DNA from: Alphaproteobacteria bacterium
GTDB taxonomy: Bacteria; Pseudomonadota; Alphaproteobacteria; UBA9219
NCBI GenBank assembly: GCA_031291395.1
Contig: JARLJD010000195.1
Coordinates: 1-35,896, forward strand
DNA length: 35,896 nt
Direction: 5' to 3'
A program made the translations under genes and the position numbers. Below, piece by piece: positions 1-35,896 of this stretch (positions are counted from its first letter, which is position 1; each line of letters begins with the position of its first letter). The notes beneath the pieces are model-generated. The model searched no databases, was not told the DNA's origin, and worked only from the letters and a program-made list of their open reading frames with translations.

Positions 1-131
1 GGCGGCGCATCGAGATATTCTTCGGCAAACTCAAGGAAAATAGGCGTCTCGCCGTTCGCTACGAAAAGCTCGACACAACCTTCCTCGGCTTCATCGCCTT
101 CGCCGTTATCAAGGCTTTCAACCTTTGTTAA
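1..131 (+). mobile_element. 3' end of an IS5-family transposase gene (partial)
   Basis: Frame 3 is open from the window edge to TAA at 129-131 and encodes the last 42 residues of a transposase. The peptide begins RRIEIFFGKLKENRRLAVRY and ends in a hydrophobic FIAFAVIKAF stretch, which is the typical C-terminal end of IS5-family DDE transposases. It contains the conserved arginine-rich helix around the third catalytic acidic residue (the E in RRIE). The rest of the element lies outside the window, so the length, terminal repeats and intactness cannot be judged. The right end probably lies just after the stop, near GTGTC at 135-139, because the next reading frame begins there. Family assignment is from recognition of this C-terminal motif only. 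Confidence 0.85.
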
Positions 132-685
132 CAGTGTCTAATATCGGCGCTAGCGACTTTAAGGATTTGTATCAGTGGATGAAACACGTCGATGCAGCTA
201 CGGCATCCGGTGATCTTTCCCGGGAGACACTCGACCTTCTTACGCAAGAGGCGGATCAGCTGGAAAACAAGCGCCAGAAAGATGAGCGGATCGCCAGAGA
301 GTTGAATCTTCCGGAATTCCAGCAGCGTCCCGCGGCTGGAATCGTTCGTCCCGATCCCTCCCGCATGAACGATAATTTATCCAATGTAGCAGCGCAGCTT
401 TCTTCGCGCTTGCTGTCCATGTCCAACGATCCGTCGTTGAGCGAAGACGAAGGCATGGCGCTGCGCCAAGTCAAAGTCGATTTGAGCAAATTGCTTTGGG
501 TTTATGATCGCCAACATATGCCTTCCGAGACTTTCACCAATTTGCTAAACCAATTAAATCAAATCACGGCCTCGGGGCACTTGACGCCCGCCGCCGTCAC
601 CGCTTGGCGCGCCCAAGCCAATAAGGCGATAGACGAGGCCTTTGCAGTTTCCGAAGTCCAGCCAATAGGAACGAACGGCTTATGA
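125..685 (+). CDS. Protein of unknown function, probably 5'-truncated by the insertion sequence
   Basis: The open frame starts at a TTG inside the transposase tail, so the first residues are encoded by IS DNA. The first native-looking methionine is at 179 and has no convincing Shine-Dalgarno sequence. The 186-residue product is soluble, acidic and largely helical. It has no signal peptide, membrane segment or recognised domain. Its stop overlaps the start of the DUF898 gene (ATGA at 682-685), so it is translationally coupled to that gene and to the M48 protease behind it. The original gene probably began further upstream and lost its 5' end and promoter when the IS inserted. No function is proposed. 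Confidence 0.6.
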   Translation: MLTVSNIGASDFKDLYQWMKHVDAATASGDLSRETLDLLTQEADQLENKRQKDERIARELNLPEFQQRPAAGIVRPDPSRMNDNLSNVAAQLSSRLLSMSNDPSLSEDEGMALRQVKVDLSKLLWVYDRQHMPSETFTNLLNQLNQITASGHLTPAAVTAWRAQANKAIDEAFAVSEVQPIGTNGL

Positions 686-1668
686 CTGCCTTGCCCCAAC
701 AGAAGGTTGAGCTTCCCAAGGCCGCAAAACCGCCTATGCAATTGCTCGCCTATGCCGGCGAGGCTTCATCTTTTTACGTCCTCTACCTGAAAATCCTGTT
801 TCTGTCGATACTTACGCTTGGGTTTTACCGGTTCTGGGGAAAAACGAACTTGCGGCAGTATGAATGGTCGAACGTCAAGATTTTCCGCGAACCTTTTCTT
901 TATCTCGGCACGGGAATGGAGCTTTTTAAGAGCTTCGTTAGATTCGTTCTTTTTGTTATCCTTCCTCTCGCCGCGTTGTCCGCCGCGATCAAGTTTCTGG
1001 CGCGCGACAACGAGTTCGTTTTATTCGGTGCCAGCGCGAGCGCCGCGATTTTTTTCTTTGCCGTCGTCCATGCCGCCAAGTTCATGGGGTTGCGCTACAG
1101 AATAGGGCGCACCAGTTGGCGAGGCATCCGTTTCGAGCTGAGGGGCAGCGCCAAAACCTATATGAAGCTTAAGATAAAATATGCGATTTTGAACCTTTTG
1201 ACTCTTGGGCTGTATAAGCCCTTTTCCGATGTGGCAATCCTTAAGTTCGGCATAGAAAAGACCCGCTTCGGCACTCAGCCTTTCCGATATGCGGGAACCG
1301 TCAGGGATCTGCAGAAAGCCTATTACATGGCATGGCTGCTTCTGCTTCCGACGCTTGGCTTTTCGATTTTTTGGTACAAGGCCAAATATATGCGCCAGAT
1401 CGCGGCGCGAACGACGCTGGGAACCCTTCATTTTCGCTTTAGCATGGGGGGCGGAGAATATCTGCGCTTTGTCGTCGGAAACGTCCTGATGATTTTATTT
1501 TCTCTGGGGCTTGCGTACCCCTATATCGTCCACAGGCGCATGATCTTTTACACCACGCGTCTTACGATACATGGCGCAATCAATGAAGACTCGATTGCCC
1601 AAGCGGGCGACATGCAAGGGAGCGAGGGCGCGGAACTGAGCCTTGGCATCGATGACTTTGGCTTCTGA
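682..1668 (+). CDS. DUF898 / YjgN-family membrane protein
   Basis: This is an inner-membrane protein of 328 residues. It matches the DUF898 (YjgN) family by its two repeats of the form TLGFYRFWGKT (around residues 46-56) and TLGLYKPFSD (around 174-183), each following a hydrophobic helix. A third similar block, TLGFSIFWYKAKYMRQ, lies near 225-240. At least five or six hydrophobic segments are visible. The biochemical function of the family is unknown. The gene overlaps its upstream neighbour by four bases and the downstream M48 protease by 17 bases. Pairing of a YjgN-like protein with an M48 protease recurs in proteobacteria, so a joint role in membrane protein quality control is a reasonable inference but is not shown here. 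Confidence 0.85.
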   Translation: MTALPQQKVELPKAAKPPMQLLAYAGEASSFYVLYLKILFLSILTLGFYRFWGKTNLRQYEWSNVKIFREPFLYLGTGMELFKSFVRFVLFVILPLAALSAAIKFLARDNEFVLFGASASAAIFFFAVVHAAKFMGLRYRIGRTSWRGIRFELRGSAKTYMKLKIKYAILNLLTLGLYKPFSDVAILKFGIEKTRFGTQPFRYAGTVRDLQKAYYMAWLLLLPTLGFSIFWYKAKYMRQIAARTTLGTLHFRFSMGGGEYLRFVVGNVLMILFSLGLAYPYIVHRRMIFYTTRLTIHGAINEDSIAQAGDMQGSEGAELSLGIDDFGF

Positions 1669-2737
1669 AAAATCGGATCAGCCCGTTCACGGCTATTTGC
1701 TGGACGGCAAATCGCCGCGAAAGCAAAACTTCGCCTTGTCCGTCAACGCCAAAGGCATCCGTTATGCACTTGCGGACGGCCCCTCGGGCGAATGGGGTTT
1801 CGACTCCATCGATTGGGAACGAAGCCCCCTGAAGGCACGGCCGCTTTACCTGAAAAGCATGACGGTCAAAGACGCATGGCTAGTCGTCAGCGACGCCAAA
1901 GCCGTTCAGGACGTGCTTAGGGCGCAAAACATTTGGGCTGAGCAGAACTTTTGGCGCTTTTACGCCGCGCAAAAGAAAGCTGCCGCGTATTTGGCTTGCG
2001 TACTTGTTTTTTTCGCGGCGCTCTGGCTCGGCTGGCCAGTCGTAGCCGACGGGATCGCCGCCGCGAATCCCCCTGCCTTACGGCGGTATCTTGACGAGAT
2101 GGCCGGGGCGTATCTTTCGGATCAATTGATTTGTCATTCTCCGGACGGAGAAAAAGCCCTTTCCGAGATTCAAAGGCGACTGGCGGAGAAGCATCCAGAT
2201 CTCAACACCTGTAATCTGGTCGTCATAGACAGTGATAGCGTCAACGCCTTCACGATTCCCGGCAATCAGGTCGTTCTGACGAACGGGTTGCTGGAGAATG
2301 CCAGAAACGGTGACGAAATCGCCGGAGTCCTTGCGCACGAGTTCGGGCATGTGATCAATAACCACGTCATGCGGGGATTCTTGCGTAATACCGTGCCCCA
2401 GCTTGCGATTTCCAGCGTCTGGCGCGCTGTCGGCGTCATGCCTTCCATGGCGAATTATGCGATAGATACCGCCAATTCGCGTACGTTCGAAAGAGCAGCC
2501 GACGCGAGCGCCGTCATTTTATTGAAAGACGCGGGCATCAGCGCCGAAGGCGTGCGCGATTTCTTTGCGAGGTTGTCGAAGGAGACACGCAATTCAAGAG
2601 CCATGGCTTTCATGAGCGACCACCCTGCCACGGAAGACCGCGCGGCGATGATGGACGAAGCTGTTGCCGAGCAACAGAAGACCAGCCCCGTTCTAGACAG
2701 ATCCCAATGGCTCGCGCTGCAAAGAATCTGCGAATGA
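1652..2737 (+). CDS. Membrane-anchored M48-family zinc metalloprotease
   Basis: The predicted product has 361 residues. An N-terminal domain of about 110 residues precedes one transmembrane helix (about 111-134) and a C-terminal peptidase domain. The zinc-binding motif HEFGH is at residues 229-233, and the third ligand is probably Glu280 in the sequence FERAAD. These are the signature features of M48 (HtpX/Oma1/BepA-like) proteases. The arrangement suggests a protease domain anchored to the inner membrane and facing the periplasm. ATG at 1652 is preferred over the in-frame TTG at 1643. The gene overlaps the DUF898 gene, so the two are probably co-translated. Likely role: turnover of misassembled envelope proteins (inferred from family). 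Confidence 0.88.
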   Translation: MTLASEKSDQPVHGYLLDGKSPRKQNFALSVNAKGIRYALADGPSGEWGFDSIDWERSPLKARPLYLKSMTVKDAWLVVSDAKAVQDVLRAQNIWAEQNFWRFYAAQKKAAAYLACVLVFFAALWLGWPVVADGIAAANPPALRRYLDEMAGAYLSDQLICHSPDGEKALSEIQRRLAEKHPDLNTCNLVVIDSDSVNAFTIPGNQVVLTNGLLENARNGDEIAGVLAHEFGHVINNHVMRGFLRNTVPQLAISSVWRAVGVMPSMANYAIDTANSRTFERAADASAVILLKDAGISAEGVRDFFARLSKETRNSRAMAFMSDHPATEDRAAMMDEAVAEQQKTSPVLDRSQWLALQRICE

Positions 2738-2875
2738 CATCATGGAAACGAAACGTGTAAGCGGGCAAGCAGAAGTGCGCGGTTTTTTCCATGCTGGTTC
2801 ATAAACGCTCCCTGTCAAAAAATTGGCAGGAATTCTCCGATGCCGTTGCAAGTGCGCCGATCGCACTTTTCGCTT

Positions 2876-2889
2876 TTGATAAATATCAA
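2876..2889 (+). promoter_or_regulatory. FNR/Anr-type box (exact TTGAT-N4-ATCAA)
   Basis: The 14-base palindrome TTGATAAATATCAA matches the FNR-family consensus at every defined position. It lies in the 264-base gap between the M48 gene and the small gene starting at 3002, with its centre about 120 bases before that start codon. If it acts as a class II site centred near -41.5, transcription would begin near 2924. The rest of the gap shows no gene. Confidence 0.8.
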
Positions 2890-3001
2890 AATAGGAATGC
2901 GCATAAGGTTTAGCGTTTTTAGGAAGAAAGAATAAATTTCACATAAGCCGATACGACGCCCGCACAAATGTGTGTATGGAGGGCAAAAAAAGGAAATCGT
3001 C

Positions 3002-3385
3002 ATGGACGTCATTATGATCAAAGACACCGAAGAAATCGAAGAATACGAGCGCATTTTCGAGCGTTATCTGGATGTGTGCAATCAGGCGCTGGAGAAAAAC
3101 AAAGAAAGGTTTCCCTATAAGGAAATCTGGCAGGCGCGGTGGAAAAAACTGGGGCAACATAACATTCTGCACTGCGCCGTTTATGACGATAGGCCGAAGA
3201 TTATTTACACATTGCAGCTTACCGAAGACATGAAAATTAAAATTATAAAAAAAGAACCCGTCGTGCGGGAAGACGTCTGGCCGTTTAAATACAGCTATCT
3301 GAAACATGTGGTCGATCATCCAGAAGAATATATCGACCACCCCGCCAATCTGGACTGGGGCTGGTTGAAGGACGTGTTTCATTAA
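3002..3385 (+). CDS. Small cytoplasmic protein of unknown function, putative FNR-type regulon member
   Basis: The product has 127 residues, is charged, and has no signal peptide or membrane segment. I do not recognise a domain. It is mixed in charge, with an acidic N-terminal helix followed by lysine-rich stretches and an aromatic C-terminal part rich in Trp, Tyr and His. Start choice: ATG 3002 has AAGGA eight bases upstream, which is better than the in-frame GTG at 2972. The exact FNR-type box at 2876-2889 points toward this gene, so induction at low oxygen is likely. It converges with the Crp/Fnr regulator gene, leaving only three bases between the two stops. Confidence 0.75.
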   Translation: MDVIMIKDTEEIEEYERIFERYLDVCNQALEKNKERFPYKEIWQARWKKLGQHNILHCAVYDDRPKIIYTLQLTEDMKIKIIKKEPVVREDVWPFKYSYLKHVVDHPEEYIDHPANLDWGWLKDVFH

Positions 3386-3388
3386 GGC

Positions 3389-4144
3389 TCATATTTCTTC
3401 GCGCGTGTATTTCGCCGCAAGGGGGCCGTAGATAAATTTTATCAGCCGCTCCGCCGAGTCAATTTCGACGCTTGTCCCTTTGATGCGCAGCCCCGTTTCA
3501 TCCCTTAACACATTCAGCGCGCGCGAAAAGGTCGCGCCTTTCATGCCAAGCGTATCGGCGATCAACGTTTTGTCATAAGGCAGGTGAAAGACGATATCCG
3601 TCTTTTTGTCTATCGGACACAGCCTCAAGAGAAAGCTCCCGACGCGTTGTGGCGCGTTTTGCGTCGCATTCAACGCCATCTCTCCATAATGGCGCTTGTG
3701 ATGCTGCGACATCGTGGAAAGCATTCTGAGCGCCAGCGTCTGGCTGGTTCCTATTTGCTCTTTCAAAACGCGCACGGGCATGCTGAGCAAATGAACGTCT
3801 TCGATGATCTGCGCGCTGCTCGTATGGGCGCCGTTTTCAAAGAAAGCGTCTTCGCCCGCCAGATGGCCGTTTGTCAGCATGTCGATGATGACTTCATCGC
3901 CTTCCGGCATCGTGTGGAATAATTTTATCCAGCCGCTGCAGATGACATAAAAATATTCTCCGGATTCTCCTTCAAGATAGAGGAGCTTGCCTTTTTTATA
4001 AGTGCGCGCCTGCGCCGTATCCAGAAAGGGCGCGATTTCCAGATCGGAAAGTTCGGAAAAAAGCGAAGCGCTCCTAAGGCACCCACAATAACTTGAGCGG
4101 TGTCCGGGGACTTCTTCGTCTTGGGTGACATCCAGCAAGGGCAT
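3389..4144 (-). CDS. Crp/Fnr-family transcriptional regulator without the FNR iron-sulfur cysteines
   Basis: This 251-residue protein has a cyclic-nucleotide-binding-like beta-roll (about 28-125), a dimerisation helix (about 127-160) and a C-terminal helix-turn-helix (about 193-213). The N-terminal region has only C20 and C22, not the four-cysteine pattern of [4Fe-4S] FNR. The other cysteines are C69 and C176. In the recognition helix the family pattern E-x-x-S-R reads A204-T-F-S207-R208, so the glutamate that contacts the TTGAT half-site in FNR is an alanine. It could sense NO, haem or redox like Dnr/NnrR proteins, but this is not determined. The FNR-type box at 4192-4205 sits in its own promoter region, shared with the divergent gene at 4280. 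Confidence 0.88.
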   Translation of the reverse strand: MPLLDVTQDEEVPGHRSSYCGCLRSASLFSELSDLEIAPFLDTAQARTYKKGKLLYLEGESGEYFYVICSGWIKLFHTMPEGDEVIIDMLTNGHLAGEDAFFENGAHTSSAQIIEDVHLLSMPVRVLKEQIGTSQTLALRMLSTMSQHHKRHYGEMALNATQNAPQRVGSFLLRLCPIDKKTDIVFHLPYDKTLIADTLGMKGATFSRALNVLRDETGLRIKGTSVEIDSAERLIKFIYGPLAAKYTREEI

Positions 4145-4191
4145 TTCAGAAGTATACCCTAACGCTCAACAAGAGTCCCGCGTTCTTGTTT

Positions 4192-4205
4192 TTGATAAAT
4201 ATCAA
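4192..4205 (+). promoter_or_regulatory. FNR/Anr-type box between divergent genes (exact TTGAT-N4-ATCAA)
   Basis: This second exact copy has the same AAAT spacer as the box at 2876. Its centre is about 54 bases upstream of the Crp/Fnr regulator start (minus strand) and about 81 bases upstream of the Spy/CpxP-like gene (plus strand). It could control either gene or both. A TAGTTA hexamer at 4227-4232 is a possible -10 element for plus-strand transcription. Confidence 0.82.
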
Positions 4206-4279
4206 AACGAGAAAATGTAATTCGCGTAGTTAAGGGGGATCGAACAATTTACGCCAACGCAACCCACAGAGGATCCCCC

Positions 4280-4843
4280 ATGAACACAGAAAGCAAACAG
4301 AGTTGCCGGAACCCGCTTTCACAAGCGTCCGGTTTCCATACGTCGGTTATCCGCTTCGCCGTTATGGCATCCCTCGTCGGCAGCCTTGCGTTTGCCTATC
4401 CTGCCTTTGCGGCGAATGATGCGCCGGATCAGGCTGCTCCTTCCGCACAGAAAATCAATGAGCATGGAGAGAAGATGGATCATAGCCCGCAAGCTATGGC
4501 GCGCCGCGTCGAAGAACGCATCAAGACTCTGCACGACAAGCTCGGCATCACAAGCGAGCAGGAAGCGAAGTGGGGCGATGTCGCGCAAACCATGCGCGAC
4601 AACGAAGCCTCGATCGCGGCGCTTGTCGAGGCGCGGCATAAAAACATATCTGGCATGACTGCGATCGACGATCTTCAATCGTACGAAGATATCACGCAAG
4701 CGCATGCCGACGGGATCAAGAAGCTAATCCCTGTTTTTCAGGCGCTCTATGGAGAGATGTCCGAGGATCAACAGAAGTACGCGGACAAAGTTTTCGGCAG
4801 CTTTGAAGGCCACGGCGACATATCTGCAAAGAAAGATAAATAA
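4280..4843 (+). CDS. Spy/CpxP-like periplasmic protein (LTxxQ-type)
   Basis: The product has 187 residues. An extended N-terminal region leads into a hydrophobic signal segment (about 27-44) with probable cleavage after AFA. The mature protein is helical and charged. The segment KLGITSEQEAKWGDVAQTM resembles the LTxxQ motif of Spy/CpxP-type periplasmic chaperones, and a second related segment, EMSEDQQKYADKVF, lies near the C-terminus. Family members bind unfolded proteins and respond to envelope stress. AGAGGA lies about eight bases before the ATG. An exact FNR-type box lies about 81 bases upstream. A small secreted-protein gene follows after 17 bases, so the two are probably co-transcribed. 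Confidence 0.75.
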   Translation: MNTESKQSCRNPLSQASGFHTSVIRFAVMASLVGSLAFAYPAFAANDAPDQAAPSAQKINEHGEKMDHSPQAMARRVEERIKTLHDKLGITSEQEAKWGDVAQTMRDNEASIAALVEARHKNISGMTAIDDLQSYEDITQAHADGIKKLIPVFQALYGEMSEDQQKYADKVFGSFEGHGDISAKKDK

Positions 4844-4860
4844 CACCGAAGGAGAAGACT

Positions 4861-5169
4861 ATGAAAATCGTTTCAAATCCGATCGATGACAGGCTTTTGC
4901 ACAAAATTATCAGAGGCTTGGTTCTCGGCAGCGTGATCGCTACGGCATTTGCCGTTTCATCCTATGCCGCTGACAGACGGGGAAGGGGATGGGAACAACA
5001 TCGGCCCGTAGCCGTCGACAGAGACTGGCGCGAGCATGAAGGGCGCGCCCATCGCTACTGGAGACGTCCAGAACCGGGCGTTATCTATGCGCCGCCGGTC
5101 GTCTATGAGCCGCCGCCGGAATATGAATCGCCGGGGATAAATTTCATCATTCCTCTTCACATACGCTAG
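4861..5169 (+). CDS. Small secreted protein, Arg/Pro-rich, unknown function
   Basis: This 102-residue protein has an N-terminal hydrophobic segment (about 18-36) and a likely signal-peptidase site after SYA. The mature part is short, basic and aromatic (GRGWEQHRP, HRYWRRPEPG), followed by a proline/tyrosine-rich segment and a hydrophobic end. Such small periplasmic proteins are common in proteobacteria but have no established function. AAGGAG sits seven to eight bases before the ATG. It follows the Spy/CpxP-like gene closely and probably belongs to the same transcript. Confidence 0.7.
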   Translation: MKIVSNPIDDRLLHKIIRGLVLGSVIATAFAVSSYAADRRGRGWEQHRPVAVDRDWREHEGRAHRYWRRPEPGVIYAPPVVYEPPPEYESPGINFIIPLHIR

Positions 5170-5226
5170 TTCGCGACCGTTTGTGAGGTGCCTTGCAACT
5201 TAACCCTAACCAGCGAGGGACACGCT

Positions 5227-5496
5227 ATGAACCAAGATCAAATACACGGAAAATTCGATCAACTGAGCGGCAAAATCAAAGAACTCTGGAGCCGTCTGAG
5301 CGACGACGACGTCGCTCTTGCCAACGGCAAGCTGGAGCAATTCTATGGCAGGCTTCAGGAAAAATACGGCCTTGCCAAAGAAGACGCGCAAAAGCGCTTC
5401 GAGACGCTCAGAAAATCTTGCGGTTACGATTCAGATAAATCTAGCTGCAGCAGTCCAGATAAATCCTGCGGCACCGATTCAGACAAAGCCGCTTAG
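5227..5496 (+). CDS. CsbD-family stress protein with a cysteine-rich tail
   Basis: The predicted product has 89 residues. Residues 1-60 match the CsbD family: MNQDQIHGKFDQLSGKIKEL is followed by the typical helical repeat with LEQFYGRLQEKYG. CsbD-like proteins are small hydrophilic proteins induced by general stress in many bacteria. Their molecular role is not established. The C-terminal 25 residues are unusual, with short repeats of S/D-DKS and four cysteines (CGYDSDKSSCSSPDKSCGTD). ATG 5227 is chosen because GAGGGA precedes it and the family start aligns there. A strong intrinsic terminator follows at 5520, which ends this transcription unit. Confidence 0.85.
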   Translation: MNQDQIHGKFDQLSGKIKELWSRLSDDDVALANGKLEQFYGRLQEKYGLAKEDAQKRFETLRKSCGYDSDKSSCSSPDKSCGTDSDKAA

Positions 5497-5519
5497 CTCT
5501 CTTCTGCAGGGATGAAAAG

Positions 5520-5547
5520 CGCCGTCTGACCCTGGACGGCGTTTTTT
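5520..5547 (+). terminator. Rho-independent terminator after the CsbD gene
   Basis: A perfect 7-bp stem (CGCCGTC at 5520-5526 with GACGGCG at 5535-5541) encloses an 8-base loop and is followed directly by six T residues. Confidence 0.9.
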
Positions 5548-5583
5548 ATTTCCGGTTTGTCTGCGACGCCTCCTCCCAGTACT

Positions 5584-5597
5584 TTGATGAATATCAA
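5584..5597 (+). promoter_or_regulatory. FNR/Anr-type box (exact TTGAT-N4-ATCAA)
   Basis: The third exact match in the window has spacer GAAT. It lies just after the CsbD terminator, with its centre about 80 bases before the ATG at 5671. That is nearly the same spacing as the box at 4192 has to its plus-strand gene. It probably drives the small ORF at 5671 and possibly the envelope-gene run that starts at 5972. Confidence 0.82.
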
Positions 5598-5670
5598 AAT
5601 GCAGGCGCAGGATCGGCGTACCACTTAACCAGCCGCAAAATTCCGACCTCTCCATTTAACAGGTGTCTCT

Positions 5671-5883
5671 ATGAAGGCGCGTTACAAATCGAATGGCCAT
5701 GAGGGAGCCTCGTCCCCACGCATCAGCGGTTTCTGTGGTCGTGGTTCTTGCCGTGTTGACATAACGCGCGCCGTTACTGCGGACGATCAGGATAGGACAA
5801 CATACAGGAGTCCCGGGATGGAGGAGGCCATTCAAGAATCGATCGATCAGGCCTTTGGCAGCAGTGAGGCGAAGCCGAAATAA
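5671..5883 (+). CDS. Small hypothetical protein downstream of an FNR-type box
   Basis: This 70-residue ORF is hydrophilic, with two cysteines (FCGRGSC) and an acidic helical C-terminus. I recognise no domain. The Shine-Dalgarno sequence before 5671 is weak. An internal ATG at 5818 has a better one (AGGAG about nine bases upstream) and would encode only 21 residues, MEEAIQESIDQAFGSSEAKPK. Either version ends at 5883, 88 bases before the fasciclin gene. Its position behind the third FNR-type box makes it more credible than length alone would, but the start remains uncertain. Confidence 0.45.
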   Translation: MKARYKSNGHEGASSPRISGFCGRGSCRVDITRAVTADDQDRTTYRSPGMEEAIQESIDQAFGSSEAKPK

Positions 5884-5971
5884 ATTTGGAAAAACCGGCA
5901 GAAGGCGCGACGGAAAGTTCAAGCAAAGCGCTTGGTGATTTTCCTTTAACGAAACGATGAAAGGACAAAAA

Positions 5972-6703
5972 ATGAAATACCTTCTAGCAACAGTGTCCGT
6001 GCTGAGCCTGCTTGGCGGCATGGCCGCGCCCGCATGCGCGAACAATAGAAGTGTCGAAATGGCGCTTGAAAGCGACGGCGGCGATCTTTCGATGTTCTAT
6101 CAGGCGCTCATCAGCACCGGCGTGGCCAGCGAGCTGAATGAAAACACGGAATACACCGTGTTCGCCCCAACCAACGCAGCCTTTTCCGAAATCCAACCGC
6201 GTATATATCCCTGCTTTTATGCCGCGCAATGCCGCGCGGAGGTCGCCGCCGTTTTGCGCAACCACATCGTTCCCCGCTATGAAAGCCTCGTCGATTTATC
6301 GAGATGGGGCGGCCCGATCGCAACGATCGGCACGCGCGGCGTCCGTGTGGAAGAGGCTTACAAGGATGTCTACACCGCGGATGGACACAGGATACTCTCT
6401 CGCAACGAGGCGGATCAGGTCGCGCTCTACCCGATTGACGGCGTGATTGCCAACGACCGCGAACTGGCCGCGTTTCGTGCGCAGCCGGTTGCCGAAGCCC
6501 CTGCCGGAACCGTTATAGAGAAAACGGTCACGACCCGCACCTTGGTCGCTCCGCCCGTCGTTTCGTCCGGATATCTGGTACCCGGCGGCTATCCTGCCGC
6601 GCCCGTCATCTATGTGGCTCCAGATGACGGCATGACTCTGAACGAAATGCCGGATCAAAGCATGCAGACAACGACAGTAACGCACACCACGACAACAAAA
6701 TAA
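5972..6703 (+). CDS. Secreted fasciclin (FAS1) domain protein
   Basis: The predicted product has 243 residues. A signal peptide (MKYLLATVSVLSLLGGMAAP, cleavage near ACA) precedes a FAS1 domain (about 25-160). The domain is recognised by the H1-type motif YTVFAPTNAAFSEI and the later VIANDRELAAF, near the usual H2 region. The region after about 165 is low complexity, rich in Val, Thr and Pro, and ends in a threonine run. FAS1 domains mediate adhesion or act as extracellular structural modules. ATG 5972 is chosen over 5957 because AAAGGA lies six bases before it and the signal peptide starts there. It is the first gene of a closely spaced run (11 bases to the OmpA-like gene). Confidence 0.85.
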   Translation: MKYLLATVSVLSLLGGMAAPACANNRSVEMALESDGGDLSMFYQALISTGVASELNENTEYTVFAPTNAAFSEIQPRIYPCFYAAQCRAEVAAVLRNHIVPRYESLVDLSRWGGPIATIGTRGVRVEEAYKDVYTADGHRILSRNEADQVALYPIDGVIANDRELAAFRAQPVAEAPAGTVIEKTVTTRTLVAPPVVSSGYLVPGGYPAAPVIYVAPDDGMTLNEMPDQSMQTTTVTHTTTTK

Positions 6704-6714
6704 GGGAAAACAAC

Positions 6715-7368
6715 ATGACTAACCGCAGGGTGATGATTTTGGTTTTGTCCGGACTGCTTCTGGCCGGTTTCGTCGGCGCGGCCCGCGCTGAAACGGACGA
6801 CCGTGCGGTTGTACGCGATACGCAGGGGCAGATCGTCCACCTCAGCAACGGCACCTGCGTGCGCACGAAAGGAATGAGCGATCAGGATGCCTGCGCGTCG
6901 CGCCGCATCGCGCAACAAGTCACCACTCAACAAAAAACCGTGACAGAACGAAAGACGCGCCCCCTGTCCGACTTCACGCGCGAGGATCGGACGGCTTACT
7001 TCGCCTTCGATCATTTCGATTTATCGCCTGAGGCTACAGCCCGCCTTGATACGCTTTCCGAGGCGCTTAAAGCAGATCGAACTGTAAAGGAAGCGCGGAT
7101 CGTCGGCTATGCCGATCGCATCGGCACCGTTTCCTATAATCAGCGTCTTTCGCAGAAACGCGCCGAGATCGTGCGCGATTACCTGATCGCAAAAGGATAC
7201 ACGAACGCGCGCGTTACCGAAACGCGTTGGGTCGGGAAATCCGAACCTTCCGCCGACTGCCCTGCCGGCGAGAAGCGTCCGAAACTTATCGTCTGCCTGC
7301 AAAAGGATCGCCGCGTCGAAGTGGAAATCGGCCTTATCCACGACAAAACAATGCCTGATTCACCTTAA
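6715..7368 (+). CDS. OmpA-family outer-membrane/peptidoglycan-associated protein
   Basis: The product has 217 residues. A signal peptide (about 1-25, ending AARA) is followed by a short region with paired cysteines (GTCVRTKGMSDQDAC). An OmpA C-terminal domain spans about 85-210. Typical OmpA_C features are the YFAFDHFDLSPEATARLD start, VGYADRIGTVSYNQRLSQKR, and RAEIVRDYLIAKG. The domain binds peptidoglycan, so the protein probably sits in the periplasm or outer membrane as a cell-wall tether. It lacks an obvious N-terminal beta-barrel. AAGGGA precedes the ATG. It lies 11 bases after the fasciclin gene and 17 before the lipoprotein gene. Confidence 0.88.
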   Translation: MTNRRVMILVLSGLLLAGFVGAARAETDDRAVVRDTQGQIVHLSNGTCVRTKGMSDQDACASRRIAQQVTTQQKTVTERKTRPLSDFTREDRTAYFAFDHFDLSPEATARLDTLSEALKADRTVKEARIVGYADRIGTVSYNQRLSQKRAEIVRDYLIAKGYTNARVTETRWVGKSEPSADCPAGEKRPKLIVCLQKDRRVEVEIGLIHDKTMPDSP

Positions 7369-7385
7369 AGAAAAGGAACCTCGCC

Positions 7386-7625
7386 ATGTACAACGCAAAA
7401 CTCCCCGTAAAATTTCTATCAGCAGTCGCGCTTATCCTTTTGCTGGTCGCCTGCGGCCACGACCCCGGCGACCGCGCCTTGAGTGGCGCGGGCATCGGTG
7501 CCGGTGCTGGTGTGGGCGCGGCATTACTGGGAGCGCCCCTTCTTCCTGCGGTTCTTGTCGGCGGCGCGGTAGGCGCTGGTGTCGGCGCGGCCACAAGCGA
7601 CAAGCAGATTGATCTTGGAAGATAA
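7386..7625 (+). CDS. Glycine-zipper lipoprotein
   Basis: This 79-residue protein has a lipoprotein signal with lipobox LLVAC (Cys at about 23). A glycine-zipper stretch follows, with GxGxG repeats such as GAGIGAGAGVGAALLG and GGAVGAGVGAA. This architecture matches small outer-membrane lipoproteins with glycine-zipper domains that pack helices in membranes. AAAGGA precedes the ATG. It is part of the envelope run from 5972 to 9338. Specific function is unknown. Confidence 0.82.
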   Translation: MYNAKLPVKFLSAVALILLLVACGHDPGDRALSGAGIGAGAGVGAALLGAPLLPAVLVGGAVGAGVGAATSDKQIDLGR

Positions 7626-7671
7626 AATGTTGCAACCTTTCCCCTCACGCAGAGCCGCCAAGGAGACAAAA

Positions 7672-7932
7672 ATGATCAAGGCAAAATACAAAGTACCGAT
7701 GATCGTCGTCGGCGCAGCAATCCTCGCCCTTTTGGCCTACGGCGCGTTGACGATGAGCGATAAACGCGATGCGGGCGAGAAAATGGGCGACGCGTATCAT
7801 GCGTTGAGCGAAGGCGTCGATAAAGCAGGGCGCGAGTTGGAAGACCGAACCCCCGGTCAGAAACTGGGCGATGACCTCAAGGATGCGGGCGACAAAATAA
7901 ATGATAACACTCAGCCGCCAGACAACCATTAA
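7672..7932 (+). CDS. Small single-pass membrane protein
   Basis: The predicted product has 86 residues. A short basic N-terminus precedes one transmembrane helix (about 9-27). A hydrophilic, heptad-like helical tail follows, with repeated K/E and G-x-K/D-L-x-D elements (GEKMGDAYHALSEG, GQKLGDDLKDAGDK). The tail resembles short amphipathic stress proteins but I assign no family. ATG 7672 is preferred because AAGGAG sits six bases upstream. The longer frame from 7579 overlaps the preceding lipoprotein gene. The BON lipoprotein gene follows after 11 bases. Confidence 0.7.
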   Translation: MIKAKYKVPMIVVGAAILALLAYGALTMSDKRDAGEKMGDAYHALSEGVDKAGRELEDRTPGQKLGDDLKDAGDKINDNTQPPDNH

Positions 7933-7943
7933 GGAGAACTGTC

Positions 7944-8258
7944 ATGAATGAAGCCAAACTGCCTATAATATTTCTGGTTGTTTTCGCATCGATCGCGCTG
8001 CTTGCTTCCTGTGCGATGTTCTCCGGCCGCGAAACAGCAGGTCAATATGTCGACGACTCGACGATCACCAGCAAGGTGAAAGGAGATATTTTTGAAGACC
8101 CCGCCTTGAAAATACTTCAAATTAACGTCGAGACTATGCAGGGCGTCGTTCAATTAAGCGGCTTTGTCGACTCTCAAACAAGCGAATCCAAGGCCGTGAC
8201 TATTGCCCGTCATGTGCAAGGCGTTAAATCGGTTAAAGACGATCTGATCGTTCGATAA
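7944..8258 (+). CDS. BON-domain lipoprotein
   Basis: This 104-residue protein has a lipoprotein signal with lipobox LLASC. A single BON domain (about 34-104) shows the usual pattern: DDSTITSKVKGDIFEDP, then INVETMQGVVQLSGFVDS, then the closing VQGVKSVKDDLIVR. BON domains occur in periplasmic proteins such as OsmY and in outer-membrane lipoproteins such as DolP, where they contact phospholipid membranes. Expected location: a lipid-anchored periplasmic protein. GGAG precedes the ATG. It lies nine bases before the LpxR gene. Confidence 0.88.
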   Translation: MNEAKLPIIFLVVFASIALLASCAMFSGRETAGQYVDDSTITSKVKGDIFEDPALKILQINVETMQGVVQLSGFVDSQTSESKAVTIARHVQGVKSVKDDLIVR

Positions 8259-8267
8259 GGAAACGCA

Positions 8268-9338
8268 ATGGAACGTATACTTCTTTCTCGCGTAGAGCGG
8301 CAGCTATGCCTTGTTTTGCTCAGCGTCCTTGTTCTTTTCAGCCATCCGGCACAGGCCGATGATAGGGCAGGGGATGTTTCCGCTTCCGGTCGGCTCATCA
8401 TCACGGAAGAAAACGATTATTTTGCCTCGCATGACGACAAGGACTATACGCAGGGCGCGCGCCTCTCCTATTTGTCGGGGGTGGTGACGCCGAACGGATT
8501 TTGGGATCAGCCCTATGGGTGGCTTAACGACAACTTGCCGGTTTTCGACGGCAGCGACTGCAAACGAAAATACGAATGGACGATCGCAGGGCAAAGCCTC
8601 TTCACGCCGACTAACACATCTCTCGTTGATCCCTCGCTGAAAGACCGCCCCTATGGCGCGTGGCTTTACATGGGAGCCAGCCTGCTTCAGGAAGCCAATC
8701 AAGGCGATCATCATACGCTAGAAAATGCCGAGTTGCTTATGGGCGTCGTGGGCGCTCCGGCGCTTGGCGAGATCACGCAAAACGATTATCACCAGTTCAT
8801 CAACGTCACGCCGGCGCTGGGATGGGAGAACCAGATTAAGACAGAGCCTGGCTTTGTCGCGAGTTACGAGCGCAAATGGCGTTTCCAAGAAAACTTGATC
8901 GGCAATCTTGCCGTCGATGCGATTCCCGAACTCGGCGCCAGCGGCGGCAACATTTTTACCTACGGCGAAGCGGGCGGCATGGCTCGCTTCGGCAAAAATT
9001 TGGCGGCGGATTACGGCGCAGACCGCATCCGGCCAAGCCTGTCCGGCACCGGATGGTTCGATCCCGACCAGTTGAACGGCGACCTTGGCTGGTATCTGTT
9101 TTTAGGAACGCAAGGACGCGCCGTCGCGCGCAACATCTTTCTTGACGGCAACACTTTTGAATCAAGCCCCAGCGTGGATAAAAGAATTTTTGTCGAGGAT
9201 TTCATGGCTGGAGCGTCGCTGTTCTGGTCGTCCGCAGTTCGTGTCGATTTTACCGTAACCGAGCGCACGAAAGAATTTTACGGCCAGCAAGGCGCGCCCA
9301 ATCGTTTCGGCGGCATCAATCTGACCGTTCAACTTTAG
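8268..9338 (+). CDS. lpxR: Lipid A deacylase LpxR family outer-membrane protein (DUF2219)
   Basis: The product has 356 residues and a signal peptide ending near AQA (about residue 30), followed by an outer-membrane beta-barrel. It matches the LpxR (DUF2219) family by ENDYFASHDDKDYTQGARLS near the mature N-terminus. That stretch carries the Asn-Asp and Thr known to be in the active site of Salmonella LpxR. Other family features are DRPYGAWLY, the GWENQI segment and a C-terminal strand ending in Leu. LpxR removes the 3'-linked acyloxyacyl chain from lipid A. As the last gene of the envelope run, it suggests lipopolysaccharide remodelling with the lipoproteins upstream. Confidence 0.85.
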   Translation: MERILLSRVERQLCLVLLSVLVLFSHPAQADDRAGDVSASGRLIITEENDYFASHDDKDYTQGARLSYLSGVVTPNGFWDQPYGWLNDNLPVFDGSDCKRKYEWTIAGQSLFTPTNTSLVDPSLKDRPYGAWLYMGASLLQEANQGDHHTLENAELLMGVVGAPALGEITQNDYHQFINVTPALGWENQIKTEPGFVASYERKWRFQENLIGNLAVDAIPELGASGGNIFTYGEAGGMARFGKNLAADYGADRIRPSLSGTGWFDPDQLNGDLGWYLFLGTQGRAVARNIFLDGNTFESSPSVDKRIFVEDFMAGASLFWSSAVRVDFTVTERTKEFYGQQGAPNRFGGINLTVQL

Positions 9339-9441
9339 TATATTTTTTTTAATTATTCTAAGTTGCATTGTAATCCACCCCCATCGTTCCCATATAACAT
9401 ATATCGGCAAATCCTTGCCGCGTCACCGATGAGGTATTCCT

Positions 9442-9579
9442 ATGATAGAATCTCCAACGCAACCTTTGCCTGAGCAAAACAAGCCGGCGCCTTGCGCAAC
9501 AAATGCTTCTCAAACGGAAGCTCAGAAGAAGGCAGAGGCTGATAAAGTATCGGCAGAGAGCGGAACAGCGAAAGCGTAA
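9442..9579 (+). CDS. Putative 45-residue small ORF
   Basis: An ATG at 9442, with GAGG about eight bases upstream, opens a 45-codon frame that is hydrophilic and rich in Ala, Lys, Glu and Gln. It has one cysteine and no recognised domain. It lies in a gene-poor region after lpxR. An overlapping frame in another phase (9503-9706) is very basic and looks like a shadow. Expression is plausible only on the basis of the start context. Confidence 0.3.
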   Translation: MIESPTQPLPEQNKPAPCATNASQTEAQKKAEADKVSAESGTAKA

Positions 9580-9712
9580 GCTATCGCAAGAAGAGAGGCC
9601 GCAAGGCTTCTCTTCGTTTCGGACAATCGAACGCGAGGAAAAGCAGATTTACAGAGGTGGCAAGGGAATAACAAAAGAAATGCCGTTTAAGTCAAGGAGA
9701 CGATAATTCCAA

Positions 9713-10051
9713 ATGGCTGAAACAGCCCCGAACAACAAAGAGATTCTCATCCCGCGCACAAGTTCGTTAAGCAGCGGTTTGTCTTCCTATATCGACGCGC
9801 TGACGCAGCGCGCATCCGGCGTGATAAGTCTACACAGGCGCGGCCAACATTTACGCGATTTACAGGCTCATTAGCCTGTCCCTGAAAATTGTGGAGGCGA
9901 AGCGTAGGGGCTTTGCCAAAAAATAACCAAGGCCATTTATCCTCTCGCGGGTTCTTTCTTCGCGCAGGCTGTTGGCATAGCCGTGATGATTTCCCCAATG
10001 CCGATTGAAGCGCCCACGCAAATAGATGCGATGCCCATCTATGAAGGATAA
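9713..10051 (+). pseudogene. Probable small gene broken by two compensating frameshifts
   Basis: Frame 2 opens at ATG 9713 and runs 53 codons to TAG at 9872. From about 9827 the +1 frame becomes more protein-like (VYTGAANIYAIYRLISLSLK, then VEAKRRGFAKK) up to TAA at 9924. From about 9920, after a run of six A residues, the original frame resumes with ITKAIYPLAGSFFAQAVG and ends at TAA 10049-10051. Joined, the three parts give a protein of about 112 residues with a hydrophobic C-terminal half. The total span is a multiple of three. Two compensating indels, or sequencing errors, would explain this. No family is recognised. Confidence 0.45.
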
Positions 10052-10068
10052 AACAACCCAGAGTCGGA

Positions 10069-10152
10069 ATGTATGAACTTGCAGAATGTCAGATTAACAA
10101 ACTTCACCAGCAGACCGAAGTTTATTTTGAGAAGGTGACGCCAACGACATGA
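10069..10152 (+). CDS. Putative 27-residue leader ORF coupled to the next ORF
   Basis: This short frame encodes MYELAECQINKLHQQTEVYF and seven more residues. Its TGA (10150-10152) overlaps the ATG of the following membrane ORF (ATGA), the arrangement expected for translational coupling. No Shine-Dalgarno sequence stands out and there is no homology that I recognise. Confidence 0.25.
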   Translation: MYELAECQINKLHQQTEVYFEKVTPTT

Positions 10153-10322
10153 CGATACAGTCGACGACGCCCTTTGCTTGGCTTCCCTTAATCTCCCTTC
10201 TGCTTTCCGTGTTAGCTGTTGTCGCAATGCCGAAAGCGCGCATGGATTCCCGCGAAGTGGGCAATACATGCTGTCGGCTCTATATGTCAGGGCGGTACCC
10301 CTGCTTACCCGCCGGAGTATAA
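10149..10322 (+). CDS. Putative 57-residue single-pass membrane protein
   Basis: ATG 10149 opens 57 codons. Residues about 9-27 form a hydrophobic helix (FAWLPLISLLLSVLAVVAM). A basic, cysteine-containing tail (CCRLYMSGRYPC) follows. AAGGTG lies about ten bases before the start. The stop overlaps the A-run of the convergent tRNA terminator. The composition is compatible with a holin-like or toxin-like small membrane peptide, but nothing in the context confirms it. Confidence 0.3.
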   Translation: MTIQSTTPFAWLPLISLLLSVLAVVAMPKARMDSREVGNTCCRLYMSGRYPCLPAGV

Positions 10323-10343
10323 AAAATCCCCGCTGCCGGGGAT
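10318..10343 (-). terminator. Rho-independent terminator for tRNA-Gly
   Basis: On the minus strand a perfect 7-bp stem (ATCCCCG/CGGGGAT, plus-strand 10326-10332 and 10337-10343) with a 4-base loop is followed by six T residues. It lies about 33 bases beyond the tRNA 3' end. Confidence 0.85.
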
Positions 10344-10375
10344 GTCTTGTAACGTGATGATTTATAAGGAGAGAT

Positions 10376-10450
<75 letters not shown>

Positions 10451-10496
10451 TTCCTTTGACCGCGAAGATTGAAACAATCCTCGCAAACAGGCGGGG

Positions 10497-10524
10497 ATAA
10501 TACAAAGATGAGGCGCGAATGCAA
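10497..10524 (-). promoter_or_regulatory. Sigma-70-type promoter for tRNA-Gly
   Basis: On the minus strand TTGCAT (-35) and TATTAT (-10) are separated by 16 bases. Predicted initiation is near 10490, about 40 bases before the tRNA 5' end at 10450. Confidence 0.55.
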
Positions 10525-10552
10525 GGGGTAAATTAGGGAGGGGGTAAATTAG
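10525..10552 (+). repeat. 12-base direct repeat GGGGTAAATTAG (two copies)
   Basis: The 12-mer occurs at 10525-10536 and 10541-10552, a 16-base periodicity. It lies between the tRNA promoter and the promoter of the dehydrogenase operon. It could be a short slippage duplication or a paired protein-binding site. Confidence 0.6.
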
Positions 10553-10569
10553 AGAAAGTGGATTAGGAT

Positions 10570-10598
10570 TTGACCTTTATAAGAGGCAGACCTATTTT
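10570..10598 (+). promoter_or_regulatory. Sigma-70-type promoter for the plus-strand glycan genes
   Basis: TTGACC at 10570-10575 and TATTTT at 10593-10598 are separated by 17 bases. Predicted initiation is near 10605, about 28 bases before the GTG start at 10633. No other promoter is visible before the three-gene unit 10633-13923. Confidence 0.6.
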
Positions 10599-10632
10599 TG
10601 CATGCGTTTTCCTTTTCTTTTAGGACATTACC

Positions 10633-11685
10633 GTGACCCCCCAAAGCTTCAAAGCAGCAATCCTCGTTCGCACAGGCTCTCCGCTTGAACTTATTTCGGG
10701 GATTGAAATCCCTGATCTACGTCAAGGTCAGGTTTTAGTCAAAATCGCCTATGCCGGTCTGTGCCACAGTCAGGTTATGGAAGCGCGCGGACATCGTGGC
10801 GTGGACGCTTATCTTCCGCACATGCTTGGTCATGAAGGCACGGGGCATGTCGTCGCCACAGGGCCGAAAGTTGAGAAGATCAAGGTTGGCGACCGCGTCG
10901 TGCTTGGCTGGATCAAAGGCGAAGGCCACGAGGCGCGCGGCACGGTTTACTCTTCCCCAATTGGCAACATCAATGCTGGCGGCGTTACGACTTTCGGCGA
11001 GTATGCAATTGTATCGGAAAATCGCTGCGTACCACTGCCTGATTTTATTCCCATGGATATCGGCGTTTTATTGGGATGCGCCTTGCCAACAGGCGCGGGG
11101 ATCGTTCTTAATCAATTGCGCCCTGCGGAGGGCATAACCGCCGGGGTTCTCGGTCTTGGCGGCATTGGCTTGAGCGCTTTGCTCGCGCTCAGTATCTTCA
11201 AACCCAAAACTCTGGTTGCCATCGATTGCGAACAAGCCAAGCTCGATTTCGCGAAAGAACTCGGCGCAACGCATACATGCCTTGCCGGAGATGCGACAGA
11301 GGATGAAATCAAACAACTGACCGCGGGTGCGGGCCTCGATGCCTGCATCGAAGCCGCAGGACATGCAGCAACGATCGAGCTTGGCGTCAAACTTGTGCGC
11401 CGTAACGGAGGGCGCTGCATCTTCGCTTCTCATCCTCCTGCTGGAGACATGATCCGGCTTGATCCTTTCGATCTTATAAGCGGTAAAAAAATCGAGGGCA
11501 GCTGGGGGGGCGCTAGCCATCCCGACGTCGATATCCCTCGAATCGCTTCCCTTTTCACCAGTAACAAGTTGCCCTTGCGGCGTTTGCTTTCCCATGTTTA
11601 TTCTTTGGACAATATTAACCAATCGCTCGACGATCTTGAATCCCGCCGCATCGTCAGGGCCTTGATAGAAATCTCTCCTCCATGA
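10633..11685 (+). CDS. Zinc-dependent medium-chain alcohol dehydrogenase
   Basis: The product has 350 residues with the two-domain MDR layout. Catalytic zinc ligands are C44 (GLCHSQ), H67-E68 in GHEGTG, and the Cys of LLGCALPTG near residue 150. The nucleotide-binding Rossmann motif is GLGGIG, followed by AIDCEQAKLDFAKELGA, whose Asp favours NAD over NADP. The four-cysteine structural-zinc lobe of classical alcohol dehydrogenases is missing; the region reads GWIKGEGHEARGTVYSSP with no cysteine. The start is GTG with AGGA upstream. It is first in a unit with a nucleotidyltransferase-kinase fusion (10-base gap) and a sugar nucleotidyltransferase, so a sugar or polyol intermediate is a more likely substrate than ethanol (inference). 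Confidence 0.88.
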   Translation: MTPQSFKAAILVRTGSPLELISGIEIPDLRQGQVLVKIAYAGLCHSQVMEARGHRGVDAYLPHMLGHEGTGHVVATGPKVEKIKVGDRVVLGWIKGEGHEARGTVYSSPIGNINAGGVTTFGEYAIVSENRCVPLPDFIPMDIGVLLGCALPTGAGIVLNQLRPAEGITAGVLGLGGIGLSALLALSIFKPKTLVAIDCEQAKLDFAKELGATHTCLAGDATEDEIKQLTAGAGLDACIEAAGHAATIELGVKLVRRNGGRCIFASHPPAGDMIRLDPFDLISGKKIEGSWGGASHPDVDIPRIASLFTSNKLPLRRLLSHVYSLDNINQSLDDLESRRIVRALIEISPP

Positions 11686-11695
11686 AGAATTTTCC

Positions 11696-13201
11696 ATGAC
11701 GCAGCTTAAAGAATTGGATTTGGGCCAGATCGAGTCTGAGCGATGCGCGGGTAAACGCATCGTCTTTATATGTGGATTTTTCGACATCCTGCATCCGGGT
11801 CATATTCGTTTCATCCGCTATGCCGCCGAACAAGGCGATATTCTCGTGGTCGGGCTGATCGATGCCAAACACGGAAGCAAGGAGATTAACAGCAACGAAG
11901 ACCGTTGGAACGCGCTCGCCTCCCTCAGCATGATCGATTACATCACGATCGCCGGTAAAAACCCCAATAAGACCATCCTTGCCCTGCAACCTCACGCTAT
12001 GGTTAAGGGCAAGGAGTGGGAAACGGCAGAGAATCCGGAAAAGAAAGCGCTCGACAAAATCGGCGCACAATTGATTTTCAGTTCTGGCGAGCGTTTTTAT
12101 TCGGCTCATTCCTATTTCAGGGATTCGGACAGCAAGAAGCTATGGCTTAAGCCCGAGATGGTCGCGCCCTATTTGGCGCGCCATAAAATCACCGAACGCA
12201 GCCTTAAATCCGTTCTTCATAGATTTCCAAGAATAAAAGCCGCCGTGTGGGGCGATTTGATCGTCGATGAATATCAGGAATGCCAGCCCGTAGGCATGTC
12301 GCGCGAAGACCCGACTATCGTTCTGACGCCGCAAACGATCAAGCGCTTTTTGGGCGGCGCCGGTATCGTTGCAGCCCATGTCAAGGGCCTCAGCGCTAAA
12401 GTAGATTTTTATACCGTCATCGGCGAAGACGATAATGCGCGCTATGCCGTGTCGATGCTGAGAAAATACGGCATCAACACCTATGCGCTTAAGGACGGCA
12501 TGCGCCCGACCACGACCAAACGTCGCTACCGCAGCATGAACAAAAGTCTGCTGCGGATCCATGATTTCAGCGAACAGGCGTTATCGCTTGAATTTCAGGA
12601 GAAAATTTTCGCCGATTTCGCCGCGCAAATCGAAACTTATGACATCGTGATCTTCTCCGATTTCAATTATGGGTTTTTGTCCTCGCCCCTTGTTAAGAAA
12701 TTGACTTCCCTATGCAAGAAACGGGGCATCCCCATGGTCGCCGACAGTCAATCTTCTTCACACACCGGAGATCTGGGCAAATTTCATGATGTCCTTCTGA
12801 CCACGCCAACGGAATATGAAGCGCGGCTTACGACCAATAACACGCAAGACGGATTGACCGTCGTTTCAGAAAAGCTCGGCAAGCAGCTTAAAGCGCAGAA
12901 TGTGTTCGTCACTTTGGGGTCGGACGGCGTTTTGATCCGTTCGGACAACGGAACCCGTTGGGAAACCGATGAATTGCCTGCGCTTAATCTACAGCCGCTC
13001 GACGTTTCAGGCGCGGGCGATGCTATGCTGGCGGCATCAGCGTTGGTTCTGGCTGCGGAAGAAAACATCTGGCATTCGGCGCTGATCGGCTCGATCGCTT
13101 CGGCTCGTCAGGTCGAACGTGTCGGCAACAGCCCGCTGAAAAGTTCCGAATTATCCGATGCTCTTAAATATGTGTTCGGTTCCATGGAAAATTACCCCTG
13201 A
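11696..13201 (+). CDS. Bifunctional nucleotidyltransferase-PfkB kinase, HldE-like with reversed domain order
   Basis: The product has 501 residues. Residues about 18-150 form a cytidylyltransferase-fold domain with GFFDILHPGH (the HxGH nucleotide-binding motif) and the VKGKEWE segment, as in the RfaE2 half of HldE. Residues about 180-495 form a PfkB/ribokinase-type sugar kinase, with GGAGIVAAHVKGL and the C-terminal anion-hole motif DVSGAGDAMLA, as in the RfaE1 half. In classical HldE the kinase is N-terminal, so the order here is swapped. HldE phosphorylates heptose 7-phosphate at C1 and adenylylates heptose 1-phosphate. A GmhA-type isomerase in the same locus supports an activated-heptose role. 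It overlaps the next gene at one base (13201). Confidence 0.87.
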   Translation: MTQLKELDLGQIESERCAGKRIVFICGFFDILHPGHIRFIRYAAEQGDILVVGLIDAKHGSKEINSNEDRWNALASLSMIDYITIAGKNPNKTILALQPHAMVKGKEWETAENPEKKALDKIGAQLIFSSGERFYSAHSYFRDSDSKKLWLKPEMVAPYLARHKITERSLKSVLHRFPRIKAAVWGDLIVDEYQECQPVGMSREDPTIVLTPQTIKRFLGGAGIVAAHVKGLSAKVDFYTVIGEDDNARYAVSMLRKYGINTYALKDGMRPTTTKRRYRSMNKSLLRIHDFSEQALSLEFQEKIFADFAAQIETYDIVIFSDFNYGFLSSPLVKKLTSLCKKRGIPMVADSQSSSHTGDLGKFHDVLLTTPTEYEARLTTNNTQDGLTVVSEKLGKQLKAQNVFVTLGSDGVLIRSDNGTRWETDELPALNLQPLDVSGAGDAMLAASALVLAAEENIWHSALIGSIASARQVERVGNSPLKSSELSDALKYVFGSMENYP

Positions 13202-13923
13202 TGAAAGCGATCCTTTTATCTGCGGGGCTTGGAACGCGCTTGCGCCCTTTAACCTTGTCGACGCCCAAATGCCTTGTGCCGATTTTGGGTCGGCCGCTGA
13301 TGGCCTATTGGTTGGAACAGCTTGACGCGGCGGGCGTAGAGGAATTCATCGTCAATACCCATTATTTACCACAGGCGGTTGCGGATTTTATCGTTGCCTC
13401 CCCGTGGCGAGACCGCGTGCGGCTTGTTCACGAAGAACGGCTTCTTGGCACCGGAGGCACACTTTTGGCCAATAAGGCTTTCTTGGAAAACGACGATATT
13501 TTTGTCGCCCATGCCGATAATCTTTGTTTGTGCGATTTCTCTGATTTTTTTGCCGCGCACGCTAAGCATCCAAAGGAATGTTTGATGACCATGATGCTGT
13601 TTAATACGGAAACGCCGCAATCCTGTGGCATCGTCGAACTGGATAAGCAAGAAAGGGTTATCGCCTTTCACGAGAAAACGCCCAATCCCTCATCCCGTCT
13701 GGCGAATGCGGCCGTGTATATAATGAGTGCCGACTTTATCCGATGGCTGACCGAAGCCTTTCCGTATGCCGACACGCTGGATATCAGCACGCAAGTTATT
13801 CCTCGGTTGATGAAGCGCATCTATACATGGCCAACGAACGGTTATTTGCGTGACATCGGAACGCCTGAAAGCCTTGCGGCTGCCGAAGCAGATATGCGGC
13901 GCGCGCCAAAAGGTCATCCATAA
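13201..13923 (+). CDS. Sugar-1-phosphate nucleotidyltransferase (HddC/GlmU-N-like)
   Basis: This 240-residue protein has the NTP-transferase signature LSAGLGTRLRPLTLSTPKCL at the N-terminus (nucleotide binding). It also has LGTGGTLL, a metal-binding HADN motif (AHADNLCL), and YLRDIGTPESL near the C-terminus. These place it among single-domain guanylyl/uridylyltransferases such as HddC (D-glycero-alpha-D-manno-heptose 1-phosphate guanylyltransferase), mannose-1-phosphate guanylyltransferases and MurNAc-1-phosphate uridylyltransferases. With a GmhA-type isomerase nearby, HddC is the favoured reading, but substrate and nucleotide cannot be fixed from sequence. Its stop and that of the convergent aldo/keto reductase overlap by ten bases. 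Confidence 0.85.
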   Translation: MKAILLSAGLGTRLRPLTLSTPKCLVPILGRPLMAYWLEQLDAAGVEEFIVNTHYLPQAVADFIVASPWRDRVRLVHEERLLGTGGTLLANKAFLENDDIFVAHADNLCLCDFSDFFAAHAKHPKECLMTMMLFNTETPQSCGIVELDKQERVIAFHEKTPNPSSRLANAAVYIMSADFIRWLTEAFPYADTLDISTQVIPRLMKRIYTWPTNGYLRDIGTPESLAAAEADMRRAPKGHP

Positions 13924-14891
13924 AGCGGGGCAACGCCAAATCCGTTGGCATGGGCAGCTTCAATTTGTCGCGCCAACGTCTCCAGCTCGGAAATGAAAGG
14001 TGAGGGGAGGGTAAGATCGGCGGCGTGGGCGATAGACCTCACCTGTTCCGGTGAGCGCATGCCGATGATAGCCGCCCCAACTTCCTGCGACCGCAGGCTC
14101 CATGCGACAGCAGCTTGGGAAAGTGAAGCGCCGTTATTTTCGGCGCATTGCGCCATCTGATGCACTGTTTCGATAACATCCCCGGTCAGATCCTGCCGCA
14201 GGCTTGGGCTACGCAAGGCGCGCGATTGCTTCGGAAGGGGATCGCCTGTTTTGTACTTGGCTGACAAAATGCCGCGCGCGAGCACGCCGTAAACCAACAG
14301 AGGCGCGCCGTAACGAGCCGCTACGGGAAAGGCATCTTGTTCAGCGGCGCGGGCAATGAGATTGTAGTGTCGCTGGTTGCCGGTCGGCATGGGCATGGCG
14401 TAACAACCGGCAAAATCACAAGCTGCTTTAAGCGCCGCGCCGGAAAAATTAGACAGGCCGTAGGCGCGAATTTTGCCTTCACGCCGTAGTGCTTCCAGAC
14501 AGCGCAAGCTTTCTTCAAGCGGCGTCGCAGGATCGAAATGGTGCATCTGATAAAGGTCGATATAGTCGGTCTGAAGACGACGCAAAGAGGCTTCGATTTT
14601 GAGGCGTATATTTTCAGGACGTCCGCAATGACGAGGATCGCCGCCGCTTTCGAGGCCGATTTTTGAGGCGACAATCCATCGATCACGGCGAGTCTTGAGC
14701 GCGTTACCGATAAATGTTTCTGAAAGACCGGCGGAATAAACGTCAGCAGTATCAACGAAATTGATGCCGCATTCTTCAGCGGCATCGAAAAGCGCGGCGG
14801 TTTCTTTTTCGTCGCAAAAATAGCCAAAGATATTGCCGCCCAAAGCTATTTGGGATGCTTGCAGCGCATTTGTGAGGGGGAAAAAACGCAT
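13914..14891 (-). CDS. Aldo/keto reductase
   Basis: The product has 325 residues and a complete AKR catalytic tetrad: D47 and Y52 in NFVDTADVYSAG, K77 in VASKIG and H117 in YQMHH. The later GLSNFSG and AIIGMRSPEQV segments fit the NADPH-binding half of the (beta/alpha)8 barrel. It resembles the oxidoreductases found in sugar-modification loci. It is the last gene of the long minus-strand run and lies three bases after an SDR gene. Likely reaction: NADPH-dependent reduction of a keto or aldehyde sugar intermediate (inferred from context). Confidence 0.9.
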   Translation of the reverse strand: MRFFPLTNALQASQIALGGNIFGYFCDEKETAALFDAAEECGINFVDTADVYSAGLSETFIGNALKTRRDRWIVASKIGLESGGDPRHCGRPENIRLKIEASLRRLQTDYIDLYQMHHFDPATPLEESLRCLEALRREGKIRAYGLSNFSGAALKAACDFAGCYAMPMPTGNQRHYNLIARAAEQDAFPVAARYGAPLLVYGVLARGILSAKYKTGDPLPKQSRALRSPSLRQDLTGDVIETVHQMAQCAENNGASLSQAAVAWSLRSQEVGAAIIGMRSPEQVRSIAHAADLTLPSPFISELETLARQIEAAHANGFGVAPLYG

Positions 14892-14894
14892 GCG

Positions 14895-15692
14895 TTATGA
14901 CTTTGTCGGATCCACCAAAGACCATTGCTCCCACAGCGTTGAACCGCCATCGATAACCAGCCCTTGGCCCGTGATAAAAGATGATTCCGAGGAACATAAA
15001 AAAGATACGGCATTAGCGACGTCATCGGACGTGCCGACACGACGCAGAGGAATATGATCGACGGCTTTTTGCCGGTAAAGTTCATTGTCGTCCGCCTCAA
15101 AACGGTCGCGATGTTCGTCTTTGACAATGAACCCGGGTATGATGGCGTTCACGCGGATGCCGTGCGCGCCAGCAAGAGCGGCCAGATAGCGCGTCATGTG
15201 GCGAAGCCCCGCTTTCGCGATGTGATAACTTGGCGAAAGATCCCCCGTTATAAAATCACCGGCTATCGAGCCGATGTTGATAACGACGCCGCCGATTTTT
15301 TGCGCGATCATATGATGAATGGCGCGCTGGCTCAAGAAGTAGGGCGCTTTCAGGACGGTGGTAAAAGTCAGATCCCAATTGCTTTCGTCCTCATCCAGCA
15401 TATCGCGGCGCGAGCCTGCGCGCGCGTTGTTCACGACGACATCAAGACGCTTGGCCACGGCAAGAACTTCATCGACCATAGCCGCGCCGCCCATGGGGGC
15501 GGCAAGATCGCCGATGACGGGATGGGCGATGTATCCTTGCTTGGTCAGGGTATCGACGGCGCGCGTTAAAGCATCTTTATCTTTATCGCCGCAATAAACG
15601 TGCATGCCGTCGCGCGCCAAACGCTGCGCAATATTGAAACCTATGCCGCGTGCGGCGCCGGAAACGAAAGCGATCTTAGCGGACATGGGCAT
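14895..15692 (-). CDS. Short-chain dehydrogenase/reductase
   Basis: This 265-residue classical SDR has the cofactor motif SGAARGIG (about residues 10-17), NNARAG in place of the usual NNAG, and catalytic Ser in NIGSIAG. The catalytic pair is Y-x-x-x-K in YHIAK. The family-typical PGFI turn and the C-terminal ITGQGLVIDGG are present. Two in-frame ATGs are close together (15692 and 15686). The start overlaps the end of the upstream gene by 17 bases, which indicates coupling. The substrate is unknown; context suggests a sugar or sugar-derived polyol. Confidence 0.88.
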   Translation of the reverse strand: MPMSAKIAFVSGAARGIGFNIAQRLARDGMHVYCGDKDKDALTRAVDTLTKQGYIAHPVIGDLAAPMGGAAMVDEVLAVAKRLDVVVNNARAGSRRDMLDEDESNWDLTFTTVLKAPYFLSQRAIHHMIAQKIGGVVINIGSIAGDFITGDLSPSYHIAKAGLRHMTRYLAALAGAHGIRVNAIIPGFIVKDEHRDRFEADDNELYRQKAVDHIPLRRVGTSDDVANAVSFLCSSESSFITGQGLVIDGGSTLWEQWSLVDPTKS

Positions 15693-16560
15693 GCCGTAAC
15701 GGTGCGTGAGTTGAGAGGATTATGTCTATGGCTGATTCAAGAAGCGCCAGAGTTTCATGCTCCCGCCATATCTGTTGCCATGGATAGGAAAAATTATAAT
15801 TATTTCGATCCCCCAGTTCCCGATTCATTTCCGTTTTATGATGGGCGGGATTTTTAAAAAGGACATAGGGCGTATTGGAAAAAATCGCAAAATTGGCTGG
15901 CCCGCTTTGCATGCCTAGAAATCCCCGCGCTGCGCTAATCAGCGCGAGATGTACCGCGAGTTCTGGCGCGTGTTGACTCACGATAATAACGTTCTCCATT
16001 TTCTTCAGAATGTCCGGCACATCGTCATGCCCGATCAGAAAAAAAGCCGCATCGCGCCTGTTTTTTATAAAATCGGCCCAAACCCCCATTGCTGCGTTGC
16101 TTTCGCCGCCCATCTGGTTTTTAAGATGAACAGTGATCGGCGCGCGATCCGCCGCGTAACGACTTATGATGTTCTGGGCGAGAGCTTTGGCGGTTTGGCT
16201 CATCTGCAGATAAGGCCGCGCGCCGGTGAGTAAAAACCTTTCCTGCAAACGCAAGGTCGTATCGATATTATGGCATGCGATGACAGACTCATCGGACGAC
16301 GGCCAAACCTGTTTTTGCAGGCGCGCCTGCCGGAATTGGGCGTATTTATGTATCGAAGCCACGCCCCGGACCTCCTGCAGGGTTTTTTCCAAAACAAGGG
16401 GAAAAGCCCGGCCTTCCTCAATGACGATAAGATCGATGAAAGATTCAGCGCCGCCCTGCATTTTGGCTTCCGCCAGCAACATAGCGCCATTGCCGAGCGA
16501 CGGCGCATCATGCCCAAGATGCCAAACAGCGCTGATCGTACTGGAAGGTTCAGCGGCCAT
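15676..16560 (-). CDS. Putative glycosyltransferase-like protein (GT-B / GT9-like C-terminus)
   Basis: This 294-residue protein has no signal peptide. Its C-terminal half shows a Rossmann-like pattern: ITVHLKN, then a helix, AAFFLIGHDD and NVIIVSQHAPELAVHL. The segment GFLGMQSGPANFAIFSNTPY follows. It resembles the nucleotide-sugar-binding SGPxHxA loop and small-residue pattern of ADP-heptose-type (GT9) glycosyltransferases. The match is partial and the N-terminal half is not recognised. A Tyr/Phe-rich segment follows. Its place between transketolase and SDR genes supports a role in assembling the same glycan. It could instead be a non-catalytic or different GT-B enzyme. Confidence 0.6.
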   Translation of the reverse strand: MAAEPSSTISAVWHLGHDAPSLGNGAMLLAEAKMQGGAESFIDLIVIEEGRAFPLVLEKTLQEVRGVASIHKYAQFRQARLQKQVWPSSDESVIACHNIDTTLRLQERFLLTGARPYLQMSQTAKALAQNIISRYAADRAPITVHLKNQMGGESNAAMGVWADFIKNRRDAAFFLIGHDDVPDILKKMENVIIVSQHAPELAVHLALISAARGFLGMQSGPANFAIFSNTPYVLFKNPAHHKTEMNRELGDRNNYNFSYPWQQIWREHETLALLESAIDIILSTHAPLRHAHVR

Positions 16561-16575
16561 GATTATCCTTAATCC

Positions 16576-17493
16576 CTATTTGGTCAAGACAGCGGTCACC
16601 ACGGCCTCGGGCGTGAGCCCAACAGATTCGCACAGATCGTCATAACTGCCATAATTCCTGACAAAGACATCCGGAATGGCCAAGGAATGAAAACGCAAAT
16701 CCGGAATTTCGTATATATGGCGCAGCACATCATCGCCAAATCCGCCGGACCGCATATGTTCTTCCAGAACAACGACCTTGCGTGTTTTGAGGGCGCTGGC
16801 GCGAATGGGTTCAATGTCGATGGGACGCACGGTATGAATATACAAAATATCCGCCGTAAGATTTTTATCGGCCAGCAATTCTTGCGCCCGCATAGCCGTG
16901 CGCAACTGCGACCCAACGGCCACCAACGTTACGTCCGATCCATCGGCAATCTTGGCCGCCTTGCCGAATATGATATCGCTGGCGCGAAATTCTACGCCAT
17001 GATTCTGGCCGCACAGCCTTGAAACGGTCAGATGGCTGTTGCGATAGGTTTGTAGAAATAGCGCATCAAATTCGGCAGCGCTGGCCGGCGTGCAAATCTC
17101 GCTTCCCTGCAATGTTTTCAGCAGGGCAAAGTCGTCATAGCAATGATGCGTGCAGCCAAGATACGAATAATCGAAAGCCGCGCCAACCGAGACGACATTG
17201 CCATGCAGCTGATGATAACAAAAATCAAGCTTCAGCTGCTCGAATGAGCGCTCGATAAGAAAAGGAGCGATGGTGTGAAGAACAGGGTACAGGCCGACAG
17301 ACGACATGCCAGCGCCCAGACTCATCATCGTCGGCTCAAGAATGCCGATATTGTAATAGCGATCCGGAAAAGCGGCGGCGAATGGCTGTAAAATCCCATG
17401 ACTGATATCGCCGACGATAACGACCAAGTCCGTGTCTCTCTGGCCAACGGCCAACATCGTATCTGCAAATTGCTGGCGAATGGATTTGCTCAT
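16576..17493 (-). CDS. Split transketolase, C-terminal (pyrimidine-binding) subunit
   Basis: The product has 305 residues and covers the second and third domains of transketolase. The N-terminal part binds the thiamine aminopyrimidine, and its activating glutamate is probably the Glu in NIGILEPTMM. The C-terminal domain begins near DVTLVAVGSQL and includes VRPIDIEPI. Together with the adjacent N-terminal subunit (overlap of four bases) it would make a complete enzyme of about 570 residues. Split transketolases commonly occur in secondary and surface-sugar loci, where they transfer two-carbon ketol units to sugars other than those of the pentose phosphate pathway. Confidence 0.9.
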   Translation of the reverse strand: MSKSIRQQFADTMLAVGQRDTDLVVIVGDISHGILQPFAAAFPDRYYNIGILEPTMMSLGAGMSSVGLYPVLHTIAPFLIERSFEQLKLDFCYHQLHGNVVSVGAAFDYSYLGCTHHCYDDFALLKTLQGSEICTPASAAEFDALFLQTYRNSHLTVSRLCGQNHGVEFRASDIIFGKAAKIADGSDVTLVAVGSQLRTAMRAQELLADKNLTADILYIHTVRPIDIEPIRASALKTRKVVVLEEHMRSGGFGDDVLRHIYEIPDLRFHSLAIPDVFVRNYGSYDDLCESVGLTPEAVVTAVLTK

Positions 17494-18290
17494 GCCAAGG
17501 CCTCCATAAGCTGCTTATGCTCATTCGCATCCGGGATGCGGTGATGCCATTTGCCATGGCCTTCGATCATCGGGATGCCAAAACCTTTGATGGTTTTGGC
17601 AACAATGACATGCGGGATGCCGTCATTGACAAAGGCAACGTTGGCGATCGCCGCCTGAATTTCTTTTTCATTGTGGCCGTCAACGACCTGAACATTCCAT
17701 CCGAACGCCGCCCATTTAGCTGGCATATCGTCAAAAGGCATTAGCTGCATGGCCGATTGGTTCCAATCGACGATGACGCAAAGATTACCCAGCTTGCGGT
17801 TGCGGGCGATATTGGCTGCTTCCCATACAGTGCCTTCATGGCATTCACCGTCGCCGACCAGAACGAAAATCCGGTTTCTCTTGTTCTGGATGCGAAGACC
17901 AAGATGAATGCCCAAAGCAAAACTCAAACCGTGTCCAAGCGAACCCGTCGATGCCTCCACGCCCGGGACTTTCGTCCGGTCGGGATGCTCGCCGAGAATG
18001 CCGCCTTTTTTGCAAAACAGACGGACATCATTATCGGTAATAAAATGATGACGATGCAAATTAACATAAAGGGCGAGACAGCCATGGCCTTTGGAAAGAA
18101 TAAAATAATCCCGCTCGTCCCATAACGGATCCTTGGCGTCAAACTTTAAAACATCACGATACAAAACAATAATGATGTCGAGGATTGAAAAAGCGCTAGG
18201 GATATGCCCGTTTTGTCCGGACACGCACATATCGACGATCTGCCGGCGAAGGTCTTTATTAGGAACATGGTCGCGCTGTAGCATTGTCAT
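17490..18290 (-). CDS. Split transketolase, N-terminal (thiamine-diphosphate-binding) subunit
   Basis: This 266-residue protein carries the thiamine diphosphate motif beginning GDGECHEGTVWEAANIA and ending in DWNQ, with the usual GDG-x(~25)-N spacing. SKGHGCLALY and TGSLGHGLSFALG are typical transketolase N-domain segments. It lacks the other domains, which are supplied by the following gene. Four-base overlaps link it to the SDR upstream and the partner subunit downstream, so the three genes are translationally coupled. The cofactor is Mg2+/ThDP and the site is cytoplasmic. The substrate is not predicted. Confidence 0.92.
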   Translation of the reverse strand: MTMLQRDHVPNKDLRRQIVDMCVSGQNGHIPSAFSILDIIIVLYRDVLKFDAKDPLWDERDYFILSKGHGCLALYVNLHRHHFITDNDVRLFCKKGGILGEHPDRTKVPGVEASTGSLGHGLSFALGIHLGLRIQNKRNRIFVLVGDGECHEGTVWEAANIARNRKLGNLCVIVDWNQSAMQLMPFDDMPAKWAAFGWNVQVVDGHNEKEIQAAIANVAFVNDGIPHVIVAKTIKGFGIPMIEGHGKWHHRIPDANEHKQLMEALA

Positions 18291-19060
18291 TGTCCGAAAT
18301 ACCCTCTGCCTTGCCCGCCATCAATGGGCACGATGCTGCCTGTATTAAAGGATGCGAGATCCGAACACAAATAGGCAACGCAGTTGCCGATTTCTTCCGG
18401 CCTGCCAAAGCGGCCAATGCGCTGGCGTTCCGTCAGATATTTTTTTACATGTTCCGGCCGTTCGTGTGATGCGATATCCCAATAGCCTTTTTCGGTAAAC
18501 ACAGCGCCCGGCAAAACCGCCGTTAAAACGACACCGTCGGGCGCGACAACGCCGCCCATGCTGCGTGTATAGGCTGTCAAAGCGGCTTTCATCGCGCAAT
18601 AAGGAACGGGGCCGTGATTTTCCATCGCCGATATGGATGACACATGGCACACACGGCCCCATTTGCGCTGGCGCATGCCGGGCAGGAAGTAGCCGTTCAA
18701 TTCAACCGCGATTTCAAAATTAAAGCGATAGACAGCGCGCCACTGGTCGGTGGAGCAAAAGGGATCGCTTATATCCAGCGTGCCGCCGACGTTATGAACA
18801 ACAATGTCCAGATCACCAAAATCCTGAAGTCTGTCCATCAACTGCGCTGGTGCGCCTTCCGGCATCAGATCCAAAGCCAGAGCGCGATGCCCTGCCTTGG
18901 TTCCGCCGATAGATTCCACCAGATTCTCAACATCGGCCTGCGTACGCGCGACGGCGGCAATGATCGCCCCTTCCCGTGCGAGAGATGTCGCGATCGCTCG
19001 CCCGAGTCCGCGTCCGGCGCCGGTCACAAGCGCTTTTCTGCCTTTTATATTCAAATCCAT
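18287..19060 (-). CDS. Short-chain dehydrogenase/reductase
   Basis: This 257-residue classical SDR has TGAGRGLG at the cofactor site (about 14-21), HNVGG in place of NNAG, catalytic Ser in HVSSISA, and YCAMK (Tyr-x-x-x-Lys). The C-terminal end contains FNTGSIVPIDGG. It is fused into the run by a four-base overlap with the split transketolase, so it probably reduces or oxidises the transketolase product or substrate. The upstream gap to the FkbM gene is 49 bases. Confidence 0.88.
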   Translation of the reverse strand: MDLNIKGRKALVTGAGRGLGRAIATSLAREGAIIAAVARTQADVENLVESIGGTKAGHRALALDLMPEGAPAQLMDRLQDFGDLDIVVHNVGGTLDISDPFCSTDQWRAVYRFNFEIAVELNGYFLPGMRQRKWGRVCHVSSISAMENHGPVPYCAMKAALTAYTRSMGGVVAPDGVVLTAVLPGAVFTEKGYWDIASHERPEHVKKYLTERQRIGRFGRPEEIGNCVAYLCSDLASFNTGSIVPIDGGQGRGYFGQ

Positions 19061-19109
19061 GCAGTGTCCGTGGGGATTAGGTTTTACAGAGTTTCAACGA
19101 TTGCTGGAT

Positions 19110-19976
19110 TCATCGCGACCACGGCATTGTATCTTTACAAGTTAAAAACGCACTTCCTTCGCGATAGCTTGTGGGCAGATCGTCCAGCTTGTGCGCCCGC
19201 GCCCAGCCCTTTTTTTGAGAAAAGATATGCACGGGCCCTTCCTGAAAATTTTCAAACAGGGCTTTAGCGTTTTCCGGTGTGCCAATCTCGACCATAACGT
19301 CTAAATGCGCCCATCGTTCCATAGGAATTCCGTTCAAAATAACCACCTCATGGCCTTCGGCGTCAATTTTGGCCAATGTTACGTCATCAAGGACATTTTT
19401 AATATCAAACACGTCGACGTCGAAACGCTCCAAGTCGCCATAGGGGTTAGCCTTGGCTCCGCTTAAATGGCTGCCTGTTGTATTGCCCAGAACACGCGTG
19501 AATTCCATGCGGCCTGCGCTGGCGGATATGGCCGCTTGGTGCGCAATGCAAGATTTTTCTGCGCCGTTGAGTTTAAGGTTGTCCTGCAATTTTTGATAAT
19601 GAATAGGGTCGGGTTCATAAGACACGACAGAATAACCGCACTGCGCCAGAACAAGGCTATGCAGCCCTAGGTTGGCGCCAATATCGATCGCTTTTTTGTA
19701 ACGATTGCGATTGCGCATATAAAAAGAAAAAATAATTAACTCGTCCAGCCCAAACATATCGAGCGTATCTATAGAACCAAGTTTTTGATAGGGAAAAGTG
19801 ATCTCGCCAATGCCATCAAGCACAACTGGTCTTTGCCCAATAAAAGCATCCTTAAGATTTGAAAAATGATCTTTGGTTATGGGATCCAGAAATTTATAAA
19901 AAACCGACGAACGAGCATGCTCGGCATGATGATCGGCCAAGAAGTCGAAAAGATGATGAAGGGTTACTAAGGACAT
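19110..19976 (-). CDS. FkbM-family methyltransferase
   Basis: This 288-residue protein has a SAM-binding motif (KAIDIGANLGLHSLVLAQ, about 95-112) followed by SYEPDPIHYQKLQDNLKLNG. It also has the family-typical LAKIDAEGHEVVILNGI segment. FkbM proteins O-methylate sugars or polyketides and are frequent in lipopolysaccharide and capsule loci. The N-terminal 80 residues are not recognised. It is followed after 49 bases by an SDR. Expected role: methyl-capping of a surface glycan residue (inferred). Confidence 0.88.
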   Translation of the reverse strand: MSLVTLHHLFDFLADHHAEHARSSVFYKFLDPITKDHFSNLKDAFIGQRPVVLDGIGEITFPYQKLGSIDTLDMFGLDELIIFSFYMRNRNRYKKAIDIGANLGLHSLVLAQCGYSVVSYEPDPIHYQKLQDNLKLNGAEKSCIAHQAAISASAGRMEFTRVLGNTTGSHLSGAKANPYGDLERFDVDVFDIKNVLDDVTLAKIDAEGHEVVILNGIPMERWAHLDVMVEIGTPENAKALFENFQEGPVHIFSQKKGWARAHKLDDLPTSYREGSAFLTCKDTMPWSR

Positions 19977-20053
19977 AGCCGCGTCATTTGCTAGAGGAAG
20001 GAGGATAAGACGAACATAAAATCATTCTTTAGTAAACTTCTCAATAGAATCAA

Positions 20054-21700
20054 TCATCCAGACATCGCCGCCGGAACAGCCGCGCCGATCCTTTCATAAA
20101 ACCGAATGAGGCGATGAATGTGATGATCGATGAAAAAGGAAGGGGGTATGGAGGAAACGGTTTTCGATCGGCGTACAACCTCTTTTAACCGCTCAATGCC
20201 GCCGGGCGCAAGAACATCCTGTGTGTCGAGCCAATAGCCGTAACGGCGCGCAATAAAACGGCTCATTTTCAGTTCCGGCGTGCCCAGCACGACAAGGCCG
20301 GATGTCAGAAAATCGGCTACGCGACCAGATAATCCCGCGCTAAAATAATGTTGGGTATAATAGGGCGGCGCACCTTTTATTTCGGGATCAACGTTTAAAA
20401 TGAGGCCGCAGTCATAATCGCGTTGCCGTTCCTGCAAAATATCAGGTGGTACGCATGTGTGGACTTTGACTTGTGTCCGCGTGTTGCTCAAGTCCAACAG
20501 ATTGCGATGCGCATCTTCCACCTGCGTCTGAGTTAAATGCCGTTTGTCGGGCGTAACGAAAATATCGATGTTAATGCCAGCTTCGACCAGAGGACGGAAT
20601 ATACCCTCGACTTTTTTTAAGGTTCCCTCAGGATCCTGGATATAGCCGGTGGAAATAAGGCGAAGCGCGTCATCTTGCGGGCGCGGATGCGGCCGCAGCG
20701 ATTCCTCGACATAGTGAGGAAACCAGATCATATTTTTGTTTGGCTCCCACTTGTTGATGCGGGCGGCAGCTCGATATTGAAGATCCTGACAACATACGCC
20801 GTCGGATTCATTTAGGGCTTGCGTTTGCCAATCGCCTATATAGCCGCGCGAATTCCACGCGTTGCCAGGGACAAGGCCGGGAAATATATCCTGATAATCA
20901 AAAATGACCGGCCCCGGCTTGCCACGAACAAATACAATAGCGGTCAAGTCAATGGCCGAAGAAAAAACATGAAAGGCCGCTGGTCTGAAAGTCGTTGCCA
21001 GACGCAACGCGTCCCATGCGTCCTTGTAGGGCACGGCATGAAAGCCGATATCGGTTATTAAAAAATTAGGCTCGTTCTGATACAGAAAGATGACGTCTTT
21101 CCCCGCTTTTTTCAACGCGCGCGCTATTTTAAGCGCGCGCGCACGAAACGTCTCGCATACCATGATAATTTGCTTCGTATCGCGGTTGCGATCCATGCGC
21201 GCTCTTTGGGCAAGAACCATAATCTCCCGCTCCTCCGGATTTTGAGGTTCTGCGCGGCGTATATGCCGACTGTGCGCGGCGATGTGCTGGCGCAGTTGGG
21301 TCGCCGCAGGAAAGTCCGGCTGTAAAGACAAGGCTTCTTCATTCAACAATTCGGCCTTAAGCATCTGGCCTTCATTAGAAAAAAGGAGGCTGTGTTGATA
21401 CAAAACCAGCGCCAGTGATTTGTTCAGCTCTGGGAAAGCGGGGCGCAGCGTTTGAATGTCGCGCAAGGCCGACAACGCCTCCGCGTAACGCGCCGTCTGA
21501 AACAGCGCTACGGCTTGCTGATACAGACAGTTTGTCAGGGCGTCGATGACGTCAGGAAAGTCCGGACATGATTCCACAATCTGGCGCAAGAAAAGCTCGG
21601 CCGTATCAACGTGGCCCTGCTGCTGCATACGGATTTTTTCCAGCAGCGCCAAAGCCAGCGCCCGCTCCATCACAGGAGGATTGTCTTCAGCAAGGGACAT
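20054..21700 (-). CDS. TPR-glycosyltransferase fusion
   Basis: The product has 548 residues. Residues about 10-155 contain tetratricopeptide-like repeats: VDTAELFLRQIVESCPDFPD, ARYAEALSALRDIQTLRPAF and LKAELLNEEALSLQPDFPAA. Residues about 170-540 look like a GT-B glycosyltransferase, with a Rossmann-like start (QIIMVCETFRARALKIARAL), an inter-domain region, and LRLISTGYIQDPEGTLKKVE. A GRVADFLTSGLVVLGTPEL segment resembles the donor-binding helix of GT4-type enzymes. TPRs could bind a partner protein or count repeat units. It is cytoplasmic with no signal peptide. Exact GT family is uncertain. Confidence 0.7.
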   Translation of the reverse strand: MSLAEDNPPVMERALALALLEKIRMQQQGHVDTAELFLRQIVESCPDFPDVIDALTNCLYQQAVALFQTARYAEALSALRDIQTLRPAFPELNKSLALVLYQHSLLFSNEGQMLKAELLNEEALSLQPDFPAATQLRQHIAAHSRHIRRAEPQNPEEREIMVLAQRARMDRNRDTKQIIMVCETFRARALKIARALKKAGKDVIFLYQNEPNFLITDIGFHAVPYKDAWDALRLATTFRPAAFHVFSSAIDLTAIVFVRGKPGPVIFDYQDIFPGLVPGNAWNSRGYIGDWQTQALNESDGVCCQDLQYRAAARINKWEPNKNMIWFPHYVEESLRPHPRPQDDALRLISTGYIQDPEGTLKKVEGIFRPLVEAGINIDIFVTPDKRHLTQTQVEDAHRNLLDLSNTRTQVKVHTCVPPDILQERQRDYDCGLILNVDPEIKGAPPYYTQHYFSAGLSGRVADFLTSGLVVLGTPELKMSRFIARRYGYWLDTQDVLAPGGIERLKEVVRRSKTVSSIPPSFFIDHHIHRLIRFYERIGAAVPAAMSG

Positions 21701-21730
21701 GGCAACAACAGCGAATAGTTATGAAGTGGA

Positions 21731-22690
21731 TTAACACGCGCGTCCGGCGTTAGCCACGGCTAACGTTTTGCGCATCCATGCAAGGTTGTTATGGCGTTCC
21801 TCGTTTTTTAATTCTCCCGTGCGGAATTTCTGGATCAATTCCTGCACGGCATCATCCACGGTTTTTTTCGGCCTAAATCCGGTTGCCAGCAACCGATCGG
21901 AATTAACGCGATAGGAACGGGGGTCGTTGGAAGGCTTGGTGACAATGGTCGCCGGAACGTGCTTGGTGATGAGCCGTGCGATTTCCAGAATCGAGAGATT
22001 TTCAAAGCCAGCATTGAAGATGCCCGTATGTTGCGGATGATCAAGAAAGAACAGATAAAGATCCGTAATATCGTCGATATGAATATTGGGACGCGTCTGA
22101 CTGCCGCCCAGCACTGTGATCTCGCCTTTGGTGAGAGCCTGCATCGTCAGCATATTGACGGCGACATCCAGCCGCATGCGTGGCGAATAACCGCAAACGG
22201 TGGCTGGCCGGATGATCTGTACCGCCATACGATCGGCATAACTCAGCAACACGCGTTCAGCGACCATTTTGGTTTTGTTATATTCAGAAATCGGTTTAAG
22301 CTCGAGATCTTCGGTGACTTTATCTTCGTCTTTAACCCCATAAACGCTCCCCGAGGAGGCATAGATAAAACGCGTGATTCCCTTGCGCGCCGCGCGGTCG
22401 GCAAGCTGCATCGTCGCAAGGCAACTGATTTCCCATGTTAATTGCGGATCGAGATCGCCGCAGGGATCGTTAGCTACGGAAGAGAGGTGAATAATCACAT
22501 CCAGAGCATCAAGGTTTATTTTCTCGATCTCTCGGACATCGCCTTCGATAATTGTCAGGTTGGAATGTGGTGTAAGGAAATTGCCAAACCACATAATGTC
22601 GAGAACGACAACTTCGTGCCCCGCTTGCAAAAGCTTCGGCACCAGAACCGAGCCTTTATAGCCGCATCCGCCCGTCACCAATATCCGCAT
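21731..22690 (-). CDS. NAD-dependent epimerase/dehydratase (extended SDR)
   Basis: This 319-residue protein has the extended-SDR cofactor motif TGGCGYKG at the N-terminus, VLDIMWFGN after beta-2, and HLSSVAND. The catalytic Ser is in YASSGSVYGVKD and the Tyr-x-x-x-Lys pair reads Y-N-K-T-K. RPNIHIDDITDLYL matches the sugar-nucleotide epimerase segment. Members convert NDP-sugars by 4-epimerisation or 4,6-dehydration. The N-terminal TGGCGYKGS variant is close to uncharacterised epimerases from LPS loci. GGGAGG precedes the ATG. It follows the E1 beta gene after 26 bases. Confidence 0.87.
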   Translation of the reverse strand: MRILVTGGCGYKGSVLVPKLLQAGHEVVVLDIMWFGNFLTPHSNLTIIEGDVREIEKINLDALDVIIHLSSVANDPCGDLDPQLTWEISCLATMQLADRAARKGITRFIYASSGSVYGVKDEDKVTEDLELKPISEYNKTKMVAERVLLSYADRMAVQIIRPATVCGYSPRMRLDVAVNMLTMQALTKGEITVLGGSQTRPNIHIDDITDLYLFFLDHPQHTGIFNAGFENLSILEIARLITKHVPATIVTKPSNDPRSYRVNSDRLLATGFRPKKTVDDAVQELIQKFRTGELKNEERHNNLAWMRKTLAVANAGRAC

Positions 22691-22716
22691 CTCAAACCTC
22701 CCTTTTCAAATCGGGC

Positions 22717-23778
22717 TTAAAAAGGCCCTGCAAACCATTGACCCGGCACATCATGATGCCCTTCTCTTTCCAATTCCGGGAAAGACCGTTCTTCTCCCTT
22801 GACCATTTTCCATGCCGCCGCAGCGATTTCGGGCGCGCCAAAATAAAATTCACGCGTCAACTCATAGGCGGTGGGTTCCGGCACATCGGGCATCGTCAGA
22901 TAAAGCGGCGCAGCTCTTAAATGCGAGAACAGATCAGAAGCCACGCGCGCCACAATCGTACCCGCAACCGAACCAAAAGCCGCCCCGGAATCGAGCGCAA
23001 GCAGTCTCCCCGTTTTTTTGACCGAGGTCAAAAGGGTCGGCCAATCGAGCGGTTTAATCGTGCGCAAATCGATCAATTCCGCCTGCACGCCTTCTTCCCT
23101 AAGCCTGCGTACGGCATGCAGCGCCTCGATCGTCAGATAGGAGGAGGCGACGATCGTGACATCGACGCCTTTCTCCATCACGCGGCATTCGGACAAAGGC
23201 ACGCGGAAATCAGGCGATTCCGGAACTTCGCCCATTTGCTGATGCAACCAGCGATGTTCAAGAAAGACGACAGGATTATTGTCATCGATGCTCGCGCGCA
23301 AAAGCCCTTTGGCATCCGCGGGCGAAGACGGCATCACGACTTTCAAGCCGGGAATATGCGCGAACCATGCTTGCAGATTTTGCGAATGCGTCGGCCCTTG
23401 GCCCCAACCGCGTCCGATGATCAAACGAATAGTCAGAGGAACAGAACGCTTGCCCCCAAACATATAGTGCCATTTAGCCGCGCTGTTAACGAGTTGATCC
23501 ATCGCCAGCAAAAAGAAATCGAGTCGCTGATGCACCATCACCGGACGCAATCCCCCTATGGCGGCGCCCACCCCAATGCCGGTCATAGCGTTTTCCGATA
23601 AGGGCATGTCGAACACGCGTTTGCCAAAACGTTCCTTCAAATCAACCGTCGTGCCGAAAATGCGTTTGGGATCATCGATGCCGAGTCCATAGCAAATAAC
23701 CTCGTCCGATGCCGCCATCGCTTGATGCAGACCTTCATTGATCGCTTGGGCGAAAGTTATTTCGACGGGACGCTTCAT
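22717..23778 (-). CDS. Thiamine-diphosphate dehydrogenase E1 component, beta subunit
   Basis: The predicted product has 353 residues. It resembles the beta subunit of pyruvate, acetoin or branched-chain 2-oxoacid dehydrogenase E1. Family segments are EITFAQAINEGLHQAMAASD near the start, FDMPLSENAMTGIGVGAAIG, and RGWGQGPTHSQNLQAWFAHI with the conserved His-Ser-Gln. VVMPSSPADAKGLL and LIDLRTIKPLDW follow. The longer frame that starts at 23949 overlaps the alpha gene. ATG 23778 gives a four-base ATGA overlap with the alpha subunit and is preferred. No E2 or E3 gene is present in the window. An acyl transfer or ligase use with a sugar acceptor is therefore possible (inference). Confidence 0.9.
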   Translation of the reverse strand: MKRPVEITFAQAINEGLHQAMAASDEVICYGLGIDDPKRIFGTTVDLKERFGKRVFDMPLSENAMTGIGVGAAIGGLRPVMVHQRLDFFLLAMDQLVNSAAKWHYMFGGKRSVPLTIRLIIGRGWGQGPTHSQNLQAWFAHIPGLKVVMPSSPADAKGLLRASIDDNNPVVFLEHRWLHQQMGEVPESPDFRVPLSECRVMEKGVDVTIVASSYLTIEALHAVRRLREEGVQAELIDLRTIKPLDWPTLLTSVKKTGRLLALDSGAAFGSVAGTIVARVASDLFSHLRAAPLYLTMPDVPEPTAYELTREFYFGAPEIAAAAWKMVKGEERSFPELEREGHHDVPGQWFAGPF

Positions 23779-24791
23779 GCCGCGCTCTCCATCGTATTTT
23801 GTCCCACGCTTTTTCCGGCATCTTCTGCATAGACTTCGCGATAGGCGTCTGGTCTCGGCGGCAGCGGTTGCGCTTCGACCCATGCAAAATCGCGCGCAAT
23901 GTCCGCCAGCACTTCGTTCCGTAAAGCTTCGAGTCGCGCGGCGGACCACCCTTCGTTTTCACGCAAATATTTTTCATAACGCGCAACGGGGGCGCGTTTT
24001 TTCCATTCGGCGCATTCGCCTTGCGCGCGATAGCCAAGATGATCGTCGTCGGCAGGGCCGCAATGTTCAAGCCATCTGTATGTCGAAAATTCTGCAAAAA
24101 CGGGCCCTTGCCCTGAACGCATTTCGGCTATGACGGCGTGCATAAGCTTATATGTCGCAGCGACATCGTTGCCGTCGCCCGCGACGCTTTTTATCCCCAT
24201 CGCTTCGACCATCTTGTAAATTGACCTTCCCGCAGGCTGACGCGGGCCGAGCGGCGAATAAACCGAATAAAGATTATTCTCGCATATGAACAAAACCGGA
24301 AGGCGCTGCACCGCTGCAAAATTAACGGATTCGTAAAAAACGCCTTCTTCGATCGCGCCATCGCCAAGAAAAACGATCGCGAGAGAATCCGACCCCTTTT
24401 GCTGCAGGGCAAGGCCAAGCCCAACGCCTATGGGAATCGTATTGCCAACAATGGCCGTGCTGCCTTTGAATCCGACGCTTTCATCTATCAGATGCATCGA
24501 ACCGCCGCGCGCGCCGCTGCATCCGCCTGCACGTCCGTATATTTCGGCAAGCATCGCGCGCACGGAACCGCCTTTGCCCATATAATGGGCGTGCGCGCGA
24601 TGCGAACTGACCGCCAAATCGTCGCGCCGCATCAAGGGCGCGAGTGCCGCAGACACGCCTTCCTGCCCGATCGAAAAATGTACAGGACAGCGCATTTTGC
24701 CAGCGGGATAACGTTGGGCGATACCCTCCTCGACGCCCCGGATAAGATAGAGCGCGCGCATGATTTTTTCTGTGTCGGAACCTTCTGCCAT
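23775..24791 (-). CDS. Thiamine-diphosphate dehydrogenase E1 component, alpha subunit
   Basis: The predicted product has 338 residues. The ThDP motif begins GDGAIEEGVFYESVNFAAVQ and ends in ENN. SIGQEGVSAALAPLMRRDD, SSHRAHAHYMGKGG and GGSMHLIDES are characteristic of PDH/acetoin-dehydrogenase E1 alpha chains. ATG 24791 overlaps the methyltransferase stop by one base (TGATG) and is preferred. An upstream TTG at 24806 has a GGGGA sequence and would add five residues. It is coupled to the beta subunit by ATGA. The enzyme would decarboxylate a 2-oxoacid to a ThDP-bound acyl or enamine unit. Confidence 0.9.
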   Translation of the reverse strand: MAEGSDTEKIMRALYLIRGVEEGIAQRYPAGKMRCPVHFSIGQEGVSAALAPLMRRDDLAVSSHRAHAHYMGKGGSVRAMLAEIYGRAGGCSGARGGSMHLIDESVGFKGSTAIVGNTIPIGVGLGLALQQKGSDSLAIVFLGDGAIEEGVFYESVNFAAVQRLPVLFICENNLYSVYSPLGPRQPAGRSIYKMVEAMGIKSVAGDGNDVAATYKLMHAVIAEMRSGQGPVFAEFSTYRWLEHCGPADDDHLGYRAQGECAEWKKRAPVARYEKYLRENEGWSAARLEALRNEVLADIARDFAWVEAQPLPPRPDAYREVYAEDAGKSVGQNTMESAA

Positions 24792-25447
24792 CAGGGAATG
24801 AACCAATAAAAATCCCCGGTATAACCGGCTTTATCGAAAAAGATTTTCCATTCCTCGACCGCCATCATCGTTTTTGCGGTCAGATTCCACGCTTCCATAC
24901 GGCGTTTTTCTTCATCGTTGCGATAGGCGTCAACGGTGATAAAGCTACCGCGCTTTTTGACGCGCTCGATTTCTTTCAACGCCCCGACAATTTCATCCTT
25001 CTCCAGATTATGCAGGGTATTTATTGAAATAACGACATCAAAGCTTTTGTCTTCATAAGGCAACTGCCGCGCATCGCCGACGCGCAACAACGGGCGCACT
25101 TCTTCCTTGGCGTTGGCAATTGCGTATTCGGAAACGTCAAGCCCCGCAAGCTTAATGCCGGGAATCAAGCGCATCATATCGTAAAGCATGAAGCCCTTGG
25201 CGCAGCCGATGTCGAGCAGCGAGGATTGCGCCGTGAGCCCGAAATGTTTTTGGAAGGTCGGGATAACAGGCTCCCAAAAACGCGCGTTGTAGGAAAAGCC
25301 GCCATAGCCGTGACGGCGATCGCCATCGAAAAAATCCTTGCCGAATTGCCGCGCGAGCGCTCGGTCTGCGGGAGATTTTTCCTCGCCGCGCGCCTCGACA
25401 TTGCGCTTGGTGCGCGGATATTTTTCCATCAAATCGATTTCAGCCAT
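24791..25447 (-). CDS. Class I SAM-dependent methyltransferase
   Basis: The product has 218 residues. Motif I is LLDIGCAKGFMLYDM (about 78-92), followed by LAGLDVSEYAIANAKEE and a GDARQLPYEDKSFDVVISIN segment (motifs II and IV). These are standard for methyltransferase-11-type enzymes. A Gly/Tyr/Phe-rich N-terminal region (RRHGYGGFSYNARFW) may bind the acceptor. CGGAGC precedes the ATG. It abuts the E1 alpha gene. The acceptor is unknown; a sugar C- or O-methylation is plausible in this locus. Confidence 0.88.
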   Translation of the reverse strand: MAEIDLMEKYPRTKRNVEARGEEKSPADRALARQFGKDFFDGDRRHGYGGFSYNARFWEPVIPTFQKHFGLTAQSSLLDIGCAKGFMLYDMMRLIPGIKLAGLDVSEYAIANAKEEVRPLLRVGDARQLPYEDKSFDVVISINTLHNLEKDEIVGALKEIERVKKRGSFITVDAYRNDEEKRRMEAWNLTAKTMMAVEEWKIFFDKAGYTGDFYWFIP

Positions 25448-25495
25448 TTTTTGCTCCGTTGATCTAAGCGGTTAGAACCCCGCTTATGCTTTGGT

Positions 25496-26488
25496 TTACT
25501 TCTTATGGATATAATCCAGCGGTTCTTTGGAAATCGCCTGCCAGTTATCTTCCACCCATTGAATCGTCTTGCCCACGCCTTCCTCAAGGGAAACCGTGTC
25601 TCGCCAGCCCAATGTAGTCCGCGCCTTAGCGTCACTCATTAAGTAATGCGCATCCTTGCCGGGCCTGTCTTCGCTTTCTTCGACCAACGACGCGAAATCC
25701 GTGCCAAGCAAAGCGTGAATTTTGCGCACAAGATCGCGAATGGTGGTAAAATCATTAGTGGAAAAATGATAAACTTCGCCGACATTGCCGCGCGCTAAAG
25801 CCGCCATAGCCGCGCTGCCGATATCGTCGCGATAAATGAAGGCTCGAGTCGAAGTTCCCCCGCCATGCAGCGGCAACTTGCGCCCCATGCGCGCATAGAT
25901 GATCGTGCGAGGGATAATGCGGTAAAGCTGTTGTCCGGGTCCATAAAAATTGGAAAAACGCGTCAGAACCGCAGGAAACCCGTACTGGTTGACGCTCGTC
26001 ATCACATGCATGTCGATAGCGGCGTGGCTGACGGCGTAGGGCGTGCTCGGCCTATAGACGAAGCTCTCGCTGATCAAACTCTCTGTGTTGCCATAAAGTT
26101 CAGGCGTCGATACGCGGACATATTTTTGCAGACGCGGCAGCTTGCGTAGGGCCTCAAGCAATTTGACCTTGGATACAATATTGGTCTGATACCATTGTTC
26201 AGGCGCCAGCCAACTTTCCGCCACCATGCTCTGCCCTGCCAAATCAACGACATAGTCGGGATTGAAAGCGAGAATGTCAGCCGCGGCCGCGGCGTTATCA
26301 TCATTTATGTCGCGCTGTAGGAACGTGTATGAACCGCTTTCCGGCATGTCCGGAAAATAAAGCTTCGATCTCAGCGGCGAACGGCTCAATCCAAGTACCG
26401 TCATATTTTCTTTAAGCGCCGCCCGCAAAACGGCAATGCCCGCGAACGAGTTCGCGCCCAAAATGACGAGTTTGCGATCAGCTGACAT
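25496..26488 (-). CDS. GDP-mannose 4,6-dehydratase-like extended SDR with an altered active site
   Basis: The product has 330 residues. Cofactor motif GANSFAG is at 11-17. STPELYG at 127-133 matches the STSELYG active-site loop of GDP-mannose/GDP-heptose 4,6-dehydratases, with Glu130 kept. The catalytic Tyr-x-x-x-Lys reads Y151-A-V-S-H155, so the usual lysine is a histidine (codon CAC at 26024-26026). RFSNFYGPGQ and RAFIYRDDI follow the family. It may have altered or reduced activity, or be specific for a different step. As first gene of the minus-strand run and divergent from the GmhA-type gene, it is a candidate for acting on a GDP-heptose. Confidence 0.82.
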   Translation of the reverse strand: MSADRKLVILGANSFAGIAVLRAALKENMTVLGLSRSPLRSKLYFPDMPESGSYTFLQRDINDDNAAAAADILAFNPDYVVDLAGQSMVAESWLAPEQWYQTNIVSKVKLLEALRKLPRLQKYVRVSTPELYGNTESLISESFVYRPSTPYAVSHAAIDMHVMTSVNQYGFPAVLTRFSNFYGPGQQLYRIIPRTIIYARMGRKLPLHGGGTSTRAFIYRDDIGSAAMAALARGNVGEVYHFSTNDFTTIRDLVRKIHALLGTDFASLVEESEDRPGKDAHYLMSDAKARTTLGWRDTVSLEEGVGKTIQWVEDNWQAISKEPLDYIHKK

Positions 26489-26545
26489 ACTTGATGGATG
26501 AAAGGAGGGGAGGGAAAGACATCTTCCTTTTCACATAAATGGCAA

Positions 26546-26558
26546 CGCTTGACAAGCG
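26546..26558. promoter_or_regulatory. 13-base perfect palindrome in the divergent intergenic region
   Basis: CGCTTG-A-CAAGCG lies between the divergent starts at 26488 (minus) and 26656 (plus). It overlaps a TTGACA at 26549-26554 that has no convincing -10 partner. It could be an operator controlling both halves of the locus. It is not followed by a T-run on either strand, so it is not a terminator. Confidence 0.35.
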
Positions 26559-26655
26559 CCGCAAAAAAAATGCGCGCCGTAATCAAGAAGAGCGGTTGCT
26601 GTTTGGCATGTTTATTGCTCGTTTATATTGCTTGCTAATTTATAGGAAAATAACG

Positions 26656-27297
26656 ATGCTAAGAATCATGACGACAAACACGGCGCGAGTCGAAAGCTTC
26701 ATCAGGCAACCGGTGGAACCCTTTTTCTCCGGCGGCATGGTCGATCTCTACCTCGCCAAATTATCGCGCACCCTTGCCTCGCTCGACCGCGCCTCTATGG
26801 ACAATGCCATAGGCGTCATCGCTGATGCTTGGCTCAATGGGCGGCAGATCATCACGCTCGGCAATGGCGGCAGCGCGATGACCGCTTTGCATATGATTTC
26901 CGACTGGAACAGAAGCGTTTTCAACGCCAGCAAACGCCCATTTCGCGGAAGGTCGCTGATCGACAATATGGCGCTAGTGATGTCATACGGCAACGATGTT
27001 TCTTTTCAGGATATTTTCGTCGAACAGCTTAAGAGCGTTCTTCAGCCAGAAGATCTTGTGATCGCCATATCCGGCAGCGGCAATTCTGAAAATGTCATCC
27101 GCGCCGTCAACTATGCCAACGAAAATCAAGCCACAACTCTCGGCCTGTGCGGCTACGACGGCGGCAGGCTTAAAACGGTCTCTCAGCACGTAGTTTGGGT
27201 CGATGCCAATGACATGCAACTGTGCGAAGATGCGCATGCCATTTTCGGCCACATCGTCATGCAAAGCCTGTGCAACATGATCGTACCAGCTAATTAG
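26656..27297 (+). CDS. gmhA: Phosphoheptose isomerase-like SIS-domain protein
   Basis: The predicted product has 213 residues. The SIS domain (about 40-200) contains TLGNGGSAMTALHMISDWNR, the sugar-phosphate-binding segment of GmhA. VIAISGSGNSENVIRAVNYA matches the second phosphate loop, and ECEDAH-like spacing is seen in MQLCEDAHAIFGH. GmhA converts sedoheptulose 7-phosphate to D-glycero-D-manno-heptose 7-phosphate, the first step to activated heptose. ATG 26656 is chosen because AGGA lies eight bases upstream; the longer frame from 26539 runs into the divergent promoter region. With the HldE-like fusion and HddC-like enzyme it completes a heptose-activation set. Confidence 0.8.
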   Translation: MLRIMTTNTARVESFIRQPVEPFFSGGMVDLYLAKLSRTLASLDRASMDNAIGVIADAWLNGRQIITLGNGGSAMTALHMISDWNRSVFNASKRPFRGRSLIDNMALVMSYGNDVSFQDIFVEQLKSVLQPEDLVIAISGSGNSENVIRAVNYANENQATTLGLCGYDGGRLKTVSQHVVWVDANDMQLCEDAHAIFGHIVMQSLCNMIVPAN

Positions 27298-27535
27298 TCC
27301 ACCTGCGTCACAAAGAGACCGAACAACAGCGCTTGTAACAAAAGCGACGTATTCTCCCCCCACTCTATGGAGCGATGGTTTCACCTAAGCTGTCTTTGAT
27401 TTATGTAGACAGTTGTCGCGACGCGACCACCTCTACCTTGGGTGATACGCTCCTTTGTTCGCTGCGTCGGAATCCGGCGCGCGAAGATTGCAGGTCGAAA
27501 AAAACGCAAAAATCCCATATCTTGTGATTTTTCCC
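27298..27535. other. Intergenic stretch with no gene seen
   Basis: No frame with a credible start is seen between the GmhA-type gene and the RNA promoter at 27536. One inverted repeat, CTGTCT at 27390-27395 and AGACAG at 27407-27412, could be a weak hairpin but has no T-tract. Confidence 0.5.
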
Positions 27536-27564
27536 TTGACATCCCTTTCAACCTCCTCTATAAC
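27536..27564 (+). promoter_or_regulatory. Near-consensus sigma-70 promoter
   Basis: A consensus -35 TTGACA (27536-27541) and TATAAC (27559-27564) are separated by exactly 17 bases, the best sigma-70 promoter in the window. Initiation is expected near 27570-27572, at the start of a strongly structured non-coding stretch. Confidence 0.85.
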
Positions 27565-27570
27565 ACCCCA

Positions 27571-27708
27571 GTCTCGTAAGAGACGTTTGGACCTGCACCG
27601 TGCCCGCAAGCGGCCGATTGCGGGGTATCGCCGGAGCCGTCCAAACAGGTTGCATGCCGCCGGTCCGTGTCAAAAGCGGATGTCTGGGGGAGCGCGCTCT
27701 CTTTTTTT
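27571..27708 (+). ncRNA. Candidate structured non-coding RNA with promoter and terminator-like end
   Basis: The transcript from the promoter at 27536 would be about 138 bases. It begins with a GTCTC-GTAA-GAGAC hairpin. A long-range 8-bp stem (GTTTGGAC with GTCCAAAC) encloses a CCCGCAA/TTGCGGG hairpin. It ends in GAGCGCGCTC followed by a seven-T run. There is no credible ORF with a ribosome site. Size and strong transcription would fit 6S RNA or another abundant regulatory RNA, and CCGCAAGCGG-like and GGTCCG segments recall 6S, but I could not match a family confidently. It lies about 218 bases before TldD, so a leader role is less likely if the terminator works. Confidence 0.55.
27687..27708 (+). 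terminator. Terminator-like hairpin and T-run ending the candidate RNA
   Basis: The self-complementary GAGCGCGCTC (27690-27699) is followed two bases later by T7 (27702-27708). The stem is short, four GC-rich pairs around a tight loop, so termination may depend on the preceding structure. Confidence 0.5.
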
Positions 27709-27925
27709 GATGGAGTCCCAAGTATGTTTTCGATCCCGCCCTAACAAACACACAAAACCAGCGAAACTTGAAAACCCCGCCCCATGCGCGTAGCCTCAGC
27801 TGACACGTAATTCCAAGCCATTGGGAGGGTGAGGGGGTAAGGTCGGGAGTCATCCCCGCTGCCTCTATTCTCACCATTTTTTCTAGGTGTTCGACTTACG
27901 CTGACACTCAAACATACATGGTTCC

Positions 27926-29359
27926 ATGTCCTCTCTTTCCCTCACCGACACCCTGTTCTACACCCAAACCGGCATGAACCGCGCTGCAGTCGAGCGGTCG
28001 GTTGATGACGCCTTACTGGGCGCCGACGACGGGGAACTTTTTTTGGAATACCGCCAATCGGAAAGCTTCGTCTGGGACGACGGCAAGTTGAAAAGCGCGA
28101 GTTTCGACACCTCGCAAGGCTTCGGCCTACGCGCGGTGTCAGGCGAAACCACAGGCTTCGCCCATTCCGTCCAAATGGACGAAAAGGCGATTTCACGCGC
28201 CAAAGACACCGTCCGCGCAGTGCAAGCGGGGCAGGGGGGCACAATGAGCGACCCGCCCATCGGCACCAACCGTCATTTGTACGAAGACGCAAACCCTCTG
28301 CTCGGCAAAAGTTTTGAAGACAAGATTCATCTGCTGCAACAAATCGATTCCTATATTCGCGCGCGCGATCCCCGCGCGCATCAGGTCAGCGTCTCGCTGG
28401 GCGGAAACTGGCAAGCCATTCAGATCATCCGCGCCGGAGGCTGGCGCGTGGCCGATATCCGCCCCCTCGTGCGCTTGAACGTTTCCGTCGTCGCTCGCGA
28501 CGGCGACCGTATGGAAGCGGGTAGCCAAGGCGGCGGCGGAAGAGCCGAATACGCCCGCTGGTTCGCCCCCGCCGAATGGCAAAAAATCGCCGACGAAGCC
28601 CTGCGCAAAGCGCTTGTCAATCTGGAAGCGATCGAGGCCCCGGCAGGGGAAATGACGGTGGTCGTCGGCCCGGGCTGGCCCGCGGTATTACTTCATGAAG
28701 CGATCGGCCACGGCCTTGAAGGCGATTTCAACCGCAAGAAAACATCGGTGTTCTCGGAACTGATGGGACAACAGATAGCGGCCAAGGGCGTGACGATCGT
28801 CGATGACGGCACGCTCGATCAAAGGCGCGGCTCGATCAGCATCGACGACGAAGGCACGCCCGCGCAATGCAACATGTTGATCGAAGACGGTCGCTTGGTC
28901 GGCTATATGCAAGACCGGCTCAATGCGCGCTTGATGGGCGTCAAGCCCACAGGCAACGGACGCCGCGAAAGCTTCGCTTGCTCTCCCATGCCGCGCATGA
29001 CCAACACGATCATGCGCCCGGGATCGCTGACGCCGCAGGAAATCATCGCTTCGGTCAAAAAAGGCATCTACGCCCCCGATTTCGGCGGCGGCCAAGTCGA
29101 CATCACGACCGGCAAATTCGTGTTCTCGGCCAGCGAAGCCTATGAAATCGACAACGGAAAAATCGGCCGCCCGATCAAAGGCGCGTCTCTTGTCGGCTCC
29201 GGCTTCGAAGCGCTCAAGCGCATCAGCATGATCGGCAACGACACGATGCTCGACGGCGGAGTCGGCACCTGCGGCAAAAACGGCCAAAGCGTCCCGGTCG
29301 GCATAGGCCAGCCGACAATGCGTCTGGAACAGATGACAGTTGGAGGACGGGGCGGATAA
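27926..29359 (+). CDS. tldD: Metalloprotease TldD
   Basis: This 477-residue protein is full length for TldD. The zinc motif HEAIGH is at about 257-262 in VLLHEAIGHGLEGDF. The C-terminal GTCGKNGQSVPVGIGQPTMR is characteristic and carries the conserved cysteine. TldD pairs with TldE (PmbA) to form a heterodimeric protease that degrades unfolded peptides and matures microcin B17 and related peptides. No tldE is next to it. The ATG has no strong Shine-Dalgarno sequence. The 217 bases between the candidate RNA and this gene show no other gene and no clear promoter. Confidence 0.95.
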   Translation: MSSLSLTDTLFYTQTGMNRAAVERSVDDALLGADDGELFLEYRQSESFVWDDGKLKSASFDTSQGFGLRAVSGETTGFAHSVQMDEKAISRAKDTVRAVQAGQGGTMSDPPIGTNRHLYEDANPLLGKSFEDKIHLLQQIDSYIRARDPRAHQVSVSLGGNWQAIQIIRAGGWRVADIRPLVRLNVSVVARDGDRMEAGSQGGGGRAEYARWFAPAEWQKIADEALRKALVNLEAIEAPAGEMTVVVGPGWPAVLLHEAIGHGLEGDFNRKKTSVFSELMGQQIAAKGVTIVDDGTLDQRRGSISIDDEGTPAQCNMLIEDGRLVGYMQDRLNARLMGVKPTGNGRRESFACSPMPRMTNTIMRPGSLTPQEIIASVKKGIYAPDFGGGQVDITTGKFVFSASEAYEIDNGKIGRPIKGASLVGSGFEALKRISMIGNDTMLDGGVGTCGKNGQSVPVGIGQPTMRLEQMTVGGRGG

Positions 29360-29431
29360 AAAGGCATTTTCCCTTTCTTAACCCTTTTCCCCTAACATGC
29401 CCGCGCATTTCAACCAACAAAGGATCAAACA

Positions 29432-29839
29432 ATGCCCCTTATGACATGGAAAGACGACATGAGCGTCGGAATCTCCTCGATTGACGAGCAGCATAAAAAG
29501 CTTGTCAATATGATTAACGAACTTTCCGACGGCATGAAAATCGGCAAGGGCAGAGAAGTCCTCGGCACCATTCTTGATGAACTGATCGACTATACGGCCA
29601 AGCATTTCAAGTATGAGGAGGAGCTTTTCGACAAGACCCATTATCTTGATGCGTTCAACCATAAAAAAGAACACGCAGACCTCGTCAAACGCGTGCTCGA
29701 TATTCAAGCAAAATACAAAGCCGGTGCCCTCACCCTGTCCCTCGAAGTCATGGATTTCCTCAAGGACTGGCTCGTCAAGCACATCATGGGATCGGACAAA
29801 AAATACAGCTCCCACCTGTGCGCGCAGGGGGTCAAGTAG
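29432..29839 (+). CDS. Bacteriohemerythrin
   Basis: This 135-residue single-domain protein contains the full set of di-iron ligands for hemerythrin: H21, H58, E62, H77, H81, H117 and D122, in the SIDEQHKKLV, HFKYEE, HKKEH and HIMGSD contexts. Bacterial hemerythrins bind O2, and some respond to NO, for storage, delivery or sensing. There is no fused signalling domain. It sits alone between TldD and the binding-protein gene. Together with the FNR-type boxes it points to an organism facing changing oxygen levels. Confidence 0.95.
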   Translation: MPLMTWKDDMSVGISSIDEQHKKLVNMINELSDGMKIGKGREVLGTILDELIDYTAKHFKYEEELFDKTHYLDAFNHKKEHADLVKRVLDIQAKYKAGALTLSLEVMDFLKDWLVKHIMGSDKKYSSHLCAQGVK

Positions 29840-29932
29840 CCGAAAAATCGCAGTTTATGCGCTAAAACCGCTTATTACTTTCATAATTTTGTGATAGCGT
29901 ATCTCCGCTGTAATGAATAAGGGCGGAAGCGC

Positions 29933-30799
29933 ATGAACAGGCGTGATTTTCTACAAACCGTAGCAACGACAGTTCCTGTCGCGGCCGCAACGTCGTGGCT
30001 AACGCGACCCCCTCAAGCAACGCCGCCCCGCAAGGCCAAAGACGCCGCCGAGCGCGTTCTCGACACACGGCGGATCAGTTGCAGCTACGCGCCAGCCGAT
30101 CCTTTCCTGATGAAAGATCCCAACACCGGAAAATTGTCCGGCATTTTTTATGATCTGACCAACCGTATCGGAGAATTGGCCGATCTTGATGTCTCATGGG
30201 ATATTGAGGCGACCTATGGCACATTCGGCGAAGATTTGCGTTTACACAAATGCGATGTTTATGCGTCCTGCGTCTGGCCGGACGCGAACCGCGCCAAGGT
30301 CGCCAATTTTTCCGTTCCGGCTTTTTATTCTGGCATGAATCTTTATGTGCGCTCCAACGACCGCCGTTTTGACGGGGATATAGACAAGATCAACAACCCA
30401 GCCTATCGCGTTGCGACCATTGACGGAGAAATGTCGACTTTTGTCCAACAAAGCGATTTTCCGAAAGCCTCGACGCTTAGCGTACCTGACGGCACCGATA
30501 TTTCAGTGGCGTGCGAGAATGTTGCGAGCGGCAAAGCCGATGTCGCCATTCTCGATAAAAGCTACGCCGCCCTCTATTTGCGGAAAAATCCCGGCAAGCT
30601 GCGCCTTCTGACCGATACAAGGCCGATCCGTATTTTCGAAAACACATGGGCGATCGCCTATGAATCGCAACGCTTCAAAACCATGCTCGACGTTGCGATC
30701 AAAACCCTGCTTTACAGCGGATATGTCGATAAAATTCTCGCCAAATACGAGCCGGTTCCGGGAAGTTTCTACCGCGCCAGCATGCCGATAGAGCATTAG
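29933..30799 (+). CDS. Periplasmic solute-binding protein (family 3), Tat-type signal
   Basis: The product has 288 residues. The N-terminus MNRRDFLQTVATTVPVAAAT has a twin-arginine motif (RRDFLQ) followed by a short hydrophobic stretch, so export by the Tat pathway is likely. The mature protein resembles ABC-type amino-acid binding proteins (SBP_bac_3): GIFYDLTNRIGELADLDVSW and TYGTFGEDLRLHKCDVYASC near the start, later SGKADVAILDKSYAALYL. No permease or ATPase gene is adjacent. It may be an orphan sensor or receptor. GGCGGAAG precedes the ATG. Confidence 0.85.
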   Translation: MNRRDFLQTVATTVPVAAATSWLTRPPQATPPRKAKDAAERVLDTRRISCSYAPADPFLMKDPNTGKLSGIFYDLTNRIGELADLDVSWDIEATYGTFGEDLRLHKCDVYASCVWPDANRAKVANFSVPAFYSGMNLYVRSNDRRFDGDIDKINNPAYRVATIDGEMSTFVQQSDFPKASTLSVPDGTDISVACENVASGKADVAILDKSYAALYLRKNPGKLRLLTDTRPIRIFENTWAIAYESQRFKTMLDVAIKTLLYSGYVDKILAKYEPVPGSFYRASMPIEH

Positions 30800-30897
30800 G
30801 AAAGAGACTCGCTTGCGCAGGAACGCATTGATCGGCATATTGGCTGCCTAATCGTTAACATGATTCGCGCAAGCGCACGATTGAGGATGAGCAAGAG

Positions 30898-32118
30898 ATG
30901 ACATCAGCCCGCCCGATGAAAGCCGTTCTGGCCGCCGTTCTGGCCGTTTTTATTCTGGGATTTTTTGCGCAGGCGCGGGCGGCGGATTTGCCTCTGGCCG
31001 CCGCATCCCCTTTGACAGGCGTCGCCTTCGACGATCGCCCGCTTATGTTGCCGGTGCAGCGCAACTTTCAGATGGCGATGCTGACCGCTGGCAGCGAACT
31101 CGGCCGCAGCTGCGGCAGGATGGAAGCCTATGGCTGGCGCATGAGCCAGACCGAACAGGCGCGGGTCAATCAGATATTCAACAACACCGTCGACCGTCTG
31201 CGCTTGCTGGGCTATACGATTGCGCCGCAGACGCTGACGTCGGTATCGAAGGACATCACCCTGTTTACGGCCGATCGCGCCAACAAGCACTTTTTGTTTT
31301 TGTGGTCTGCCGGAGAACTGGGCCTTGTTCTGAATTTGTGCGAAACCACGGCGCCCGCGCCCTCCTATGCGCACGCAGCGGCATCGCTTGTGCCGTCAGT
31401 TCAGGTGTTTCCCGTTCCGATCGACGACATCCCTCCCGCACGGTTCGACGCGTCGGACAAGACGAAAGGCATGATCGGCGGAGAAGGATTTTCGCCCGTC
31501 GGAGAATGGGTCGGCAGCTATACCTGCGCTCAAGGTCTTACGGGAGGCTCGTTGCAAATTGGTCGTCTGCGCGGCGAGGATTTCGACGGCGTGTTTAAAT
31601 TCTATCCGACCGAAAAAAATCCGTCCGTTCCTTCAGGCTCCTACACTGTTTTCGGCCAGTACGACAAAGCATCAAAGCGCATCCTGATCAACCCGGGAAA
31701 ATGGATCAAGCGGCCGCACAATTTTTATAACACAGTCATTGTCGGCAGTTTCGATCCGGCAAAGGACATCTTCAGCGCCTATTTCCAAGGCATCAGCGGC
31801 TGCACGAGTTTCGAGGCGCATCGCGAAGGCGCAGAGCCGATCTCGTTGCGCCACGAAAAGTTGGAAAAACACAAAGCCGTCAGGCGCGTTGTCAGGAAGA
31901 AGAAAAAGCTGAAAAAGAAACTACCTCCGCCGCAAGCGACGCAGAAGACTCTCGAAGCGCCGACAATGGCAGCGCCAACGCCCATCGCGCCCGTTCCTGC
32001 GGCAGGAGATTCCAAGCCCGTCGCGCCCACACAAGGCTCTGACTCGTCTGTCGATGATAAGAAAGTCCCCGCCACCGGCATCATTCTAGCTGCCCCACCA
32101 GCGCCGTCTGGAAAATGA
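30898..32118 (+). CDS. Secreted protein of unknown function with a Lys- and Pro/Ala-rich tail
   Basis: This 406-residue protein has a signal peptide (hydrophobic about 8-25, ending ARA). Residues about 30-150 contain paired cysteines and a helical pattern. Residues about 195-320 look like a beta-rich domain (GEWVGSYTCAQGLTGGSLQI and VIVGSFDPAKDIFSAYFQGI). The tail has a dense lysine cluster (VRKKKKLKKKLPPP) and a long Pro/Ala/Ser/Thr stretch, as in proteins that contact the cell wall. I recognise no named family. An in-frame ATG at 30916 is an alternative start. Confidence 0.7.
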   Translation: MTSARPMKAVLAAVLAVFILGFFAQARAADLPLAAASPLTGVAFDDRPLMLPVQRNFQMAMLTAGSELGRSCGRMEAYGWRMSQTEQARVNQIFNNTVDRLRLLGYTIAPQTLTSVSKDITLFTADRANKHFLFLWSAGELGLVLNLCETTAPAPSYAHAAASLVPSVQVFPVPIDDIPPARFDASDKTKGMIGGEGFSPVGEWVGSYTCAQGLTGGSLQIGRLRGEDFDGVFKFYPTEKNPSVPSGSYTVFGQYDKASKRILINPGKWIKRPHNFYNTVIVGSFDPAKDIFSAYFQGISGCTSFEAHREGAEPISLRHEKLEKHKAVRRVVRKKKKLKKKLPPPQATQKTLEAPTMAAPTPIAPVPAAGDSKPVAPTQGSDSSVDDKKVPATGIILAAPPAPSGK

Positions 32119-32212
32119 ATGGCGTATTCATGGGGTTAGTTGCTTAAGCGAGAAATAGCGGCGCCGCTTGTCTCATTCATTTTCTCCGCCGTCTTATTGG
32201 TTGGCGCAAGAT

Positions 32213-32229
32213 TTGGCACGCCTTTTGCT
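32213..32229 (+). promoter_or_regulatory. Sigma-54 (RpoN) promoter, exact -24/-12
   Basis: TTGGCACG-N4-TTGCT matches the RpoN consensus, with the GG and GC dinucleotides separated by ten bases. Initiation would be about 32240, leaving a 38-base leader to the ATG at 32278. It is the only such element noticed in the window. Confidence 0.8.
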
Positions 32230-32277
32230 CTGCATATAAAGTAAAAAGAAAAACCCGCTCGTTGGAAGGGGAAAGAC

Positions 32278-32721
32278 ATGCAGAGCATCTCCGGTAGTGT
32301 GGCCTATCCGACTTCTCTTCCCTCTGTGGGGACGGGAATGAATTCGACATCCGGGCAAGCCAACGCGGGGACGCCGTTTGCCGTTTTGCCAAGCCCGCTC
32401 AGCCAGCTTGCAGCGCGGACAGGGGGCGCGTCATTGGCCAATTCCCCCTCGCTTGGGGCGCAAACGGTATCGACGCTGCTGCAAACGCAAGAAATGAATC
32501 AGCTTCAGGCGCGCGGCGGCCTAAACCTGATGCAGGGGCTGGAGGCCGAAGAGGCGGCGGAAAACGAGGTCGCGCGTTTTCTGAACGTGCGCAAAAAAGC
32601 AAAAAAAACCATCAAAACCGCCGAGGCTGATCAAAACGCCGCCACGCTACGCCACAGAGATGAGGAAGAGGAAACTCCGCTGGATGAAGAAGGCCGGCGG
32701 GATTCCGAGGCCGTTTTGTGA
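32278..32721 (+). CDS. Small protein of unknown function behind a sigma-54 promoter
   Basis: This 147-residue protein has a Ser/Thr/Gly/Pro-rich N-terminal half. A helical segment follows (STLLQTQEMNQLQARGGL), then an acidic-basic C-terminus. It has no signal peptide or membrane segment. GGGGAAAG precedes the ATG. In alphaproteobacteria sigma-54 promoters often drive flagellar and nitrogen genes. The composition and the LLQTQE stretch recall small flagellar-cluster proteins, but no flagellar gene lies nearby, so this is only a suggestion. Confidence 0.65.
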   Translation: MQSISGSVAYPTSLPSVGTGMNSTSGQANAGTPFAVLPSPLSQLAARTGGASLANSPSLGAQTVSTLLQTQEMNQLQARGGLNLMQGLEAEEAAENEVARFLNVRKKAKKTIKTAEADQNAATLRHRDEEEETPLDEEGRRDSEAVL

Positions 32722-32908
32722 TGCTTGAAAGCGTAACATGCCGATCCGATCGCGCATATCCTAATCCTTAACTATTTTGGTTTAAATTATACGGAAGCCC
32801 CAAGCCGAGAAAGAGATACCCTCTTTCCCAAAGAGAGGGAAAGCCCCTCGACTTGAGTGCTACAATTAAAGAGACAACGCCCTGTCTTTTAAACTGGAGC
32901 GAACAAAA

Positions 32909-33565
32909 ATGACGCAGAGAAAACACCCCATACGCGGATTCACTCTGGTGGAATTTGCTATTGTTCTAGGGGTGATAGGAGCCATCATGGGCGGCATTTG
33001 GGCGATGAGCGGCAGCATGCGGAATAATACAAAACAAGAGAAGTTTTCCGAAATGCTGACGACCACCGTCGGAAACATTCGCGGCCATTATGCGGGCAAG
33101 GCTTATTTTGAAAGCCACGCGGTGGCGACGATGATGCCCAAGCTTACAAGCATGAATGTTTTTCCGGGCGACGCGGTCTATCAAAACGGCGGCTATTCGG
33201 TTGTCGATAATCCGTTTGGTTCGATATTAGGTACGTACAACAGCTCGTTTTACGTCTGCGGGTGGATGGCGAACCCTACCGCCGCGCAAAGTAAATGCGA
33301 TACAACGAGCCCTCCCGGCACCCTTGTAGCTACCCCTCTTTTTGCAATAGAATCTCTTTTTTCCGATGTCGCGTCATGCGGCAACGCTGTTGTCATGAAC
33401 TCGAATCCAGCCACATTGCCGGGCCTTGTTGCTGTGTATGTTAATGGTAACAAGGACGGTGGCACTACGGCCTTGCCGATATCTCCAGCTGTGGCGAATC
33501 TGGGCGGCAATTGTGGAAGCTCCGGCACGAAGGTTGTCGATTTCGTTTTCCGCCTGAATCCTTGA
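32909..33565 (+). CDS. Type IV pilin / pseudopilin-like protein
   Basis: The product has 218 residues. The N-terminus has the class III signal: a short basic leader, cleavage after Gly10 in RG|FTLVE, glutamate at mature position 5, and a hydrophobic helix of about 20 residues. This is typical of type IV pilins, minor pilins and type II secretion pseudopilins. The C-terminal part has several cysteines, enough for disulfides, and small repeated Gly/Asn-rich loops. No pilus assembly ATPase, prepilin peptidase or secretin gene is in the window, so it is an orphan here. A prepilin peptidase must be encoded elsewhere for it to be processed. Confidence 0.85.
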   Translation: MTQRKHPIRGFTLVEFAIVLGVIGAIMGGIWAMSGSMRNNTKQEKFSEMLTTTVGNIRGHYAGKAYFESHAVATMMPKLTSMNVFPGDAVYQNGGYSVVDNPFGSILGTYNSSFYVCGWMANPTAAQSKCDTTSPPGTLVATPLFAIESLFSDVASCGNAVVMNSNPATLPGLVAVYVNGNKDGGTTALPISPAVANLGGNCGSSGTKVVDFVFRLNP

Positions 33566-33614
33566 CTTCTTCGGCTTTGATTTCCTCGCTTTCGGCTCAA
33601 ACAAGGAACATGAC

Positions 33615-34316
33615 ATGCGCAACGCTCGCTTGCCCGGGATTGTTTTTCTTGCTTTTTTGGCCGTTGCCGCGTTTCCGGCAAAAGGCTGGGCTTTCGATTC
33701 CGCGCAGAGTTATGTGCAAACGCAATTTCTGCCGCCACAACTGTTGCCTCCTCCCCCTGCCGCGGACAGCAAAGCGCAGCGCGCGCAGATTGACGCCGTC
33801 ATTCATGCGCAACAGGGTTTGTCCGAAACGGAACTTGCCGCGCTCAGGAACGAGCAATATTTGCGGATCGATCTGATGACCTCGGTTCTCGGCCCGTCTT
33901 TCAATCGCGCGCGGTTGCCAAAGACTTTCGCGATGCTCGATCGCGTATTTGGCAGCGCGGAGCAAGTGACCGAAGCCGACAAGAAATTCTGGCGCACGCG
34001 CCGCCCCTATCTGTCCGATCCGCGCGTCAAGCTTTATGTCGACCCGATCGATGACAGCCCTTCTTATCCCAGCGGCCACACTACGGCTTCGCGCGTGCTG
34101 GCAGAGGTTCTGGGAATGCTGGCGCCGGATCAACGCGCGGCTTTGCGCGCCCGCGCGGAAGACATCGCCAGGCGCCGAGTCGAAGCCGGAGTCCATTACC
34201 CCGTCGACCTTGAGGCTGGCCGAACGCTCGCGCTGCTGATCGTCGGGGCGTTGACCGCCAATAAGGATTTTCAGGATGATTTGGTCGCTGCGAAGAATGA
34301 GGTTGCAGGGAAGTAG
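33615..34316 (+). CDS. Class A-type nonspecific acid phosphatase (PAP2 superfamily)
   Basis: This 233-residue protein has a signal peptide ending near GWA. The full phosphatase signature is present: K-x6-R-P (KKFWRTRRP), PSGH in SYPSGHTT, and R-x5-H-x3-D in RRVEAGVHYPVD. The first arginine of the third motif is preceded by Arg rather than the usual Ser. Class A enzymes are periplasmic and release phosphate from a broad range of phosphomonoesters. It ends one base before the convergent NlpC/P60 gene. Confidence 0.88.
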   Translation: MRNARLPGIVFLAFLAVAAFPAKGWAFDSAQSYVQTQFLPPQLLPPPPAADSKAQRAQIDAVIHAQQGLSETELAALRNEQYLRIDLMTSVLGPSFNRARLPKTFAMLDRVFGSAEQVTEADKKFWRTRRPYLSDPRVKLYVDPIDDSPSYPSGHTTASRVLAEVLGMLAPDQRAALRARAEDIARRRVEAGVHYPVDLEAGRTLALLIVGALTANKDFQDDLVAAKNEVAGK

Positions 34317-34317
34317 A

Positions 34318-35181
34318 TTACCCCGCCAAATCCTTCCCCTCCGCCACCGCGACAATCTCATTCCCGCGTCCGACGAGATCGGCAAGAGGTTCGACCGTCA
34401 CGTCCATTGTATACGCGCTCGCGTGGATGATGTGGTCGGTGCCGGTCATAATGCCGACATGGGGGTCGGGGAGGAAGAAGACGATGTCGCCGCGCCGCCA
34501 GTTTTTGTCGCGCCAGTGAATGTCGAGCGGTTTGCCGAACGCCTCGCGCTGTTGATCGACGTCGCGGGGGAAGTCGATGCCGGCCATTTCCAGAACCAAC
34601 TGCACCATGCCCGAACAATCGATGCCCTTGGGCGTCCTTCCGCCCCACAGATAGGGAGTGTGCAGCAGGCGACCGGATGTGAAAACATAATCGGCGGTAT
34701 GGGCGAATTCGGTGGCCATGACGTGGGATTCAAAAACGAAACCGCCGCTGGTCAGCTCTAAAAGTCTGCCGTGCTTGCCGTTGAGGCCGACAAAGGACCC
34801 AAGCGTAAGTTCGTCGATCGGCGGCGTCTTTACGTTAGGTTTTGGATAAACAAAAGTCCGTAATGCCGTGATTCTGTTGGACATCATCGCGATGGAATCG
34901 CCCAGTTCGCCCGTGTCCGTAATATAACCGACATAGCGGTCGGAGCGATTTTGCACCCACAGAAATCCGTCCTCGCGCTCCTCGAACACGTCCATAAATT
35001 CGCCATAGCGGATTTGGCTTGTCTGCGTCGCGTCGGCTTTGGGCGCATTCAGCAAGGGCAGAACGCCGCGCAGGCATTGGCGCATAACGGGTTCGACATA
35101 TTTTCTGGCTTTGACGGAATCGCGCAAAGCCATGTCCGCCAGATCGGCGCGAAAAGCATTGGTGCGAGGGTCGAGGGTCAT
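34318..35181 (-). CDS. NlpC/P60-family cell-wall hydrolase
   Basis: The predicted product has 287 residues with no clear signal peptide. An N-terminal SH3-like region (about 40-160) precedes an NlpC/P60 peptidase domain (about 165-280). Active-site features are the Cys in GIDCSGMVQLVLE, the His in DPHVGIMTGTDHIIHAS, and TPYLWGGRTPKG before the cysteine. Such enzymes cleave peptidoglycan stem peptides or related gamma-glutamyl bonds. ATG 35181 overlaps the MarR stop by one base (TAATG) and is preferred over an upstream GTG. It is probably co-expressed with and perhaps controlled by the MarR gene. Confidence 0.85.
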   Translation of the reverse strand: MTLDPRTNAFRADLADMALRDSVKARKYVEPVMRQCLRGVLPLLNAPKADATQTSQIRYGEFMDVFEEREDGFLWVQNRSDRYVGYITDTGELGDSIAMMSNRITALRTFVYPKPNVKTPPIDELTLGSFVGLNGKHGRLLELTSGGFVFESHVMATEFAHTADYVFTSGRLLHTPYLWGGRTPKGIDCSGMVQLVLEMAGIDFPRDVDQQREAFGKPLDIHWRDKNWRRGDIVFFLPDPHVGIMTGTDHIIHASAYTMDVTVEPLADLVGRGNEIVAVAEGKDLAG

Positions 35182-35639
35182 TATTCCGCGCTGCTGTGCG
35201 CCCACATTTCAGGCGCGGGCGCGAAGCCGCTAGTTTCAGTTGTTACGATCGAATTTTCAATAGCGAATTCCACGATGCGGGCGGGAAGGGCGGCGACGTA
35301 TTGTTGCGCTTCCTCGATCAGGCGGGAAAATTCGGTCAGGAATTCTGCGCCGCTGGCTGTTTTTTGCACCAGAACGTTGCGGCGGTCGAGATCGTCGCGC
35401 TGGCGGCGGACATACCCCAGCTCGCCCAGCCGGTCAAGCGCGCGGCTGACCGCCGGTTTGGATATTTTCAACGCCAGCGCGAGGCCGCGCACCGTATGCG
35501 GGCCCGCGCCCATATAAACGGAAAGCAAAAGCGCCATCTGGCGGGCTGAAAGATCCGGCGCATCGCCGCGAACGCTGGCGACAAGGGCATGACGCCATAA
35601 CTCAAGGGACTGGAACTGAGCGGACAAGGAAAAACCCAC
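35181..35639 (-). CDS. MarR-family transcriptional regulator
   Basis: This 152-residue protein matches the MarR winged-helix family. LSARQMALLLSVY is followed by the helix-turn-helix VRGLALALKISKPAVSRALD, then the wing GYVRRQRDDLDRRNVLVQKT. MarR proteins bind DNA as dimers and usually repress neighbouring genes until a ligand or oxidant releases them. It is coupled to the NlpC/P60 gene by a one-base overlap. No clear operator was identified upstream. Confidence 0.88.
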   Translation of the reverse strand: MGFSLSAQFQSLELWRHALVASVRGDAPDLSARQMALLLSVYMGAGPHTVRGLALALKISKPAVSRALDRLGELGYVRRQRDDLDRRNVLVQKTASGAEFLTEFSRLIEEAQQYVAALPARIVEFAIENSIVTTETSGFAPAPEMWAHSSAE

Positions 35640-35815
35640 AAGCGGAGGAAAAAATCGGGAATCAACGGCGCCAAGTGTGAGTCAGAGCGCCTTGATTCGC
35701 AAGAGTCTTTCGGACTTTTTTTGTATTTATGTCGCGCGATCCCATTTGTGAATCGAAACAGGGGGTTGGTCGTGTTCTGTGAACTTGATGGGAAACGTGA
35801 GGAGGGGGATGTTTC

Positions 35816-35879
35816 GTAGGAGCGGGTTTTACCCGCGCCAATTTTTTTGGGGAAACTCTCGGCTGGATAACGCTCCTAC
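35816..35879. repeat. REP/REPIN-like inverted repeat element
   Basis: GTAGGAGCG at 35816-35824 and its exact complement CGCTCCTAC at 35871-35879 flank 46 bases. The left copy continues into a GCGGGT-TTT-ACCCGC hairpin, giving the GTAG-plus-palindrome layout of REP sequences. The right half has no matching internal hairpin. A seven-T run follows the left hairpin, so it could also stop transcription. Nothing else is seen between the MarR start and the window edge. Confidence 0.55.
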
Positions 35880-35896
35880 CAAAAACGAAAAAATAA

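Follow-up and report, generated by a model that had tools for sequence, protein, structure and literature searches.

A probable C-branched nucleotide sugar locus with an E1-type pair and a split transketolase in an alphaproteobacterium

Introduction

Sugar branching by E1-type enzymes is described for actinobacterial antibiotics, and branching of LPS sugars is described for YerE-type enzymes. The YerE-like carboligases (YerE, ErwE and JanthE) perform ThDP-dependent carboligation onto LPS keto sugars and belong to the decarboxylase-type ThDP superfamily, unlike the window enzymes considered here. The alphaKADH2-type E1 pairs comprise AviB1/AviB2 of avilamycin, Pau11/Pau12 of paulomycin, the aldgamycin and kosinostatin pairs, and KbDH-alpha/beta (PMC12247030). 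A role as a free-standing E1 carboligase was proposed for AviB1/B2 and Pau11/12 and shown in vitro for KbDH (PMC12247030, PMC4425429), and the reviewed cases are all actinobacterial secondary metabolites with deoxysugar substrates (PMC12247030). Split-gene transketolases were proposed to introduce the branches of miharamycin and amipurimycin; the 13 candidates all come from Streptomycetes, and none has been tested in vitro (PMC12247030). Here, we compare these systems with a locus on a 35,896-nucleotide stretch (the window) of an alphaproteobacterial genome (GCA_031291395.1, contig JARLJD010000195.1), in which a split transketolase lies in a glycan locus alongside an E1 pair, unlike the miharamycin and amipurimycin enzymes.

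Results

Organization of the locus

The initial annotation had described positions 13914-26488 as one coupled run. The interval indeed forms a single 13-gene run on the minus strand (26488-13914) with intergenic gaps of -17 to 77 bp, and a Pfam scan recovered the parts it had named, namely the E1 pair, the split transketolase, the SDRs, the aldo-keto reductase (AKR) and the methyltransferases. From 26488 downward, the run encodes a GMD/RmlB-like extended SDR (25496..26488; PF16363, 143 bits), the class I SAM methyltransferase MT11 (24791..25447; PF08241, 68 bits), a 338-aa E1 alpha-like subunit (23775..24791; E1_dh PF00676, 186 bits), a 353-aa E1 beta-like subunit (22717..23778; Transket_pyr PF02779, 110 bits, and Transketolase_C PF02780, 92 bits) and epi1, an SDR of the NAD-dependent epimerase/dehydratase type with a canonical SS..YxxxK motif (21731..22690; PF01370, 125 bits). 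A gene is also present where a TPR-glycosyltransferase had been annotated (20054..21700), but its Pfam matches are below threshold (TPR 20.6 bits, GT4-like 15.3 bits), and its product is only a presumed glycosyltransferase. An FkbM-family methyltransferase (19110..19976; PF05050, 34 bits) and the classical SDR SDR2 (18287..19060; PF13561, 130 bits) follow. Next are the 266-aa ThDP-binding N chain (TK_N, 17490..18290; PF00456, 139 bits) and the 305-aa C chain (TK_C, 16576..17493; PF02779/PF02780, Transketolase_C 90 bits) of the split transketolase. The run ends with a 294-aa protein that has no Pfam match at E<=1 and a fold prediction at pLDDT 36 (15676..16560), the classical SDR SDR1 (14895..15692; PF13561, 175 bits) and the AKR (13914..14891; PF00248, 205 bits). 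MT11, E1 alpha and E1 beta overlap successively by 1 and 4 bp, and SDR2, TK_N and TK_C by 4 and 4 bp; the reading frames of all named locus genes are open at these coordinates.

The locus is wider than this run, since it also takes in 10633-13923 and 26539-27297, which had been overlooked. These plus-strand segments encode a Zn-dependent alcohol dehydrogenase (ADH, 10633..11685; PF08240/PF00107), a fusion of a cytidylyltransferase-like domain with a PfkB kinase (11696..13201; PF01467 and PF00294), a sugar-1-phosphate nucleotidyltransferase resembling HddC, MurU and mannose-1-P guanylyltransferases (13201..13923; PF00483, 111 bits), and a SIS-domain, GmhA-like phosphosugar isomerase (26539..27297; PF13580, 60 bits).

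A putative heptose-like sugar activation module

The SIS isomerase, the PfkB kinase with its nucleotidyltransferase, and the sugar-1-phosphate nucleotidyltransferase together recall the ADP/GDP-heptose pathway (GmhA, HldE and HddC). However, the fusion has the reverse domain order relative to HldE and scores below the HldE cut-offs (TIGR02198, 192 bits against 345; TIGR02199, 76 bits against 182). The isomerase reaches 85 bits with the gmhA model, below its cut-off of 209, the nucleotidyltransferase falls under every NCBIfam cut-off, and a canonical HldE is encoded elsewhere in the same genome. The GMD-like SDR keeps the Thr, Glu and Tyr of its motifs, with His replacing the catalytic Lys of YxxxK; therefore, a 4-keto-6-deoxy acceptor is not assured. 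Two other pathways were considered as matches and set aside: the literature on the Coxiella virenose/dihydrohydroxystreptose pathway gave no link to an E1 or a transketolase, and a literature search on bradyrhizose gave nothing on its biosynthesis enzymes.

The E1 pair belongs to a separate clade

The E1 pair shows the two-chain ThDP E1 fold, with the catalytic Glu and His in beta and a His in alpha. Phylogenetically, it falls into a clade (support 100/98, and 99 in a larger tree) that is separate from all central PDH E1s and from E2-linked E1s, and whose named loci span at least 11 phyla. Its culturable hosts include Catenovulum sediminis, Rhodopseudomonas and Azospirillum oryzae; locus L091 is from Catenovulum and L096 from Rhodopseudomonas. 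The beta Glu and His are kept in 42/42 clade members. By alignment to PDB chains, the beta signature of the clade, RGWGQGPxHSQ, lies at the catalytic His, and the window alpha chain carries MRCPVH just before its catalytic His (1ni4_A); the alpha signature (MR/KxPxH) is present in all clade members, and both signatures differ from those of E2-linked E1s. The pair scores 251 bits with TIGR03182, below the cut-off of 394. To our knowledge, neither biochemistry nor a glycan structure is available for any member of this clade.

The initial annotation had reported no lipoyl E2 or E3 at the locus and had reasoned that an E2/E3 set elsewhere might assign this E1 to central metabolism. Family searches of the assembly (99% complete) found a single lipoyl E2 (PF00198), at C177:2419-3084, adjoined by a second E1 beta (C177:4315), an E1 alpha (C177:5654) and an E3-like reading frame. 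The sole E2/E3 set thus goes with a different, central E1 pair, to which the window pair is about 35% identical, and does not refute the annotation. Given this complete PDH complex, the window E1 could be a paralogue that uses the housekeeping E2/E3 to supply acyl-CoA for glycan acylation. We consider this very improbable: the central complex already provides acetyl-CoA, the window E1 lineage is distinct and altered at residues by both catalytic histidines, and its conserved neighbors are genes for sugar activation. Moreover, no lipoyl E2 was found in any of the 42 clade loci, compared with 15 of 59 other E1 loci (p=1.4e-4).

Conserved neighbors of the E1 clade

The same comparison of 42 clade loci with 59 other E1 loci was used for the remaining neighbors. 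The commonest partner of the E1 is the nucleotidyltransferase-PfkB fusion (28/42 against 3/59, p=1.8e-11), followed by epi1 (19/42 against 7/59, p=2e-4; orthologues score up to 518 bits), MT11 (18/42 against 2/59, p=9.5e-7) and GMD (16/42 against 3/59, p=4.5e-5); the Zn-dependent ADH occurs in 7 clade loci and in one of the others. Lack of conserved clustering had been named as a further ground for rejecting the annotation, and relatives of the E1 in at least 11 phyla instead adjoin the same sugar-nucleotide genes.

An order-wide search of 33 sampled genomes found the E1 in none besides the window's own genome. The E1 is thus not ancestral in the order, and the island was probably acquired recently. 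Such a distribution might also be expected of a chance neighborhood or of decaying genes with no joint function. This explanation is scarcely credible, as the frames are open, the translational overlaps are kept, the catalytic residues are intact, and the same gene content recurs in distant phyla with a conserved synteny that disfavors it.

Relation to Streptomyces E1 pairs

Like the alphaKADH2 pairs, the window enzyme is a two-subunit E1 without E2/E3, encoded beside NDP-sugar genes and branch-tailoring reductases and methyltransferases or aminotransferases. MRxPxH and RGWGQ are common to the clade and to Streptomyces E1s near NDP-hexose 2,3-dehydratases. Specifically, MRTPxH/RGWGQG was seen in four Streptomyces E1 pairs and is absent from E2-linked or other Streptomyces E1s; in three of the four, the contig also encodes an NDP-hexose 2,3-dehydratase, which is adjacent in one case and about 3 kb and 34 kb away in the others. 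The Streptomyces loci L117, L122 and L280 served as proxies for the characterized members AviB1, Pau11 and KbDH. In L122, the E1 pair adjoins EF-G, MFS and FBP_C genes, matching the published pau8-12 table (PMC4425429). The proxies share the E1 signatures and are placed with the glycan clade on one side of the tree, with weak support for a sister relation (63/12). In contrast to the alphaKADH2 pairs, the window E1 forms part of its own clade, and its glycan locus is of the Gram-negative type and includes a heptose-like activation module.

One signature-bearing Streptomyces member, L172, belongs to a cluster containing PKS/ACP genes, in which no sugar genes are in view. Accordingly, the E1 might carboligate a non-sugar, for example a lipid or amino-acid-like decoration that is later joined to the glycan. 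We regard this as quite unlikely for the window, since extended SDRs or the kinase-nucleotidyltransferase fusion accompany the E1 in nearly all glycan-clade loci.

Residues of the split transketolase

The best PDB match of TK_N is the split transketolase 6yak (185 bits, ThDP and His residues kept), and that of TK_C is 6yaj. The window enzyme keeps the ThDP motif, the catalytic Glu418 and the equivalents of His30, His69, His103, His263 and His481. TK_C, however, has Gln at the phosphate-binding Arg528, Gly at His469 and Tyr/Leu at Asp477, and does not keep the Ser386 equivalent, unlike 6yaj, which retains Arg528 and the His/Asp region. Other split transketolases of this family are found in loci that lack the E1, and most of these carry Lys at the phosphate position. 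Two full-length TK/DXS-type proteins of 701 and 684 aa are encoded elsewhere in the genome, which makes the window genes additional copies.

Discussion

The initial annotation had suggested that the E1 pair or the transketolase transfers a two-carbon or acyl unit to a nucleotide sugar. E1-catalyzed formation of a branched sugar is favored, because of the links of Streptomyces E1s to deoxysugar clusters and the alphaKADH2 precedent (PMC12247030, PMC4425429); the choice between the two enzymes understates the case, since both look adapted to a non-standard substrate. We therefore infer, with moderate confidence, that an E1 carboligase and a split transketolase of this locus serve to build an unusual C-branched (higher-carbon) nucleotide sugar destined for a surface glycan. 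In the putative pathway, the isomerase, the kinase-nucleotidyltransferase and the nucleotidyltransferase would activate a heptose-like sugar phosphate, and the extended SDRs would introduce or move a keto group. The E1 pair, as a free-standing alphaKADH2-type ThDP carboligase without lipoyl E2/E3, would decarboxylate a 2-oxo acid, probably pyruvate, and transfer the acyl anion onto the keto sugar, so that a tertiary alcohol with an acetyl branch would result. The split transketolase may serve as a second carboligase that places a hydroxyacetyl (ketol) unit on a non-phosphorylated acceptor. The branch ketone or ketones would then be reduced by AKR, SDR or ADH, for which the AKR is a candidate ketoreductase by analogy to Pau7 (PMC4753412), and MT11 and FkbM would methylate the sugar.

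Alternatively, the split transketolase, perhaps with the E1, could act upstream and form a long-chain ketose phosphate that leads to an activated octose or heptose, with extension preceding activation. Long-chain ketose phosphates are products of canonical transketolase chemistry, the isomerase and the kinase/nucleotidyltransferase are their obvious users, and the fusion is the commonest partner of the E1. We nevertheless find this order of events unlikely, as the window transketolase lacks the phosphate-binding Arg and the His469 and Asp477 equivalents, most loci with the isomerase/kinase set have no transketolase, and a GmhA-type enzyme could not isomerize a 1-deoxyketose derived from pyruvate.

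Besides actinobacterial antibiotics and YerE-type LPS branching, a third situation is indicated, in which a widespread E1 clade that resembles pyruvate dehydrogenase by sequence alone is associated with glycan loci across at least 11 phyla. This distribution suggests a widespread, uncharacterized route to unusual branched surface sugars, from which new tertiary-alcohol-forming enzymes and glycan sugars not yet seen would follow. The window also adds a split transketolase from outside the Streptomycetes. Its residues speak against phosphosugars as substrates, and keto-sugar branching by split transketolases thereby becomes testable in one small operon.

A more specific version of branching at the nucleotide sugar level is possible, although on balance doubtful: the two ThDP carboligases may act in turn on one heptose-derived nucleotide sugar, with the E1 adding the acetyl branch and the transketolase then contributing a hydroxyacetyl unit taken from hydroxypyruvate or another non-phosphorylated donor. 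The product would be an undescribed sugar with nine to eleven carbons, either doubly branched or extended, and the second slot would be modular, being YerE-like in other bacteria. A second ThDP enzyme is in view in 10/42 clade loci and in none of the other 32, so the two carboligases do not form a constant pair. It is either a split transketolase or an acetolactate-synthase-like enzyme (best PDB match 8rph), and this relative of the YerE-like carboligases fills the transketolase slot in L096, L140, L100, L101 and L112. Transketolase and YerE-like enzymes (5/42 each) never occur together, in numbers too small to call exclusion. No decarboxylase-type TPP_enzyme N/M/C chain was found among the Pfam-scanned genes of the window. 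In L097, an SDR2 homologue (308 bits) neighbors the transketolase at the same place as in the window, and MT11 is present in all ten clade loci that have a second ThDP enzyme.

Organization of the locus

The locus is real, conserved and dedicated, and it points to sugar-branching chemistry of a known kind in a setting that is unreported as far as the literature found shows. The assembly comprises 2.41 Mb in 222 contigs, and the window is the complete contig C116. On the minus strand, 13 genes run from 26488 to 13914 with intergenic gaps of -17 to 77 bp. Overlaps of 1 and 4 bp join the genes for a class I methyltransferase (MT11, 24791-25447), E1 alpha (E1a, 23775-24791) and E1 beta (E1b, 22717-23778), and overlaps of 4 and 4 bp join those for an SDR (SDR2, 18287-19060) and the two chains of a split transketolase (TK_N, 17490-18290; TK_C, 16576-17493). 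Therefore, each ThDP pair has its own tightly coupled sub-block, and both sub-blocks belong to the single coupled run that the initial annotation had described. Pfam confirmed E1_dh, Transket_pyr plus Transketolase_C, and Transketolase_N, together with an AKR and the predicted NDP-sugar SDRs and methyltransferases (two extended and two classical SDRs, FkbM and a class I methyltransferase). The gene called a TPR-glycosyltransferase is present, but its assignment is weak, all matches being sub-threshold. A domain search of 15676-16560 gave no match.

The flanks share the theme of the run. By Pfam, the plus strand at 10633-13923 encodes a Zn-ADH, a cytidylyltransferase-like/PfkB fusion and a sugar-1-phosphate nucleotidyltransferase, and a GmhA-like SIS isomerase lies at 26539-27297. 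The fusion scores far under the HldE models, and a canonical HldE is encoded on another contig (C55, 378 bits); thus, the flanking genes form a divergent second set for sugar activation. An LpxR-family outer membrane protein (lipid A 3'-O-deacylase family; 8268-9338, 289 bits) is encoded immediately upstream of the locus, and a type IV pilin-like N-terminus, GFTLVEFAIVLGVIGAI, was read directly off the translation of 32909-33565.

Conservation of the E1 clade

Relatives were taken from phylum-wide and genome-collection searches (34-62% identity), and their neighborhoods were scored with the window proteins. In a 127-row E1 alpha tree, the window falls inside a 45-row clade (SH-aLRT 99) apart from 24 central PDH E1s; support for this clade in a careful 59-row tree was 100/98, and that for its sister relation was weak (63/12). 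Named members belong to Pseudomonadota, Verrucomicrobiota, Acidobacteriota, Cyanobacteriota, Chloroflexota, Chlamydiota, Spirochaetota, Bacteroidota, Elusimicrobiota, Vulcanimicrobiota and Riflebacteria. Clustering is conserved, with E1 relatives in at least 11 phyla keeping sugar-nucleotide partners: the nucleotidyltransferase-PfkB fusion occurs in 28 of 42 clade loci versus 3 of 59 other E1 loci, MT11 in 18 versus 2, the GMD-like SDR in 16 versus 3, epi1 (the SDR at 21731-22690) in 19 versus 7, the SIS isomerase in 11 versus 4 and Zn-ADH in 7 versus 1, with p-values on these counts being indicative because we chose the score thresholds, some loci are partial and a few are near relatives. The closest full match, L097 on a Verrucomicrobia contig, carries the fusion, epi1-GMD-E1a-E1b-MT11-SDR2-TK_N-TK_C-FkbM and Zn-ADH in order, and an annotated Azospirillum oryzae plasmid carries epimerase-SDR-PfkB-SIS-SDR-E1a-E1b-DegT-DegT.

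At seven loci (L075, L076, L077, L078, L081, L087 and L071), E1 alpha and beta form a single chain of about 650-700 aa. Three contigs labelled viral (L234, L238 and L251), from a collection of viral contigs, carry an MRCP-type E1 with epi1, DegT, SIS or PfkB-fusion genes; these may be phage-borne or mis-binned glycan islands.

Probable carboligation by the E1 pair

An E1 pair could alternatively serve central metabolism, and an adjacent E2/E3 set was sought elsewhere in the genome. A family search of the assembly found one lipoyl E2 (C177:2419-3084), which adjoins a different E1 beta, E1 alpha and an E3-like frame, leaving the window E1 outside central metabolism. Among the 33 genomes of the order searched, only the window's own has a window-type E1 alpha; in the others, the search returned only the central E1, at about 32-38% identity, or nothing.

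Three ThDP classes have been described for keto-sugar branching (PMC12247030). YerE-like enzymes act in LPS, and alphaKADH2, a two-chain E1, makes C2 branches in actinobacterial products, as evidenced by aldgamycin feeding and knockouts and by KbDH in vitro with pyruvate and ketones (PMC12247030). A lipoyl E2 was found in 0 of 42 clade loci, compared with 15 of 59 other E1 loci. The catalytic Glu and His of E1b are conserved in all 42 clade members, with RGWGQGPxHSQ near the His clade-wide, where E2-linked E1s have a variable stretch ending in AQHSQ; in E1a, the catalytic His lies in an MRCPxH stretch clade-wide and in a GGFxH-like stretch in E2-linked E1s. In the alignment to human E1 alpha (1ni4_A), MRCPV directly precedes the His at chain index 67, which we take to be His63. 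Four Streptomyces E1 pairs share the MRTPxH/RGWGQG signatures, and three have an NDP-hexose 2,3-dehydratase nearby (adjacent in L122, about 3 kb away in L117 and 34 kb away on the same contig in G581); other Streptomyces E1s resemble E2-linked E1s and group with them in the tree. L122 also encodes RmlC, an EryCIII-like glycosyltransferase, EF-G, an MFS pump and an FBP_C protein, and its gene set parallels pau8-pau12 in gene types and sizes (PMC4425429).

We favor carboligation over oxidation because of the E2-free clade loci, the altered His-flanking residues and the Streptomyces signature match, and we consider the E1 pair a fairly probable sugar carboligase. In Streptomyces griseofuscus pSGRIFU1, a pair with these signatures sits in a PKS/ACP cluster with no sugar genes in view; therefore, carboligation may not always target a sugar.

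The split transketolase

The best PDB matches of TK_N and TK_C are both chains of the Carboxydothermus split transketolase (6yak/6yaj), and the ThDP and catalytic residues are conserved. In the window, yeast Arg528, His469 and Asp477 correspond to Gln, Gly and Tyr/Leu; given the roles of these yeast residues, the replacements argue against a phosphosugar substrate. At the Arg528 position, L097 has Glu, related split transketolases elsewhere in the phylum have Lys, and 6yaj and the genome's own transketolase have Arg. The genome encodes two further full-length TK/DXS-type proteins.

Second ThDP enzymes recur in the clade, as a split transketolase (L082, L085, L087, L088, L097) or as a YerE/acetolactate-synthase-like enzyme with an SDR (L096, with the enzyme at 16451-18277; L112, at 7397-9172; L100; L101; L140). 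MT11 accompanies 10 of 10 such loci versus 8 of 32 other clade loci. Elsewhere in the phylum, related split transketolases usually have MT11 close by (13 of 15 split-transketolase loci), with a radical SAM gene between them in the loci inspected. For the L096 enzyme, the top PDB match is 8rph, presumably JanthE. Split transketolases have been proposed as branching enzymes, with 13 candidates, all streptomycete (PMC12247030). It is conceivable, and we suggest tentatively, that the window split transketolase is likewise a sugar carboligase.

A small cassette of TK_N, TK_C, radical SAM and MT11 genes recurs and often lacks an E1 pair (L082, L226, L219 and other split-transketolase loci). A Rhodopseudomonas acetolactate-synthase/YerE-like enzyme may be RhopE, which a review ties to ropiose.

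Putative pathway

From the observed gene identities, clustering, E2 absence and residue patterns, we infer every chemical step of a putative pathway. The isomerase, kinase and nucleotidyltransferases would yield an NDP-(heptose-like) sugar, on which the SDRs would generate a ketone. The E1 pair would attach an acetyl unit derived from a 2-oxo acid; the split transketolase would attach a hydroxyacetyl unit, either to that sugar or to another one. Reductases and methyltransferases would complete the sugar, and a glycosyltransferase would transfer the product. Branch ketones are known to be reduced, methylated or transaminated (PMC12247030), and in paulomycin E the AKR Pau7 carries out such a reduction on the acetyl branch (PMC4753412); by analogy, the reductases and methyltransferases, joined in some clade loci by DegT aminotransferases, would fit this tailoring pattern. 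The GMD-like SDR (25496-26488) keeps Thr, Glu and Tyr, and His replaces its catalytic Lys. Its subfamily has a GxNSFxG glycine motif, with His or Arg replacing the YxxxK lysine in the nearest relatives.
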